From positions 124,001 to 188,000 of the forward strand of contig NZ_JACHXV010000006.1 of the NCBI RefSeq assembly GCF_014192375.1: a stretch of DNA of 64,000 nucleotides, read 5' to 3'. This stretch comes from Endobacter medicaginis (GTDB lineage Bacteria > Pseudomonadota > Alphaproteobacteria > Acetobacterales > Acetobacteraceae). The notes below the pieces were generated by a model. The model did not search any database and was not told the DNA's origin. It saw only the letters and a list, made by a program, of their open reading frames with translations. The translations under genes were made by a program, and so were the position numbers. Of this stretch, positions 1-64,000 are shown in pieces. Within the stretch, counting starts at the first letter, position 1, and each line of letters opens with the position of its first letter.

Positions 1-2
1 AG

Positions 3-641
3 CTGACGTTGTGGGGGGACCGGCTGGCCGCCTATCTGCCCTGGCAGCCACGTCTGCCCATGCCTCTGCCGGTCGAGGCCCGCGCCCTGCATGCGGCACT
101 CGGCGCCAACGGACCGGACTGGATCACCACCATTGCAGACGCCCGCGGCTCGCTGCTGTTCAGTGGCGGCGGGAACCTCGCGGTCCGGCTCTCGATGCAG
201 GCGATCACCCTGCCGCAGGCCGGCCAGCATCCGTTCGGTCGCACGATCGAGCGGATGACCATCGCCGCCGCACTGCCGCCCGGCCTCGGTTCGCCCTCCT
301 GGCCGGGGATGGAACCGCTGCTGCTGCAGGATCTCACGGTCGAATGGTCGGCGCTGCACCTGCGGCTGCGCGGCAGCGTCCATCCGATGCCGCCCGGCGG
401 CCCGTTTCCGGTCGGGCAGTTCTCGCTGTCGGTGCACGGCGTACGTGCGGCCCTGCGGGCGGCGGCCGGCGATGGCGACCTCTCGCGGGGCGAGGCGATG
501 GCGCTCAACGGCCTTGCCGGCCTGCTCGAACAGGCCCATGACGGCGGCGCGGTCGACACCGACACGCTGCACGACCTGCCGGTTCTGCTGCACGACAACG
601 TGCTGTGGCTGGGTACGGTCCCGCTGTGGCGGCTGGGCTAG
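3..641 (+). CDS. Uncharacterised protein, 5'-truncated (possible DUF2125-like)
   Basis: The frame is already open at the left edge, so only the C-terminal ~212 residues are visible and the start lies outside the window. The text reads like a periplasmic or envelope beta-rich protein, with alternating hydrophobic strands, a tract LTVEWSALHLRLRGS, and a closing stretch about a pocket or rim with many Leu and Gly. This resembles the end of DUF2125 proteins, which are alphaproteobacterial proteins of unknown function, but I recognise no diagnostic motif. It converges on phaR, with only 13 bases between the two stop codons. The function is unknown and the family guess is weak. Confidence 0.5.
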   Translation: MTLWGDRLAAYLPWQPRLPMPLPVEARALHAALGANGPDWITTIADARGSLLFSGGGNLAVRLSMQAITLPQAGQHPFGRTIERMTIAAALPPGLGSPSWPGMEPLLLQDLTVEWSALHLRLRGSVHPMPPGGPFPVGQFSLSVHGVRAALRAAAGDGDLSRGEAMALNGLAGLLEQAHDGGAVDTDTLHDLPVLLHDNVLWLGTVPLWRLG

Positions 642-654
642 CCCGGCACGGGCC

Positions 655-1314
655 TCATTTCGCGGCGCGCGAGCGGCGGGCCGGTTTTGCCGCCGCCTCG
701 CGGCGCCCGGCGAGCTCGCGGCGCAGCTCGGCCACCTCGGCGCGGAGTGCCGAGAGTTCGCCGCCAACTTCCGCCACCGGCACCACCGCCACGTCCGGCG
801 CCTCGCTTGCGTCCGGCACGCGATAGAACGGCGCGAACAGGGTCATCGCGCGATCCATCATCTCGAGGTTCTGCCGACCGACCTCCTGCATGCCCGTGGT
901 GATCGCCGGGGAGAGGTTCTTCGACACTTCCGGCGACAGCAGCGTCTCCATCGTGCGCTGCACCGTGCTGCGGAGCTGGACCTGCTGGTTGGCGAAGTCG
1001 CTCATCATGCGTTCGAGATAGTCGGGCACCACGCCCTGCATGCGATCGCCGTAATAAGCGATGAGCTGGCGCAGAAAGGCCAGCGGTAGCATGTTGCGCC
1101 CGCGGGTCTCCTCCTCGACGATGATCTGCGTCAGCACCGCGCGGGTGATGTCGTCGCCGGTCTTGGCGTCGAGCACCACGAATTCGCGCCCGGCGCGTAC
1201 CATCTCGGCCAGCGAGTCGAGCGTGATGTAGACCGAAGCCTCCGTATCGTAGAGGCGCCGGTTGGCGTATTTCTTGATGACGATCGGCAGGCGTGGGGGG
1301 TCGTTGTCAGCCAA
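655..1314 (-). CDS. phaR: Polyhydroxyalkanoate synthesis repressor PhaR
   Basis: PhaR is a cytosolic DNA-binding regulator that also binds PHA polymer and represses phasin and PHA synthesis genes when no polymer is present. The 219-residue product has the signature N-terminal domain at about residues 9-70 (IKKYANRRLYDT, then ITLDSLAEMV and VLDAKTGDDITR). An accumulation-associated helical region follows (YYGDRMQGVVPDYLERMM). The C-terminal third is Ala/Arg rich and probably disordered. The only plausible start is a TTG at 1314, preceded by a GAGAG-like site, because no ATG precedes the conserved domain. No pha genes are nearby, so it acts in trans. It diverges from the alcohol dehydrogenase gene. 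Confidence 0.93.
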   Translation of the reverse strand: MADNDPPRLPIVIKKYANRRLYDTEASVYITLDSLAEMVRAGREFVVLDAKTGDDITRAVLTQIIVEEETRGRNMLPLAFLRQLIAYYGDRMQGVVPDYLERMMSDFANQQVQLRSTVQRTMETLLSPEVSKNLSPAITTGMQEVGRQNLEMMDRAMTLFAPFYRVPDASEAPDVAVVPVAEVGGELSALRAEVAELRRELAGRREAAAKPARRSRAAK

Positions 1315-1467
1315 GCGCTCTCGGGTCCCACCTTGTTCGTCGGATCGGTTTGCCTAGCATGCGAGCGGCTCCTGCGTCCATCGAAGGCGGTCGGATCGCG
1401 CCGACTTGAGGGCTCCGGGGCGGGACCCCATATATGACCGGTCCCATGACAAACTGAGGCCATCCGC

Positions 1468-2526
1468 ATGCTCTCCTGCACCGCCTATGCCGCGTCCGCC
1501 GCCGACGCGAAATTCGCGCCCTTCACCTTCGAGCGCCGCGATCCCGGCCCGAGGGACGTGGCGATCGACATCCAGTATTGCGGGGTCTGTCATTCCGACC
1601 TGCACACCGCGCGCGGCGAATGGCACGGCACCACCTACCCGTGCGTGCCCGGCCACGAGATCGTCGGCACGGTGCGCGAGATCGGCTCGGAGGTGACCAG
1701 GTTCGCCGTCGGCGACCGGGTCGGCGTCGGCTGCATGGTCGATTCCTGTCGCAGCTGCGAGGCCTGCCGGGACGGGCTGGAGCAGTACTGCATCGGGCCG
1801 GCCACCTTCACCTACAATTCGCCCGACAAGGTCAGCGGCGGCAACACCTATGGCGGCTATTCGCAGCACATCACCGTGGACCAGGATTTCGTCGTCCGCA
1901 TCAGCCATGACGGCGATCTCGCCGCCGTCGCACCGCTGCTGTGCGCCGGCATCACCACCTATTCGCCGCTGGCGCACTGGAAGGTGGGGCCGGGGCAGAA
2001 GGTCGGCGTGGTCGGGCTCGGCGGCCTGGGCCATATGGGGGTGAAGATCGCGAGCGCGATGGGCGCGGAGGTGTTCCTCATCACCACCTCGCCCGGCAAG
2101 GCGGCGGATGCGGAGCGGCTGGGGGCGAAAGGCGTCATCATCTCGAAGGACGAGGCCGACATGAAGGCGCATGCCGGCAGTTTCCACTTCATCCTCGACA
2201 CCGTCTCGGCCAAGCACGACCTCAACGCCTATTTCGACCTGCTGAAGCGCGACGGCGTCATGGTGCAGGTCGGCGTGCCCCCGATGCCGCTGCCGATCGA
2301 GGTCGGGCGGCTGATCTTCGGGCGCAAGACCTTCGCCGGCTCGCTGATCGGCGGCATCGCCGAGACCCAGGAGATGCTGGATTTCTGTGCGAAGCACGGC
2401 ATCACCGCCGATATCGAGATGCTGCCGATCGAGAAGATCGACGACGGCTACGAGCGCATGCTGGCCAGCGACGTGAAATACCGCTTCGTCATCGACATCG
2501 CGGCCGGCCTGCCCAAGGCGGCCTGA
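1468..2526 (+). CDS. Zinc-dependent NAD(P) alcohol dehydrogenase, YahK/CAD type
   Basis: This 352-residue medium-chain dehydrogenase probably reduces aldehydes with NADPH, as the E. coli YahK relatives do. Catalytic zinc ligands are visible at Cys38 (YCGVCHSD) and His63 (PGHE). Structural zinc ligands are Cys94, Cys97, Cys100 and Cys108. The Rossmann glycine motif GLGGLGHMG lies near residues 178-186. The chain ends shortly after the nucleotide-binding fold, a normal length for the family. The start ATG gives an N-terminus collinear with YahK. A loose promoter, TTGAGG at 1406 and TATATG at 1431, lies upstream with a long 19-base spacer. The physiological substrate cannot be told from sequence. 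Confidence 0.9.
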   Translation: MLSCTAYAASAADAKFAPFTFERRDPGPRDVAIDIQYCGVCHSDLHTARGEWHGTTYPCVPGHEIVGTVREIGSEVTRFAVGDRVGVGCMVDSCRSCEACRDGLEQYCIGPATFTYNSPDKVSGGNTYGGYSQHITVDQDFVVRISHDGDLAAVAPLLCAGITTYSPLAHWKVGPGQKVGVVGLGGLGHMGVKIASAMGAEVFLITTSPGKAADAERLGAKGVIISKDEADMKAHAGSFHFILDTVSAKHDLNAYFDLLKRDGVMVQVGVPPMPLPIEVGRLIFGRKTFAGSLIGGIAETQEMLDFCAKHGITADIEMLPIEKIDDGYERMLASDVKYRFVIDIAAGLPKAA

Positions 2527-2530
2527 CCGT

Positions 2531-3589
2531 TCAGGCGAGCAGTTCGCGCGCCTCCTGCCACAGGCGGGAGGCGCGTTGTGCTGCGGGCATCGCCGCGCCG
2601 ATCGCCGCCGACTGTCCCGCCCACATCTGCATCAGCTCCACATCGCCGTCCCGTGCCGCGCGTTCGCGCAATGCGGCCGTCGCCGCGCGCTGCAGCGGAT
2701 AGGGCAGCGCGCCGCCCGAGGCGGCGACCGTCCGCGTCCAGCGATTGTCCACCGCGCGACCCAGCCGACCCGAGAAGGCGCGCGTCGGCACCGTGCCTTC
2801 CGGGGCGACCTCGGCCAGGGCGGCCGCCCAGACCGGTGCGATCCCCGCCTCCTCGCAGCGCAGGAATGCCGTGCCGACCGAGACGGCACTCGCCCCCAAG
2901 GCGAGAGCGGCCGCCAGCCCGCGCCCGTCGGCGATGCCACCGGCGGCGATCACCGGCACCTCCACCGCGTCGGCCACGGCCGGCAGCAGCGACATCAGCC
3001 CGACCATCTGCGCCTCCGCCCGCGCCGCGTCGAACGCGCCGCGATGACCGCCCGCCTCCGCGCCCTGTGCGATCACCGCATCCGCGCCCGCCGCCACTGC
3101 CGCGCGCGCCTCGGCGGGCGTGGTGACGGTGGCGAACCAGGCGATCCCGGCCGCACGGAACGCCGTCACCTGCGACGGCTCGAACAGCCCCATGATCGAC
3201 GACACCGCATCCGGCCGCGCGGCGACCACCGCCGCGCACTGCGCCCCGAAATCCTGCAGGCCCGGCGACAGCGAACCCGGCGCGGCCCCCTCTGCCGCCA
3301 GCAGCGCCGCCATCCGCGCCTCGGCTTCCGCATCCCGCGCCGGCGCTGGATCTGGCACCCACAGATTGAGCAGCGCCCTGCCCCCGCCCGCCTGCCGGAA
3401 ACGGTGCATCCAGTCGGCGATCGCCTCGCTGTCGAAAGTCAGCGCCCCACACCCCGCCATACCGCCCGCCGCCGCAACGGCGCTCGCCAGCGGGATCGAC
3501 GGCACGCCCGACATCGGCGCCAGCAGCACCGGCAAACGCAGCCCGAACCGGGCGCAGAACGCCTCGGCCCGGGCAACGGGGGACACCAT
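2531..3589 (-). CDS. Nitronate monooxygenase family flavoprotein
   Basis: This is a 352-residue FMN-dependent TIM-barrel enzyme of the 2-nitropropane dioxygenase/nitronate monooxygenase family, which oxidises alkyl nitronates such as propionate 3-nitronate. Visible family motifs are LLAPMSGV near the N-terminus, the EAGGHRG active-site loop near residue 190 and a phosphate-binding IAAGGIADGRG near residue 215. It is read after gloB: its ATG overlaps the gloB stop by one base (TGATG), so the two are probably translationally coupled. The pairing with a glyoxalase suggests a detoxification role, which is inference. Some relatives are enoyl reductases, so the substrate is uncertain. Confidence 0.85.
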   Translation of the reverse strand: MVSPVARAEAFCARFGLRLPVLLAPMSGVPSIPLASAVAAAGGMAGCGALTFDSEAIADWMHRFRQAGGGRALLNLWVPDPAPARDAEAEARMAALLAAEGAAPGSLSPGLQDFGAQCAAVVAARPDAVSSIMGLFEPSQVTAFRAAGIAWFATVTTPAEARAAVAAGADAVIAQGAEAGGHRGAFDAARAEAQMVGLMSLLPAVADAVEVPVIAAGGIADGRGLAAALALGASAVSVGTAFLRCEEAGIAPVWAAALAEVAPEGTVPTRAFSGRLGRAVDNRWTRTVAASGGALPYPLQRAATAALRERAARDGDVELMQMWAGQSAAIGAAMPAAQRASRLWQEARELLA

Positions 3590-4359
3590 CAGAAGCTGTC
3601 CTTGCCCCGTCGCAGCCGCCCGAACTCCACGGCATCGGGTGCGCGGAGGAAGGGATTGGCGGCCCGCTCCAGCCCGAGCCTGGTCGGCACCGTCGGCAGC
3701 CCCGCCGCCCGCAGCCTGGCCACCTCCCCGGCCCAGGCCTTCAGCGCCGGGTTGTCGGGGTCCTCGTGCAGGGCGAATTTCGCGTTCGACGCGGTATATT
3801 CATGCCCGCAGCACACCCAGGTGTCGTCGTCGAGCCCGTCGAGGGCGCGCATCGAGGCGAACATCTCCTCCGGGCTGCCCTCGAACAGCCGTCCACAGCC
3901 CAGGCTGAACAACGTGTCGGCACTGAACAGGACCTTCGCCGATTCGAATGCATAGACGATATGGCCGCGCGTATGGCCCGGCGTGTCGATGATGCGGGCG
4001 GCATGGTCGCCGATATGGATGGTGTCGCCCGGCCGCACCGCCTCGTCCAGCTTCGGCAGGCGATGCGCATCGGCCGCATTGCCGATCACCCGAGCACCGA
4101 AGCGCGCGCGCACCGCGTCGACGCCGGCGATATGGTCGTCGTGATGGTGGGTGATCAGGATCGTGTCGAGCCGGCCGCCGAGCCCGTCGATGGCGCGCGT
4201 GATTGCTTCCGCATCGGCCGGATCGACCACCGCGGTCTGGCCGGAATGCGGGCAGCGCAGCCACCAGGCGTAATTGTCCGACAGGATCGGCAGCCGGCGC
4301 ACTTCCAGCCCGTCCGCGCCGGTGAATACCCCCGGTGGAGCCTCGATCTGTTCACTCAT
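3589..4359 (-). CDS. gloB: Hydroxyacylglutathione hydrolase (glyoxalase II)
   Basis: This hydrolyses S-lactoylglutathione to lactate and glutathione in the second step of methylglyoxal detoxification, in the cytosol. The 256-residue product shows the metallo-beta-lactamase metal site THHHDDH at residues 70-76, the second metal region DTPGHTRGH, FSADTLFSLGCGRLFEG and the glutathione-binding CGHEYT. The C-terminal domain is complete and of usual length. I chose the ATG at 4359 because AGAGGAGAG lies 6-8 bases upstream and the N-terminus matches family length. The open frame continues far upstream, but that part is shadow coding. It is first gene of a pair with the nitronate monooxygenase and diverges from a methyltransferase-like gene. 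Confidence 0.95.
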   Translation of the reverse strand: MSEQIEAPPGVFTGADGLEVRRLPILSDNYAWWLRCPHSGQTAVVDPADAEAITRAIDGLGGRLDTILITHHHDDHIAGVDAVRARFGARVIGNAADAHRLPKLDEAVRPGDTIHIGDHAARIIDTPGHTRGHIVYAFESAKVLFSADTLFSLGCGRLFEGSPEEMFASMRALDGLDDDTWVCCGHEYTASNAKFALHEDPDNPALKAWAGEVARLRAAGLPTVPTRLGLERAANPFLRAPDAVEFGRLRRGKDSF

Positions 4360-4422
4360 CGGCGATCTCTCCTCTTTGCAACCTCGGCGACGGTGTCGGC
4401 AACGCACGCCCCGTGCTATGGG

Positions 4423-5250
4423 ATGCGGATGTTCGATGCCCTGCCCAAGCGCCTGATGGCAAGACGACAGGCAAGACCACAGGTCGGACGACAGGCGGCA
4501 GAGCCGGGCCCCGGAGTCCGCGCACGACTGAACACCTTCTCGGCCGGCCTGTTTGCAATCGCCCGGCGCGGCGTGGTTGCCGGCACGCGCGGCGCCCGCC
4601 ATCTGCGCCCACCCGCATGGCCCGAGCGCGAGGCGCCCCCGGATCTTGTCGAGCTCGGCCGTTTCTACGGCACCGCGCGCGGCGCGGAGGTGGCACGGCA
4701 GCTCTCGGCGACGATGCGCCGGCTGGTGGGCGAGTTCGGCCGGGGCTCGCTCGTCGCGGGCCTGGGCTATCCGGGCCCGTTCCTGCGCTGCTGGCCACAG
4801 GCGCGGCGCATCGACGCGAGCCTGATGCCGGTGCCGACCGAGCGGATCGACCCGGCCGATCTGGTGATTGTGGTGCATGCCCTCGAATTCAGCGACGATC
4901 CCCGCTCTGTGCTGCGCGAAGCGTGGAAGTTGCTCGCCGATCACGGCAGGCTGGTGGTGGTGGTGCCGAATCGAGGCGGACCGCTGGCGCATCTGCCCTC
5001 CACCCCGTTCGGCCGCGGTCGGGCGATGGGCATCAGCGAGCTCGACCGGCTGCTGGCCGACAACCTGTTCCGCACCGAGACCCGGCGTCTCGCCGTCGCC
5101 CTGCCGAGCGCGCGGCCGCGGCTGAGCGCGATCGGCGACCCGCTGTTCGGCGGCGTGATCGTCGCCGTCGCGGTCAAGGACGTCTATGCCGGGCTGCCGC
5201 TGATCCGCGCGGGCGCGCGGATCCCGCGTCGGGTGATGGCGACCGCCTGA
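4423..5250 (+). CDS. Class I SAM-dependent methyltransferase-like protein
   Basis: The product is about 275 residues. The core from roughly residue 80 looks like a Rossmann methyltransferase: GSLVAGLGYPGPFLRCW is the loop-I equivalent, PADLVIVVHALEFSDDPRSVLREAWKLLADHGRLVVVVPNR spans motifs post-I to III, and a C-terminal beta-hairpin follows. Glycine loop I is degenerate compared with canonical E/DxGxGxG, so catalytic activity is not assured. This family commonly lies head-to-head with gloB in alphaproteobacteria, as here. The start could be ATG 4423, 4429 or 4456; the first two give an Arg-rich leader of unknown purpose. The substrate is unknown. Confidence 0.75.
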   Translation: MRMFDALPKRLMARRQARPQVGRQAAEPGPGVRARLNTFSAGLFAIARRGVVAGTRGARHLRPPAWPEREAPPDLVELGRFYGTARGAEVARQLSATMRRLVGEFGRGSLVAGLGYPGPFLRCWPQARRIDASLMPVPTERIDPADLVIVVHALEFSDDPRSVLREAWKLLADHGRLVVVVPNRGGPLAHLPSTPFGRGRAMGISELDRLLADNLFRTETRRLAVALPSARPRLSAIGDPLFGGVIVAVAVKDVYAGLPLIRAGARIPRRVMATA

Positions 5251-5316
5251 AAGCGGCTCGCCTCTGCCGCCGGCCCGCTTGACCCGGTCGGGCGGGTCGA
5301 GGATGAACGACGCATC

Positions 5317-5994
5317 ATGTCGCTGCTGCACTCCATCAAGCTCGTCGTCGCCCCGCCGCACCCCGCCGCGAAGCCGTTCCTGATCGGCGGCGGCATCGTC
5401 GCTGTCGCAGGTGCGATCCTGCCCAATTCCTGGGCGCATGCCGCCGGCGTGCTCGGGCTGATTTTCGTACTGTTCTGCCTGTATTTCTTCCGCGACCCCG
5501 AGCGCATCGCGCCCACGCGCCCCGGTCTCGCCATCGCGCCCGCCGACGGACATGTGGTGATGGTCGGCGACGCGGTGCCGCCGCCCGAACTCGGCCTCGG
5601 CCCGGCCGCGCTGCCGCGGGTGGCGATCTTCCTTTCGGTGCTCGACGTGCATGTCAACCGCATGCCGGTGGCTGCGGAGGTGACCGCGGTCGCCTACCAC
5701 AAGGGCCAGTTCCTCAACGCCAGCCTCGACAAGGCCTCCGATCTCAATGAGCGCAACGCCCTGGCCCTGCGCCTGCCGGACGGGCGGGCAATGGCGGTGG
5801 TGCAGATTGCCGGCCTGGTGGCGCGCCGCATCCTGTGCAGCGCGAAACCGGGCCAGAGCTTCGCGCGCGGCGAGCGCTTCGGCATCATCCGCTTCGGCAG
5901 CCGCACCGATCTCTACCTGCCGCCGGGCACGGTGCCGCTGGTCTCGGTGGGCCAGACGATGATCGGCGGCGAGACCGTCATTGCCGAACTCTGA
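5317..5994 (+). CDS. psd: Phosphatidylserine decarboxylase proenzyme
   Basis: This decarboxylates phosphatidylserine to phosphatidylethanolamine at the inner membrane. The 225-residue proenzyme is the short, archaeal-type class used by alphaproteobacteria. A hydrophobic N-terminus (residues ~20-55) holds two membrane segments. The conserved LYFFRDPER and DVHVNRMP motifs follow. The self-cleavage site is Gly194-Ser195 in RFGSRTD, where the serine becomes the pyruvoyl group of the alpha chain. The downstream pssA frame overlaps its end by 14 bases, so the two consecutive pathway enzymes are co-translated, in the order psd then pssA. Confidence 0.96.
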   Translation: MSLLHSIKLVVAPPHPAAKPFLIGGGIVAVAGAILPNSWAHAAGVLGLIFVLFCLYFFRDPERIAPTRPGLAIAPADGHVVMVGDAVPPPELGLGPAALPRVAIFLSVLDVHVNRMPVAAEVTAVAYHKGQFLNASLDKASDLNERNALALRLPDGRAMAVVQIAGLVARRILCSAKPGQSFARGERFGIIRFGSRTDLYLPPGTVPLVSVGQTMIGGETVIAEL

Positions 5995-6865
5995 GCGCCT
6001 CACCGCGGCGCGACGCAGACGCCGGCGGCTGCGCCGCCTGCGCCGCCGCCCGGATTCGCGCCCCCGCTTCAAGGGACAGTCGTTCAACCGGCTGATCCCC
6101 AACATCCTCACCCTGATCGGGCTGTGCGCCGGGCTCAACGGCATGCGCATGGCGATGGACGGCGAATTCGGCCCCGCCGCCGTCGCCCTGCTGATCGCCG
6201 CCTGCATCGACGGGCTCGACGGACGCATCGCCCGGCTGCTGCGCGCCACCTCGCGCTTCGGCGCCGAGTTCGACAGCCTCTCGGACTTCTTCTGTTTCGG
6301 CGTCGCCCCGGCCTTCATCCTCTATGCCTGGACGCTGCACGAGACCGGCCCCTACGGCTTCCTGCCCTGCATGATGTTCGCCGTCTGCATGGGCCTGCGC
6401 CTGGCCCGTTTCAACGCCGGGCTCGGCGCCGACGAGGACCGGCCGGCCTATGCACAGAACTTCTTCACCGGCGTCCCCGCGCCGGCCGGCGCGGGGCTGG
6501 CGATGTTTCCGATCTTCCTCGGCCTCGAGGCGCGGCATCAGCATCTCGACTGGTTGTGGCGCGTAGCCCACAACCCCGGCCTCGTCGCCCTGGTGCTGAT
6601 CGGCGTCGCCTTCCTGCTGGTCTCGACGCTGCCGATCTGGAGCTTCAAGAACTTCAAGGTTCCGGCCGCCTATGTGCTGCCGGTGCTGCTCGGCATCAGC
6701 GCGTATGTCGCCGTGCTGGTCGCCGACCCCTGGGCCGCGCTTGCGGCGGCGGGGCTGATCTATCTCGTGACGATCCCGTTCAGCCGCCGCAGCTACCATT
6801 CGCTGCGCCGCGATGCGGATCTGCTGATCGAGGATGCCCCCGAGGAGCCCGAGCCGGCGGGCTAG
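5981..6865 (+). CDS. pssA: CDP-diacylglycerol-serine O-phosphatidyltransferase
   Basis: This makes phosphatidylserine from CDP-diacylglycerol and serine, feeding Psd. The 294-residue protein has the CDP-alcohol phosphotransferase signature DGLDGRIARLL...GAEFDSLSD at about residues 86-110, with all four metal-binding Asp present, and about eight membrane helices. The N-terminal 25 residues are extremely Arg rich ([13 protein letters not shown]), giving a strongly basic cytosolic tail. The start is probably the TTG at 5981 inside psd, because no ATG or GTG precedes the first helix. Its TAG stop lies exactly in the CTAG that borders the adjacent inverted-repeat element. Confidence 0.95.
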   Translation: MPNSERLTAARRRRRRLRRLRRRPDSRPRFKGQSFNRLIPNILTLIGLCAGLNGMRMAMDGEFGPAAVALLIAACIDGLDGRIARLLRATSRFGAEFDSLSDFFCFGVAPAFILYAWTLHETGPYGFLPCMMFAVCMGLRLARFNAGLGADEDRPAYAQNFFTGVPAPAGAGLAMFPIFLGLEARHQHLDWLWRVAHNPGLVALVLIGVAFLLVSTLPIWSFKNFKVPAAYVLPVLLGISAYVAVLVADPWAALAAAGLIYLVTIPFSRRSYHSLRRDADLLIEDAPEEPEPAG

Positions 6866-7011
6866 AGGGTGTCATGAATTTGCGGAGTCTGAGCCGAAAA
6901 CCGTGCGTTTTCGAACATTGAAGCGGAGTGGCCGTGATCGGCCATGAGCATCGAAGCGCAGGACATGCGCGGTTTGCAGGCCAGAAAACGCGGGTTCATA
7001 ACACCCTCTAG
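6862..7011. mobile_element. MITE-like inverted-repeat element bordered by CTAG
   Basis: The 142 bases 6866-7007 begin AGGGTGTCATGAATTTGCG and end with the inverse of AGGGTGTTATGAACCCGCG, giving imperfect ~19-bp terminal inverted repeats with four differences. CTAG stands on each side (6862-6865 and 7008-7011). That looks like a 4-bp target duplication, or a TA duplication within it. There is no room for a transposase. Ends and target resemble those of IS5-family elements (IS427/IS1031 groups target TNA or similar), so this is probably a non-autonomous derivative. The flanking convergent genes both take their TAG stop from the CTAG copies. No second copy was noticed in the window. Confidence 0.65.
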
Positions 7012-7493
7012 TCGGCGTTCGCCTCCAGCAGTGCGCGCAGGCCGAGCAGAATCTCCACCGGGCGCGGCGGGCAGCCACGGACGATCAGGTCGACCGGCAG
7101 GATGGTATTGATCCCGCCCGCCACGGCATAGCTGCCCTTGAACGCCCCGCCATCGACGGCGCAGTCGCCGATCGCCACCAGCCATTTCGGCGCCGCCATC
7201 GTCGCCCAGGCGGCGTCCAGCGCGCCGCGCATGGTGCGGGTCAGCGCGCCGCCGACCAGCAGCACGTCCGCCTGACGCGGCGAGTCGACGAAGCGCAGCC
7301 CGTAGCGGCCAAGCTGGTAGGTCAGGCCGCCCAGGGCTGCGAGCTCGAGCCCGCAGCCGCCGCTGCCGCCCAGATCGAGCCGCGCGAGGGCGAGACTGCG
7401 GCCGAGCCGGCGCTGGGAAGCGGCTTCCATGCGCGCGCGCAAGGCGGCGACCTGCGCATCGTCGGGCCGAGTCAGAGATTCGAGATCGTCCAC
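7008..7493 (-). CDS. Orphan NuoB/HycG-like iron-sulfur subunit, probably degenerate
   Basis: The 161-residue product resembles the small electron-transfer subunit of group 4 hydrogenase or complex I (HycG/HyfI/NuoB). It has DSPRQADVLLVGGALTR, IGDCAVDGG and VRGCPPRP in the right order. Members bind a 4Fe-4S cluster through C-x2-C plus two later Cys. Here Cys47, Cys111 and Cys141 remain, but the first Cys of the pair is Ser44, so one ligand is missing. The start is a GTG at 7493 without an obvious ribosome site. No partner large subunit or membrane subunit is adjacent; its upstream neighbour is a purine permease on the other strand. It may be a relic or a repurposed protein. Confidence 0.7.
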   Translation of the reverse strand: MDDLESLTRPDDAQVAALRARMEAASQRRLGRSLALARLDLGGSGGCGLELAALGGLTYQLGRYGLRFVDSPRQADVLLVGGALTRTMRGALDAAWATMAAPKWLVAIGDCAVDGGAFKGSYAVAGGINTILPVDLIVRGCPPRPVEILLGLRALLEANAD

Positions 7494-7772
7494 CGCGCCA
7501 TTGTGCCGCGAGAGACCGAGGGTTTCCAGCCAACGCGTTTCAGGCAGCGTCGAAAGCCAGCGCCGCCACCGGCGACCAGCAGCGCGACGGTGCTATCCCG
7601 GGCGCGGACTGGTTCGATGTGGCCGACACTGGCTTTTGGCGAGCGGCCAGTGGGTGGCGACGTCGTCGGGATCGAACGGCGCAGCTTGCGTCGTCGAGGC
7701 GCGCTCGGCCCTGAGTCTGTCCGAAGAGTGCTGCACTCGTGCGCGCACAGCGAGCTAAAAAAGGCGCTTGCG
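7494..7772. other. Non-coding stretch upstream of purine permease
   Basis: These 279 bases separate the orphan NuoB-like gene from the NCS2 permease. Open frames exist on both strands but have no recognisable protein sequence. An inverted repeat, ACTGGC with its complement GCCAGT and a 12-base loop, occupies about 7627-7650. A short A-rich tract (AAAAAAGG) lies just before the chosen permease start. The region may hold a permease promoter, or decayed remains of genes that once accompanied the NuoB-like gene. Nothing firmer can be seen. Confidence 0.4.
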
Positions 7773-9182
7773 ATGCGTCCGGAGGCTGCCGCACCCTCGC
7801 CACATGGCTCGTCTCGCGTGATAATTCCGGATCGGCAACCAGAAGCGTCGGACCCGGCCGGTCGGTGGCTCGCCTGGCTGTCAGTGCCCTCGATGCAGGG
7901 TCGGCCGCGCCTGGCCGACGAGCTCGTCGCCGCCTTCACCACCTTCGGCGCGATGGGCTACGTGATCATCGTCAATCCGCAGATCCTGTCGGCGACGGGC
8001 GCGGATCGCCACATGCTGATCGTGATCACCGCGATGGCGGCGATGATCGGCTCGCTGCTGATGGGCCTGATCGGCCGGCTGCCGATCGCGCTCGCACCGG
8101 GGATGGGCTCCAACGTGGTGTTCGCACAGGCCGCGTTGGCCGGCGACGGCGTCAGCTACGGCACCGCGCTGGCGATGGTGCTGATCGGCGGCGTGTTGTT
8201 CACGGTGTTTTCGGCAAGCCGGTTGCGCGAGCGGCTGGTGGCGGGGTTTCCCGACTGCATCCGCATCGGACTGCAGGGTGGCCTCGGGCTGTTCATCGCC
8301 GCGATCGGGCTGCGCAACGGCGGGTTGCTGACCTCGGCGGGGCATTTCGGCGACCTGAGGCAGCCGGCAGTGCTGCTGAGTTTCGCAGCCCTGATCGTCA
8401 CCCCGCTGCTGATGGTGCGCCGCATCCCAGGCGCGCTGCTGATCTCGATCGCGGCGATCACCGCGATCGGCGTGTTCGTCCCCGGGCCAGGCGGCCACAT
8501 GGTCACCCGGCTGCCGTCCGCCCCGGTGCAGGTGCCGCCCTGGCCCGGCGCCTATGTCCTCGCCTTCGACTGGCATGAATTCCTCACCCATCTCGGGCTG
8601 GCGCTGCCGCTGGTGGGCTATTTCTTCCTCGGCGATTTCTTCTCGGCCACCGCGACGCTGATCGGTGTCACCCGGCGCGCCGGGCTGATGGATGCGCAGG
8701 GCCATCTGCCGAACGGGCGCCGCGCCTATCTCGCCGACGGGCTCGCCTCCATCGCCGGTGCCTGCATCGGCAGCCCGACCGTGGTGGCCTATGTGGAATC
8801 GGCGACCGGGGTGGAGAGCGGCGGCCGCACCGGCTGGGTGGCGGTGTTCGCCGGGCTGCTGTTCGGCGCCTCGGCGTTCTTCTGGCCGCTGATCGCCGCG
8901 ATCCCACCGCAGGCGACCGCGCCGGCGCTGGTGATGGTCGGCGTGCTGATGATGGACGGGCTGCGGCAGCTCGAATTCGGCCGGCTGCGCGACATGGTCG
9001 GCACGGTGCTGATCCTGCTGCTGACGGTGGCGACCGGCAATCTGGTCGCCGGCCTGGCCGCCGGCTGCCTCGCCTGGACCCTGCTCGCGCTGGCCGAACA
9101 GCTGCGGGTTCCAGCCATCATGTGGCTGACCGACGCGATGCTCGTGCTCTATCTGGTGCTCAGCACCATGACCTCTCACTGA
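7773..9182 (+). CDS. NCS2/AzgA-type purine permease (first copy)
   Basis: This is a proton-coupled nucleobase transporter of the inner membrane, probably for adenine, guanine or hypoxanthine as in the AzgA branch. The 469-residue product has about twelve to fourteen hydrophobic segments. AzgA-like landmarks are AFTTFGAMGYVIIVNPQI, ALAPGMGSN, GLQGGLGLFIAAIGL, FSATATLIGVTRRAGL and SPTVVAYVESATGVESGGRTG. The open frame runs further upstream. I chose the ATG at 7773 because it gives an AzgA-like N-terminal lead of some 50 residues; ATG 7893 is an alternative. It lies 11 bases before adenine deaminase, supporting adenine as substrate. Confidence 0.9.
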   Translation: MRPEAAAPSPHGSSRVIIPDRQPEASDPAGRWLAWLSVPSMQGRPRLADELVAAFTTFGAMGYVIIVNPQILSATGADRHMLIVITAMAAMIGSLLMGLIGRLPIALAPGMGSNVVFAQAALAGDGVSYGTALAMVLIGGVLFTVFSASRLRERLVAGFPDCIRIGLQGGLGLFIAAIGLRNGGLLTSAGHFGDLRQPAVLLSFAALIVTPLLMVRRIPGALLISIAAITAIGVFVPGPGGHMVTRLPSAPVQVPPWPGAYVLAFDWHEFLTHLGLALPLVGYFFLGDFFSATATLIGVTRRAGLMDAQGHLPNGRRAYLADGLASIAGACIGSPTVVAYVESATGVESGGRTGWVAVFAGLLFGASAFFWPLIAAIPPQATAPALVMVGVLMMDGLRQLEFGRLRDMVGTVLILLLTVATGNLVAGLAAGCLAWTLLALAEQLRVPAIMWLTDAMLVLYLVLSTMTSH

Positions 9183-9193
9183 ACGAGGCAACC

Positions 9194-10963
9194 ATGACCC
9201 ATCCCGACGCCGAACTCGACGATCCCGCGCTGCGCGATCGCGCAGTCAGGGCGGCACGGGGCGATGCGGAATTCGACGTGCTGCTGTGCGGCGGGCAGGT
9301 CGCCGACATGGTCACCGGCGAGCTGCGGGTCGCCGATCTCGGCCTGGTCGGGCCGATGATCGCCTCTGTGCATCCGCGCGGCAGCCGCAGCGATGCCGCG
9401 CGGATCATCGAGCTCGACGGCGCCGTCGTCGCCCCGGGGCTGATCGACACCCATCTGCATATCGAGAGCTCGATGATCACGCCGCGGGGCTATGCGGAAG
9501 TGGTGGTGCCGCAGGGGACCACCACGATCTGCTGGGATCCGCACGAGGTGGGCAATGTCGGCGGTCTCGATGCCGTCCGCTGGGCGGTGGCCGCCTCGCG
9601 CGGGCTGCCGTTGCGAATTCTGGTCGAGGCGCCGTCCTGCGTGCCCTCCGCGCCCGGGCTTGAGCGCGCCGGCGCGGTATTCGACGCGGCCGCGATGACG
9701 GAGATGCTGTCCTGGCCGGAAGTGATCGGGGTGGCCGAGGTGATGGACATGCGCGGCGTGATCGAGCGCTCGGCGCATATGAGCGGCATCGTGCAGGCCG
9801 GGCTCGACAGCGGCAAGATCGTGTTCGGCCATGCGCGTGGGCTCGAGGGCGCCAACCTCCAGGCCTTCGCCGCCGCCGGCATCGCCTCCGATCACGAACT
9901 CACCGGCCATGCGGATGTGCTCGCCAAGCTGCGCGCCGGCTTCACGCTGGAAATCCGTGCCTCGCACGAGGCCATGGCGCTCGAAGCCGTGGCTGCCTTC
10001 GCCGAACTCGGCCGGGTGCCGCAGACCGTCACCCTGTGCACCGACGACATCTTCCCCGACGACCTCGTCGCGCGCGGCGGGCTGCTGCCTCTGGTGAAAC
10101 TGCTGGTCGGCGCCGGCATGAACCCGATCGACGTGCTTCGCTGCGGCACGCTCAACGCAGCCATGTGGCTCGGTCGGCGCGATCTCGGCCTGGTCGCGCC
10201 CGGGCGCCGCGCCGATCTGGTGGTGTTCGGCGACCTCGCCGATTTCGACGTCCGCCGGGTCTTCACTTCAGGAGTCGAGAGCGCGGTGGACGGACGCCTG
10301 ACCGTGCCCCTCCGCCTCGACCCGCCCGGTGCGCCGGTCTCGACGATGAACCTCGCTCCGGTCGGCACCGAGGCGTTCCGCATCGCGGCGAGCGGCGATC
10401 GCGCCACGCTGCACACCGTCCACACCCCGCGCTTCACACGTTGGGCGACGCGCGAGACGGAGGTGCGCGACGGCATCGTCCTGCTGCCCGAGGACTGCAT
10501 CCTGATGGCGGTGTTCAACCGCTATGGCGCCTCCGACCGGCCCGGTCTCGGCGTGCTGGAAGGCTGGGGCGCGTGGACGGGCGCCTTCGCCACCACCACG
10601 CTGCATGACAGTCACAACCTCGCGGTCTTCGGCCGCGATCCGGTACTGATGGCGCAGGCTGCGAACGCGCTGATCGCCAGCGGCGGCGGCATGGCGGCGG
10701 TCGATGCCGACGGGGCCGCCGAGGTGCTGGAGATGGAGGTCTGCGGCGTGCTGTCCGAAGCCCCGCCGCATGTGATTGCCGAACGCTTCGCCCGCCTGCG
10801 CGCCGCCTCGGACGCAATTGCCACCGGCCTGCCGATCCCGCTGGTCAAGCTCGCGATCGGCGCCTCGCTGGCCTGCAACCCCGGCCCCCACGTCACCGAT
10901 CTCGGCATCACCGACGGCATGACGGGCCGGATCGAGACCAGCCCGCTGGTGACCTCACACTGA
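9194..10963 (+). CDS. ade: Adenine deaminase
   Basis: This converts adenine to hypoxanthine and ammonia in purine salvage. The 589-residue protein is a metal-dependent amidohydrolase of the bacterial Ade class. It has the HxH metal motif at residues 87-89 (IDTHLHIESSM), TTTICWDPHEVGNV, the GHARGLEGANL loop and SDHELTG, then a C-terminal domain with LPEDCILMAVFNRYG. The start ATG at 9194 follows GAACGAGGCAACC and is preferred to a longer in-frame start inside the permease. The gene is 11 bases after the NCS2 permease, so import and deamination are probably co-expressed. Its last nine bases overlap the converging SDR gene. Confidence 0.95.
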   Translation: MTHPDAELDDPALRDRAVRAARGDAEFDVLLCGGQVADMVTGELRVADLGLVGPMIASVHPRGSRSDAARIIELDGAVVAPGLIDTHLHIESSMITPRGYAEVVVPQGTTTICWDPHEVGNVGGLDAVRWAVAASRGLPLRILVEAPSCVPSAPGLERAGAVFDAAAMTEMLSWPEVIGVAEVMDMRGVIERSAHMSGIVQAGLDSGKIVFGHARGLEGANLQAFAAAGIASDHELTGHADVLAKLRAGFTLEIRASHEAMALEAVAAFAELGRVPQTVTLCTDDIFPDDLVARGGLLPLVKLLVGAGMNPIDVLRCGTLNAAMWLGRRDLGLVAPGRRADLVVFGDLADFDVRRVFTSGVESAVDGRLTVPLRLDPPGAPVSTMNLAPVGTEAFRIAASGDRATLHTVHTPRFTRWATRETEVRDGIVLLPEDCILMAVFNRYGASDRPGLGVLEGWGAWTGAFATTTLHDSHNLAVFGRDPVLMAQAANALIASGGGMAAVDADGAAEVLEMEVCGVLSEAPPHVIAERFARLRAASDAIATGLPIPLVKLAIGASLACNPGPHVTDLGITDGMTGRIETSPLVTSH

Positions 10964-11725
10964 AAGATAGCCGCCGTCGACGTTGATGATGCTGCCGGTG
11001 GCGTAACTCGACGCCGGCGACGCGAGATACAGGATCACACCCGCCATCTCCGAGGGCGCTGCGACCCGGCGCATCGGCACATGGGCGAGAACCTGTTTGA
11101 GGATCTGCGGCTGGCCGGTGAGGGCGGAGGCGAACTTGGTGTCGGTCAACCCCGGCAGCACCGCGTTGCAGCGCACGCCGGCCGCCGCGCACTCGACGGC
11201 GAACACCTTGGTCATCGAGATCACCGCCGCCTTGGTGATCGAATAGATGCCCTGCCCCGCACCGGGGATCACACCGTTGACGGACGCGACATTGACGATC
11301 GCACCACCGCCGCTGCTGCCGATCAGTTTCGCCCCGTGGCTGGACATGAAGAAATAGCCGCGGATGTTCACGTCCACCGTCTTGTCGTACGCCTCCATCG
11401 AGGTCTCGGTCACGGGCCCGAAATACGGGTTGGCGGCGGCATTGTTGACAAGGATGTCGAGCCGGCCATGCGTCTCGCCGAGCCGCGCGAACAGCGACGC
11501 GATCTGGTCGAGATCGCCGACATGACAGGCGATCGCCTCCGCCGAGCCGCCGGCGACCGTGATTTCGTCCACCACGCGCTGGCAGCCGTCGAGCCTGCGA
11601 CTGGAGACCACCACATGCGCGCCGGCCTCGGCGAGCAGCTTCGCCGCCTCCTCGCCGATACCACGGCTGGCCCCGGTGACGACCGCCACCTTGTCGGTCA
11701 GGTCGAACAATCCAGCCAGCGACAT
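10955..11725 (-). CDS. SDR family oxidoreductase (LvaD-like position)
   Basis: This 256-residue classical short-chain dehydrogenase has the nucleotide motif TGASRGIG at residues 17-24, NNAAANP, NVASVNG and the catalytic YSITK. It ends with an INVDGGYLSV motif typical of reductases acting on acyl chains or keto groups. It is the last gene of a three-gene operon with an acyl-CoA dehydrogenase and an APH-type kinase; its ATG overlaps the kinase stop by one base. In levulinate catabolism of Pseudomonas putida, LvaD is an SDR that reduces levulinyl-CoA to 4-hydroxyvaleryl-CoA, and the same trio occurs here. That role is inferred from context. Confidence 0.88.
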   Translation of the reverse strand: MSLAGLFDLTDKVAVVTGASRGIGEEAAKLLAEAGAHVVVSSRRLDGCQRVVDEITVAGGSAEAIACHVGDLDQIASLFARLGETHGRLDILVNNAAANPYFGPVTETSMEAYDKTVDVNIRGYFFMSSHGAKLIGSSGGGAIVNVASVNGVIPGAGQGIYSITKAAVISMTKVFAVECAAAGVRCNAVLPGLTDTKFASALTGQPQILKQVLAHVPMRRVAAPSEMAGVILYLASPASSYATGSIINVDGGYLSV

Positions 11726-12813
11726 CAGCCCTGTTTCCCCGTTTCGTGTTGGTTCTCGGCGATCAATCGCCGGCAGCGCGTCCCCAGATAACGCACCGCC
11801 TCGCCAAATCCCGCAAATTGGGGATTAGTGGTCTGGCCGAGCACGAAACGCCGCCAGATCTGCTGCGCGATGCCCATCAGCCGGAACAGGCCGAACACCT
11901 CGTAGAAGGTGAACCCGCTCACATCGATGCCGGTGCGCGCGCCGTAGCGCTGCACGATCTGCGCGCGCGTCAGCATTCCCGGCACCTGGCTCGGCTGCCG
12001 GCGCAGGGCGCGGAACGCCGCATCGTCACCCGCCTCGACCCAATAGGCCAGCGAGCCACCCAGATCCATCAGCGGATCGCCAAGCGTCGCCATCTCCCAG
12101 TCCAGAACACCGATGATACGCAGCGGATCGTTCGCATCCAGCACCACGTTGTCGAGCCGGTAGTCGTTGTGGATCACGCAGATGCGCGTCTCGCGCGCCG
12201 GCTGGTTCGCGGCCAGCCAGTCGGTGACGTCCTCGATCGCATCGGTGCCTTCGGTGAGCGCATCGCGCCAGCGCTTCGTCCAGCCGGCAACCTGGCGGCC
12301 GACATAGCCCTCGCCTCGACCCAGGGCCGCGATCTCGGGTCGGGCGGTGTCGACCGAATGCAGGGCCACCAGCCCCTCGACGAAATTCTCGCAAAGCCTG
12401 GTGACGCCATCGGCATCGAGCGCGAACCCCGCAGGCAGGTCGCGCCGCAGGATGATGCCGGCGATGCGCTCCATGACGAAGAACGGCGCGCCCAGGATCG
12501 ACGCATCGTCGCTGCGCGCCAGAACCTGAGGCACCAGCGGATAGACCGGCCGCAGCGCCGTCATCACCGCCGCCTCGCGCAGCATGTCATGCGCGCCTGC
12601 CGCCTTTACTCCCGCCGGCGGCCGGCGCAGCACCATCTCGCGATCGCCGTAGCGCACCAGATAGGTAAGATTGGAGGCGCCACCTGCGAACTGCCGGATC
12701 TCGGGCACACCCTCCAGCCCGTCGACATGCGCCTTGAGGAAGTCGTCCAGCGCCGCGATGTCGATCCGGTCCTCGTCGCGGACCGCGCGGGCGGTGTCGA
12801 TCAGCGTGTTCAT
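11725..12813 (-). CDS. APH-family kinase, ACAD10/11- or LvaA-like
   Basis: The 362-residue protein has the aminoglycoside-phosphotransferase kinase fold. FAGGASNLTYLVRYG is the glycine loop, the MVLRRPP lysine strand follows, HNDYRLDNVVLD is the catalytic loop and GVLDWEMATLGDPLMDLG carries the metal-binding Asp. In ACAD10/ACAD11 and in bacterial LvaA this kinase domain phosphorylates the 4-hydroxyl of 4-hydroxyacyl-CoA, not antibiotics. It sits between an acyl-CoA dehydrogenase gene (4-base ATGA overlap) and an SDR gene (1-base overlap), which strongly favours the acyl-CoA role. No LvaB-like small partner gene is visible. Antibiotic resistance is very unlikely. Confidence 0.88.
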   Translation of the reverse strand: MNTLIDTARAVRDEDRIDIAALDDFLKAHVDGLEGVPEIRQFAGGASNLTYLVRYGDREMVLRRPPAGVKAAGAHDMLREAAVMTALRPVYPLVPQVLARSDDASILGAPFFVMERIAGIILRRDLPAGFALDADGVTRLCENFVEGLVALHSVDTARPEIAALGRGEGYVGRQVAGWTKRWRDALTEGTDAIEDVTDWLAANQPARETRICVIHNDYRLDNVVLDANDPLRIIGVLDWEMATLGDPLMDLGGSLAYWVEAGDDAAFRALRRQPSQVPGMLTRAQIVQRYGARTGIDVSGFTFYEVFGLFRLMGIAQQIWRRFVLGQTTNPQFAGFGEAVRYLGTRCRRLIAENQHETGKQG

Positions 12814-14033
12814 GCCGCCTCCCTCTTCTGGCGCGCCAGCTCCAGCTTCGCCACCTGCCGCCGATGCACCTCGTCGGGCCCGTCGGCAAGCCGCAGCACC
12901 CGCGCATAGGCATAGAGCGCGGCCAGCGGGAAATCTTCCGACACCCCCGCGCCGCCATGGATCTGGATCGCCGCATCGGCGGCGCGCTGGGCCACCATCG
13001 GCACCACCACCTTGATCTGCGAGATCAGGCTCATCGCCGCCTTGATCCCCTGTGTGTCGATCGTCCAGGCGGCGTGCAAGGTCAGCAGCCGCGCCTGGTC
13101 GATGGCGATGCGCAGCTCGGCGATGATGTCGCCATTAGACCCGAGCGCGGCAAGCGGCTTGCCGAACGCCGTGCGCGACGTCGCCCGTCGGCACAGCAGG
13201 CTGAGCGCGCGTTCCGCCGCCCCCAGCGCACGCATGCAGTGATGGATGCGCCCTGGCCCGAGCCGCCCCTGCGCGATCTCGAAGCCGCGCCCGGGGCCGA
13301 GGATGATGTGGTCGAGCGGCAGCCGCACGTTGTCGAAGCTCACCTCGCCATGTCCGGCGGGCTCGTCGTAATTGCCGAACACCGGCAGCATCCGCTCGAT
13401 CCGCACTCCCGGAGCCTCGACCGGGCAAAGCACCATCGAATGACGTCGGTAAGGATCGGCCTGCGGGTCGGTCAGCCCCATGAAGATCAGGATCTTCAGG
13501 TTCGGATGCCCCAGCCCGGTGGTCCACCACTTGCGGCCATTGAGCACCACCTCGTCGCCCTCGACCGTGGCGGTCGCTGCCATGTTGGTCGCATCCGACG
13601 AGGCGACGTCCGGCTCCGTCATGCAGAACCCCGAGCGGATCGTGCCGGCGAGCAGCGGCTCGAGCCAGCGCTGCTGCTGCGCGGGCGAGCCATACTGCGC
13701 CAGCACCTCCATGTTGCCCGTATCGGGCGCGTTGCAGTTGAAGACCTCGGGCGCGATGAACGAATGGCCCATGATCTCGGCGAGCGGCGCATACTCGGCG
13801 TTGGTCAGTCCTGCCCCATGCGTCGCATCCGGCAGGAACAGGTTCCACAACCCTGCCGCGCGCGCCCGCGCCTTGAGGTCCTCCATCACCTGTGGCTGCC
13901 GCCAGCCCCGCCAGTCCGCCCCGCCGGCGAGCTGGGCGTGATACGCGGGCTCGGCGGGGATCACCTCCTCGCGCAGGAAGCGGCGGAGCTGTTCGGACAG
14001 CGCGAGGCTGCGTTCGGAGGGCGAGAAATCCAT
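12810..14033 (-). CDS. Acyl-CoA dehydrogenase, ACAD11/LvaC-like
   Basis: This 407-residue flavoprotein has the acyl-CoA dehydrogenase layout: a helical N-domain, FCMTEPDVASSDATN binding flavin, the NGRKWWTTG motif, RTAFGKPLAALGSN, and IQIHGGAGVSEDFPLA near the C-terminus. Human ACAD10/11 fuse this domain to an APH kinase. In P. putida LvaC the related enzyme removes phosphate from 4-phosphoacyl-CoA and rehydrates the product to a 3-hydroxyacyl-CoA. It is the first gene of the trio and faces a divergent LysR gene across an 85-base gap. Ordinary acyl-CoA dehydrogenation cannot be excluded, but the kinase neighbour argues for 4-hydroxyacid use. Confidence 0.9.
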   Translation of the reverse strand: MDFSPSERSLALSEQLRRFLREEVIPAEPAYHAQLAGGADWRGWRQPQVMEDLKARARAAGLWNLFLPDATHGAGLTNAEYAPLAEIMGHSFIAPEVFNCNAPDTGNMEVLAQYGSPAQQQRWLEPLLAGTIRSGFCMTEPDVASSDATNMAATATVEGDEVVLNGRKWWTTGLGHPNLKILIFMGLTDPQADPYRRHSMVLCPVEAPGVRIERMLPVFGNYDEPAGHGEVSFDNVRLPLDHIILGPGRGFEIAQGRLGPGRIHHCMRALGAAERALSLLCRRATSRTAFGKPLAALGSNGDIIAELRIAIDQARLLTLHAAWTIDTQGIKAAMSLISQIKVVVPMVAQRAADAAIQIHGGAGVSEDFPLAALYAYARVLRLADGPDEVHRRQVAKLELARQKREAA

Positions 14034-14087
14034 GGCACAACAGGCGTAGGACGCTCGCGCCGATCAGTGAAATGAATATTCGGCATT

Positions 14088-14104
14088 ACCCGCCATAAAC
14101 GGGT
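14088..14104. promoter_or_regulatory. Inverted repeat between LysR gene and LvaC-like operon
   Basis: ACCCG-N7-CGGGT, with a further ATT/AAT symmetry outside, lies 15 bases before the LysR start and 55 bases before the divergent acyl-CoA dehydrogenase start. Its position suits an autoregulatory LysR operator shared by both genes. A second, looser dyad (AATG-N9-CATT) sits just to its left. Confidence 0.4.
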
Positions 14105-14118
14105 CTAATGTGCGAGCG

Positions 14119-15048
14119 ATGCAGCCCGACCTCAACCTCTACCGCGTGCTCGACGCGATCCACGAGACCGGCGGCGTGACCGCGGCCGCCCGCGCGCTGA
14201 ACCTCACCCAGCCGGCGATCAGCCACGCGCTGGCCCGTCTGCGCGTCGCCTTCGACGATCCGCTGTTCGTCCGCCAGGGCAACCACCTCATCCCCACCGC
14301 CCGCACCGAGGCGGTGATCGGCGAGGTGCGTCGCCACCTGCGCGGCCTGCAGGGCATCATCCACCTGCATGCCGCGTTCGACCCGGCGCGCTGGGAAGGC
14401 GAGGTGGTGGTCGGCATCCGCGACATGCTGGAATCGATCGCCCTGCCCGCCCTCGCGGCGACGCTGGCGACCGCCGCCCCGAAGCTGCGCCTGATCAGCC
14501 GCCGGGTGGCGACCGGCGAGGTCGCACGCCAGCTCGGCTCCGGCCAGCTCGATCTCGCCATCGAGCGCCGCCTGCCGCCGCACCCGCAGATGCGCGAACT
14601 CGCCCTGGTCGATGACGATCTGGTGGTGGCGATGCGACGCGACCACCCCGCCGCCGCCAACCTGTCCCGCAGCCACTATCTCGCCGCCACCCATGTCAGC
14701 GTCGCCCCGCTCGGCGAGACCGGCACCATCGACCTGCTGTTGCGCAATGACGGGCGCGAGCGACGCATCGGCATCGTCTGCCAGCACTATTTCGCCGCCT
14801 GCCAGATCGCCGCCGCCGGCGAGATGCTGCTGACCCTGCCGCGGTCCTATGCGCGCCGCATGGCCGACCTGCTGCCGATCGCGGTGTGCGAACTGCCGCT
14901 GCGCATCCGCCCCTACCCGCTGCTGGCCTACTGGCACGACTCCCGCGATGACGACCCTGCCCTCGCCTGGCTGCGCGAGCGGATCGCGGATGCGGTGATC
15001 GCCGCCACCGGCGACACACTCACCCCCGTGCGCCGAACCGCGCCCTGA
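14119..15048 (+). CDS. LysR family transcriptional regulator
   Basis: This 309-residue LysR-type regulator has its winged helix-turn-helix at about residues 5-62 (LNLYRVLDAIHETGGVTAAARALNLTQPAISHALARLR, then DPLFVRQG). A periplasmic-binding-like effector domain from residue ~90 carries the DLAIERRLPPH and YLLAYWH-type segments of the NodD/SyrM/nahR branch. It is divergent from the acyl-CoA dehydrogenase-kinase-SDR operon, so it is the likely controller of that operon. The effector would then be a 4-hydroxy or 4-oxo acid derivative; this is inference. ATG 14119 is chosen over GTG 14110. Its 3' end overlaps a converging small lipoprotein gene by 29 bases. Confidence 0.9.
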   Translation: MQPDLNLYRVLDAIHETGGVTAAARALNLTQPAISHALARLRVAFDDPLFVRQGNHLIPTARTEAVIGEVRRHLRGLQGIIHLHAAFDPARWEGEVVVGIRDMLESIALPALAATLATAAPKLRLISRRVATGEVARQLGSGQLDLAIERRLPPHPQMRELALVDDDLVVAMRRDHPAAANLSRSHYLAATHVSVAPLGETGTIDLLLRNDGRERRIGIVCQHYFAACQIAAAGEMLLTLPRSYARRMADLLPIAVCELPLRIRPYPLLAYWHDSRDDDPALAWLRERIADAVIAATGDTLTPVRRTAP

Positions 15049-15202
15049 AGGCCGCCGCACGCGCATCGCGACATTGCGGGGTCAGCGCGATCGAGCGATC
15101 GGCGCGGCATTTTGCCAGCGTCGCGCGGTAGTCCTCCCCGCCGCCACACCCCGACAGGCCGAACGCGGACAGGCACAGCAAAAATACGACGCACAGCTTC
15201 AT
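15020..15202 (-). CDS. Small lipoprotein, EexN/TrbK-like pattern
   Basis: This 60-residue product has a clear lipoprotein signal: MKLCVVFLLCLSAFGLSGC, with a hydrophobic core and a lipobox LSGC, cysteine 19 being the lipidation site. The mature part is about 41 residues with two Cys spaced some 14 apart (LAKCRADRS...PQCRDARAAAF). That pattern is seen in entry-exclusion lipoproteins of the EexN/TrbK type and in many short alphaproteobacterial lipoproteins. No conjugation genes are present, so an entry-exclusion function is doubtful. The longer open frame upstream has no conserved look. The 3' end overlaps the converging LysR gene. Confidence 0.65.
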   Translation of the reverse strand: MKLCVVFLLCLSAFGLSGCGGGEDYRATLAKCRADRSIALTPQCRDARAAAFRARFGARG

Positions 15203-15337
15203 CCCCGCATCGGTAGCGCGAAATCGGGATCGCCGCGAGTGTGAACCCTGAGTTGACGGTGATGAGAGAATTATCCGCTTTTTCTCCGCACTGTTTCGGC
15301 CTTCGATAGGACCCGTCAACACGAGGGAGGCTCACCG

Positions 15338-16618
15338 ATGGTCAGGCGCGAGATCCTCGCGGGCATCACCAGCTTTGCCACCATGTCGTTCATCCTGGTG
15401 GTCAATCCTGCGGTGATGAGTGTGGCCGGCATGGATCGCGCCGATCTGGTGATGGCCACCGCGCTGGCGGCGACGATCGGCACGCTGCTGGTCGGGCTCG
15501 CCTCCAACCGCCCGCTCGTCGCCGCCCCCGCGATGGGCTCGAACGTGGTCTTCGCCTCGGTGATGGTCGGGCAGCTCGGCATCCCCTGGCAGGCGGGGCT
15601 GGCGATGGTGATCCTCACCGGCGCGCTGTTTCTGGCACTCAGCCTGTCCGACCTGCGCCGCAAGGTGATGCAGGCGGTGCCCGACAGCCTGCGCATCGGC
15701 ATCCAGTCCGGCATCGGCCTGCTGATCATCTTCGTCGCCCTGCGCGGCAGCGGCGTCATCCGCGCCGCGCCGGGCACGCTGGTGACCCTCGGCAGCCTCA
15801 CCGATCCCGCCGTGCTGCTGACGCTGTGCGGCATCGGGCTGACCACCGCACTGATCATCCGCGGCATCCGCGGCGCGCTGATGATCTCGATCGCCGTGCT
15901 GACCGCCTTCGCGCTGGTCCTGCACCACCCCGACGGGCGCGCCATCGCGGCCTTGCCCGCCCGATTGGTGGCGTGGCCGCATTTTCCGTCAAGCATCGCC
16001 CTTCATGCCGATTTCGCCTGGGTGTTTACCCATTTCGCCCTCTGCGCGCCGGTGATGATCTATTTCTTCTGCTCGGAATTCTTCTCCACCCTCGGCACGC
16101 TGATCACCGTCACCGAGGGCACCGGGCTCGCCGCCGACCACGCCACCGTCCGCCGCATCTTCACCGCCGACGCCACCGCGACCATCATCGGTCCCGTGCT
16201 CGGCACGTCCGTGGTCACCATCTTCGTCGAGTCCCTCGCCGGCATCGAGGCCGGCGGACGCACCGGTCTGACCGCGGTCACCGCCGCCGCCCTGTTCGCC
16301 CTGTCGCTGTTCTTCTGGCCGCTGCTGATCGCCGTTCCCGCCCAGGCCACCGCACCGGCGATGATCGCGGTCGGGCTGCTGATGCTCGGGGCGCTGCGCC
16401 GACTCCGCTTCGACGACCCCGACCAGGCACTGCCGGCGCTGCTGACCGCGATCGGCGCCGGCTTCACCGCCAATCTGATCAACGGCATGGCGCTCGGCAC
16501 CTTCGCGCATCTGCTGATCGAGACCCTGCGCGGCCGCATCCGTCACACCTCGCCGATCCTGTGGGGCGCGGCCGCCGTGTTCATCTCCTACTACGTCGTG
16601 ATCTCCCGACTTCACTGA
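15338..16618 (+). CDS. NCS2-type nucleobase permease (second copy)
   Basis: This 426-residue membrane transporter is of the AzgA-like NCS2 branch. Landmarks are GITSFATMSFILVVNPAV, VAAPAMGSNVVFA, GIQSGIGLLIIFVALRGSG, EFFSTLGTLITVTEGTGL and GTSVVTIFVESLAGIEAGGRTG. It is clearly paralogous to the permease at 7.8 kb but lacks the long N-terminal lead. GAGGGAGGCTCACC before the ATG is a good ribosome site. It is followed after 22 bases by an FAD-linked oxidase and then a CodA-like deaminase, so the substrate may be a pyrimidine or related heterocycle and not adenine. The substrate is inferred from neighbours only. Confidence 0.9.
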   Translation: MVRREILAGITSFATMSFILVVNPAVMSVAGMDRADLVMATALAATIGTLLVGLASNRPLVAAPAMGSNVVFASVMVGQLGIPWQAGLAMVILTGALFLALSLSDLRRKVMQAVPDSLRIGIQSGIGLLIIFVALRGSGVIRAAPGTLVTLGSLTDPAVLLTLCGIGLTTALIIRGIRGALMISIAVLTAFALVLHHPDGRAIAALPARLVAWPHFPSSIALHADFAWVFTHFALCAPVMIYFFCSEFFSTLGTLITVTEGTGLAADHATVRRIFTADATATIIGPVLGTSVVTIFVESLAGIEAGGRTGLTAVTAAALFALSLFFWPLLIAVPAQATAPAMIAVGLLMLGALRRLRFDDPDQALPALLTAIGAGFTANLINGMALGTFAHLLIETLRGRIRHTSPILWGAAAVFISYYVVISRLH

Positions 16619-16640
16619 TCTTCGCAAAGGAAAACCCACC

Positions 16641-18035
16641 ATGAGCCTCGCCGACTTCCGCACCCTGATCGCCGACATCCCGCACACCGACGACCCCGCC
16701 CTGGTGCGTCGCAAGAGCCGCGACATGACCGTCGGCTTCAGCCCGATCCTGCGCGAGCAGGCGCGCGACCGCACCGCCGAGCTGGTCGTGAGCCCACGCA
16801 CCCGCGACGAGGTGATCCGCATCGCCGCCGCCGCCGCGCGCCACCGCATCGCTGTGCTGCCGCGGGGCTTGGGCACCTGCAACTGGGGCCAGGGCATCCC
16901 GCTCGCCGGCGGCATCATCCTGGAGATGACCGGGCTCGACCGCGTCGTGCGCAACGAGGGCGACACCATCCGCGTCGAGCCCGGCATGGTCATCGAGGCC
17001 GTGGACGACGCCGCCCGCGCCCGCGGACGCGAGTTGCGGATGTTTCCGTCCAGCAAACGCATCTCCACCATCGGCGGCTTCGTCGGCGGCGGCCATGTCG
17101 GCATCGGCTCGGTCGCCTGGGGCATCCTGCACGATCGCGGCAACCTGGCCGCATTGCAGGCGATCTCGCTCGAGGAGACCCCGCGCATCGTCGAGCTGCG
17201 CGGCTCCGAGGTGAACCTGATGCACCACACCTACGGCACCACCGGCATCGTCACCGAAATCGAGCTGCCGCTCGCCCATGCCCAGGCCTGGCGCGAGGCG
17301 GTGGTGGATTTCGAGGACTTCATGGACGCCGCGCGCTTCGGCCACGCGATGGCGAGCGCGGACGGGCTGCTGGTGAAGATGGTGGCGGTGAACGCCTGGC
17401 CGTATCCGAGCTATTTCACCCCGCTCGCGCGCTTCATCCGCGACGGGCGCCACACCGTGCATGTCATCGTCGCCGAGCCGTCGGCGGTGTTCTTCGAGGA
17501 ACTTGCGGCCGAGCACAACGGCACCATCGTCTATCAGGGCCCCGAGGGGATGGGCGATTTCGGCCGCCCGCTCTACGAGTTCAGCTTCGGTCATGCCCGC
17601 TTCCACGCCAACAAGGTGAATCCGAAGCTGCTGACCAATATCGGCATCTTTCCGCACAACGACATCCTCGGCGCGGTCGGGCGCGTCTACGCGCGCTTTC
17701 GCGACCTCGGCCCGCTGCGCCTCGACTTCAAGCGCATGGACGGCCAGCTCACCTGCCAGGGTGCGCCATTGTTCGAATACCAGGGCCCGGAGCACATGGC
17801 GCGCTTCATCGAGGAGCTGCAGTCCGAAGGCGTGCAGTCGGCCAACACCCACACCATGCACGTCAAGGAAAACGGCATGAAGCCGATCACCGCACGCGAA
17901 CGCGCCTTCCGCGCCGCGATGGATCCGCACGGCCTGTGCAATCCGGGCAAATTCGAGGCCAGCGACGTCGAGACCGCCGATATCGGTGCGAGCCTGCCGA
18001 CCACCGGCTGGCACCAGCCCGCCCTGGCCTCGTGA
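16641..18035 (+). CDS. FAD-linked oxidase (GlcD/VAO type)
   Basis: The 464-residue product belongs to the FAD_binding_4 (PCMH/VAO) superfamily. The flavin site includes VVSPRTRDEVIRIAAAAARH, VLPRGLGTCNWGQ, TIRVEPGMVIEAVDD and STIGGFVGGGHVGIGS, and the C-terminal cap ends in MDPHGLCNPGKFE. Relatives oxidise hydroxyacids, aldoses or aromatic alcohols. The substrate here is unknown. The gene stands between a nucleobase permease and an amidohydrolase, four bases before the latter, so it probably oxidises an intermediate of heterocycle breakdown. That assignment is inference. No Fe-S partner subunit is present. Confidence 0.8.
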   Translation: MSLADFRTLIADIPHTDDPALVRRKSRDMTVGFSPILREQARDRTAELVVSPRTRDEVIRIAAAAARHRIAVLPRGLGTCNWGQGIPLAGGIILEMTGLDRVVRNEGDTIRVEPGMVIEAVDDAARARGRELRMFPSSKRISTIGGFVGGGHVGIGSVAWGILHDRGNLAALQAISLEETPRIVELRGSEVNLMHHTYGTTGIVTEIELPLAHAQAWREAVVDFEDFMDAARFGHAMASADGLLVKMVAVNAWPYPSYFTPLARFIRDGRHTVHVIVAEPSAVFFEELAAEHNGTIVYQGPEGMGDFGRPLYEFSFGHARFHANKVNPKLLTNIGIFPHNDILGAVGRVYARFRDLGPLRLDFKRMDGQLTCQGAPLFEYQGPEHMARFIEELQSEGVQSANTHTMHVKENGMKPITARERAFRAAMDPHGLCNPGKFEASDVETADIGASLPTTGWHQPALAS

Positions 18036-18039
18036 CGCG

Positions 18040-19392
18040 ATGCAGCGGCTCCGCACCCTGCTCGGCGCCACCGGCCCACGCGCCCTGCTGTCTGACGGCC
18101 GCCTGGCGCAATCGGTGCTGCCGGCACGAGACCGGCCGGCACAGGGCTGGGATGTCGACGCGGACGGTTTCGCGGCGGTGGATCTGCTGATCGAGGATGG
18201 CCGCATCGCCGCCCTCCGCCCGCATCAGGCCGGGATGGAGGGCCTCGGCCTCGGCGGCGCCCTGCTCTGGCCGGGCTTCGTCGATGCCCACACCCATCTC
18301 GACAAGGGCCACATCTGGGCACGACGACGCAACCCGGACGGCACCCATGCGGGCGCGGCCGCCGCGGTCGCTGCCGACCGGCGCGCGCACTGGACGGCCG
18401 ACGACATCGCGCGACGCTTCGCGTTCGGCCTGCGCTGCGCCCATGCGCGCGGCACCGTCGCGATCCGTACCCATCTCGACAGCTACGAACCCGATCAGGC
18501 GCGCACCGCCTGGGAGGTGTTCGAGACCATGCGCCGCGACTGGGCCGGCCGCATCGCGCTCCAGGGCGTGATGATGGCGCGTCTGGAGCAATACCTGGGC
18601 GAGGACGGCGAGGCGCTGGCCGCTCTCGTCGCGCGCACCGGCGGCTGCCTGGGCGGCATCCTGCGCATCACGCCCCACGCGGGCGAGACCGAGGTGGACG
18701 CGGTCGATCGCGGCCTCGACCGGCTGTTCACGCTGGCGACCCGCTTCGGGCTCGACATCGACCTGCATGTCGACGAGACCGGCGACCCCGCCGCCTCCGG
18801 CCTGCGCGCGGTGGCGCGCGCCGCCCTGCGCCACCGCTTCGGCGGCCGCATCGCCTGCGGGCATTGCTGCGCCCTGTCGGTGCAGGACGAGGCGATGATG
18901 ACGGAGACGATCGCGCTGGCCGCGGAGGCCCGCATCACCGTGATCTGCCTGCCGCTCGCCAACCAGTTCCTCCAGGACCGCGTGGTTGGCCGTACCCCCC
19001 GCTGGCGTGGCATCGCCCCGGTGCACGAACTGCGCGCCGCGGGTGTCGAGGTGGTGGTGGCGAGCGACAATTGCCGTGATCCGTTCTACGCCTTCGGCGA
19101 TCACGACCTCGCCGACGTGCTGCGCGACTTCGCCCGCATCGCCCATGCCGATCTCGAGCTCGGCGCCTGGGCCGACAGCGTCACCCGCCTGCCCGCCGCC
19201 CTGCTCGGCCACCCGCCGCTCGCGATCGGCGCGCCGGCCGATCTGGTGGTGATGGCCGCCCGCTCGGCGTCCGAATTCCTTGCCCGCCCGGGCGCGGAGC
19301 GCGTGGTGCTGCGCGCGGGCCAGGTGCTCGACGCAGCCCTGCCGGACTACGAAACCCTCGATGACCTGTCTGGACAGACGGCCGGCGCGTGA
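18040..19392 (+). CDS. CodA-like cytosine deaminase/amidohydrolase
   Basis: This 450-residue metal-dependent hydrolase is of the cytosine deaminase branch. Motifs in order are FVDAHTHLDKGH (metal HxH), HLDSYEPDQ, LHVDETGDP (catalytic His and Glu), IACGHCCALS and SDNCRDPFYAFGDHDL (metal Asp), ending in a small composite beta-sandwich (GAPADLVVMAAR). The enzyme would release ammonia from cytosine or a related base such as isoguanine or creatinine. It starts four bases after the FAD oxidase stop. The following LysR gene overlaps it by four bases (GTGA), so permease, oxidase, deaminase and regulator form one transcription unit. Confidence 0.85.
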   Translation: MQRLRTLLGATGPRALLSDGRLAQSVLPARDRPAQGWDVDADGFAAVDLLIEDGRIAALRPHQAGMEGLGLGGALLWPGFVDAHTHLDKGHIWARRRNPDGTHAGAAAAVAADRRAHWTADDIARRFAFGLRCAHARGTVAIRTHLDSYEPDQARTAWEVFETMRRDWAGRIALQGVMMARLEQYLGEDGEALAALVARTGGCLGGILRITPHAGETEVDAVDRGLDRLFTLATRFGLDIDLHVDETGDPAASGLRAVARAALRHRFGGRIACGHCCALSVQDEAMMTETIALAAEARITVICLPLANQFLQDRVVGRTPRWRGIAPVHELRAAGVEVVVASDNCRDPFYAFGDHDLADVLRDFARIAHADLELGAWADSVTRLPAALLGHPPLAIGAPADLVVMAARSASEFLARPGAERVVLRAGQVLDAALPDYETLDDLSGQTAGA

Positions 19393-20312
19393 CGCAGGCT
19401 CGCGCCATGCTGCATTCGCGCACGCTGCGCTATCTCGACGAGGTCGCCCGCGCCGGTTCGATCCGGCGTGCCGCCGAGCGGCTGAATGTCTCGCCGACCG
19501 CGGTCAACAAGCAGATCCTCGCCTATGAGCTCGATCACGGCATCCGCGTCTTCGAGCGCCTGCCGCGCGGCATGCGGCTGACGACCGCCGGCGAGGCACT
19601 GATCGGCCATATCCGGCGCACCTTGCAGGATTACCGCCAGACCGAGATCTACATCGAACAGCTCAGGGGCCTTCGCGCCGGCTCGATCCGGCTCGGCACG
19701 ATGAGCGGCCTGACCAGCGGGCTGCTGGCCTCGATCCTGACCGCGTTCCATCGCGATCATCCCGCGGTGACGGTCTCGGTGCACACGATGTCGAGTGCGG
19801 AACTGACCCGGATGGTGATCGAGGACGAGCTCGATCTCTGCCTCGGCTACAACCTGCCCGCCGATCCGCAACTCGCCACGGTCGCCAGCTTCGACGGCAG
19901 GCTCGGCGCGGTGATGCGCGCCGACCACCCTCTGGCGGGTGCGAGCGTGCTGCGCGTGCAGGACTGCATCGCCTACCCGCTGGTGATGCCGCTGCCCGGC
20001 ATGGCGATGGCGACCACGATCGGCACCCTCTTCGCCCACGAGGACGCCACCGCCCGCCCGGTCTGCACCACCAACTCGATCGAACTGATGAAGAACATGC
20101 TCGCGTCTGGCGACTTCATCACCTTCATCTCGCGCTTCGACATGCTGTCGGTGAGCGGTGCGACATCGCTGGTCCATATCCCGCTCGCGGGCACGATGCC
20201 TCAGAACACGTTGAGTCTGATACGCCATCGCCGACGCAAGCGCGACCTGTCGATCACGCTGCTGGCCGACCTGCTGCAGGACGCGATCCGCACCCTCGCT
20301 CCCGGCCACTGA
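19389..20312 (+). CDS. LysR family regulator of the nucleobase gene set
   Basis: This is a 307-residue LysR-type regulator. The DNA-binding region at about residues 8-70 reads SRTLRYLDEVARAGSIRRAAERLNVSPTAVNKQI, then FERLPRGMRLTTAGEAL; the effector domain follows. The HTH resembles LysR regulators of purine or amidohydrolase clusters that lack the usual LQPAVS recognition-helix wording. GTG 19389 overlaps the deaminase stop (GTGA); ATG 19407 is the alternative start. Being the last gene of the permease-oxidase-deaminase unit, it probably autoregulates that unit. It converges with the taurine aminotransferase gene, with nine bases between the stops. Confidence 0.87.
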   Translation: MTQARAMLHSRTLRYLDEVARAGSIRRAAERLNVSPTAVNKQILAYELDHGIRVFERLPRGMRLTTAGEALIGHIRRTLQDYRQTEIYIEQLRGLRAGSIRLGTMSGLTSGLLASILTAFHRDHPAVTVSVHTMSSAELTRMVIEDELDLCLGYNLPADPQLATVASFDGRLGAVMRADHPLAGASVLRVQDCIAYPLVMPLPGMAMATTIGTLFAHEDATARPVCTTNSIELMKNMLASGDFITFISRFDMLSVSGATSLVHIPLAGTMPQNTLSLIRHRRRKRDLSITLLADLLQDAIRTLAPGH

Positions 20313-20321
20313 CGCGGGGGA

Positions 20322-21701
20322 TCAGGCCGCGATCTCCGACAGGGCGACATCGATGGCGCGCACGATCTGCAGGATCTGGGCGTGGCTGACCACGAGCGCC
20401 GGACTGAGGCAGAGCGTGTTGTTGAAGCCGGGCAGGCTGCGGTTCGTCATGCCGATGAGCACGCCCTGGCGGCGACACAGGCCGACGACCCGCCCGACCA
20501 GCGCCTCGTCGAGCGGACACCGTGTCTCGCGGTCGGCGACCAGCTCGATCCCCCAGAACAGGCCCAGTCCGCGGACGTCGCCGATCACCGCATGGCGTTC
20601 CATCAGGCCTCGGAGCTCGCGTTCCAGGACGACGCCCATCTCCCGGGCATTATCGAGCAGACGCTCGTCCTCGATGATGCGCATGTTCTCGAGGGCCGCG
20701 GCGGGCCCGGCGAGACAGCCGCCGAAGGTCGAGATGTCACGGAAATACCCCAGCTCGCCACCATCCGCGTGGCGGAACTTCTCGAAGACGGCTTCGGTGG
20801 TCACCGTACACGCGATGGCGGCGTAGCCGGAGGCGACGCCCTTCGCCATGGTGACGAAATCCGGCTGGATGCCGAAATTCTGGTAGCCGAACCAGGTGCC
20901 CGTGCGCCCCAGGCCGCAGACCACCTCGTCGACATGCAGCAGGATGTCATGGCGACGGCAGATTTCCTGGACGCGCTGCCAATACCCTTGCGGCGGCACG
21001 ATCACCCCGCCACCGGCGGTGATCGGCTCCAGGCAGAGGGCGCCGATCGTGTCAGCGCCCTCGCGCTCGATCACGTGTTCGATCGCATCGGCCGCCGCCT
21101 CGCCGTATCGCGCCGCGTCGGGAAACTGACTTCTGTATTCGAGGCAGTGCGGAACCTCGACGAAGCCCGGAGCGAACGGGCCATACGCCGCCGAGCGCTG
21201 CGGCTGCCCGCAGGCGGCCAGAGTCCCGAGCGTGGTGCCGTGATAGTCGCGTTCGCGAAAGAGAATCTTCCATTTGCGGCCACCGTGATGCTGCGCCGAG
21301 ATCTGGCGCACCATCTTGAACACCTTCTCGTTCGCCTCCGATCCCGAGGTGCTGTAATAGACGCGGCTCATGCCGGGCATCCTGGCGATTAGCTGCTCGG
21401 CGAAACGCGCTCCGGGGATGGAGCCCGCGCTGGCGGCGAAATAGTTCAGCTTGACCAGCTGCTCGTGTACCGCATCGGCGATGCTCCGCCGGCCATAGCC
21501 GACATTGACCGTCCAGACACCGCCCGAGACCGCGTCGAGGAACTCGCGGCCCTCGATGTCCCACAGGCGCAGGCCATGGCCTTCGACGAATACCGCAGGA
21601 TCGGCCTGATCGAAGGCGCGATGCTGGGTGAGATGGTGCCAGACATGGGCCCGGTCGGCGGCGACGATATCCGTCTGGTCGTTGGGAGAGAGCGTGCTCA
21701 T
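20322..21701 (-). CDS. tpa: Taurine-pyruvate aminotransferase
   Basis: Tpa transfers the amino group of taurine to pyruvate, giving sulfoacetaldehyde and alanine, with PLP as cofactor. The 459-residue class III aminotransferase carries wording that I recall as specific to Tpa: HVWHHLTQHRAF, DAVSGGVWTVNVGYGR, MPGMSRVYYSTSGSEANEKV, ALCLEPITAGGGVI, HVDEVVCGLGRTGTWFGYQ and the PLP lysine in TMAKGVASGY. Related omega-transaminases use beta-alanine or hypotaurine, so another amino acceptor is possible. It is the last gene of a five-gene minus-strand operon. No sulfoacetaldehyde acetyltransferase (xsc) or pta gene is in the window, so the next step must be encoded elsewhere. Confidence 0.85.
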   Translation of the reverse strand: MSTLSPNDQTDIVAADRAHVWHHLTQHRAFDQADPAVFVEGHGLRLWDIEGREFLDAVSGGVWTVNVGYGRRSIADAVHEQLVKLNYFAASAGSIPGARFAEQLIARMPGMSRVYYSTSGSEANEKVFKMVRQISAQHHGGRKWKILFRERDYHGTTLGTLAACGQPQRSAAYGPFAPGFVEVPHCLEYRSQFPDAARYGEAAADAIEHVIEREGADTIGALCLEPITAGGGVIVPPQGYWQRVQEICRRHDILLHVDEVVCGLGRTGTWFGYQNFGIQPDFVTMAKGVASGYAAIACTVTTEAVFEKFRHADGGELGYFRDISTFGGCLAGPAAALENMRIIEDERLLDNAREMGVVLERELRGLMERHAVIGDVRGLGLFWGIELVADRETRCPLDEALVGRVVGLCRRQGVLIGMTNRSLPGFNNTLCLSPALVVSHAQILQIVRAIDVALSEIAA

Positions 21702-21725
21702 GATGATCCTGATGAAGCAGATGGC

Positions 21726-23993
21726 TCAGTAATCGATGCTGACGCGGCCGCCGATGAAGCGGGGCGGCCCCGGAAGCCAGAATTCGGTGACCGTGTAGGA
21801 ACCGCCCGTCGTGTAGTACTGGCGGTTGAGGAGATTGGTGGCATAGAGCGTCGCCGCCCAGTGACCGTGCGTCGGACGCACGGTCATGTGTGCACCGAGC
21901 AGGAAATATGACGGCAGCATGTACACACCCGTGCCACCGGGCGTCAGCGCCTGCGCCCCGCGATACGACCAGTCCAGCCCGGTCTCCACACTCAGCGGAC
22001 CCGGCGGCTGCAGCGTGTAGTCGGCCGATCCGTTCAGGGTCAGTTTGGGCTGGCCGAGATCGTAGCCGTTGTAGCTGGTGTAGAAGGGCGCCCAGATCCC
22101 GGTCTGCTGGAAATGCGCGTAGACCGCCGCCGTGTTCGAGCTCTGGAAGTCCTGGAACTTGCCGCGCTGGTAACCGAGATTCTGATGGATGTAGAAGCCC
22201 TTGAACGGATGGATGTCCGCCGAGAACTCCACCCCCCAGATCTCGGATTTCGGGATGTTCGTGTAACGGCCGAGCGGGCCGAAACTCGGCACCACATAGG
22301 TGCCGAGATATTGCTGGTCGTGATAGTCGTAATAGAAGGCGGCCGCGTTGAGGCGCAGTCGGTTGGCAATGACATCGCTCTTGATCCCTGCTTCGTAGGA
22401 CAACAGGGTTTCCGGCTTGTAGGGCGTCAGCTGGCTCTGCACGACCGTGTTGTTGGCGGTGAACCCGCCAGGCTTGAAGCCTTTGCTGACCTTGAAATAC
22501 AGCATCGTGCGCGCCGTCGCCTGCCATTGCGCGCCGAGCACGCCGGAGAACTGGTTGGCGTTGGCCCCCTCGTCGGCAAAGGAGAGGCTGTTGATGCCGA
22601 TATGCTTCGTGTTCAGGCCCAGCAGCTGCTGGTCGTTGGCTTCGTGATTGATGCCGCCGAACAGGCTCACACGCCCCGGCAGACGATACGAAAGATGGGC
22701 GAACTGGGCGAAGGTCTGCCCGTCCTGATGGTAGTGCGTCTGCAGCATGTAGCCGCGTAGCGGCAGATAGTCGGTGGAATCGCCAAAGAAGTTCGTGTTC
22801 ATCCGGATACGGTTGTAAGTGGCGCCCAGGTCCCACTGCAGCGCCGCCGAATCGTCGCGCGAATGCAGGCGCAGTTCCTGGGTGAAGGAATTCGCCCAGA
22901 TCGAACGATAGGTATCGCCCGTCGCCCATTTCGTGCCGTCCTGATCGGTGTATTCGGCGATCCGCTCGGTCTCGTAGGCACTGATCGACTGCAGCGTGGC
23001 GAAGGAGAAATCATGCGCGACGTTCAGATCGGCGCCCCAGTTGGTGTCGTGTTCACTGGGATAGAGCGAGGCCGGGCGTCCGATCAGCCTGGCGAAGGCC
23101 GGCTTGAGACTCCAGTTGGCCTCCTGATAGGGCAACGACGGATATGGCTTGCTCGGCAGGCTGTTGAGAACCGGCTTGACCGCAATGGTCTGTGAGTCGT
23201 CCTGGAGCCAGTGTGCGGAGAACTGCACGGTGGTCCTGGCATCGGGGGTCCAGCGCAGCTTGGCGCGCAGCGCGCCCATGTCGGCATTGCCGAGATGCGT
23301 GGCATTGGCCGGGCTGTACTGCCAGCCGCCGCCATGTTCCGTCTGACCGGCAATGCGGAACGACAGCGTGGGCGCGATCGGTCCCGAGACATAAAGGGTC
23401 GTGCGGCTGCGCGCGTAGCTGGCGATGTCCTGGCTGACGCCGCCATGCCAGTCGGGGGTCGGGTCGTTGGTGCGGATATTGACCTCGCCAGCGGAATCGG
23501 CGAGCCCGTGCTCGGTGCCGACCGGACCGGCGACAACGCCGACGGTGGCGATGTCGAACAGCATGCCGGCACTCATCGACGAGACCGGGTAGGGCACGCC
23601 GTCGATATAGGTCATCACCGACGGCATCGCGTTCTGGGTGAAGTCGCTCATGCCGATGCCGCGAATGTAATAGACCGTGGTCTGGGTGCCGTTCATCGAC
23701 ATGATCGAGACGTTGGGCGCGATCTTCTGCAGATCGGTCGCCTTGGTCACGCCGAGGCGGACCAGATCGGCGCCGCTGTACTCGGTCACCGTCGCCGCCT
23801 GATGCTGGGCGGCGCCGAAGCGGAAGGACGGATGCGCGCGACGCACCTCGATGTTTTCCTCGCTCGGCGGTTTGGCGGCGGCCGCATGACGGTGCCGGGC
23901 GACGGGTTCGGCGGCACGCGCCGTGCTCGAGACCAGGGCGGCGGATGCCAGCAGCAGGGCGATCCTGCTGTCGGGACGAGAGGTCGAGCGCAT
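21726..23993 (-). CDS. TonB-dependent outer-membrane receptor
   Basis: The 755-residue product has a Sec signal peptide (RIALLLASAALVSSTARAAEP). A plug domain follows with DLQKIAPNVSIMSMNG, YYIRGIGMSDFTQNAMP and YIDGVPYPVSS, then a long beta-barrel ending in an aromatic residue (GGRVSIDY). It resembles sphingomonad-style receptors that import organic ligands, not classic siderophore receptors. The plug triad usually reading VLRGPQGTLYG is diverged here to VVAGPVGTEHG. ATG 23993 is preceded by GGAGG at good spacing. It lies 24 bases before tpa and 76 after the MFS gene, so it probably imports the operon's substrate across the outer membrane. Confidence 0.88.
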   Translation of the reverse strand: MRSTSRPDSRIALLLASAALVSSTARAAEPVARHRHAAAAKPPSEENIEVRRAHPSFRFGAAQHQAATVTEYSGADLVRLGVTKATDLQKIAPNVSIMSMNGTQTTVYYIRGIGMSDFTQNAMPSVMTYIDGVPYPVSSMSAGMLFDIATVGVVAGPVGTEHGLADSAGEVNIRTNDPTPDWHGGVSQDIASYARSRTTLYVSGPIAPTLSFRIAGQTEHGGGWQYSPANATHLGNADMGALRAKLRWTPDARTTVQFSAHWLQDDSQTIAVKPVLNSLPSKPYPSLPYQEANWSLKPAFARLIGRPASLYPSEHDTNWGADLNVAHDFSFATLQSISAYETERIAEYTDQDGTKWATGDTYRSIWANSFTQELRLHSRDDSAALQWDLGATYNRIRMNTNFFGDSTDYLPLRGYMLQTHYHQDGQTFAQFAHLSYRLPGRVSLFGGINHEANDQQLLGLNTKHIGINSLSFADEGANANQFSGVLGAQWQATARTMLYFKVSKGFKPGGFTANNTVVQSQLTPYKPETLLSYEAGIKSDVIANRLRLNAAAFYYDYHDQQYLGTYVVPSFGPLGRYTNIPKSEIWGVEFSADIHPFKGFYIHQNLGYQRGKFQDFQSSNTAAVYAHFQQTGIWAPFYTSYNGYDLGQPKLTLNGSADYTLQPPGPLSVETGLDWSYRGAQALTPGGTGVYMLPSYFLLGAHMTVRPTHGHWAATLYATNLLNRQYYTTGGSYTVTEFWLPGPPRFIGGRVSIDY

Positions 23994-24069
23994 CAGAAGG
24001 CCTCCGTTTTCATTGCCTTTACGTAATATTATCGGGTCGGCAGGAGCGGTTGCGGCTCCGGCGTGCAGC

Positions 24070-25395
24070 TCAGTCGGGCGGTGCGTCGCGGATCGCGCGA
24101 TAGGGTGCGCGACAGGCGGCGAACCCGCCGGCGGCGGCGGCACATGCCAGCGGCACCACCACCGAGATGGCATGGCCGAGCGCCTGCGGGCCTGGCGCGA
24201 ACAGCCGCGCGGTGAGCGCGGTCGCCAGCGGTCCGAGGCTCATCGCGACGAGATTGACGACCGCGGTATAGAAAGCCGTCACCCGTCCGAGCACCGGCCC
24301 GGGGACGATCTCCTGCAGGGAGCCCGGGGCCAGGCCCCAGATGAAGCTCGCGAAGAAGGAATAGATTGCCAGCAGCGTCAGCGAGAGCGTCTCGGTCCGC
24401 GCCAGGCCGAACAGCAGCGCCGGCACCATCATGCCGAGCGCCGAGACGATGCCGACCAGCATCTTGCCATCCCGCGCGCCGCGTCGGGCGAGCAGATCGG
24501 CCAGCAGGCCACCGGCGAGCGAGCCGAGCGGGCCGGTAATCAAAGTCAGCAGGCCAAGCACCAGACCGATCTTCGGCAGACCCCAGCCAAATTGCCGGAC
24601 GAACACCAGCGGCATCCAGGCGGCGATGGCGTAGCTGGCGAAGCACGCCGCGGTGAATCCGAGATGGTGCAGCCACAGCGCGCGGCCGCGCGCCCTGTAG
24701 AGCGACAGCAGCGGGCGCAGGTCGAACAGGGTCGCGGAGGCCGCCGCCTCGCGGCGCGGAATGCGGATCGTCGCTGCCAGCAGCGCCACCGGCAGTCCCA
24801 CCAGACCCACGCTCAGCATCACCACCCGCCAGGGCTGCAACGGCCCGAGCAGCGGCAGCACGGGGGTGGCGCTGCCGATCGAGCGCAGGATCGCCGCGGT
24901 GCCCAGACCTGCACCGGCGCTGCCGATGAACAGGCCCGCGGCAAACACGCCGAGCGGAATACCCCGGCGCTGCGGCGGAAAACTGTCCTTCAGGATCGAG
25001 GTCGCCCCCGGCAGCAGTGTCGCCTCGCCCGCGCCGACGACGATGCGGCAGACGAAGATCTGCGCGAAACTGTGACACAGACCGCACAACGCGGTGGCGA
25101 GGCTCCAGGCCAGGATGCCGCCGGCCACCACCAGCCCGCGGCGCCCGGTATCGATCAGCCAGGCCACCGGCAGGCCAAAGGCCGCGTAGAACACCGCGAA
25201 CGAAAAGCCCTGCAGGAGGCTGAACTGCACGTCGCCGATGTGGAAATCGGCTTCGACCCGGGCCGCCAGGATGCCGAGAATGCCGCGATCGACAAAGGAC
25301 AGCACATAGGCGAGGAACAGGATCGCGCAGGCGGACCAGGCCGCGGCGCGGCTCGGCCAAACGGCCGCGATGGTGCGCGAGGTCGGGTTCGTCAT
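24070..25395 (-). CDS. MFS transporter, spinster/anion-sugar-symporter-like
   Basis: The 441-residue protein has twelve predicted membrane helices. MFS landmarks are LSFVDRGILGILAARVEADFHIGDVQFSLLQGFSF in helices 1-2, the loop WLIDTGRRG, and RIVVGAGEATLLPGATSILKD between helices 4 and 5. The wording matches spinster-type MFS permeases that often accompany TonB receptors and amidohydrolases. It overlaps the CobW gene by four bases (ATGA), and the TonB receptor follows 76 bases later. It is the likely inner-membrane step for the ligand brought in by the receptor. The substrate is unknown; taurine or a taurine conjugate is a guess from the neighbours. Confidence 0.85.
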   Translation of the reverse strand: MTNPTSRTIAAVWPSRAAAWSACAILFLAYVLSFVDRGILGILAARVEADFHIGDVQFSLLQGFSFAVFYAAFGLPVAWLIDTGRRGLVVAGGILAWSLATALCGLCHSFAQIFVCRIVVGAGEATLLPGATSILKDSFPPQRRGIPLGVFAAGLFIGSAGAGLGTAAILRSIGSATPVLPLLGPLQPWRVVMLSVGLVGLPVALLAATIRIPRREAAASATLFDLRPLLSLYRARGRALWLHHLGFTAACFASYAIAAWMPLVFVRQFGWGLPKIGLVLGLLTLITGPLGSLAGGLLADLLARRGARDGKMLVGIVSALGMMVPALLFGLARTETLSLTLLAIYSFFASFIWGLAPGSLQEIVPGPVLGRVTAFYTAVVNLVAMSLGPLATALTARLFAPGPQALGHAISVVVPLACAAAAGGFAACRAPYRAIRDAPPD

Positions 25396-26321
25396 CGGAC
25401 AGGCTCCCCGGTCGGAATGGCGACGTCAAATCCGGTCGTGTCCGGCCATGTCAGATCGGGCAGCGGCGGACGTCCGATGGCCACGAGGCCGCAAGGCTGG
25501 GTGCCCGGAGCCTCGGCGAGCGTCTGCGCCGCACCGGCACGCTGCACCAGCACCGGATGGTCGTGATCGGCGACACTGACGATGCCCTTGATCCGCAGGA
25601 TCTGCTCGGGCAGTCCGCCGAGCCATGCTTCCAGGGCCGCACGGGTCACACGCCTCGCCTGCGGCCAGTGGCGACGCCAGAACAGATCGGCGTGAGGCGC
25701 GTCGCCGGTCACGGCCTCGGCCGAAAAGCGCCCCGACGCGCCCGATGCGGGTGCGAAACAGGCCTGATCCTCCTCACCGGCGAGGAACATCCGCTCAGGC
25801 CCGATGCCCAGACGTTCCAGCAGCGCGACGGCCTGGCGAAGGCGCGCGGCAGGAACAACATCGGCATGGGTCAGCAGGCAGCGGTCGGCACGCGCGAGCT
25901 GGCGCTGCACGGTATCGGCGAGATAGGGATCGGCCAGTTGCCCGGCGAGGTCGCGCACATTGACGGCGACGATCACGAGGCCATGCGCGAGGTCGCGCTC
26001 GAGCCGCGCGATCTGCGCGATACGACGCGGATCGCCGACCCCGCTGGCCTCGACCACGATCCGCGTGACGGCGGGTGCGGCCTGACGCAGCCGGCCGATC
26101 GCGCCCCCGAGATCGTCACCGACAGCGCAGCACACGCAGCCATTCGTCAGCCCGACGACATCGCCACCAGCCTGCGCGATCAGCGCCTCGTCGACATTGA
26201 CGGCGCCGAAATCGTTGACGATCACGCCGATCGGCACCGGTGCCGAGCTCAGCAGACGATTGATCGTCGCGGTCTTGCCCGCGCCGAGAAACCCGCCCAG
26301 GACATCGAGCGCGACCGTCAC
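25392..26321 (-). CDS. CobW/COG0523-family GTPase (metal chaperone)
   Basis: This 309-residue G3E GTPase has Walker A GGFLGAGKT at residues ~10-18, VNDFGAVNVDEAL, the metal-binding GCVCC (CxCC type), IVVEASGVGDPRRI and the guanine-specificity segment LTHADVV. A C-terminal CobW domain follows. COG0523 proteins load Zn, Co or Fe into client metalloenzymes. The GTG start overlaps the amidohydrolase stop (GTGA), and its own stop overlaps the MFS start, so it is tightly embedded in the operon. The neighbouring amidohydrolase is the obvious client, which is inference. No Zur-type zinc-starvation site was recognised. Confidence 0.85.
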   Translation of the reverse strand: MTVALDVLGGFLGAGKTATINRLLSSAPVPIGVIVNDFGAVNVDEALIAQAGGDVVGLTNGCVCCAVGDDLGGAIGRLRQAAPAVTRIVVEASGVGDPRRIAQIARLERDLAHGLVIVAVNVRDLAGQLADPYLADTVQRQLARADRCLLTHADVVPAARLRQAVALLERLGIGPERMFLAGEEDQACFAPASGASGRFSAEAVTGDAPHADLFWRRHWPQARRVTRAALEAWLGGLPEQILRIKGIVSVADHDHPVLVQRAGAAQTLAEAPGTQPCGLVAIGRPPLPDLTWPDTTGFDVAIPTGEPVR

Positions 26322-27958
26322 GCGGGCGACCCGGCCGCCGCGTAGCGACCGCCAACCACGGTACCGCGCACGCCGACCTTCGGCAGATCCTCGGGATCGA
26401 CCTCGAAAGGGTCGTGCTCCAGGACAGCGAAATCGGCATATTTGCCGATCTCCAGGCTGCCGATCAGGTGATCGAGCTTCAGCGTGTAGGCCGCCCCCAG
26501 CGTCACCGCCCGCAGCGCCTCGGCAACCGTCAGCCGCTCGTTCTCGCCGAGCACCCGTCCCGACGCGGTCCGCCGCATCACCGCACACCAGGCGGTGAAC
26601 AACGGCCCGAGCGGGGTGACCGGCGCGTCAGAATGCAGCGCGATCGGCACGCCGTACATCGTCGCCGTGCGCGCGGCACTCAATCGCTGCGCGCGGGTCG
26701 GGCCCATCGTCTTGGCGACGTGTTCGTCGCCCCAGTAATAGATGTGGTTGGAGAACAGGTTGCAGCACAGGCCCAGCGCCGCGATGCGCCGATAGAGGGC
26801 GGCATCCGGCATCTGGCAATGCTGCAGCGTGTGACGATGATCGGGCCGCGGATGGCGGGCCAGCACGCGCTCCATCGCCGCAACCGTCGCTTCGCTCGCC
26901 TCGTCGCCGTTGGTGTGGATGTGCAGATGCGCCCCGGCGCAGTGATACAGCTCGATCAGCGCCTCCAGCTGTGCGGGCGCGATATACCACAGTCCGTTGG
27001 GGGCGCCGTTATGATAGCCCGGCCAGCGAAGCCGGGCGGTGAAACCCTGGATCGAGCCGTCCACGACCAGCTTGACCATGCCGAGATGCAGCTTCGGCCC
27101 CGCCAGCGCACGGAGTTCGGCCAGGCGACGCACGCCGCTGTCGCCAGGGTAGAAGAAGAAGCCGAGTGCCGGGACCATGCGCAGCGGCACGTCGTCATCC
27201 TGCGCGACCTGCTGATACGCCTCGATCGATCCCTCTGAGAAGTCGGCCACCAGATCCGTCGCCGTGGTGACGCCCGCACGGCAGGCGAGGGAGGCGAAGC
27301 TGCGGATACCGTCGGCATCGAGCCCCATCGCGAATGCGTCGGCGCCGATCATGCGACGCACCCGGCCGATCAGCTCCGGGCCCATCAGCTCGCCAGTGAT
27401 CCGCCCGTCCGCATCGCGTTGCAGCCCGTCCAATTCCGCAGCCTCGGTGATGCCGATCAGTTCGAGCACCGCGGAATTGACGTTCATGGTATGGCCGGAG
27501 GCATGGGTAACCGCCACGGGCCGGTCGGTCGCCACGGCATCGAGATCGGCGAGCGTCATGCGCGGACCGTCGAAATAGATCGGATCGAACCCCCAGGCCA
27601 GGATCGGCGCCGCGGCGTCCGCAGGTGCGCTGGCGCGCAGCCCCGCGACCACTTCGGCAATGGTCTTGAGGCCCTTGTGAACGCGCCCGTCCGGGGCATT
27701 GCGGTCGAAGAAGCCGACATAGGGAAAGCGCCAGGCGATCCCCTCGGCGAAGTGCGAATGGCCCTCGACGAAACCGGGCAGCAGGATGGCATCGGCGAAA
27801 CGGTCGTCCCGCATGGCGCCGTCGAGGAACGGTGCCACCGCCTCCAGATCACCGATCGCCTCGATGCGGCCTTCGCGATGGATGAGGTGGGTCGCGACAG
27901 GTGCTGCCGGATTCATGGTGTGGATCCGTCGCGCGACGATGAGGGTCCTGTCGCTCAT
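26318..27958 (-). CDS. YtcJ-like amidohydrolase (Amidohydrolase_3)
   Basis: The 546-residue enzyme has the amidohydrolase TIM barrel and metal ligands: LLPGFVEGHSHF (HxH), VTHASGHTMNVNS, GMVKLVVDGSIQGFTA (carbamylated-lysine region), LHIHTNGDEAS, HCQMPD and ALHSDAPVTPLGPLF. This is the YtcJ/exo-enzyme branch whose members hydrolyse N-acyl or N-formyl amines. It is the first gene of the operon leading to CobW, MFS, TonB receptor and Tpa. It might therefore release an amine such as taurine from an amide conjugate before transamination; that is inference. ATG 27958 follows GGAG at eight bases; a longer frame upstream lacks family sequence. Confidence 0.83.
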   Translation of the reverse strand: MSDRTLIVARRIHTMNPAAPVATHLIHREGRIEAIGDLEAVAPFLDGAMRDDRFADAILLPGFVEGHSHFAEGIAWRFPYVGFFDRNAPDGRVHKGLKTIAEVVAGLRASAPADAAAPILAWGFDPIYFDGPRMTLADLDAVATDRPVAVTHASGHTMNVNSAVLELIGITEAAELDGLQRDADGRITGELMGPELIGRVRRMIGADAFAMGLDADGIRSFASLACRAGVTTATDLVADFSEGSIEAYQQVAQDDDVPLRMVPALGFFFYPGDSGVRRLAELRALAGPKLHLGMVKLVVDGSIQGFTARLRWPGYHNGAPNGLWYIAPAQLEALIELYHCAGAHLHIHTNGDEASEATVAAMERVLARHPRPDHRHTLQHCQMPDAALYRRIAALGLCCNLFSNHIYYWGDEHVAKTMGPTRAQRLSAARTATMYGVPIALHSDAPVTPLGPLFTAWCAVMRRTASGRVLGENERLTVAEALRAVTLGAAYTLKLDHLIGSLEIGKYADFAVLEHDPFEVDPEDLPKVGVRGTVVGGRYAAAGSPA

Positions 27959-28069
27959 CCGACTGCTCCGGTCTCGATCTGCATGCACGGTTTCCTGTCT
28001 CTGGCCAGCCATCAGAATCGGCTCCGGATCGATCGTAGGCATTGCGGCCGGCGCGGCCATAGCGCCAGG

Positions 28070-28090
28070 CTGGACATAATATGTGGCCAG
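28070..28090. promoter_or_regulatory. Palindrome upstream of the amidohydrolase operon
   Basis: CTGG-ACATA-A-TATGT-GGCCAG forms a near-perfect dyad whose core ACATAATATGT (28074-28084) is symmetric about one base. It is the most AT-rich spot in the 162-base gap before the amidohydrolase start. On the minus strand it includes a TATTAT that could be a -10 box. It is a good candidate operator or promoter for the five-gene operon, perhaps for the nearby MocR regulator. Confidence 0.45.
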
Positions 28091-28120
28091 TCAGACCACC
28101 GGAACGCGTAGCTTTCTTGC

Positions 28121-28912
28121 TCAGATCCAGTCCGCCACCGATCGAAAAAGAGCCGTTGCAGCCATCATGACCAGCAGCGCCGTGCTCACCCCCCGGTAGT
28201 GGCGGCCGCAGCGAGATGCGAACAGGCGTGCGCCCGCCCAGGAGCCGGCCAGCACACAGGGCGACAGCAGCACGGCCGGACACAGCGCCGTGCGGCCATG
28301 CAGGCTGCACCAGGGCAGGCAGGCCAGGCTGGCGGCGGAGATCAGCGCGAAACACAGCACCAGGCTGGCGCGAAGTGCGGTGTCCGACAGGCCGGCCCGC
28401 AGGCAGCAGCCGACGATCGGCGGGCCGGGCATCGCGGCCAGACCGTTGGCCATGCCAGCGACCAGCCCGGCACCCAGGACCGATGGCGGACGCATCGCGC
28501 GGCAGCCGGACGCAGGTGGCCGCAACAGCATCAGGACCGAGCCGATGGTGCAGGCCGCGATCCCTGCCCGCAGCCAGCAGGGCTCGAGCCAGACACCGAG
28601 CACGAGCCCCGCCGGGGTCGCCAGCGCCGCACCGACGGCAATCGGCACCACCAGCGCACGTTCGCCATCGGCCAGGCAGTCGCGTACGCCCTGCAGCCCC
28701 ACCACCGCCTGCAGGACCAGCACCAGCGGCACGACCCGGTCCGGCGGCAGGATCAGTCCCAGCAGCGGCACCGCGGCGATGCCGAATCCATAGCCGGTGA
28801 AGCCGCGGATCGCGCCGGCGACCGCGACGACCGCCGCACAGGCTGCCAGCAGAACCACGGAGTGGGCGGCGCCATGCGCATCGCCGGACAGCGAAACGAG
28901 CAGTCTCTCCAT
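28121..28912 (-). CDS. TauE/SafE-family (TSUP) anion exporter
   Basis: This 263-residue membrane protein has about eight hydrophobic helices. TSUP features are VAGAIRGFTGYGFGIAAVPLLGLI in helix 1, VLVLQAVVGLQGVRD, and MANGLAAMPGPPIVGCCL at the repeat centre. The family exports sulfite, sulfoacetate or other sulfonates; TauE itself is encoded with taurine genes. It is on the same strand as, and upstream of, the amidohydrolase-to-tpa operon, separated by 162 bases. It diverges from a MocR-type regulator. Sulfite export after taurine desulfonation would fit. The start could be ATG 28912 or 28924, neither with a strong ribosome site. Confidence 0.8.
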   Translation of the reverse strand: MERLLVSLSGDAHGAAHSVVLLAACAAVVAVAGAIRGFTGYGFGIAAVPLLGLILPPDRVVPLVLVLQAVVGLQGVRDCLADGERALVVPIAVGAALATPAGLVLGVWLEPCWLRAGIAACTIGSVLMLLRPPASGCRAMRPPSVLGAGLVAGMANGLAAMPGPPIVGCCLRAGLSDTALRASLVLCFALISAASLACLPWCSLHGRTALCPAVLLSPCVLAGSWAGARLFASRCGRHYRGVSTALLVMMAATALFRSVADWI

Positions 28913-29047
28913 GCGCCAAGGCATCGCCCGGCACGCCGGCGCCCGACAGGGCCAGCCTCCCGCGATCGGTGGCGCCAGAAGCGGCTTGGCCGCGCTGGCG
29001 GCCCCGGAACATACTCGCTGCGCAAGGGGGGGGCGTCGTATGGCGGA

Positions 29048-30592
29048 ATGCTGAGCATCGGCTGGGAGCGGATTTTCGCCGGCTTCAGGGATACCGGCGA
29101 GGGCACGCGCCAGCAGCGGCTGCGCGAGGCCCTGGTCGCGGCCATCGAGGACGGGCGTCTGTCGGCAGGCACCCGGCTGCCATCCAGCCGGACCCTCGCC
29201 AACCTGCTGCGCATCTCGCGCAATACGGTGGTGCAGGCACTCGACCAGCTGGTGGAGAGCGGACACCTGACCGCCCGGCTGCGCAGCGGGCTGTTCGTCG
29301 CCCAGCGCGACATGGCGGAGCCGGCGGAGACGGCGCGGCCGATCGCGCCGGCGGCGAGCGCGAGCGCCTGGGAGCGCAGCTTCGCGATCCAGCCGTCCCG
29401 GTTGCGCCACATCTCCAAACCGGCCGACTGGCATCGCTACCCGTTTCCGTTCCTCTTCGGTCAGACCGATCCGAGTCTGTTTCCGACCCGGGAATGGCGC
29501 GAGAGTGCGCGTGCCACATCGAGCGTCGGTGGCGTCAGCCTCTGGGCCTCGGACCGCATCGACGAGGACGATCCGAAACTGATCGAGCAACTGCGCGCGC
29601 AGGTCCTGCCGCAGCGCGGCATCTGGGCCCGCCCCGAGGAGGTGATGATCACCCTTGGCGCGCAGCAGGCGCTGTCGCTCGTCATTCGCCTGTTCACCGG
29701 CCCGTCGACCGTCTTCGGTATCGAGGACCCCTGCTATCCGGATGCGCGCCACATGGCCGCGCTGCTGACCCCGCATCTGCGGCTGCTGCGGATGGACCGA
29801 CACGGCGCGGTGGCGGACGAGACGCTGGCCGGCTGCGACGTCGTGATGCTGACCCCGGCGCGCCAGTGCCCGACGACGGTCGCGATGCCGCTGGAGCGAC
29901 AGCTCGAGGTGCTCCGCGTGGCATCGGGCCGCGGCACGGTGGTGATCGAGGACGATTATGACGGCGGCCTGTTCGACGAGGGCCGCGCATCCGGCTGCCT
30001 GCGCAGCCACGACCCCCGCGTGATCCATATCGGCAGCTTCTCGAAACTCATCGCGCCCGGGCTGCGCATCGGCTACGTGGTCGCCCCCGCCCGGGTGATC
30101 GAGGAACTGCGCGCCGTGCGCCGGCTGGAGCTGCGCCATCCGCCTCTGAACAACCAGCGCACCCTGGCGAACTTCATCGCGCTGGGTCACTACCGCGCAC
30201 ATCGACACCGGCTGGGCAGCGTGATGGTCGAGCGCGCCCGGCTGATCGACCGGAGCCTGGCGAATGACCTGCCGGAGCTGCTGTGCCGCCGCACGCCCGG
30301 CTCGACGGGCGCCTGGCTCGAGCTCCCCTCCCACCTGACAGCCGCGGCAGTGACCGCGCGGGCACGGCGGGACGGCGTCCTGATCGAGCCCGGCGACGTG
30401 TTTTTCGCCGACCCCGGGGTGCAGAGGAGCCATCTGCGCCTGGGCTTCACGTCGATCCCAGCCGACCGCATCGAAGCCGGTATCAGCACCCTGGCCAGGC
30501 TGCTGCATGACGCCCCCAGCCGCGCAGACTCACGTGACAGGCCGCCTGCGGATCATCCCGCCCGCATCAGGACGGCCCATCCGGGGGCGTAG
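29048..30592 (+). CDS. MocR/PdxR-type regulator (GntR HTH plus aminotransferase fold), TauR-like
   Basis: The 514-residue protein has an N-terminal GntR winged helix (residues ~18-85: LREALVAAIEDGRLSAGTRLPSSRTLANLLRISRNTVVQAL). A class I aminotransferase-like domain follows, with LGAQQALSLVIRLF, EDDYDGGLF and the PLP lysine in HIGSFSKLIAPGLRIGY. Such MocR regulators sense amino compounds through PLP; TauR of Rhodobacter capsulatus is a MocR protein encoded beside tpa that activates taurine use. A divergent TauE-like gene and the tpa operon next door make a TauR role plausible. ATG 29048 is chosen; the frame upstream is antisense to the exporter. Confidence 0.85.
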   Translation: MLSIGWERIFAGFRDTGEGTRQQRLREALVAAIEDGRLSAGTRLPSSRTLANLLRISRNTVVQALDQLVESGHLTARLRSGLFVAQRDMAEPAETARPIAPAASASAWERSFAIQPSRLRHISKPADWHRYPFPFLFGQTDPSLFPTREWRESARATSSVGGVSLWASDRIDEDDPKLIEQLRAQVLPQRGIWARPEEVMITLGAQQALSLVIRLFTGPSTVFGIEDPCYPDARHMAALLTPHLRLLRMDRHGAVADETLAGCDVVMLTPARQCPTTVAMPLERQLEVLRVASGRGTVVIEDDYDGGLFDEGRASGCLRSHDPRVIHIGSFSKLIAPGLRIGYVVAPARVIEELRAVRRLELRHPPLNNQRTLANFIALGHYRAHRHRLGSVMVERARLIDRSLANDLPELLCRRTPGSTGAWLELPSHLTAAAVTARARRDGVLIEPGDVFFADPGVQRSHLRLGFTSIPADRIEAGISTLARLLHDAPSRADSRDRPPADHPARIRTAHPGA

Positions 30593-30636
30593 GGTGGACG
30601 GGCCAGGCCGGCCTCCGCCTGGAGGGCCGCGGGGGC

Positions 30637-30723
30637 TGGTGCGGGCGGTCGGACTCGAACCGACATATCCTTGCGAATGGCGGATTTTGAGTCCGCTGCG
30701 TCTACCGATTCCGCCACGCCCGC
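30637..30723 (-). tRNA. tRNA-Leu (CAA)
   Basis: The complement folds as a class II tRNA: acceptor GCGGGCG pairs with CGCCCGC, the anticodon loop is CTCAAAA with anticodon CAA, and there is a long variable arm and a GGTTCGAGTCC T-arm. The discriminator A and a genomically encoded CCA end it at 30637. It reads UUG codons. Its 3' end points toward the MocR/taurine-like locus. Confidence 0.97.
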
Positions 30724-30780
30724 GCGGAAGAACTCCTATCGCGTCCCGCGCGGGCGATCAATCGGCCCAAGACGTGCTGC

Positions 30781-32583
30781 TCAGGGCGTGCGAATATAGT
30801 CCAGCAGGCGCGCCACCGAGGCCGCCACCGTCTCGTCGGCCGTCACCAGCCGCAGATCGGGCGTCTCGGGGGCTTCGTAGCTGCCATCGGTACCGGTGTA
30901 ACCCTGGATGCGCCCGGCATTGGCGGCCGCGTAATGCCCCTTGGGATCGCGTGCGGCACAGGTGGCGGCGTCGGCGGCGACATGCACTTCGTGGAACCCC
31001 TGCCCGACGATCTCGCGGGCCAGCGCACGATGCATGCGCAGGGGCGAGATCAGCGCCACCAGCACCACCGCGCCCGCTTCCGCCAGCAGGCGCGCGACAT
31101 GCGCGGTGCGACGGACGTTCTCGGTGCGGTCGGCCAGCGAGTAGCCCAGATCCTCGTTCAGCCCCCGACGCAGCAGATCGCCATCGAGCACCATCACCCG
31201 CTCGCCGCGCGCCGTCAGTGCTGCGGCCACGCCTTCGGTCACGGTGCTCTTGCCCGAGCCCGGCAGGCCGGTGAGCCAGTATACGCCGCGCGGTGCGGCG
31301 GTCGCGCCCTTGGCGAGACGCGCCTCCTCGGCATCGGCCAGCCCGGTCAGCGGTGCGGCGGCAACGATCTGTCCCGACGCATCCACCAGCACGCCGCGCC
31401 CCGACCCCTCGCCAGGCACGAAGGCGTCGAACAGCACGCTCTCGGCTGCCTGGAGCACCAGCTCGGCAAAGCCCTCCGGCGGCACCTGATCGGCCCGCGC
31501 GCCGGCCAGCGCATCGGTGTCGACCACTTCGAGGATCTCGGTGACCGTCACGTTGGTCTCGAACGTGCCCAGCCGCAGGCGCAGCGTCTCGCCCAACAGC
31601 AGCGGGGTCTGCCGCAGCCAGAACAGTCGCGTGCGCAGACGCCGTCCGCGCAGCGGCGCGGTGTGCGGATGATGCAGCAGGTCGCCGCGAGCGACCACCA
31701 CATCCGGCTCCAGCAGCAGCGCCACCGACTGCCCCGCCCCGACCTCGCTCGGCGATGCATCGTGCCAGGTCGGGAAACGGGCAATGCGCGCCGTCGCCCC
31801 TGTCTTGCCGATCGCCACCGTATCGCCCACCGAGAACCGCCCCGCGTCGACGCGGCCGACGACGATGCGACCCTCCTCGCGGCGATAGACGTCCTGCACG
31901 CCCAGACGCGCCGGCTGCGCGGTGGCCGGACTCGTCGCCGGCACCGCCAGCAGCGCCTCCGTCAGGGTCGGGCCGTCATACCAGGCCAGCGCTTCGGAAT
32001 GGGCGGTGATGTTGACACCCTCGCGCGCCGAGGCCGGGATCATCACCGCCGGTGCGATGTCGAGCTGTGCGAGCAGGGCGGCGATCTGCTCGCGCGCCTC
32101 GCCGATGCGCCCCTGATCGTAGTCCAGCAGGTCGGCCTTGTTCATCAGCACCACGACATGCCGCACACCGATCAGCCGCAGCAGCATCGCATGCCGACGC
32201 GTCTGCTCGCGCGCGCCCTCAGCGAGATCGACCACCAGCACCGCCGCCGACGCATCCGCCGCCCCGGTCAGCATGTTGCGGATGAACTGCCGGTGTCCCG
32301 GCGCATCGACGATCACATACTGCCGGTCACCGAGCCGGAACGGCAGCCGGGTCGAATCGATTGTCACCCCCTGGTCGCGCTCGGCCTGGAGGCTGTCGAG
32401 CAGATGCGACCATTCGATCGCCAGCCCGCGCCGCGCCGACGACGCCTTCGCCGCCTCCAGCCGACCCTCGGGGAGATTGCCGCTCTCGTGCAGCAGCCGT
32501 CCGATCAAGGTGGACTTGCCGTGATCGACATGGCCGACGATGACGATCGGCGTCGGTGCGGCGGTGATGCGTGTGTCGCTCAT
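30781..32583 (-). CDS. cysNC: Bifunctional sulfate adenylyltransferase subunit 1/APS kinase
   Basis: This fused enzyme activates sulfate: the N-terminal CysN GTPase drives ATP sulfurylase with CysD, and the C-terminal CysC phosphorylates APS to PAPS. The ~600-residue product shows GHVDHGKST (G1), DAPGHRQF (G3) and NKADLL (G4). The elongation-factor beta-barrels follow, then the kinase P-loop GLPGSGKS at about residue 425, DGDLLRRGL and the [10 protein letters not shown] substrate loop. It follows cysD directly. The start is ATG 32583 or an upstream GTG 32601 that overlaps the cysD stop (GTGA). Fusion of CysN and CysC is common in alphaproteobacteria. Confidence 0.95.
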
Positions 32584-32597
32584 GATCCTGGTCCCGC

Positions 32598-33404
32598 TCA
32601 CAGATAACCGGCGACGCGCAGCCGCTCGAACGCATCTTCGGATTCGTGGTCCATCGCCCGCCCGGCCCGCTCGGAGGTCTTCGTCGCGCGCAGTTCGGCG
32701 AGGATGTCGTCAACGGTGGCCGCGTCGCTGTCGACCGGGAAGGTGATGTCCTGGTCGCCCAGCGAGCGATAGCGCCTGCCGTTCTTCGAGAAATACAGGT
32801 CGACGACCGGAATTCCCTCACGCGCGATGTAGCGCCAGATGTCGAGCTCGGTCCACGCCAGCAGCGGATGCACGCGCACATGCGCGTCCGGATCGGCGGG
32901 CACGGCGAACTGGTCCCAGAACTCCGGCGGCTGGTTGCGCACATCCCAGTGCGAGCCGCCGCCCACGCCCGCGCCGCGCGGCGAGAACACCCGCTCCTTG
33001 GCCCGCGTCGCCTGCTCGTCGCGGCGGATGCCGGCGATCACGCCGGCGAAGCGGTGCTGCTCGATCAGGGCGGCAAGCCCTGCGGTCTTGCGCGCCGCAG
33101 AACGTGCCGCCGGCGGCAGTGACGGGTCCATCGCCTCGACCGGCGGGCAGTCGCCGATCGTCAGGTCGAGATTCCATTCCTTCGCATAGCGCGTCCGGAA
33201 ATCGTACATCTCGGGAAACTTCTTGCCCGTGTCGACATGCAGCACCGGGAACGGCACCTGGCCGAGGAACGCCTTGCGCGCCAGCCAGACCATGACGTTG
33301 GAGTCCTTGCCGAGCGACCACAGCATCGCCAGCGGCTTCAGCCGGAAGGCGGCCTCGCGCAGGATCTGGATGGAGCGGGCTTCGAGTTCGTCGAGATCGT
33401 TCAT
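32598..33404 (-). CDS. cysD: Sulfate adenylyltransferase subunit 2
   Basis: CysD is the catalytic ATP sulfurylase subunit, making APS from sulfate and ATP in complex with CysN. The 268-residue product has the PP-loop variant SLGKDSNVM at residues ~30-38, [29 protein letters not shown], and the C-terminal [15 protein letters not shown] and FPVDSDA segments. Length is somewhat below the ~300 typical of E. coli CysD but matches many alphaproteobacterial forms. It lies between cysH, 31 bases upstream, and cysNC, which it overlaps or nearly abuts. The three make one sulfate-assimilation operon transcribed leftward. Confidence 0.95.
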
Positions 33405-33435
33405 CGGAAGGCTTTCGTTCGCAGGCGAGAGCAGG

Positions 33436-34137
33436 TCAGAGATGGATGCCGCATTCGGTCTTCAGCCGGCCGGCCCAGCGCCCGGCACGGGCATCGGCGT
33501 CGGCACCGACCGGCTCGGTACAAGGCTCGCAGCCGATCGAGCGGTAGCCCCGCGCCACCAGAGGATGGCGCGGCAACCCCCGGCGCAGCATCTCCGCCTC
33601 GATGCGTCCCTCGTCCCAGTCGGCGATCGGATTGAGCCGCAGCCGCCGGCCGACGCGCTCGACGGTCGGCAGCCCGGCGCGGGTCGCTGCCTGATGGCGC
33701 TTGCGCCCCGTGGCCCAAGCGGCAAACGGCACGAGTGCCGCGTCCATCGGCTCGACCTTGCGCAGCCGGCAGCAGGAATCGGGATCGAAATGCCACAGCG
33801 TGCCGACCGGGTCCTCCCGGTCCACGGCACCCTGGCTCGGGAGCGCCTCGCGCACCGCACGCAGGCCGAGATGGGCTGCAAGCTCGGTGCGATAAGCCAG
33901 CGTCTCCTCGAAATGGCGGCCGGTTTCGAGAAACACCACCGGCATCGCCGGATTGGCCTCCGCGGCGAGTGCGAGCAGCACCGCCGAATCCGCCCCGAAC
34001 GACGACAGCACGGCCACCCTGCCCGCGCCCAGCGCGGCTTCCGCCGCGCGCAAAAGCGAGACCCCCTGGAGCCGGCCCAGACTGGCCGCCACCTGGTCCA
34101 GATCGATCAGCGCGTCGTCATCGACATCGCGTTGCAT
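33436..34137 (-). CDS. cysH: Fe-S adenylyl-sulfate (APS) reductase
   Basis: This reduces activated sulfate to sulfite with thioredoxin. The 233-residue protein keeps the four cysteines of a 4Fe-4S cluster, Cys122-Cys123 and Cys203-x2-Cys206. Those residues mark the assimilatory APS-reductase branch and are absent from E. coli PAPS reductase. The catalytic C-terminal Cys229 is in ECGIHL. SSFGADSAVLL is the PP-loop. The presence of a CysC domain next door means the cell can also make PAPS, for sulfation or an alternate route. The start ATG 34137 is the first with proper family alignment; a longer frame begins inside the regulatory gap. Confidence 0.93.
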   Translation of the reverse strand: MQRDVDDDALIDLDQVAASLGRLQGVSLLRAAEAALGAGRVAVLSSFGADSAVLLALAAEANPAMPVVFLETGRHFEETLAYRTELAAHLGLRAVREALPSQGAVDREDPVGTLWHFDPDSCCRLRKVEPMDAALVPFAAWATGRKRHQAATRAGLPTVERVGRRLRLNPIADWDEGRIEAEMLRRGLPRHPLVARGYRSIGCEPCTEPVGADADARAGRWAGRLKTECGIHL

Positions 34138-34190
34138 CGTGCATTCCCCGATTGATTTTCGGGTGTTTAACGCGCGCCGATCAGAATCGT

Positions 34191-34209
34191 AAACGTGAAA
34201 TCCACGTTT
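34191..34209. promoter_or_regulatory. Perfect inverted repeat upstream of cysH
   Basis: AAACGTG-N5-CACGTTT is a perfect 7-bp dyad 54-72 bases before cysH, in the AT-richest stretch of the region. An overlapping GTGAAA-N6-TTTCAC dyad shares part of it. It lies between the stop of the binding-protein gene and cysH, so it could be an operator for the cys operon or, less likely, a terminator stem, since no T tract follows. Confidence 0.5.
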
Positions 34210-34280
34210 CACGATGCATGTCAGATGTTATCACGCTGCATTGCGGTATAAACGCAACACCATCGTTGTTTAGGCCGATC

Positions 34281-35360
34281 TCAGGCCGGGGTGATGTCGC
34301 GGACCGCCATCCGCGCGAAGCGGGCCGAATTAAGCGTGTCGGCAAAGACGCCCAGCAGCTTGAGATCGTCGGCGTATTGCGCGACCTGCTCGCGCAGGGG
34401 CGCGCCGATCGGGTGGATGTCCTGCCCCTCGGCAGCCAGCATCGCGCTGACCTGATCGGCCGGCATCCCGCCCATCTGCGGCGCGAGCATCGCACCCGCC
34501 TCCTTGGGATGGCGCGCGGTCCAGCTGGCGGCATCCTGGATGGCGTGCACCAGCGCGGTGACCACGTCGAGCCGCGCGCCGAGCATCGCCTGGCTGACGC
34601 CCAGGATCGAACTCACGCGCTGGCGGAAGCTGCCGGAATCCGACGAGAGGATCTGGTTCAGATGCAGGTCGTGCTGAAGTTGCCACAGCAGCGGATCGAC
34701 GCCGGCGATCGCATCGACCTCGCCCGCATTCAGCGCATCGACGAAATGCGCCGGATCGGTCTCGACCCACCGGATCTGCTGCAACGGATTCATGCCCTTG
34801 CGGCGCATCATCACCGCCAGCATCTGCACCACCGACGAGTCGCGACGCGCGACCGCGACGCGCTTGCCGTCCACATCCTCGATGCGGTGGATCGGCGAGC
34901 GCCTCGGCACCAGCAGCCGCGTGCCCCCGGCATGCAGCCCGCAGACCAGGCTGGCGCCCAGCCCGCCCTGCAGCGCCGGCAGCCAGCGCACCGCAGGCGT
35001 GATCACCGCGTCGAGACGCCCGGCGGCGAGATCGGCGAAGGCGTCGTCGCTTCGATCATGGCTTTCGAGCTGGATCAGAAGATTATACGCGGTGAAGATG
35101 CCGTTCATCTGCCCGACCGCAAGGGCGGCGAGCGGTGGCGCATGCGTGCCGGTCGACAGCCGCACCAGCTTCGGCGGACCGTTGCTGAGGGTGGCATCGG
35201 CATCGGTATCGTGATCGGGGATCGCATCGAGCACGATGCCGGTCGCCACCACCCCGGCTGTCGCCAGCCCCGCCCCGGCGGAGATCAGCAGCGCCCGCCG
35301 ACCGAGCTTTCCGATCGACCGCCTGGGAGCGTCGTGAGGCGGTTTGTCTGGTTCACTCAT
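34281..35360 (-). CDS. Periplasmic binding protein, SsuA/NMT1-like, without transporter partners
   Basis: This 359-residue solute-binding protein has a twin-arginine-like or membrane-anchor N-terminus at residues ~20-47 (GRRALLISAGAGLATAGVVATGIVL). A type II binding fold follows with DLAAGRLDAVITPAVRWLP, VCGLHAGGTRLLVP, IEDVDGKRVAVARRDSS and ALNAGEVDAIAGVDPLLW. The fold is that of sulfonate, nitrate or thiamine-precursor (NMT1) binding proteins. No ABC permease or ATPase is adjacent. Its position just upstream of the cys operon suggests a sulfur compound, which is inference. It may instead be a sensor-like or ancillary protein. Confidence 0.75.
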   Translation of the reverse strand: MSEPDKPPHDAPRRSIGKLGRRALLISAGAGLATAGVVATGIVLDAIPDHDTDADATLSNGPPKLVRLSTGTHAPPLAALAVGQMNGIFTAYNLLIQLESHDRSDDAFADLAAGRLDAVITPAVRWLPALQGGLGASLVCGLHAGGTRLLVPRRSPIHRIEDVDGKRVAVARRDSSVVQMLAVMMRRKGMNPLQQIRWVETDPAHFVDALNAGEVDAIAGVDPLLWQLQHDLHLNQILSSDSGSFRQRVSSILGVSQAMLGARLDVVTALVHAIQDAASWTARHPKEAGAMLAPQMGGMPADQVSAMLAAEGQDIHPIGAPLREQVAQYADDLKLLGVFADTLNSARFARMAVRDITPA

Positions 35361-35487
35361 CGCCGCGCCATCATGCCCGCAACCGCGCGACAGGGGAAAT
35401 CGCGCGCCAATGAAGGCTTTGACAGATGGTCCGTCGAAGAAGGGTTTACGCCCGCCGACGAGGTCGCTATACGGAGCGCCGCGCCGA

Positions 35488-35563
35488 TCCCTGATAGCTC
35501 AGTTGGTAGAGCAAGCGACTGTTAATCGCTCGGTCGTAGGTTCGAGTCCTACTCAGGGAGCCA
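35488..35563 (+). tRNA. tRNA-Asn (GTT)
   Basis: Acceptor TCCCTGA pairs with TCAGGGA. The D arm is GCTCAGTTGGTAGAGC, the anticodon loop is CTGTTAA with GTT, and the T arm is GTAGGTTCGAGTCCTAC. Discriminator G and an encoded CCA follow. Confidence 0.98.
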
Positions 35564-35726
35564 GCGCCTCCTGCTCCGGCTCGCCGCATGGCTCCGACGA
35601 GGCATGCCAGCGATACGGACCGACATGGCACAGGTTCAGGCGCATATGGTGCATGCCGAACGTGGCCAGTCCGGCCACCATCACCAGCGCAATCAGGGCA
35701 CGGGCTTGATACATGGTCCGGATCAT
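35553..35726 (-). CDS. Possible small membrane protein
   Basis: A 57-residue frame from ATG 35726 has one hydrophobic stretch (ARALIALVMVAGLATFGMHH) followed by a short Cys-containing tail. AGGCAGG stands some 10 bases before the start. Its last 11 bases lie opposite the tRNA-Asn 3' end. I recognise no family; the membrane segment and ribosome site are the only support, and it may be chance. Confidence 0.35.
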   Translation of the reverse strand: MIRTMYQARALIALVMVAGLATFGMHHMRLNLCHVGPYRWHASSEPCGEPEQEALAP

Positions 35727-35783
35727 ACGCCTGCCTGACAGCGATTTCACGACAAACCGGCAGCACGGACACACGATACCCGT

Positions 35784-36857
35784 TCACGCATCCGTGTCCG
35801 ACCGCTCCCGCGCGAGCAGGCGCCGCTTGCGCTCCACGCCCCAGCGATAACCGCCCAACGCCCCATCGCCGCGCACGACGCGGTGACACGGCACCACCAC
35901 CGCCAGCCGGTTCGCGGCACAGGCGCCGGCCACCGCACGCGCCGCCTCGGGACGTCCGATCGTCGTCGCGAGGTCGGCGTAGCTGACCGGGCGGCCCGGC
36001 GAAATTCCGCGCAATGCGGTCCAGACACGGTGCTGGAAGGCGGTGCCGCGGATGTCCAGCGGCAGCGCCGCGCCCCCCGCGCCGTCGATCGCACCGATCA
36101 CCGCCTGCAGGGTGGCGGCATCCTCCGGCAGCGGCTCGACCCAGCGCGCCTCGGCAAAATCGGTCATCATGCGGACACGCAGCGCGTCCGGATCGTCGCC
36201 CAGCGCGATCGCGGCGATGCCGCGGTGGCTGAACGCCACCAGAACATGGCCCAGCCCGGACCGCGCGGGGGCCAGACGCAGCACCTCGCCGGCGCCGAAG
36301 CGTCTGTAGTGCTCCGGCGTCATGCCCAGCGCGGCCATCGCCTCGGCATAGAACCGGCTCAGCGCCCCGAACCCCGCCTCGAACGCGGCATCGGCCACCC
36401 GCCCCGCGCCGGGCAGGGCGGCGCGCAGCCGTGCGGCACGCAGACCCGCCGCATAAGCCCGCGGCGACAGCCCCGTGTGGCGCCGGAAGGCGGCGCGCAG
36501 GCGGACGGGGGAGAGGCCGGCCACGGCCGCCAGCGTGGCCAGCGTGACATGCCCCTCGGCCGCCTCGAGATGCCGGCAGGCGGCCATCACCGCCCCGGCC
36601 TCCGGGTCGGCGCCCTCCCCGTCCGGCCGGCAGCGCAGGCAGGCACGGCAGCCGCTGGCACGGGCGGATGCGAGGCTGTCATGCAGGCGCACATTCTCCC
36701 TCCTGGGCAGGCGCGAGGCACAGGAGGGCCGGCAGTAGATGCCGGTGGTCAGCACGCTGTACCAGAACGTACCGTCGGCGGCGCGATCGCGCGTCAGGAT
36801 GGCCTGCCAGCGCGGATCGGTGTCGAGACTGTCGTGGGGCGGGGCGATCGTGTTCAT
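35784..36857 (-). CDS. ada: Ada methyltransferase/AraC regulator of alkylation repair
   Basis: Ada repairs methylphosphotriesters and O6-methylguanine and, once methylated, activates the adaptive response. The 357-residue product has all modules in order: an N-terminal Ada zinc domain (FWYSVLTTGIYCRPSCASR and CRACLRCRPD giving four Cys), an AraC-type HTH (VTLATLAAVAGLSPVRLRAAFRRHTGLSP), and a methyltransferase domain with the active-site PCHRVV near residue 330. The length equals E. coli Ada. ATG 36857 is preferred because GAGG lies nine bases upstream; ATG 36866 is possible. It diverges from csaA across 108 bases. No alkB or alkA is adjacent. Confidence 0.95.
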   Translation of the reverse strand: MNTIAPPHDSLDTDPRWQAILTRDRAADGTFWYSVLTTGIYCRPSCASRLPRRENVRLHDSLASARASGCRACLRCRPDGEGADPEAGAVMAACRHLEAAEGHVTLATLAAVAGLSPVRLRAAFRRHTGLSPRAYAAGLRAARLRAALPGAGRVADAAFEAGFGALSRFYAEAMAALGMTPEHYRRFGAGEVLRLAPARSGLGHVLVAFSHRGIAAIALGDDPDALRVRMMTDFAEARWVEPLPEDAATLQAVIGAIDGAGGAALPLDIRGTAFQHRVWTALRGISPGRPVSYADLATTIGRPEAARAVAGACAANRLAVVVPCHRVVRGDGALGGYRWGVERKRRLLARERSDTDA

Positions 36858-36965
36858 GCCGGTCATCCTCGCTCGCCGCGCCTCCGCCGCGCATCCTGCC
36901 TGCGACGATGCAATTCGAGATCGCTCCCGCTTGGCAAGTGCGGCGCGATCGGAGACAACGTCGCG

Positions 36966-37322
36966 ATGGAGCACCCCCCGCCCGCACCGATCACCGGCAT
37001 CGACACCTTCGCCGCCCTCGACATCCGCGTCGGCACCATCGCCGATGCGCGTCCGTTTCCCGAGGCCCGCAAGCCGGCCATCCAGCTCTGGATCGATTTC
37101 GGACCCGCAATCGGCATCCGCAAATCCTCCGCCCAGATCACCCGCCACTACACGCCCGACCAGCTCATCGGCCGGCAGGTGCTGGCGGTGGTCAATTTCC
37201 CGCCCCGCCAGATCGGCCCGTTCACCTCCGAGGTGCTCACCCTCGGCGTGCCGGATTCGTCCGGCGAGGTGGTGCTGATCCGGCCCGATCATCCCGTCTC
37301 CGACGGAGGAAGGTTGTTCTGA
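36966..37322 (+). CDS. csaA: CsaA-type tRNA-binding protein
   Basis: The 118-residue protein is an OB-fold tRNA-binding domain of the CsaA family, described as an export-related chaperone and tRNA binder. Conserved wording includes FAALDIRVGTIADARPFPEARKPA, WIDFGPAIGIRKSSAQIT, LIGRQVLAVVNFPPRQIG and FTSEVLTLG. The length is typical. The stop codon overlaps the following gpt start by one base (TGATG), so the two are coupled. The physiological role in alphaproteobacteria is not settled. Confidence 0.92.
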   Translation: MEHPPPAPITGIDTFAALDIRVGTIADARPFPEARKPAIQLWIDFGPAIGIRKSSAQITRHYTPDQLIGRQVLAVVNFPPRQIGPFTSEVLTLGVPDSSGEVVLIRPDHPVSDGGRLF

Positions 37323-37807
37323 TGGCCGTCGCCTATGCCACCGTCACCTGGGACCAGCTCCATCGCGACGCGCGGCTGCTCGCCGAGCAGCTCATCCCGC
37401 TGGGCCCGTTCCGCGGCATCGTCGCCGTCACCCGCGGCGGTCTGATCCCGGCGGCGATCATCGGTCGCGAGATCGACTGCCGGCTGATCGAGAGCATTTC
37501 CGTCGTCACCTATGACGAAGAGCAGATCGGCAAGCCGAAGGTGATCAAGCCTCCGACCGCCGCGGGCGATGGCGAGGGATTCCTCATCATCGACGACCTC
37601 GTCGATTCCGGCGTCACCGCGCGCGAGGTGCGCGCGCTGCTGCCGAAAGCCTATTTCGCCTGTCTCTACGCCAAGCCGTCCGGGCGTCCGCTGACCGACA
37701 GGTTCGTCGTCGAGGTGCCGCAGGACACCTGGATCCTGTTTCCGTGGGATACTGCTCCGCTGTTCGTCCCGCCCCTGGCCCGCAAGGGCGCCGAGAGCGC
37801 GCAATAG
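37322..37807 (+). CDS. gpt: Xanthine-guanine phosphoribosyltransferase
   Basis: Gpt salvages guanine, xanthine and hypoxanthine to their mononucleotides using PRPP at the inner membrane face. The 161-residue protein aligns with E. coli Gpt from end to end: TWDQLHRDARLLAEQL, GIVAVTRGGLIPAAIIGRE, the PRPP loop FLIIDDLVDSGVTA, YAKPSGRPLTD and QDTWILFPWD. It begins on the csaA stop codon (TGATG). It complements the adenine deaminase and NCS2 permeases elsewhere in the window, since hypoxanthine formed from adenine is a possible substrate. Confidence 0.95.
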   Translation: MAVAYATVTWDQLHRDARLLAEQLIPLGPFRGIVAVTRGGLIPAAIIGREIDCRLIESISVVTYDEEQIGKPKVIKPPTAAGDGEGFLIIDDLVDSGVTAREVRALLPKAYFACLYAKPSGRPLTDRFVVEVPQDTWILFPWDTAPLFVPPLARKGAESAQ

Positions 37808-37848
37808 CTTGCGCGGCTTGCGGGCCCGCCTTAGGGTCCGCACCGGTT

Positions 37849-37925
37849 CGGGGCGTGGCGCAGCCTGGTAGCGCGCCTGTTTTGGGAACAGGAGGCCGCC
37901 GGTTCGAGTCCGGCCGCCCCGACCA
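37849..37925 (+). tRNA. tRNA-Pro (TGG)
   Basis: Acceptor CGGGGCG pairs with CGCCCCG. The anticodon stem CCTGT/ACAGG encloses TTTGGGA with anticodon TGG. The T arm is GCCGGTTCGAGTCCGGC. Discriminator A and an encoded CCA follow. Confidence 0.98.
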
Positions 37926-37947
37926 GTGTGAGAGGGAATCGGCATCG

Positions 37948-38253
37948 ATGCGGGCACGGATCTATCGGCAGCCGAAAACGGCGATGCAGTCCGGCCAGGC
38001 GAACACCGGTGAGTGGGTGCTCGAATGGGGCCAGTCCGCACCGCGCCATCTCGACCCGCTGATGGGCTGGACCGGCAGCACCGATACCCGCAGCCAGGTC
38101 AGGCTGTTCTTCGTCGAGCAGGCGCAGGCCATTGCCTATGCCGAACGCGAAGGCTTGGCCTACGATCTCGAACGACCGACGCCGAAGCGGTTCGTCCCCA
38201 AGGTCTATTCCGACAATTTCGCCCCCGGGCGCCGTCAGAACTGGACCCACTGA
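37948..38253 (+). CDS. NDUFS4-like complex I accessory subunit
   Basis: The 101-residue protein matches the ETC complex I subunit conserved region (mitochondrial NDUFS4, 18 kDa). It has ARIYRQPKTAMQSGQA, WVLEWG, LDPLMGWTGSTDTRSQVRL, FVEQAQAIAYAEREGLAY and the closing YSDNFAPGRRQNWTH. In alphaproteobacteria this supernumerary subunit stabilises the NADH-dehydrogenase module. It stands alone between two tRNA genes, 23 bases after tRNA-Pro and 20 before tRNA-Arg, so it may be read with them. GAGAGGGAA precedes the ATG. Confidence 0.93.
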   Translation: MRARIYRQPKTAMQSGQANTGEWVLEWGQSAPRHLDPLMGWTGSTDTRSQVRLFFVEQAQAIAYAEREGLAYDLERPTPKRFVPKVYSDNFAPGRRQNWTH

Positions 38254-38272
38254 TCCCGCCTGCCCCCGGTTT

Positions 38273-38349
38273 GCGCCCTTAGCTCAGATGGATAGAGCAT
38301 CAGCCTTCTAAGCTGGCGGTCGCTGGTTCGAATCCAGCAGGGCGTGCCA
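38273..38349 (+). tRNA. tRNA-Arg (TCT)
   Basis: Acceptor GCGCCCT pairs with AGGGCGT, the first pair being G-U. The anticodon loop is CTTCTAA with TCT. The T arm GCTGGTTCGAATCCAGC is followed by discriminator G and an encoded CCA. Confidence 0.97.
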
Positions 38350-38357
38350 CCGCTTGC

Positions 38358-39503
38358 TCAGGTCAGGAACGCCTTGCCGGCGAACCACAGAGGCACCAGC
38401 AGCGCCTGCAGCATCGCGAAGACGGTGATCGCCGGCCAGACGAACGCGCGGGGCACGCGGGCGAGCCCCACGGCGATCACGACCATCATCATCGGATTGG
38501 CGAACATGTAGCGCTGGATCGATTCCAGCCCGGAGCTGCCGGACACCCACCAGATCGCGAACAGCAGCACCGCCTCGAGCCAGCAGCCCAGAGCCAGCGC
38601 CAGCAATACGCCGAGGCCGCCGGCAATCCCCTCCAGAGCCACATACCGCGCGCTCCGGTCCGAACGGTCGAGAAAATTGTGCACCGTGAGGTCGTCGAAT
38701 CTGAAGGCACGCAGGATGTTGCCGATCGGATCGTCCATGCGACGGTGCCAGCCGGATTCCACATGCACGAAGGCCAGCGCGTCACCCGCATGCACATGCA
38801 GGTAGATCATGTAGGACAGCAGCCCGATCGTGCCGAGCGCGGCGAACGCAGCGATCCGCAGCGACTCGCGCAACCTCGCCTGATCGGCGGCCGCGCGGCG
38901 GCGCAGCACCGGCCACCACAGACCCAGCCAGCCGGACACCGCCACGATCGCGACCAGCAGCGAGGCGGTCGGCCGGCATGCGGTAAACACCGCCGCGCAC
39001 AGCCCGGCCGCGAGCACGCGACGTTCGGCGAACAGCGCGATCACCGCAGCGGCCAGAAGGCCGAACAGCGCCTCGGAATAGGGCACGCGAAAATACAGGG
39101 TCGTCGGCAGCGTCATGAACACCGCCACCGTCAGCCATGGATCGCGCACGCCGTAGCGGCGGCGCATGTAGCCGACGCAGATCACGGTCATCACCACCAG
39201 GGCGGCGTTGTTGAGGATCAGGGAGGCGGCGACAAAGGGCTGATGCAGCAGATGACTGACGCCGAGCGCCGCCAGCGGAAACAGCGGAAAGAACGCCCAT
39301 GACGCCTGCCCGTCGTGATTGAGCGCCCCGGCTGGTGGATAACCGAGATCGAAGATTCCGTGATACCAGCCGCAATCCCACTGGCAGGCCACCGAAGTCA
39401 GCCCCTCGGTGCCACGCGAGGCGAGCCAGTAATACCCCATGACCAGCAGATCGAAGCCGAGAGCATAGAGCAGCACCGGCAGCACGCGGACAACAGAAGG
39501 CAT
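38358..39503 (-). CDS. Polytopic membrane protein, PIG-V/GPI18 mannosyltransferase-like
   Basis: The 381-residue protein has about nine or ten membrane helices. It resembles bacterial PIG-V-like glycosyltransferases: the luminal-loop motif WDCGWYHGIFDLGY, AFFPLFPLAALGV, CRPTASLLVAIVAV and the late SIQRYMFANPMMMVV, which replaces the usual RY-F-P motif. Such enzymes use lipid-linked sugar donors for envelope glycans. The Asp in WDCGWY is the likely catalytic acid. No glycan genes are near. It begins just upstream of the glpK terminator, on the same strand but as a separate unit. The substrate is unknown. Confidence 0.72.
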   Translation of the reverse strand: MPSVVRVLPVLLYALGFDLLVMGYYWLASRGTEGLTSVACQWDCGWYHGIFDLGYPPAGALNHDGQASWAFFPLFPLAALGVSHLLHQPFVAASLILNNAALVVMTVICVGYMRRRYGVRDPWLTVAVFMTLPTTLYFRVPYSEALFGLLAAAVIALFAERRVLAAGLCAAVFTACRPTASLLVAIVAVSGWLGLWWPVLRRRAAADQARLRESLRIAAFAALGTIGLLSYMIYLHVHAGDALAFVHVESGWHRRMDDPIGNILRAFRFDDLTVHNFLDRSDRSARYVALEGIAGGLGVLLALALGCWLEAVLLFAIWWVSGSSGLESIQRYMFANPMMMVVIAVGLARVPRAFVWPAITVFAMLQALLVPLWFAGKAFLT

Positions 39504-39654
39504 GCTGCGACGACTTTCCGGCAGGCGATCGAGGCGCTCTCGGTAACATCGGCGTCATGCCGGCGCAAGCAACACGACAGCGACGAACCGACACCTGCGA
39601 CATCGGCCCATCACGGGTCCAGGGCAACGATTGCGTCCTTCGCCATCCTCCCCG

Positions 39655-39693
39655 GCCGAACAACGAAACGCCCGGAACCTTGCGGTCCCGGGC
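39655..39693 (-). terminator. Rho-independent terminator of the glp operon
   Basis: On the minus strand an 11-bp GC-rich stem (one G-U pair) with a GCAA tetraloop spans 39693-39668 and is followed by TTTCGTTGTT. It lies 37 bases after the glpK stop. Loop type, stem length and the T-rich tail make this the clearest terminator in the window. Confidence 0.85.
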
Positions 39694-39729
39694 GCCCGTC
39701 GCTCCCCTCTTGTCGGGATATGCGGTCGT

Positions 39730-41226
39730 TCAGGCGACCTTGAGCTTGGCGCGCGCCAGCGCTTCTTCCCAGCCGGCGACCAGCGTCTTGCGCAGGGCGG
39801 GGTCCATCTTCGGCTCGAAGCGCGAGGCCTCGGTCCAGGACTTGGCGATGTCGGCAGTATCGGACCACACACCGGTCGCGAGACCGGCAAGGAAGGCCGC
39901 GCCCCGCGCGGTCGATTCCAGATCGGCCGGGCGCGACACGGGGGCTTCGAGCATGTCGGCGAGGAACTGGCAGAACCAGTCATTCGCCGCCATGCCGCCA
40001 TCGACGCGAACGCCGGTGGTCTTGCCGCCGCCGTCCTGGCTGATGGCCTTCGCCAGATCGAGCGTCTGGTAGGCGACGGATTCGAGGGCGGCGCGGGCGA
40101 TATGCGCCGCACCGCTGCCGAGTGTGAGGCCGCAGATCAGGCCGCGCGCATCCGGATCCCAGTGCGGCGCACCGAGGCCGACGAAGCCCGGCACCATGTA
40201 GACGCCGTGGCTGTCGGGCACCCGGGTGGCCATCGAATCGGTCTCCGAGGCGCGTGCGATCAGGCCGACGCCGTCGCGCAGCCACTTGATCGCCGCACCG
40301 GCGACGAAGATCGCTCCTTCGAGCGCGTAGGTGGTCTTGCCGCCGAGCCGGTAGGCAATGGTGGTCAGCATCCGGTTCTCGGACTTGACCGCTTCCTCAC
40401 CGGTGTTGAACAGCATGAAACACCCGGTCCCGTAGGTGGACTTCACATTGCCCTTCTCGAAGCAGGCCTGGCCGACGAGGGCCGCCTGCTGATCGCCCGC
40501 CATGCCGGCGATCGGGATCGACTTGCCGAACAGCTTCGGATCGGTCTCGCCATAGATTTCGGAGTTGCTCTTGATCTCGGGCAGCACCGAACGCGGGATG
40601 CCGAAGATCTTGAGCAGTTCGTCGTCCCACTCGCCGGTATGGATGTTCATCAACTGCGTGCGCGAGGCGTTGGTGGCGTCGGTGGCGTGCACCTTCCCAC
40701 CCGTCAGACGCCACAGCAGGAAGCTGTCGATGGTGCCGAAGGCGAGCTTGCCGGCTTCGGCGCGAGCGCGCACGCCGCTCACCTCGTCAAGGATCCAGCG
40801 CAGCTTGGAGGCGGAGAAATACGGGTCGATCAGCAGCCCCGTCTTGCTCTGGATCGTCCCCTCGGTGCCGTCCGCGCGCAGCTTGTCGCAGAAGCGCGCG
40901 GTGCGGCGGTCCTGCCAGACGATCGCGTTGTAGACCGGTTCGCCGGTCTCGCGGTCCCACAGCACCACCGTCTCGCGCTGGTTGGTGATGCCGATGCCGG
41001 TGATGTCGCCGGCGCCGACCTTGGCTTTCTCCAGCGTATCCTTCGCCGTGGTGACGGCATCGCGCCAGATGTCCTCGGCATTGTGCTCGACCCAGCCGCG
41101 ATCGGGATAATGCTGCTCGAACTCGTTGCGCTCGGTGGCGATCGCTTCGGCGTTCCCGTCATAGACGATCGAGCGCGTCGAGGTCGTGCCCTGATCGATG
41201 GCGAGAATGTATTTCTTCGTGCTCAT
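39730..41226 (-). CDS. glpK: Glycerol kinase
   Basis: GlpK phosphorylates glycerol to glycerol 3-phosphate and traps it in the cell. The 498-residue FGGY kinase has LAIDQGTTSTRSIVYD at the N-terminus, GITNQRETVVLWDRETGEP, the GDQQAALVGQACFEKGNVKSTYGTGCFML phosphate and ATP region, and VDGGMAANDWFCQFLAD near residue 420. Full family length. It is the last gene of glpR-glpD-glpF-glpK, 30 bases after glpF, and is followed by a strong terminator. Control is expected through GlpR. Confidence 0.97.
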   Translation of the reverse strand: MSTKKYILAIDQGTTSTRSIVYDGNAEAIATERNEFEQHYPDRGWVEHNAEDIWRDAVTTAKDTLEKAKVGAGDITGIGITNQRETVVLWDRETGEPVYNAIVWQDRRTARFCDKLRADGTEGTIQSKTGLLIDPYFSASKLRWILDEVSGVRARAEAGKLAFGTIDSFLLWRLTGGKVHATDATNASRTQLMNIHTGEWDDELLKIFGIPRSVLPEIKSNSEIYGETDPKLFGKSIPIAGMAGDQQAALVGQACFEKGNVKSTYGTGCFMLFNTGEEAVKSENRMLTTIAYRLGGKTTYALEGAIFVAGAAIKWLRDGVGLIARASETDSMATRVPDSHGVYMVPGFVGLGAPHWDPDARGLICGLTLGSGAAHIARAALESVAYQTLDLAKAISQDGGGKTTGVRVDGGMAANDWFCQFLADMLEAPVSRPADLESTARGAAFLAGLATGVWSDTADIAKSWTEASRFEPKMDPALRKTLVAGWEEALARAKLKVA

Positions 41227-41256
41227 GACGAATGGTCTTCCTCGTTGAAGTCGGGC

Positions 41257-42117
41257 TCAGGCGACGCGGTCGACGGGCGGCACCACGGCATCGGCCGCGA
41301 TGCGCTGCGGCATCCCGGCCGCGACCCGCTTGGGCAGGAACGGGCGCACGGCGAACTGGTAGATGGCCGCACCGATCGGGCCACCGATCAGCGGTGCGAC
41401 GATCGGCACCCAGAAGTAGTTGAGCTTGCCGGGAATCGCACCGGTCCCCCATCCGGCAAAGAAGCAGAACAGGCGCGGGCCGAAATCGCGCGCCGGGTTG
41501 ATCGCCCAGGCTTCGAGGAAGCCGGCCGAGGCACCGATCGCCGCGACCAGCAGGCCGATGATCAGCGCGCCGGAATTGGCCATCGGCGCAGCCTCGTTGT
41601 ACTGCTCGGTGATCGCGAAAATGCCGAGCACGAGAAACGCGGTCAGGATGATCTCGTCGGTGAAGGCGTGCATCGGCGTGATGAACGGACCCGGGCTGGT
41701 GAAGAACATGCCCGCCGCGCCGGCATCGAGATCGCGTGCGAAATGGTGCACGGCGTTGAAATGATCGATGACCGGCACATAGAGCGCATAGACGATCGCC
41801 GCGCCGATGAAACCGCCGATGATCTGCGCAACCCAGTAGGGCAGCACCTTCTTCCATGAGAAATCACGGAACAGCGCCAGTGCGAGCGTGACCGCCGGAT
41901 TGGCGTGGCAGCCCGACACCGAACCGGTGACATAGATCGCGATGGTGACCGCCAGCCCCCAGGTAATGCACACGCCCCAGTAGGCGTTGGCATAGGGATT
42001 GATGGGCGGATCGTAGAGGACGATCATGCCGGCGACACTGTCGCCGATCAGGATGATGATGGCGACCGCGATGATTTCCGCGATCAGCTCCCCGATGATT
42101 GCTTTTCTTGCTTCCAT
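41257..42117 (-). CDS. glpF: Glycerol facilitator (aquaglyceroporin)
   Basis: GlpF lets glycerol cross the inner membrane. The 286-residue protein has six helices and two half-helices carrying the NPA motifs (GCHANPAVTLALA and AINPARDFGPRLF). The Asp after the second NPA-R (NPARDFGP) marks the glycerol-permeable branch. A C-terminal tail of some 20 residues is longer than in E. coli. It sits between glpD and glpK in one operon. A small hairpin in the 48-base glpD-glpF gap may modulate relative expression. Confidence 0.96.
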   Translation of the reverse strand: MEARKAIIGELIAEIIAVAIIILIGDSVAGMIVLYDPPINPYANAYWGVCITWGLAVTIAIYVTGSVSGCHANPAVTLALALFRDFSWKKVLPYWVAQIIGGFIGAAIVYALYVPVIDHFNAVHHFARDLDAGAAGMFFTSPGPFITPMHAFTDEIILTAFLVLGIFAITEQYNEAAPMANSGALIIGLLVAAIGASAGFLEAWAINPARDFGPRLFCFFAGWGTGAIPGKLNYFWVPIVAPLIGGPIGAAIYQFAVRPFLPKRVAAGMPQRIAADAVVPPVDRVA

Positions 42118-42130
42118 TGTGACGTTTCCT

Positions 42131-42150
42131 GTCCCAGCCCCTCAGGGGAC
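42131..42150. other. Intercistronic hairpin, glpD-glpF
   Basis: GTCCC...GGGAC with further internal pairing forms a short stem in the 48-base glpD-glpF gap. No T tract follows on the minus strand, so it is more likely an mRNA stability or attenuation element than a terminator. Weak evidence. Confidence 0.3.
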
Positions 42151-42165
42151 GGTTGTTGGTGACAC

Positions 42166-43764
42166 TCAGTTCGTCGCGGCGACAGGCTCCGATGCGGTCT
42201 GTTGGGCGAGCATCGTCTCGATCGCGGCACCGATCCGCTCGATCTGTGCGGGCTTGAGCCGGATCCCGATCCGGCTGCGGCGCCACACGGCATCCTCGGC
42301 GCGACGAACCCACTCGTGACGCACCAGGAATTTCAGTTCGGCCTCCGTGAAGTCGGCCCCGTACAGCTCGCCGAGATCCGACATCGACCTGGCATCGCCA
42401 AGGATGTCGAACGCTTCGGTGCCGTACGCACGCAGCAGCCGGTCGGAATGATCGGCGCTGAGAAAAGGATATTGCCTGCGCAGCCGCGCGAGCAGCGCCG
42501 GCGCCCCGTCGATCGGGAAATCGCCGCCCGGCAGCTTGGAGTCTCCGGTCCAGCCGGGCTGGCGCGTCGCGGCCTTGGGCAGCAGCGGCACCAGATGCTC
42601 CAGCGCATGCTCGGCGAGACGGCGATAGGTGGTCAGCTTGCCGCCATAGACCGACAGCAGCGGCGCGCGACCGCCTTCGCTGTCGAGCTTGAGCACGTAG
42701 TCGCGCGTCGCCGCCTGGGCGGCACCCACGCCGCTCTCGTCATAGAGCGGGCGCACACCGGAATAGGTCCACACCACATCCTTCGGCGTGATCGGCGTCT
42801 TGAGATAATCCGAAGCCGAGCGGCACAGATACGCGATCTCGTCATCGGTCGCACGCACATCCGCCGGATCGCCGCTGTAATCGCGATCGGTGGTGCCGAT
42901 CAGCGTGTAATGCTGCTCGTAGGGAATGACGAAAAAGATGCGCTTGTCGGCATTCTGGAAGATGTAGCAGCGGTCGTGCTCGTAAAGGCGCGGCACCACG
43001 ATGTGGCTGCCCTGCACCAGGCGGACCGGAGAATGGGTGTTGGCGTGGAAAGCGTTCTGCGCCACCGCGCCGACCCAGGGGCCGGCGGCATTGACCAGGC
43101 TGCGCGCGCGGATGGTGTGGCGCCCGCCCTGCTCGCTGTCGACATCGACCACCCACAGCCCGCCCTCATGCCGCGCGTTGACGCAGCGCGTGCGGGTCTC
43201 GATCACCGCGCCGAGACGCTGTGCATCGCGGGCATTGAGCACCACCATGCGTGAATCCTGCACCCAGCAATCGGAATATTCGAAGCCGAGCCCGAACTCG
43301 TCCTTCAGCGGACCGCCGACCACATCCTCATGCAGGCGCACGGTGCGCGTCGCCGGCAGACGCTTGCGGCCGCCGATATGGTCGTAGAGGAACAGCCCCA
43401 GACGCAGCATCCAGGCGGGTCGCAACTTCTTGTGGTAAGGCAGCACGAAACGCAGCGGCCAGATGATGTGCGGCGCGATGCCCCACAGCACCTCACGCTC
43501 CTGCAGCGCCTCGCGCACCAGCCGGAACTCGTAATATTCGAGATAGCGGAGTCCGCCATGAATCAGCTTGGTCGCGGCCGACGAGGTCCCGGAGGCGAGG
43601 TCGTTCTGTTCACACAGATAGACGCTCCAGCCACGTCCGGCCGCATCGCGCGCGATGCCGCAACCATTGACGCCGCCGCCGATGATCGCGATGTCGAAAA
43701 TGCGCTCGTCGGCGCCCTGGTCCGGCCCGCCGGCAGCGATCGCCGGACTGCTGTGATCGGCCAT
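42166..43764 (-). CDS. glpD: Glycerol-3-phosphate dehydrogenase (respiratory, FAD)
   Basis: GlpD oxidises glycerol 3-phosphate to dihydroxyacetone phosphate and passes electrons to quinone at the inner membrane. The 532-residue flavoprotein has FDIAIIGGGVNGCGIARDAAGRG, SSAATKLIHGGLRYLE (the FAD/substrate loop), YTLIGTTDRDY, YSGVRPLYDE and VYGGKLTTYRRLAEHA, plus a C-terminal helical domain. ATG 43764 is chosen because AGGGTGACAGGC precedes it; a GTG 42 bases upstream is less likely. It is the second gene of the glp operon. A GlpR-like dyad lies in the 57-base gap after glpR. Confidence 0.96.
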   Translation of the reverse strand: MADHSSPAIAAGGPDQGADERIFDIAIIGGGVNGCGIARDAAGRGWSVYLCEQNDLASGTSSAATKLIHGGLRYLEYYEFRLVREALQEREVLWGIAPHIIWPLRFVLPYHKKLRPAWMLRLGLFLYDHIGGRKRLPATRTVRLHEDVVGGPLKDEFGLGFEYSDCWVQDSRMVVLNARDAQRLGAVIETRTRCVNARHEGGLWVVDVDSEQGGRHTIRARSLVNAAGPWVGAVAQNAFHANTHSPVRLVQGSHIVVPRLYEHDRCYIFQNADKRIFFVIPYEQHYTLIGTTDRDYSGDPADVRATDDEIAYLCRSASDYLKTPITPKDVVWTYSGVRPLYDESGVGAAQAATRDYVLKLDSEGGRAPLLSVYGGKLTTYRRLAEHALEHLVPLLPKAATRQPGWTGDSKLPGGDFPIDGAPALLARLRRQYPFLSADHSDRLLRAYGTEAFDILGDARSMSDLGELYGADFTEAELKFLVRHEWVRRAEDAVWRRSRIGIRLKPAQIERIGAAIETMLAQQTASEPVAATN

Positions 43765-43811
43765 GCCTGTCACCCTGATCGTTTCTTCCCCGGATGACGA
43801 TGGCACGGCGC

Positions 43812-43823
43812 GAACGAATGTTC
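43812..43823. promoter_or_regulatory. Possible secondary GlpR site before glpD
   Basis: GAAC-GAAT-GTTC is a 4-bp dyad using the same GAAC/GTTC half-site wording as the upstream operator. It overlaps the glpR stop and lies 48-59 bases before glpD. It may be an internal operator; it is short, so chance is possible. Confidence 0.35.
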
Positions 43824-44613
43824 AAGCGAGCACTTCGACCACTTCCACCTTGCTGTCACGGCACAGGGCGGCGGCGCGCGGGGTCGGCAGCCGGTCGGTG
43901 ACGAACAGGTCGATCTCCGCCAGCCGTGCGATACGGATCGGCGCGCGCCGGGCGAACTTGCCGGCATCGGCGACCAGCATCACCCGCCGTGCGTTCTCGA
44001 TGATCGCGCGGCTGACCTGCACCTCGCGCACGTCGTAATCGAGCAGCACCCCTTCCTCGTCGATCGCCGAGGTACCGATCACCGCCAGATCCATCTTGAA
44101 GCCGGCCATCGCGGCCGCCGCCGCCTGGCCCACGATGCCGCCGTCGGAGCTGCGCATCGAACCGCCGGCCATGATCACCTTGATCTCCGGATTGGCGTAG
44201 AGCGTGCCGGCCACGTTGAAATTATTGGTGACCACCAGCAGCCCGGTATGGCGCGCCAGCGCACGCGCCACCGCCTCGGTGGTGGTGCCGAGATTGATGA
44301 ACAGCGAGCTGCCCTGCTCGATCATCGAGGCGGCCACCGCACCGATGCGTTCCTTGGCCTCGGAGGCGGTGCCCTTGCGGGTCTCGTAGGCGAGATTCTC
44401 GATCCCGGAGGCGACGACCGCGCCACCATGCACCCGGGTCAGCCGCCTTGCGGCGGCCAGCTCGTTGAGGTCGCGGCGGATGGTCTGCGGGGTGACGGCG
44501 AAGCGCTCGGCCAGTTCCTCGACCGCGATGCGGCCATCGGCGCTGATCAGTTCGAGGATCGATTCCTGTCGGGCATTCGAATTGCGTGGGCTGACAAGCC
44601 GGCTTCTGGCCAT
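43822..44613 (-). CDS. glpR: DeoR-family repressor of glycerol metabolism
   Basis: GlpR represses glp genes and is released by glycerol 3-phosphate. The 263-residue protein has an N-terminal DeoR winged HTH (SILELISADGRIAVEELAERFAVTPQTIRRDLNEL, residues ~18-52) with the following RVHGGAV. A phosphosugar-binding domain follows with INLGTTTEAVARAL, VVTNNFNVA, VIMAGGSMRSSDGGIVG and DLAVIGTSAIDEEG. It heads the operon glpR-D-F-K, and a consensus-like GlpR operator lies just upstream of its start. Confidence 0.94.
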   Translation of the reverse strand: MARSRLVSPRNSNARQESILELISADGRIAVEELAERFAVTPQTIRRDLNELAAARRLTRVHGGAVVASGIENLAYETRKGTASEAKERIGAVAASMIEQGSSLFINLGTTTEAVARALARHTGLLVVTNNFNVAGTLYANPEIKVIMAGGSMRSSDGGIVGQAAAAAMAGFKMDLAVIGTSAIDEEGVLLDYDVREVQVSRAIIENARRVMLVADAGKFARRAPIRIARLAEIDLFVTDRLPTPRAAALCRDSKVEVVEVLA

Positions 44614-44634
44614 GGTGCCGATCTTTTCTGAGCA

Positions 44635-44664
44635 AATGTTCGTACGAACGTCATGCCGAACATC
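44635..44664. promoter_or_regulatory. GlpR-type operator upstream of glpR
   Basis: AATGTTCGTACGAACG contains a perfect 12-bp palindrome GTTCGTACGAAC (44638-44649). An outlying half-site CGAACAT (44657-44663) is the inverse of ATGTTCG (44636-44642). The half-site wording equals that of the E. coli GlpR operator consensus (WATGTTCG...CGAACATW). It lies 22 bases before glpR, suiting autoregulation of the operon. The recQ stop is 16 bases further out. Confidence 0.75.
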
Positions 44665-44679
44665 AAGGAAGTGTTTGTG

Positions 44680-46644
44680 TCAGGATACGTTCGATTGCGT
44701 GACGATTTCCAGCACCTCCGCGCCGTAGCGTTCGAGTTTCGATGCGCCGACGCCGCGGATCTCCGCCAGCCGGGCGCGGTCGGCCGGCCGCTCGGCGGCG
44801 ATCTCGCGCAGCGTGGCGTCATTGAAGATGACGTAAGGGGGCACCGACTGCGCCTTGGCCTGCTCCATGCGCCAGGCCCGCAGCCGGTCGAACAGCGACT
44901 GTGCGCCGGGGTCGAGCAGGGTCGGTTCCGCGACCGGCCGCGAGCTGCGGGCCGCCTTGTCGGTCGCCACCACCGGGTCCTCGCGCAGCAGCACCGGCGC
45001 CTCGCCGCGCAGGATCGGCCGTGCGACCGGCTCGTGCAGGCTCAGCGTGGCATACTCGCCGCCGGTCCGCAGCGCATCGCGGGCGATGAGCTGGCGGATC
45101 ACCGAACGCCAGAAGCCCTTTGCCTGGTCACGGCCGATGCCGAACAGCGCGAGGCGGTCATGGCCGTGGCGGCGCACCATCTCGCTGTCCTCGCCGCGCA
45201 GCACGCTCACGATGTGCAGCGCACCGAAGCGCTGGCCGGTGCGGTAGATCGCCGACAGCACCTTGCGCGCCGCCTCGGTGCCGTCGAACGTCGCCACCGG
45301 CCGGGTGCAGTTGTCGCAATGGCCGCAATCGACCGCCAGCGTTTCGCCGAAACACGCCAGCAGCGCGCGGGTGCGGCAGGCGGTGGTCTCGGTCAGCGCG
45401 ATCATCGATTCGAGCCGCTGCGCGCTGACCCGCTTCTGCTGCTCGGGCGCGCCCGACTGCTCCAGCCAGAACCGGGCCCGCGAGATGTCCTCGCCACCAT
45501 GCAGCAGCAGCGTGTCGGCCGGCTCTCCATCACGTCCGGCGCGGCCGATCTGCTGGTAGTAGCCCTCCGGGCTGTCCGGCATGTCGAGATGCACGACGAA
45601 ACGCACGTCCGGCCGGTCGATGCCCATGCCGAAGGCGATGGTGGCGACGATCACCATCTCCTCGCCGGAGCGGAACCGGCGCAGCGCGGAGCGTTTCTGC
45701 TCGGGGGTGAGCCCGGCATGGAACGCCACCGCCGGCACCCCGCGCCCGGCCAGCGCGGTGGCGATACGTTCGGTCTTGGCCCGGCTGCCGCAGTACAGGA
45801 TCCCCGCCTGCCCGCGCCGCGCCTCCAGCCAGGCAGTGAGCTGGCCCAGTTCGGAGCCCTTGGGCTGCGCCGAGACGAACAGGTTCGGCCGATGGAACGA
45901 GGTCGCGAACACTTCCGCGTCCGCAAGCCCCAGGGCGGCGAGAATATCGGTGCGCGTGCGCGGATCGGCGGTGGCGGTCAGCGCGATTCGCGGCACGCCG
46001 GGCAGCATGTCGCCCAGCGAGACCAGCGCACGGTATTCGGGTCGGAATTCATGCCCCCAGGCGGAGACGCAATGCGCCTCGTCGATCGCCACCAGCGCGA
46101 GGTCGAGCTTTGCCAGACGCGGCAGCATGCCCGGCGAAAGCAGCCGCTCCGGCGAGATGTAGAGCAGGTCGAGCCGGCCGCGATCGAGCGCATAGCCGAC
46201 CGCGTCCGCCTCGTCGTAGCCGAGCTCCGAATGCAGGGCGGCCGCCGCGATACCGAGCTGCCGCAGGGCGGCGACCTGGTCATCCATCAGCGCGATCAGC
46301 GGCGACACCACGATCGCCATGCCGGGACGGCACAAGGCGGGGATCTGGTAGCACAGGCTCTTGCCGCCGCCGGTCGGCATCAGCACCAGCGCATCGCCAC
46401 CGGCCATCACCCGCTCGATCGCCGCCGCCTGCACCAGCCGGAAGCTCTCGTAACCGAATACGCTCGACAGCACCTCGAGCGGTGCGCGCCCTGCGAGATG
46501 TCCGGCCGGCCAGCGCGTCGTCTGCTCAGGCGCGACCGGCGTGTCGTGCGCCTCGTCGTCTCCCAAAGCGCCAGACTCCATTTCCAGCCGCCAAGCGTCC
46601 GGATCGGCGTCGGCGCCGAAATCCATGTCCTCCGGAGGCGACAT
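44680..46644 (-). CDS. recQ: ATP-dependent DNA helicase RecQ
   Basis: RecQ unwinds DNA 3' to 5' in recombination and fork repair. The 654-residue protein has an ~60-residue extra N-terminus, then Walker A PTGGGKS, IDEAHCVSAWGHEFRPEY, the aromatic-rich loop region, SFHRPNLF, QQIGRAGRDGEP (motif VI), and the RQC zinc cysteines (CRTRALLACFGE...CGHCDNC). A winged helix and a C-terminal HRDC domain follow (LFDRLRAWRMEQAKAQ). All modules are intact. The start ATG 46644 is tentative: a Met-Asp start at residue 7 follows a GGAGG placed too close. Confidence 0.95.
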   Translation of the reverse strand: MSPPEDMDFGADADPDAWRLEMESGALGDDEAHDTPVAPEQTTRWPAGHLAGRAPLEVLSSVFGYESFRLVQAAAIERVMAGGDALVLMPTGGGKSLCYQIPALCRPGMAIVVSPLIALMDDQVAALRQLGIAAAALHSELGYDEADAVGYALDRGRLDLLYISPERLLSPGMLPRLAKLDLALVAIDEAHCVSAWGHEFRPEYRALVSLGDMLPGVPRIALTATADPRTRTDILAALGLADAEVFATSFHRPNLFVSAQPKGSELGQLTAWLEARRGQAGILYCGSRAKTERIATALAGRGVPAVAFHAGLTPEQKRSALRRFRSGEEMVIVATIAFGMGIDRPDVRFVVHLDMPDSPEGYYQQIGRAGRDGEPADTLLLHGGEDISRARFWLEQSGAPEQQKRVSAQRLESMIALTETTACRTRALLACFGETLAVDCGHCDNCTRPVATFDGTEAARKVLSAIYRTGQRFGALHIVSVLRGEDSEMVRRHGHDRLALFGIGRDQAKGFWRSVIRQLIARDALRTGGEYATLSLHEPVARPILRGEAPVLLREDPVVATDKAARSSRPVAEPTLLDPGAQSLFDRLRAWRMEQAKAQSVPPYVIFNDATLREIAAERPADRARLAEIRGVGASKLERYGAEVLEIVTQSNVS

Positions 46645-46667
46645 GCGTCCGGTCCCGGTAAGGAGGC

Positions 46668-47072
46668 CTACGGCGCGGCGCCGATGGTGATCTCGACGCG
46701 ACGCGCGCCGACGGTCGGGGTCTCGTTGCTCGGCGGACGCGGCTGGGTGACGATCCGGGCCGGATCGACACCGTCGATGCGCAGTGTCGCCGAGACGATG
46801 GCGATGCGGCTGCCGACCAGCGCCTCCTCGGCGTCACGGCTGCCATTGGCGGCGGCGTAGCCCGCCACGGTCACCGGCGAGGCCGGATAGCCCGCGGCAG
46901 CGGTCGCGGCCGCACGGATCACGCGATCGGCGGCGGTGTCGATTCCGGCCGAGCCCTTGGAGAAGAACACAACGTAGCGCCGGCCCGGCCCGTCATCGGC
47001 GCAGCCGGCCAGCATCGTGCCGGAGAAGACCGTAAGACCAAACAGCATTGCCCAGCGACGCATCGAACCCAT
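46668..47072 (-). CDS. OmpA-like domain lipoprotein
   Basis: The 134-residue product has a lipoprotein signal peptide with lipobox LAGC (TVFSGTMLAGC). The mature part reads like a compact OmpA-C domain: YVVFFSKGSAGID, then a helix ADRVIRAAATAAAG, VTVAGYAAANGSRDAEEALVGSRIAIVSATL and RRVEITI. Such domains bind peptidoglycan and anchor the outer membrane. The usual NxxLSxxRA motif is altered. The start is ATG 47072 or 47063. It lies 23 bases upstream of recQ and may be co-transcribed. A 16-bp perfect palindrome stands 28 bases before the start. Confidence 0.75.
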   Translation of the reverse strand: MGSMRRWAMLFGLTVFSGTMLAGCADDGPGRRYVVFFSKGSAGIDTAADRVIRAAATAAAGYPASPVTVAGYAAANGSRDAEEALVGSRIAIVSATLRIDGVDPARIVTQPRPPSNETPTVGARRVEITIGAAP

Positions 47073-47099
47073 CCCAGCTCAGGCCGGAGGCGCCCCGAT

Positions 47100-47115
47100 C
47101 CGGGTCAGGACCCGG
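47100..47115. repeat. Perfect palindrome before the OmpA-like gene
   Basis: CCGGGTC-AG-GACCCGG is a perfect 7-bp inverted repeat with a two-base centre, in the 154-base gap between cydC and the lipoprotein gene. It could be an operator or part of a terminator for cydDC. A second dyad, GGCCCG...CGGGCC (47195-47218), lies closer to cydC. Neither has a T tract on the minus strand. Confidence 0.4.
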
Positions 47116-47226
47116 CCGGCACGACTCGCACCACGCACGCCGGACGGCGCGCCATGACTGAGGTCAGTGCCAACAAGCGCAGCGTCGCGTCAATGGCCCG
47201 AGCGCCCCTGCGCGGGCCTGCGACGC

Positions 47227-48951
47227 TCATCCCGCCGCCGCTGTGGCGCGGCCGCCGACCAGCCGCCAGATGCGGTCAAGTCGCTCGACGCCGAGCAGGC
47301 GATGGGTGATCAGCACCACCGTACGGTCATCGGCGACCGTATTGAGGGTCTCGAGGAAGGCGCGCTCGGTGTCGATGTCGAGCCCGGCGCAGGGCTCGTC
47401 GAGGATCAGGACCGGCGCGCGCGACAACAGCACCCGCGCCAGCGCGATGCGTCGCTGCTGGCCGCCGGACAGGCCCGCCCCGGCCTCGCCCAGCCAGGTG
47501 TCGAGCCCGTCCGGCAGACCGCGCACCACCTCTGCGATGCCGGCCTGTTCGAGTGCCGTCCACAGCTCCGCCTCGTCCGCCTCCGCACGCTGGAGCCGCA
47601 GATTGGCGGCGATGGTGTCGGAGAACAGATGGGTCGTCTGGCCGAGCCAGGCGAAGCGCGACCGCAGATCCGCGGCGGCCAGCGCCGAGACCGGCACGCC
47701 ACCGAGCCGCACCTGCCCCGATTGCGGTTCGGCCAGGCGCAGGGCGAGTGCCGCGAGCGAGGACTTGCCCGACCCGGACGGACCCAGGATCGCCACGCGC
47801 CGCCCGGCGGGGATGTCGAGGCTCAGGCCATCGAACACGGCAGGGCGGTCGGCAGCCCAGGTGAAGCCCACCTGGTCGAAGCTGAGCGCGTGGCCGGGAG
47901 GCAGCGACACCGGCACGGCGGGATCGGGGGCGGCCTCCGGCAGGCTGGCGGCCTCGATCACCCGCCCGGCGGCAGACGCCATCTGACCGGCCATCACGCC
48001 GGCGCGCGGCAGGCCGGAGACCGGCTCGAAGGCGGCGATGGCGACGAACACCATCGCGATCGCCGCCAGCGGGGGCACCGCGAACGGCGCCCAGCCGACG
48101 GCCGCCGCCAGCAGGCAGAGCAGGATCGCCTGACCGCACAGGAAGGCCGCCAGCCCGGCCGCCGCGAGCCGCGCCGACAGCCCGGCCTGGGCGGCGAACA
48201 GCGCGGATTCGCGCGACTGAGCCATGGCCCGCATGCGCCCCTCGGCGCCGAACACGCGGATCTCGCGCAGGCCGACGATCACGTCGAGCACGGCGACACG
48301 CAGGGCGGCGACGGTCTCGTTGAGCACCGGGCCGGCATGCAGCCCGGCACGGGCGGCCAGCACCGGCCCGACCACCGCGGCTGCGACGAACAGCAGCGCG
48401 ATCGCCGCCACCAGCGCCGCCGGTACGCCGGGGATCGCCACCAGGGTGGCGACCAGCACCACGAAACTCAGCAGCGCCACCCCCGCCGGCACGACCAGCC
48501 GCAGATACAGCCCGTCGAGCACGTCGACATCCCCGACCAGGCGCGACAGCAGATCGCCGGAGCGCAGGAAGCCCAAGCCTCCCGCCGCACTGCGCGCGAT
48601 GCCGGCGAATAGCCACACCCGCAGCCCGGCGAGTGCGCGGAAGGTCGCCGAATGGGTGACCAGCCGCTCGGCGTAGCGCAGCACGATCCGCGCCAGCCCG
48701 GTCAGCCGCATTAGCGCCGGTGTCGCCAGCAGCACGGCGAGGGCGGCGATATCGTGCGACGGCGCATGACCCTCCGAGGCCACCACCAGCCCGGCCAGAT
48801 GGGTGCCGGCCCCCGACATCACCGCCAGCCCGGCAAGTCCGGCGGCCAGGGCGACGACGAGCCCCGCCGCCATCAGCGGCCATTGCGGCCGCCACAACAG
48901 CACGATCCGGTGCAGCGGCGCCCAGCCGGTCTTCGTCTGTTGCACCATCAT
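47227..48951 (-). CDS. cydC: Thiol reductant ABC exporter subunit CydC
   Basis: CydC with CydD forms the inner-membrane ABC exporter of glutathione and cysteine needed for cytochrome bd assembly. The 574-residue half-transporter has six N-terminal helices, then the nucleotide-binding domain with Walker A GPSGSGKSS, Q-loop SRFAWLGQTTHLFSDT, LSGGQQRRIALAR and LILDEPCAGLD, then the switch histidine in LITHRLLG. It overlaps the cydD stop by four bases (ATGA). No cydAB is in the window. The order cydD then cydC is the usual one. Confidence 0.93.
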   Translation of the reverse strand: MMVQQTKTGWAPLHRIVLLWRPQWPLMAAGLVVALAAGLAGLAVMSGAGTHLAGLVVASEGHAPSHDIAALAVLLATPALMRLTGLARIVLRYAERLVTHSATFRALAGLRVWLFAGIARSAAGGLGFLRSGDLLSRLVGDVDVLDGLYLRLVVPAGVALLSFVVLVATLVAIPGVPAALVAAIALLFVAAAVVGPVLAARAGLHAGPVLNETVAALRVAVLDVIVGLREIRVFGAEGRMRAMAQSRESALFAAQAGLSARLAAAGLAAFLCGQAILLCLLAAAVGWAPFAVPPLAAIAMVFVAIAAFEPVSGLPRAGVMAGQMASAAGRVIEAASLPEAAPDPAVPVSLPPGHALSFDQVGFTWAADRPAVFDGLSLDIPAGRRVAILGPSGSGKSSLAALALRLAEPQSGQVRLGGVPVSALAAADLRSRFAWLGQTTHLFSDTIAANLRLQRAEADEAELWTALEQAGIAEVVRGLPDGLDTWLGEAGAGLSGGQQRRIALARVLLSRAPVLILDEPCAGLDIDTERAFLETLNTVADDRTVVLITHRLLGVERLDRIWRLVGGRATAAAG

Positions 48952-50723
48952 GCCACCTGCGGCCGCGTCCGCGGCGCCAGATCGATGCGGCGGCCGGAGA
49001 AGGCATGCACGGCCTGGCTGTGCCCGACCAGGATCACGGTACGGTTGATTGCCAGGCGCTGCAGGCAGCGCAGGATATGCGCCTCGGTCACCGGATCGAG
49101 ATGCGCGGTCGGCTCGTCGAGCAGCAGCAGCGGTGCGTTCTTGAGGAAGGCACGCGCGATCGCCACACGCTGCGCCTGTCCGCCGGACAGCCCGAACCCG
49201 CCCTCGCCGATCGGGGTCGCGAGCCCGCGCGGCAGGCTGGCGACCACCTCCGCGAGTCCCGAATCACGTACCGCCGCCTCGAGCTCCGCCTCGCTCGCCT
49301 CGGGCCGGGCGAAGCGGATGTTGTCGCCGAGACTGCCGGCGAACAGCACCGGCCCCTGGCCGATCCAGGAGGTCATCCGCGCCAGCGCCTCCGGCACGAT
49401 GCTCTCGATCGGCGCACCGTTGAGCGTGATCCGCCCCGATTGCGGCCGGATGAACCCCAGCAGCAGTTCGATGACGGTCGATTTTCCCGCCCCCGACGGT
49501 CCGGCGACGATCAGCGTCTCGCCATGCGGCACCCGGAAGCTCAGGCCGTCGAGTACCGGCGGCCGGTGCGCCGACCAGCCGAAACGAACGTCCTCGAACG
49601 CCACCGTCACCCCATGCGCCTGCACGGTGCGGATCGCCGGCGGCATATGCTCGCCGCCCTCGGGCAGCACGACGGCGTCCGGCGGCGCCGGCAGCCCGAC
49701 CAGGGTCTCGGCCGCGGCCGAGGCGTGCATGCGGTCCTGATAGGCAAGCGCGAAGGCGCGCAGCGGAGCGAAGAACTCGCTCACCAGCAGCAGCGCGAAC
49801 AGCGAGCGGGCGACGCCGAGCGGCGTGGCGGGGGCGGCACCGGCCCGTGTCAGCGCCGCGCCGTCATGCAGCGCGATCGCCACCAGCGCAGCGACCATGG
49901 CGAGATCGAGCGCCGCCGAGGAAAGGAACGCCACGCGCAGCACACGCAGTGTCCGACGACGCAGCTCGGCAGCCGCGATGCCAAGGGCGCGGGCCTCATC
50001 CGCGGCGCGGCCGGCGAGCACGATGGTGGAAACGCCGCGCATGCGGTCGAGGAACCGCGCCTGGAGCCGCGACAACGCCACGAACTGACGGGCTGCCGCC
50101 CGCGCCGCGCCGATTCCGAACACCGCCTGGCTGAACGGCACGCAGATCCCGGCAATCAGCAGCACCAGCGCCGCATAGGGCTGCGCGGCGAGTGCCGCCA
50201 GCAGCACCAGCAGCGGTCCGAGCAAGGCCAGGCTGGCCGCGGGCACCCAGCGGGCGAACAACCCGTCCAGCGCCTCGATGCGATCGACGGCGAGCGCGGC
50301 GAGCTCGCCGCTGGCATGGCCGCGCAGCAATGCCGGTCCCTGCGCCAGCAGCCCGCCCAGCAATATCCCGCGCAGGCGGCGGCGGCCCGCCCGGCCCGCC
50401 GCCGCGGCGCGCCGCTCGGCGAGCATCAGGGCGAGGCCGCGCAGCAGCCCGAGCATGGCAAAGGCCAGCAGCCAGACGCGGACATCGCGCGCGTGCACGC
50501 CGCCGAGCGCGTCGGCCAGCAGGACCGCCACGCACCAGGCCTGCGCGATGGCGAGTGCGACGGAGAGAGTCTGCAGGGCGATGGCCGGCAGGGCCACGCG
50601 CCGGCCCAGGCGGGACTGCGTGGCGATCCAGCGTCGCGTGGCGGCACGACCGGTGGCGGGAGCACCCGGCGAAACATCGGGCGCGGGGGAAGGCGAGCGG
50701 TCCGCAGAAGGTCGGTCGATCAT
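48948..50723 (-). CDS. cydD: Thiol reductant ABC exporter subunit CydD
   Basis: This is the partner of CydC. The 591-residue half-transporter begins with a ~40-residue Pro/Ala-rich cytosolic lead, then six helices. Its nucleotide-binding domain has Walker A GPSGAGKST, TSWIGQGPVLFAGS (Q-loop), LSGGQAQRVAIARAFLKNAPLLLLDEPTAHLD and a switch histidine in ILVGHSQAV. The membrane segment includes LRRRTLRVLRVAFLSSAALDL, typical of CydD. It is first in the cydDC pair and starts 52 bases after the histidine kinase stop, on the same strand. That suggests possible read-through, but function is unrelated. Confidence 0.92.
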   Translation of the reverse strand: MIDRPSADRSPSPAPDVSPGAPATGRAATRRWIATQSRLGRRVALPAIALQTLSVALAIAQAWCVAVLLADALGGVHARDVRVWLLAFAMLGLLRGLALMLAERRAAAAGRAGRRRLRGILLGGLLAQGPALLRGHASGELAALAVDRIEALDGLFARWVPAASLALLGPLLVLLAALAAQPYAALVLLIAGICVPFSQAVFGIGAARAAARQFVALSRLQARFLDRMRGVSTIVLAGRAADEARALGIAAAELRRRTLRVLRVAFLSSAALDLAMVAALVAIALHDGAALTRAGAAPATPLGVARSLFALLLVSEFFAPLRAFALAYQDRMHASAAAETLVGLPAPPDAVVLPEGGEHMPPAIRTVQAHGVTVAFEDVRFGWSAHRPPVLDGLSFRVPHGETLIVAGPSGAGKSTVIELLLGFIRPQSGRITLNGAPIESIVPEALARMTSWIGQGPVLFAGSLGDNIRFARPEASEAELEAAVRDSGLAEVVASLPRGLATPIGEGGFGLSGGQAQRVAIARAFLKNAPLLLLDEPTAHLDPVTEAHILRCLQRLAINRTVILVGHSQAVHAFSGRRIDLAPRTRPQVA

Positions 50724-50775
50724 GCGGGCAGCATCCTAGAACCATCCGCGCCGGAAAATCACCCTCCCCCCGGCC

Positions 50776-52674
50776 TCAGAGCCTGACCCCCTGCGAGGCG
50801 AGGTGGCGCGGGATGTCGACCGTGTAGGTGGTGCCCTGGTCCTGCACGACGTCGAGCGTGGCGCCGAGCTGGCGGGCGAAGCCGCGGATCAGCTGTATGC
50901 CCAGCCCGTCGCGCACGCCGCTCTCCGTCTCGGCGCGCCCCTCGGGAAAGCCGATGCCGTCATCGGCGATGACCAGCCGCAGGCGCTCGATGCCATCGGG
51001 TGCCGCTTCGGCACCGATTTCCGTCAGGCTGAGGGCGATGCGGCCGCTGCGCCCGGGTGGGAAGGCATATTTGACCGCATTGCTGACCGCCTCGGTGATG
51101 ATGAGCGCGATCGGCACGGCCTGGTCCGCAGGCATTTCGATGTCGGGCACCGCGACCTCGAGCCGGATGCGGCCGCCCGTCGCCCGCCCGGCGCGTTCCC
51201 GCGTCACGCCCGCGACGCGCTCTCCCGTCTCGCCTGCGACGTGCTCGCCCGTCGCGCCCACCGCGCGCTCGCCCGTCGCGCCCACCGCGCGCTCGCCCGT
51301 CGCGCCTACGGCGCGCTCGCCCATCGCCTGGAACAGCTGCGCGCAGAGTTCCTCGATGAAGCCGCGCAGGCCCATCGTCTCCGGCTCGCCCTCCTGGTAC
51401 AGATGCCGGTGCAGGGTGGCGAGCGCGCGGACCCGGTCGCGGGCGGAGGCGAATTCGGCCTTCGAGTCGGGCTGCTTGATGCGGTTGGCCTGAAGATTGA
51501 GCAGCGAGGCGATGATCTGGAGATTGTTCTTCACCCGGTGATGAATCTCCTTGATCAGCAGACCCTGCCTGACCTCGGCTGCGGCCAGCTCCGCCTCGTG
51601 ACGCGTCAGCGCCTCGGTCGCCGAGCCGAAGGCCTCCCACAGGCGGCGCAATTCGGCCGGCATCAGCGCGATCCGGCTGCGCTGGAATGCGCCCCCGTGC
51701 CGCCAGCGGTCGACCGCCCGGGTCAGCTCGTCGATCGGGGCCACGATGGCGAGATTGGCCGCGACCACCACCAGCAACAGGGCCGCGCCAAGGATCAGCA
51801 CGATCTCGATCACGCGCAGGAAGAACGCCGCCAGCGCCTGCGCGTCGCTGGTGCCCGGCAGGGTCACGACCAGCAGGTCGACCCCATTGGCGATACGACC
51901 GGAGGCATAATCCTGCTGCTGCGACGACACACCCTCGGTCGTCACCGCGTCACGGCTGGGCCACATGGTCGCCGGCGGCGGTGCCCAGCCGCAATCGCCG
52001 CATAAGGCGCGCACCTCGCCATCGGCGAAGCGCATCCACACCCTCGTGCGGCCGCCATCGATCCCCAGGACACGCTGATGCGGCCCCGGGCCGCTGGCGC
52101 TCCACCAGCCGATCTCGATCTGGGCGACGAGCAACCCCGGGCCGGCCGCCTGCTCGACGGCTTCTGCCGGGCGGGAGACGATGTCCAGGGTCAATGGCTG
52201 CACGTCCGCGGGCAGGATCGCCATCTGACCGGCCGGGGGCAAGGCGATGGCGGTCAGGCCCGGATCGGCGGCCATGCCATGCGACGCCTCCGAACACAGG
52301 ATGCCGTGATGATTGTCGAGGATCGACAGACGTGTGCTTCTCAGCACGTCGAGGCTGACGACGAACCGCAGCATGTCGGCACAGCCACTGTCGGACATGG
52401 TCTTCTGGCGCTCGGCGAGCCGGTCGAGAACGTTGGTTGCGACCTCGATCTGGGTTCGGCTGCGCTCGATGATATGGTCACGCAGGTCGCGCGTCTGCAC
52501 GACGTTGTGCATCCGGACGGCACCGTAATTCTGCCACGCGGTGACCGCGCTGAGCGCCGCCATCGGCAGCGTGGCCAGCAGGATGATGACCAGCATCCGC
52601 TCGTTGACGCCGCCGAACAGCCACCTGCCCCGCGCGGGCCGACGCCGCGGCGGCGCGGTGTGCGCTCCCGTCAT
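50776..52674 (-). CDS. Membrane sensor histidine kinase, HisKA_2 type, with repeat insert
   Basis: The 632-residue kinase has a membrane helix at residues ~27-46, a periplasmic sensor domain to ~285, a second helix at ~288-311 and a HAMP-like linker. The HisKA_2 dimerisation segment is IKEIHHRVKNNLQIIASLLNLQ, with His379 the likely phosphosite. The HATPase domain has TEAVSNAVKYAF (N box) and IADDGIGFPEG (G1). Between them, residues ~452-501 are octapeptide repeats of the type GERAVGAT. HisKA_2/HWE kinases feed PhyR in general stress signalling, and nepR lies ten bases upstream. ATG 52674 is preferred because a GTG at 52740 would lie inside nepR. Confidence 0.9.
   Translation of the reverse strand: MTGAHTAPPRRRPARGRWLFGGVNERMLVIILLATLPMAALSAVTAWQNYGAVRMHNVVQTRDLRDHIIERSRTQIEVATNVLDRLAERQKTMSDSGCADMLRFVVSLDVLRSTRLSILDNHHGILCSEASHGMAADPGLTAIALPPAGQMAILPADVQPLTLDIVSRPAEAVEQAAGPGLLVAQIEIGWWSASGPGPHQRVLGIDGGRTRVWMRFADGEVRALCGDCGWAPPPATMWPSRDAVTTEGVSSQQQDYASGRIANGVDLLVVTLPGTSDAQALAAFFLRVIEIVLILGAALLLVVVAANLAIVAPIDELTRAVDRWRHGGAFQRSRIALMPAELRRLWEAFGSATEALTRHEAELAAAEVRQGLLIKEIHHRVKNNLQIIASLLNLQANRIKQPDSKAEFASARDRVRALATLHRHLYQEGEPETMGLRGFIEELCAQLFQAMGERAVGATGERAVGATGERAVGATGEHVAGETGERVAGVTRERAGRATGGRIRLEVAVPDIEMPADQAVPIALIITEAVSNAVKYAFPPGRSGRIALSLTEIGAEAAPDGIERLRLVIADDGIGFPEGRAETESGVRDGLGIQLIRGFARQLGATLDVVQDQGTTYTVDIPRHLASQGVRL
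51172..51321. repeat. 24-bp tandem repeats inside the histidine kinase gene
   Basis: About six in-frame units of 24 bases encode GERAVGAT three times, then diverged copies (GEHVAGET, GERVAGVT, RERAGRAT). The first three units are almost identical at the DNA level. They sit between the HisKA_2 helix and the ATPase domain, where family members have only a short linker. The copy number is likely variable. Confidence 0.85.
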
Positions 52675-52684
52675 CCCGCCTGCT

Positions 52685-52951
52685 TCATCGACGGCTGGCG
52701 TGGCTCGGATCGTCGGCGCCACCTTCGGCGGTACCGCCACCGTCGCGATCCTCCTCGATCAGGCGCAGCAGTTCCTCGGGTACGGGTTCGCTGGCAATGC
52801 CATCGAACAGGCTGTGCAGGCCCCGGTTGAGCCACAGGTCGAACGCACGCCCGCTTGCCCCTCCGCCCGGAGCCGTCGGCGCGGCCCCCTCGTCCGCCTC
52901 CGGGCGGAGTCGCCGGGCACGGCCAGGTTGCTTTTCGGGGGCTGAGGGCAT
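52685..52951 (-). CDS. nepR: Anti-sigma factor NepR
   Basis: NepR holds the general stress sigma factor EcfG inactive until phosphorylated PhyR binds it. The 88-residue product has the small conserved core LWLNRGLHSLFDGIASEPVPEELLRLIEE at about residues 40-68, flanked by low-complexity Gly/Ala/Glu-rich tails, as is typical. It lies ten bases before the kinase start. The ECF sigma gene at 53.2 kb is 264 bases upstream. In most relatives nepR overlaps or abuts ecfG, so the separation here is unusual. Confidence 0.87.
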   Translation of the reverse strand: MPSAPEKQPGRARRLRPEADEGAAPTAPGGGASGRAFDLWLNRGLHSLFDGIASEPVPEELLRLIEEDRDGGGTAEGGADDPSHASRR

Positions 52952-53104
52952 CGCAGTGAATTCAGACCTGCTGGCGGCATGGACGGGGGTGGAATCGTCC
53001 TGACGCCACCCGGAGATCAGATACGCGGCCGATCCACAGGGGTTGCCCGCGACGCCATCCGCATCGGGCCGATGAGGCGTCTCCCACCCGTCTCATTCCG
53101 TGAC

Positions 53105-53177
53105 TGTGGCCACGAGGCCACACTCGTCGCGGCGGACCAGACCACAAGCCACCCGGAACGCATGTCCCGGGTGGCTT
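53105..53177. terminator. Tandem hairpins downstream of an ECF sigma gene
   Basis: Two dyads lie just past the stop of the sigma gene at 53216. The first met is AAGCCACCCGG-N10-CCGGGTGGCTT, a perfect 11-bp stem at 53146-53177. The second is TGTGGCC-ACGA-GGCCACA, 7 bp, at 53105-53122. Neither is followed by a clear T run, so rho-independent termination would be weak. They separate the sigma gene from nepR and could isolate the two transcripts. Confidence 0.55.
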
Positions 53178-53215
53178 TGGTCCGAGGGCCCGACGCGCGC
53201 AGGCGTCCGGTGGGC

Positions 53216-53848
53216 TCAGGCGCGGAGCGCGCTCATGATGTCGCTCTCGGCGACGAGCTTCACCGAGCGGCCGCCGGTGGCGATGCTGCGCTCCTCGCCG
53301 AGCAGACCTGCCTCGAGCTGGCGGCGGGCACGGAAGACGCGGCTCTTGGCGGTGCCGACGGCGCAGCCGGTCGCCTCGGCCAAGGCCTCGTAACTCATGC
53401 CCTGCACGACCACCATCACCAGCGCCTCGCGCTGGTCGGACGGCAGCTTCGCGATCGACTTGCTCAGATCCTTCAGCGCGAGGCTGTTCTCGTGCGACGC
53501 CTCGGTGGCGAACACCGACGCCGGCACGTCGTCGATATCGGTGGTGTCGCGGCGCTTGCGCAGGTTGGAGATGAACCGGTTGCGCAAGATCCTGTGCATC
53601 CAGGCGGCGAAATTCGTCCCCGGGATGAAGCTCGCCTGAGCCGAGAGCGCGTTGCACACCGCGTCCTGGACCAGGTCCTCGGCGGCGGTGCGATTGCGGG
53701 TCAGCGCCATCGCCTGCACGCGCAGCTTCGGCAGGATCGCGATCACCTGATCGTGGAAGTCGCGGCTGGCGCCGCCCTGGCGGGGCTGGGGCCCCGCGGC
53801 CTGGCTGGAGGTGGTGTCCACGGTCGCCGGGGTCGCATCGAAAGCCAT
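53216..53848 (-). CDS. ECF sigma factor, EcfG-like (first)
   Basis: The 210-residue sigma factor has region 2 at ~30-105 (LPKLRVQAMALTRNRTAAEDLVQDAVCNAL, then GTNFAAWMHRILRNRFISNLRKR). An acidic linker follows, then region 4 at ~135-185 (LPSDQREALVMVVVQGMSYEALAEATGCAVGTAKSRVFRARRQL). The GTNFAAW and FISNLRKR wording is of the ECF15/EcfG sort tied to PhyR-NepR. GGAG stands seven bases before ATG 53848; a longer start at 53872 is less likely. It may be a second, paralogous EcfG or a differently regulated ECF. Strong hairpins follow its stop. Confidence 0.88.
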   Translation of the reverse strand: MAFDATPATVDTTSSQAAGPQPRQGGASRDFHDQVIAILPKLRVQAMALTRNRTAAEDLVQDAVCNALSAQASFIPGTNFAAWMHRILRNRFISNLRKRRDTTDIDDVPASVFATEASHENSLALKDLSKSIAKLPSDQREALVMVVVQGMSYEALAEATGCAVGTAKSRVFRARRQLEAGLLGEERSIATGGRSVKLVAESDIMSALRA

Positions 53849-53986
53849 TGTCGTCTCCTCATCCTGCCGCACGAGGCAGCGGATATTCAGCGGAGCAATG
53901 GATGCCGCGACGACGAGGTTGCATCGTCTCGATCACGAAAACGCGAGCGTCTCGGAGCGTGTCCGGGATTGCGCCGTGCGGCACAT

Positions 53987-54646
53987 TCAAGGTCCGGCAC
54001 CGGCCCCCGCCGCGCCGAGGGTGGCGAGCTGCGCGCGGGCGCGCGAGACACGCGCCTTCATCGTGCCGACGGGCACGCCGCACACCGCGGCCGCCTCCTC
54101 CATCGACATCTCCTGCGCGCCCACCAGCACCAGCGCCTCGCGCAGCAATGCCGGGAGCTTCCACAGCAGGCGCTGGAGTTCCTCCACCTCGGCGCGATGC
54201 TCCACATGCGGGGCAACCACTTCCTCCGCGGCGACGCGACCGGCCAGCAGACGCTGCTCGGTGCGATGACGGCGGATCTGCTCGTAGAACGCATTGCGCT
54301 GGATGGTGAACAGCCAGGCCCGCAGGTTGGTGCCCGGCCGGTACTGCCCGATCGCGGCCAGCGCACGCACCACCGTGTCCTGCACCAGGTCGTCGGCCTG
54401 GCTTGCATCACGCGCAAGGAAGCGCGCGAAGCCGCGCAACTCGGGCAGCAGTGCCGCGATTTGCCGTCGAAGGGCTTTCGGGTCATGCTGCGCGGCACTG
54501 TCTGCGGTCGTCCGGTCGCGTTCCGCCCGGGTGTCCGTCCCGGTCGGGATGCCACCTGCGGGCCCTGGCTGTCCTGTCTTTCCGATGACCGCGATTCCAG
54601 TGTTGAGAGAAGCGACTATGCCTGAGACCCGGCGCAACGACCTCAT
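53987..54646 (-). CDS. ECF sigma factor, EcfG-like (second, divergent from phyR)
   Basis: The 219-residue product has region 2 LPELRGFARFLARDASQADDLVQDTVVRALAAI with GTNLRAWLFTIQRNAFYEQIRRHR, and region 4 LPALLREALVLVGAQEMSMEEAAAVCGVPVGTMKARVSRARAQL. This is classic EcfG wording. It faces phyR head to head; its possible starts (ATG 54646, TTG 54637) fall inside the 5' end of phyR, since no later start is in frame before region 2. True translation may begin at a rarer codon. It is the better candidate for the general stress sigma factor by position. Confidence 0.85.
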   Translation of the reverse strand: MRSLRRVSGIVASLNTGIAVIGKTGQPGPAGGIPTGTDTRAERDRTTADSAAQHDPKALRRQIAALLPELRGFARFLARDASQADDLVQDTVVRALAAIGQYRPGTNLRAWLFTIQRNAFYEQIRRHRTEQRLLAGRVAAEEVVAPHVEHRAEVEELQRLLWKLPALLREALVLVGAQEMSMEEAAAVCGVPVGTMKARVSRARAQLATLGAAGAGAGP

Positions 54647-55385
54647 TCGTGCGCTTCCTTATGCGCGGCGTTATGCACGTGCCGTGACCGGCAGCCAACA
54701 GCGCGGGGACCTGCTGGTCTCCGACAGCCTGCGCGCCATGAACGAGGCCGAGAACGACCCCTATGGCAGCTTGCCGGCCCGTTTCGCGCTCTACGGCTGG
54801 ATCACGGCGCGCTTCAACACCGGCGGGCTCGGCGCCGCCTCGCTCGGCACCGACGCGGCCTCGGGCGGGCTCAGCCAGCGCCAGCGGCAATTGCTGCTGC
54901 TGACCTCTCTGGAGGACGTGCCGCTCGAGGCGGCCGCGATCATCACCGGGCTGGCCGAGGACGACGCCGCCAACGAGCTCGACGACGCCCGCGCCCAGCT
55001 GCGCGACGCCGCGGCGACCGACGTCCTGATCATCGAGGACGAGCCGATCATCGCCATGGACCTCGAAGAGCTCGTGCAGTCCTGCGGCCATCGCGTCGTC
55101 GGTGTCGCCGACAGCGAGAAGGAGGCGGTGCGGCAGGCCGACGAGAGCAAGCCGGGCCTGATCCTCGCCGACATCAATCTCGGCATCGGCGGCGACGGCA
55201 CCACTGCCGTCAGCCGCATCCTCGAGACGCATTATGCGCCGGTGATCTTCGTCACCGCCTATCCCGAGCGGCTGCTGACCGGGGATGCGGTCGAGCCGGC
55301 CTTCGTCATCACCAAGCCGTTCGATCCGATGACCCTGGCCATCGCCACCTATCAGGCGGTCACCGGAGGCGTCACCCTGACCTGA
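54618..55385 (+). CDS. phyR: PhyR general stress response regulator
   Basis: PhyR, when phosphorylated, binds NepR through its sigma-like domain and frees EcfG (partner switching). The 255-residue protein has the N-terminal pseudo-sigma domain (residues ~1-130: LPYARRYARAVTGSQQRGD, LSQRQRQLLLLTSLEDVPLEAAAIITG). A receiver domain follows with acidic Glu140-Asp141, phospho-acceptor Asp185 (ILADINLG), Thr in VIFVTAYPE and Lys in VITKPF. GAGAGAAG precedes ATG 54618. It diverges from an ECF sigma gene and lies 83 bases upstream of glgE. Confidence 0.95.
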   Translation: MPETRRNDLIRALPYARRYARAVTGSQQRGDLLVSDSLRAMNEAENDPYGSLPARFALYGWITARFNTGGLGAASLGTDAASGGLSQRQRQLLLLTSLEDVPLEAAAIITGLAEDDAANELDDARAQLRDAAATDVLIIEDEPIIAMDLEELVQSCGHRVVGVADSEKEAVRQADESKPGLILADINLGIGGDGTTAVSRILETHYAPVIFVTAYPERLLTGDAVEPAFVITKPFDPMTLAIATYQAVTGGVTLT

Positions 55386-55410
55386 GCCCGGAGACGAGGC
55401 CACGGATCAC

Positions 55411-55436
55411 GCAACCGGGGAAAAACACCCGGCGTT
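55411..55436 (+). promoter_or_regulatory. Candidate EcfG-type promoter before glgE
   Basis: GCAAC-N17-CGTT differs by one base from the published EcfG promoter pattern GGAAC-N16/17-CGTT. It lies 32 bases before the glgE start. Trehalose metabolism is a common EcfG target, which supports the guess. I saw no equal match before phyR or nepR. Confidence 0.4.
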
Positions 55437-55468
55437 GAACACCAAGCCGGACAAGTGAGGGAGGCGAG

Positions 55469-58399
55469 ATGGACATGGTCGACAGCCACGACCCGATCGC
55501 CACCCTGCATGGAGCGACCCTTGTCGCGTCAGGCGCCCCCCTGCCGGCCGCCTGGGTCACCTGCCCCCCCGCATCGTGGCGCGATGCGGTCGTCGAGCTG
55601 CCGATGGCTCGGATCGACGGCACTCCCACCGGTCTTGCCACGCGGGCCTACCGGCCTCCCGACCGCGCGCGGCGGCTCGATCCCCGCGGCGAGCTGCCGA
55701 ATCTCGCCACGCTGCACATCACTGACGAAGCCGCCGCCCAGGCCCTTGGTCGCGTATGGGGCGAGGCGATGGCGGCGGGTGGCGCGAAAGGCGCCATTCT
55801 GCGCGGATGGGGTGAGATCCCCGGCTGGGCGACCGGTCTCGTGCTCGCCGGGCTGCGCGAGGCGGCGCCCGGACGGTGGCTGATCGTCGACATGGCCGGA
55901 TGCGACACCCAGCACTGGCCGGCCTTCGCTGTCGCCGATGCGCTCGCTTGCCCGCTTGGCGCCTGGGACGGGCGCAGCGCCTGGTTCGGGTATCTGCTGA
56001 TGCGGCTGCGCGCGATCGCGCCTGTCGTCGCCGTCGATGCGGGCGGCTTGGCCGCGTCCCTCGCGCGGGCGCTCGCCATCCCTCTCATCGGTGCCCACAC
56101 CCCGAACATGGAGACCCCCCCGGCCGTGTCCGAGATCCGCGAAATCCTGTCTGCACCGGAGGCGTCGGTGCTGGTCACGCTGGGCAGTGCAGGCGATCCG
56201 CGCCTGGCGCAGGCCGCCACGCTGCATCTGCTCAACACCGGCGCCGATCGTACGGCGCTGATCGACCCCGCGACGTTCCTGCCCGGTATCGGCGGCCTGT
56301 TCGGGCCCTTCGTCTCGGCGGACGGCATCGAGCTGGTGCCCGGGCGGCCGGTGGAGCTGGCGCCCGGTGCGTCGGCGGAGTTTGCCGCGACCAGGCTGCC
56401 GGCGCGACCCAACCCGGCGATCAGTTCCGCACGGGCCGCGGCGGCCGCCTCGCTCGCGCGGGTGGCGATCGAGGCGATCTCGCCCGCGGTCGATGATGGC
56501 GCCTTCCCCGTCAAGCGCATCGCCGGCGAGCGGGTGGTGGTCGAGGCCGACCTGATCTGCGACGGCCACGACAAGCTCTCCGGCGCGGTGCAGTGGCGCG
56601 GACCGATGCAGAACGCGCTGGGCGATCCGGCGTGGAACGAGGTGGCGATGGTGCCGCTGGGCAATGACCGCTGGCAGGCGAGCTTTCCGGTGGCGACCCT
56701 CGGCCTCTACGAGTTCCGCGTGCTGGGCTGGCGCGATGCCTACGAGACGTTTCGCGACGAGATTGCCAAGAAACATGCCGCGGGCGTGCCGATCGCGCTC
56801 GAGATCCAGGAGGGCACCGAGCAGATCGTGGCCGCCCGCGCCCGCCATCAGGGGGACGAACTGGACTGGCCGCTCACCAGACCGCTCTACACGATGGATG
56901 GCGCCGACGAGGCCACGCGTCTGGAAACGCTGCTCGCACCCGAGACCGCGGACGCCATGCGCCGCGCCGACACCCGCCCCGGCATGTGTGTCACCGGTGT
57001 GTACACAGTCGATGCGGAACGTACCGGTGCGGGGTTCGCGAGCTGGTTCGAGGTGTTTCCACGCTCGATGAGCGACGACGTCTCGCGTCACGGCACTTTC
57101 GCCGATGTCGAACGCCATCTGCCGCGCATCGCCGCGATGGGATTCGACGTGCTTTACTTCCCTCCCATCCACCCGATCGGCCGCACCAACCGCAAGGGCC
57201 CCAATAATACCCTGACCCCTGCCGAGGGCGATCCCGGCAGCCCCTATGCGATCGGCACCGCAGGGGGCGGCCACGACGCGCTGCATCCCGAACTCGGCAC
57301 GCTGGAGGACTTCCTGCACCTGCGCGAGGCCGCGGCCGGGCATGGGCTCGAGCTGGCGATCGACTTCGCCATCCAGTGCTCGCCCGACCATCCCTGGCTG
57401 CGCGAGCATCGCGACTGGTTCGCCTGGCGCCCCGACGGGTCGATCCGCTACGCCGAGAATCCGCCCAAGAAGTATCAGGACATCGTCAACGTCGATTTCT
57501 ACGCCGAGGGCGCGATCCCGGATCTGTGGGTGGCGCTGGCGAAGGTGGTGCTGTTCTGGGCCGGGCAGGGAATCCGGCTGTTCCGCGTCGACAACCCGCA
57601 CACCAAGCCGCTGCCGTTCTGGCAATGGATGATCACCGAGGTGCGCGCGCGCTTCCCCGATGCCGTGTTCCTGGCCGAGGCGTTCACGCGGCCGAAGGTG
57701 ATGAACCGCCTTGCCAAGATCGGGTTCTCGCAGTCCTACACCTACTTCACCTGGCGCAACACGCGGCCCGAGCTGGAGGAATACCTCACCACGCTCACCA
57801 CCGGTCCCGAACGCGAGTATTTCCGGCCGCATTTCTTCGTCAACACGCCCGACATCAACCCGACCTTCCTGCAGACCGGTGGACGCGCCGGTCATCTGGT
57901 CCGCGCCGCCCTCGCCGCCACGCTGTCGGGGCTGTGGGGGGTCTATAACGGCTTCGAACTGTGCGAGGCGACGCCGCTCGCACCCGGCAAGGAGGAATAT
58001 CTCGACAGCGAGAAATTCCAGCTCCGCGCCTGGGACACCGCGCGGCCCGGCAACATCGTCTCCGAGATCACCCGTCTCAACCACATCCGCCGCGCCAACC
58101 CGGCCCTGCATCGCACCGGCGGCCTCGCCTTCCTGCCATCCAGCGATCCGGCGGTGATCGCCTATGAGAAGGCCACCGACGACCGCGGCAACGTCATCTG
58201 CTGCTTCGTCAGTCTCGACCCGCACGCCATCCACGACACCCGCATCGAGCTGCCGCTGTGGAAATCCGGCCTGCCCGGCGAGGCGCATGTCGAGATCGAG
58301 GATCTGATGAGCGGCGTCCGCTTCGGTCTCGACGGCGCCTGGCACGATCTGCGGCTGACGCCGGACATGCCCTTCATCCTGTGGCGTCTGGTCACCTGA
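55469..58399 (+). CDS. glgE: GlgE maltosyltransferase with ~330-residue N-terminal extension
   Basis: GlgE adds maltosyl units from maltose 1-phosphate to alpha-1,4-glucan. The 976-residue product ends with a complete GlgE of ~650 residues (beta-sandwich VVVEADLICDGHDKLSGAVQWRG, then the GH13 barrel). VLYFPPIHPIGRTNRKG, RLFRVDNPHTKPLPFW with nucleophile Asp708, VFLAEAFTRP with acid Glu737, and NTPDINP are visible. Residues 1-~330 are extra: known GlgEs are about 660-700 residues. That extension has AILRGWGEIPGWATGLVLAGL and SVLVTLGSAGDP segments and no domain I recognise. GAGGGAGGCGAG precedes the ATG. treS-mak and glgB follow. Confidence 0.93.
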   Translation: MDMVDSHDPIATLHGATLVASGAPLPAAWVTCPPASWRDAVVELPMARIDGTPTGLATRAYRPPDRARRLDPRGELPNLATLHITDEAAAQALGRVWGEAMAAGGAKGAILRGWGEIPGWATGLVLAGLREAAPGRWLIVDMAGCDTQHWPAFAVADALACPLGAWDGRSAWFGYLLMRLRAIAPVVAVDAGGLAASLARALAIPLIGAHTPNMETPPAVSEIREILSAPEASVLVTLGSAGDPRLAQAATLHLLNTGADRTALIDPATFLPGIGGLFGPFVSADGIELVPGRPVELAPGASAEFAATRLPARPNPAISSARAAAAASLARVAIEAISPAVDDGAFPVKRIAGERVVVEADLICDGHDKLSGAVQWRGPMQNALGDPAWNEVAMVPLGNDRWQASFPVATLGLYEFRVLGWRDAYETFRDEIAKKHAAGVPIALEIQEGTEQIVAARARHQGDELDWPLTRPLYTMDGADEATRLETLLAPETADAMRRADTRPGMCVTGVYTVDAERTGAGFASWFEVFPRSMSDDVSRHGTFADVERHLPRIAAMGFDVLYFPPIHPIGRTNRKGPNNTLTPAEGDPGSPYAIGTAGGGHDALHPELGTLEDFLHLREAAAGHGLELAIDFAIQCSPDHPWLREHRDWFAWRPDGSIRYAENPPKKYQDIVNVDFYAEGAIPDLWVALAKVVLFWAGQGIRLFRVDNPHTKPLPFWQWMITEVRARFPDAVFLAEAFTRPKVMNRLAKIGFSQSYTYFTWRNTRPELEEYLTTLTTGPEREYFRPHFFVNTPDINPTFLQTGGRAGHLVRAALAATLSGLWGVYNGFELCEATPLAPGKEEYLDSEKFQLRAWDTARPGNIVSEITRLNHIRRANPALHRTGGLAFLPSSDPAVIAYEKATDDRGNVICCFVSLDPHAIHDTRIELPLWKSGLPGEAHVEIEDLMSGVRFGLDGAWHDLRLTPDMPFILWRLVT

Positions 58400-58464
58400 C
58401 ACGCCGCGTTTCACCCTCCCGCCCGCCACGCCACAAACGCCAGCCATCGAACGAGCCCGACCAC

Positions 58465-61758
<3,294 letters not shown>

Positions 61759-61832
61759 GTGACGTGTTGTCGTCGGGGAATAAACCGTCGGCGTTCCGGC
61801 CGCGTTGACCTGCCCAACAGGGAGACCCGTCC

Positions 61833-64000
<2,168 letters not shown>

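Follow-up and report, generated by a model that had tools for sequence, protein, structure and literature searches.

A putative N-acetyltaurine utilization locus with a TonB-dependent receptor in Endobacter medicaginis

Here we analyzed a 64,000-nucleotide stretch of the Endobacter medicaginis genome (the window; positions 124,001 to 188,000 of contig NZ_JACHXV010000006.1) and describe a locus whose probable role is to supply the cell mainly with nitrogen, taken from N-acetyltaurine or a closely related short N-acyl taurine. That an N-acyl taurine is hydrolyzed and then transaminated, as the first-pass annotation had proposed from the letters alone, is the best reading of the locus, given that relatives of its amidohydrolase lie in Paracoccus clusters with the naa gene order and in two further loci (L127 and L128).

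Organization of the locus

The core of the locus is a minus-strand operon running amidohydrolase, CobW-type GTPase, MFS permease, TonB receptor and aminotransferase, with intergenic gaps of -4, -4, +76 and +24 bases (Table 1). Genes were called with a GC-by-codon-position caller, which still misreads some genes; recomputing from the coordinates of our own calls confirmed the gene order, the strands and all four gaps. A TauE/SafE-family gene lies on the same strand, 162 bases from the amidohydrolase, and an operator-like repeat falls inside this interval. The operon is real and, judged from its sequence, probably functional, and the locus is probably regulated.

Table 1 Features of the putative N-acetyltaurine locus (positions in the window).
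Feature	Position	Strand	Evidence
Tpa (taurine-pyruvate aminotransferase) / class III aminotransferase	20322..21701	-	Pfam Aminotran_3 2e-83; 100/99 in Tpa clade
TonB-dependent receptor, presumed outer-membrane import step	21726..23993	-	Pfam TonB barrel + weak plug
MFS permease, presumed inner-membrane importer	24070..25395	-	Pfam MFS_1
CobW-type GTPase, NaaT-like metallochaperone (putative)	25392..26321	-	Pfam cobW 7e-32 + CobW_C
NaaS-like amidohydrolase, presumed taurine-releasing	26318..27958	-	Pfam Amidohydro_3 1.7e-73
Operator-like direct repeat CTGGCCACATATTATGTCCAGCCTGG	28065..28090	-	CTGG-N18-CTGG, 22-base spacing as 5' of tpa genes
CTGGACATAA, one mismatch to TauR box CTGGACYTAA	28070..28079	+	R. 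capsulatus consensus
TauE/SafE-family anion exporter (putative)	28121..28912	-	PF01925 2.7e-19
MocR (TauR-like) regulator, divergent	29048..30592	+	Pfam GntR + Aminotran_1_2

A LysR gene (19389-20312) ends next to tpa, and its position assigns it to an upstream plus-strand cluster. In the region 7842-20312, a run of acyl-CoA dehydrogenase, phosphotransferase and SDR genes is flanked by two NCS2 (AzgA-like) permease genes, genes for an adenine deaminase-like protein, a FAD_binding_4 oxidase and a PRK07583 cytosine deaminase-like amidohydrolase, and two LysR genes; the set resembles one for breaking down a modified purine or pyrimidine base. On the other side and convergent to the MocR gene, the sequence at 30781-34212 reads as sulfate assimilation genes, CysNC, CysD and probably CysH.

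The aminotransferase groups with taurine-pyruvate aminotransferases

The aminotransferase shares 76% identity with a Gluconacetobacter sacchari protein and 69-73% with proteins from Rhodobacteraceae, Rhizobiales and further members of the Acetobacteraceae. Many of the genes for these relatives have as neighbors either a MocR gene together with xsc or genes for an IsfD-like reductase and for an IsfE-like exporter; others have neither pair nearby. In a maximum-likelihood tree, which was built without characterized beta-alanine or polyamine transaminases, the protein falls within the Tpa clade (support 100/99) and apart from its paralogues, four from its own genome included, rather than among other transaminases; a firm placement among beta-alanine or polyamine transaminases is what the first-pass annotation had named as refuting its proposal. 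By phylogeny, the aminotransferase is thus assigned as Tpa, as both the identities and the clade placement bear out. Its closest kin in the tree are the acetic-acid-bacterial proteins of G. sacchari and then Komagataeibacter swingsii, the latter with a reductase gene directly 5' of tpa. The tree also suggests, at weak support (83/76), that the protein is closer to the isfD/isfE-linked branch than to the xsc-linked branch.

The amidohydrolase and GTPase resemble NaaS and NaaT

The most likely start of the amidohydrolase is 27958: the ATG there is preceded by a GGAG ribosome site, and homologues begin at the same point. Its likely metal-site residues H67, H69, K296, H348, H380 and D444 are near-invariant among 65 relatives, and a PDB search returned no close relative of the protein. 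The gene overlaps the CobW gene by 4 bases, and the pairing of the two is kept in nearly all relatives. The protein is 49-55% identical to amidohydrolases of Paracoccus naaR-ABC-S-T clusters and of Burkholderiales clusters, with those encoded in the published naa gene order on Paracoccus plasmids at 49-50%. In P. denitrificans, approximately 15-18 kb separate the naa order from tpa and a MocR gene, and an xsc-like gene (45% to Xsc) lies in the intervening stretch. The amidohydrolase and GTPase pair also occurs near xsc and pta in Caballeronia and in genome G195, and near tpa, an aldehyde dehydrogenase (ALDH) gene and TauE in Tistrella. The closest relatives, L127 (63%) and L128 (61%), are in loci with a MocR gene, TauE, an NTF2-like protein and a FAD oxidase.

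In PMC4334477, which cites Denger, Lehmann and Cook 2011, the annotation of Ruegeria pomeroyi DSS-3 SPO0657-0664 draws on published experiments: naaT encodes a putative metallochaperone and naaS the N-acetyltaurine amidohydrolase, and the set also holds naaR and the genes for an N-acetyltaurine ABC importer. The gene order is given there as naaT-naaS-naaR-naaABB'CC', with tpa (SPO0673) nearby. NaaS and its putative metallochaperone NaaT are already described in both Cupriavidus necator and R. pomeroyi. Because the pair is recurrently linked to taurine chemistry, NaaS and NaaT are the best identities for the window proteins, as judged through Paracoccus homologues in the published naa order rather than through characterized NaaS sequences.

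The NaaS family is wide, with members in 43 of 385 alphaproteobacterial genomes, most of the sampled ones not near tpa or xsc. The substrate may vary within the family, since some members adjoin class III aminotransferases of other kinds. The amidohydrolase could then act on a different N-acyl omega-amino acid (N-acetyl-homotaurine, N-acetyl-beta-alanine or N-acetyl-GABA, for instance), with the aminotransferase being broad, and the fact that related amidohydrolases with such partners occur in the same bacterial family is in keeping with this. However, the aminotransferase here is in the Tpa clade, and both the regulator and the operator match those of taurine loci (see below), which makes this alternative unlikely.

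Several related loci differ in their gene content. In same-family genomes (L137, L138, L139, L143, L144 and L145), NaaS-like amidohydrolases are found beside class III aminotransferases that are 30-34% identical to Tpa, and some have no CobW partner; these amidohydrolases may act on other substrates. The locus L146:1132-14486 contains NaaS-NaaT, a sodium:solute symporter, MocR, a succinyl-CoA-ligase-like pair, phosphotransacetylase and a true Xsc (928 bits), and is a candidate for a complete N-acetyltaurine or sulfoacetate pathway. The NTF2-like protein and FAD oxidase pair adjoins MocR and NaaS at L127:11255-13064 and L128:6107-7887 and likewise in Caballeronia and Variovorax, and could provide an alternative amine-oxidizing step.

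Import through a TonB receptor and an MFS permease

The nearest proteins to the TonB receptor among the matches listed are 40-46% identical and come from Komagataeibacter and Gluconacetobacter. TonB receptors usually import solutes that exceed porin size, and the first-pass annotation took the receptor, together with the amidohydrolase, to point to a larger substrate. Such a substrate could be a larger taurine conjugate, for example a long-chain N-acyl taurine, a taurine lipid or a surfactant, and the placement of the receptor gene, 76 bases from the permease gene and 24 from tpa, indicates co-transcription. On a Komagataeibacter plasmid, however, a receptor of the same subfamily (41%) is part of an operon of the small organic-acid type (L240:7827-12556), with LysR, a dicarboxylate-type symporter and an Ldh-family oxidoreductase, so a large substrate need not be assumed and the receptor as a pointer to one was not supported. 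NaaS relatives also adjoin ABC or symporter importers typical for small solutes, and we consider a larger conjugate improbable. As the Komagataeibacter operon shows, TonB receptors accompany the catabolism of small solutes in acetic acid bacteria.

The MFS permease has no close characterized relative, and other MFS proteins encoded close to naaS or sau genes share only 22-27% identity with it. A more specific version of the proposed function is doubtful, namely a receptor and permease route dedicated to N-acyl taurines, an amidohydrolase accepting acyl chains beyond N-acetyl and a taurine-sensing MocR, with the nitrogen kept and the sulfonate discarded.

Fate of the sulfonate

As the first-pass annotation had noted for the locus itself, Xsc and an ABC taurine importer are missing, and the absence of Xsc holds genome-wide. 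In a profile search of the whole genome, the best match to Xsc scored 236 bits against a cut-off of 676 bits, and TauA had no match above its cut-off; the TauD family had one strong match. The TauE-family call is borne out by its Pfam match (Table 1), and the protein is 43% identical to the TauE next to the closest NaaS relative, L127.

Since there is no Xsc, the likely role of the locus is to obtain nitrogen from N-acetyltaurine, with the carbon-sulfur remnant leaving through TauE, perhaps as isethionate. Elsewhere in the genome (C3) is the gene for a YdfG-type SDR that shares 63% identity with the SDR encoded immediately 5' of the Komagataeibacter tpa. It sits at a separate locus among unrelated genes, unlinked to tpa, and may be a housekeeping enzyme. 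For a SafD-type aldehyde dehydrogenase route, the best match in the genome to the Tistrella enzyme is only 40% identical, so oxidation to sulfoacetate is less favored.

The missing Xsc and the TauE gene would also be accounted for if the aminotransferase acted on hypotaurine (Hpa), with sulfinoacetaldehyde losing sulfite without Xsc and TauE exporting the sulfite. The hypotaurine route is known in Paracoccus, and some Paracoccus relatives of the aminotransferase are away from xsc. However, this would leave the naaS and naaT genes unexplained, and the enzyme groups, albeit weakly, near the isfD/isfE-linked branch. We regard hypotaurine as a very unlikely substrate and favor N-acetyltaurine, with probable export of isethionate, as we infer from the gene content.

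A taurine-type regulator and its operator

The MocR protein groups with the regulators of L127 and of xsc-less tpa-isfD-isfE loci in a 13-member clade (support 100), which upholds its earlier assignment as a taurine-type regulator. Those from xsc-linked loci fall in another clade, sister to this one.

R. capsulatus TauR is described as binding direct repeats of CTGGACYTAA. The 3.6 Mb genome has a single copy of CTGGACNTAA, located at 28070 in the interval that separates the TauE and amidohydrolase genes; the box there has an A at the Y position, as do the boxes of the tau loci L070 and L112. The surrounding CTGG-N18-CTGG repeat, CTGGCCACATATTATGTCCAGCCTGG, lies 107 bases 5' of the amidohydrolase start and has no other exact match in the genome. 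Its opening 12 bases and its CTGG spacing recur in the promoter of G. sacchari tpa. Across 80 tpa loci, CTGG pairs at 22 and 23 bases were found in 13 and 29 upstream regions, respectively, compared to 0.5 and 5.25 in a tpa-body control. The bare CTGG-N18-CTGG spacing has six occurrences within the window and is therefore not specific alone, and the exact form of the repeat is partly post hoc because it was defined after inspecting the regions, unlike the R. capsulatus consensus.

Proposed pathway and comparison with known systems

In the proposed pathway, the TonB receptor and MFS permease would import N-acetyltaurine, which the NaaS-type metal-dependent amidohydrolase, with its NaaT-type CobW chaperone, is predicted from homology to split into acetate and taurine. 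Tpa, likewise by homology, would transaminate pyruvate with taurine as the donor, yielding alanine and sulfoacetaldehyde. With no Xsc for desulfonation, a YdfG/IsfD-type reductase from elsewhere in the genome would probably reduce the sulfoacetaldehyde to isethionate, oxidation being the other option, and the product would leave via the TauE-family exporter. The divergent MocR may sense taurine or its PLP adduct and act at the CTGG direct repeats 5' of the amidohydrolase.

The first-pass annotation regarded this combination as an unfamiliar taurine pathway. As the amidohydrolase and CobW protein match NaaS and NaaT, it is instead largely known: the R. pomeroyi annotation already includes naaS, naaT, tpa and an importer for N-acetyltaurine, and the two systems share the amidohydrolase and metallochaperone pair followed by Tpa. 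Relative to the R. pomeroyi cluster as PMC4334477 outlines it, the Endobacter locus has a TonB receptor and MFS permease rather than an ABC importer, MocR rather than the LysR-type NaaR, no Xsc in the genome, and all genes in one operon. The tpa/IsfD reductase (described in PMC6616044)/IsfE exporter system, which uses taurine nitrogen with isethionate excretion, has in common with it Tpa, a MocR of the same clade, a TauE-family exporter and the lack of Xsc. Here, in contrast, the reductase is outside the cluster, the exporter is only 28% identical to a rhizobial IsfE-like protein, and there is an extra amidohydrolase step. The tauR-tpa-tauABC-xsc system of Rhodobacter capsulatus and relatives (PMC5320631) shares the MocR regulator, Tpa and a CTGGAC-type operator, whereas the Endobacter genome has no xsc and no taurine ABC transporter above the family cut-off, and its regulator falls in a sister clade. 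What is unusual here is the replacement of the ABC importer by the receptor and permease and of NaaR by MocR, the naaS/naaT/tpa pathway itself being known.

The NaaS/NaaT pair is common among Alphaproteobacteria and has an assigned substrate in few. Here, the amidohydrolase comes with a regulator and an operator of the taurine type. If the proposed function is true, the N-acetyltaurine pathway would reach a lineage that lacks Xsc and probably belongs to the acetic acid bacteria, and it would include TonB-dependent uptake, a step that is absent from the R. pomeroyi cluster as outlined and from the clusters sampled in this analysis.
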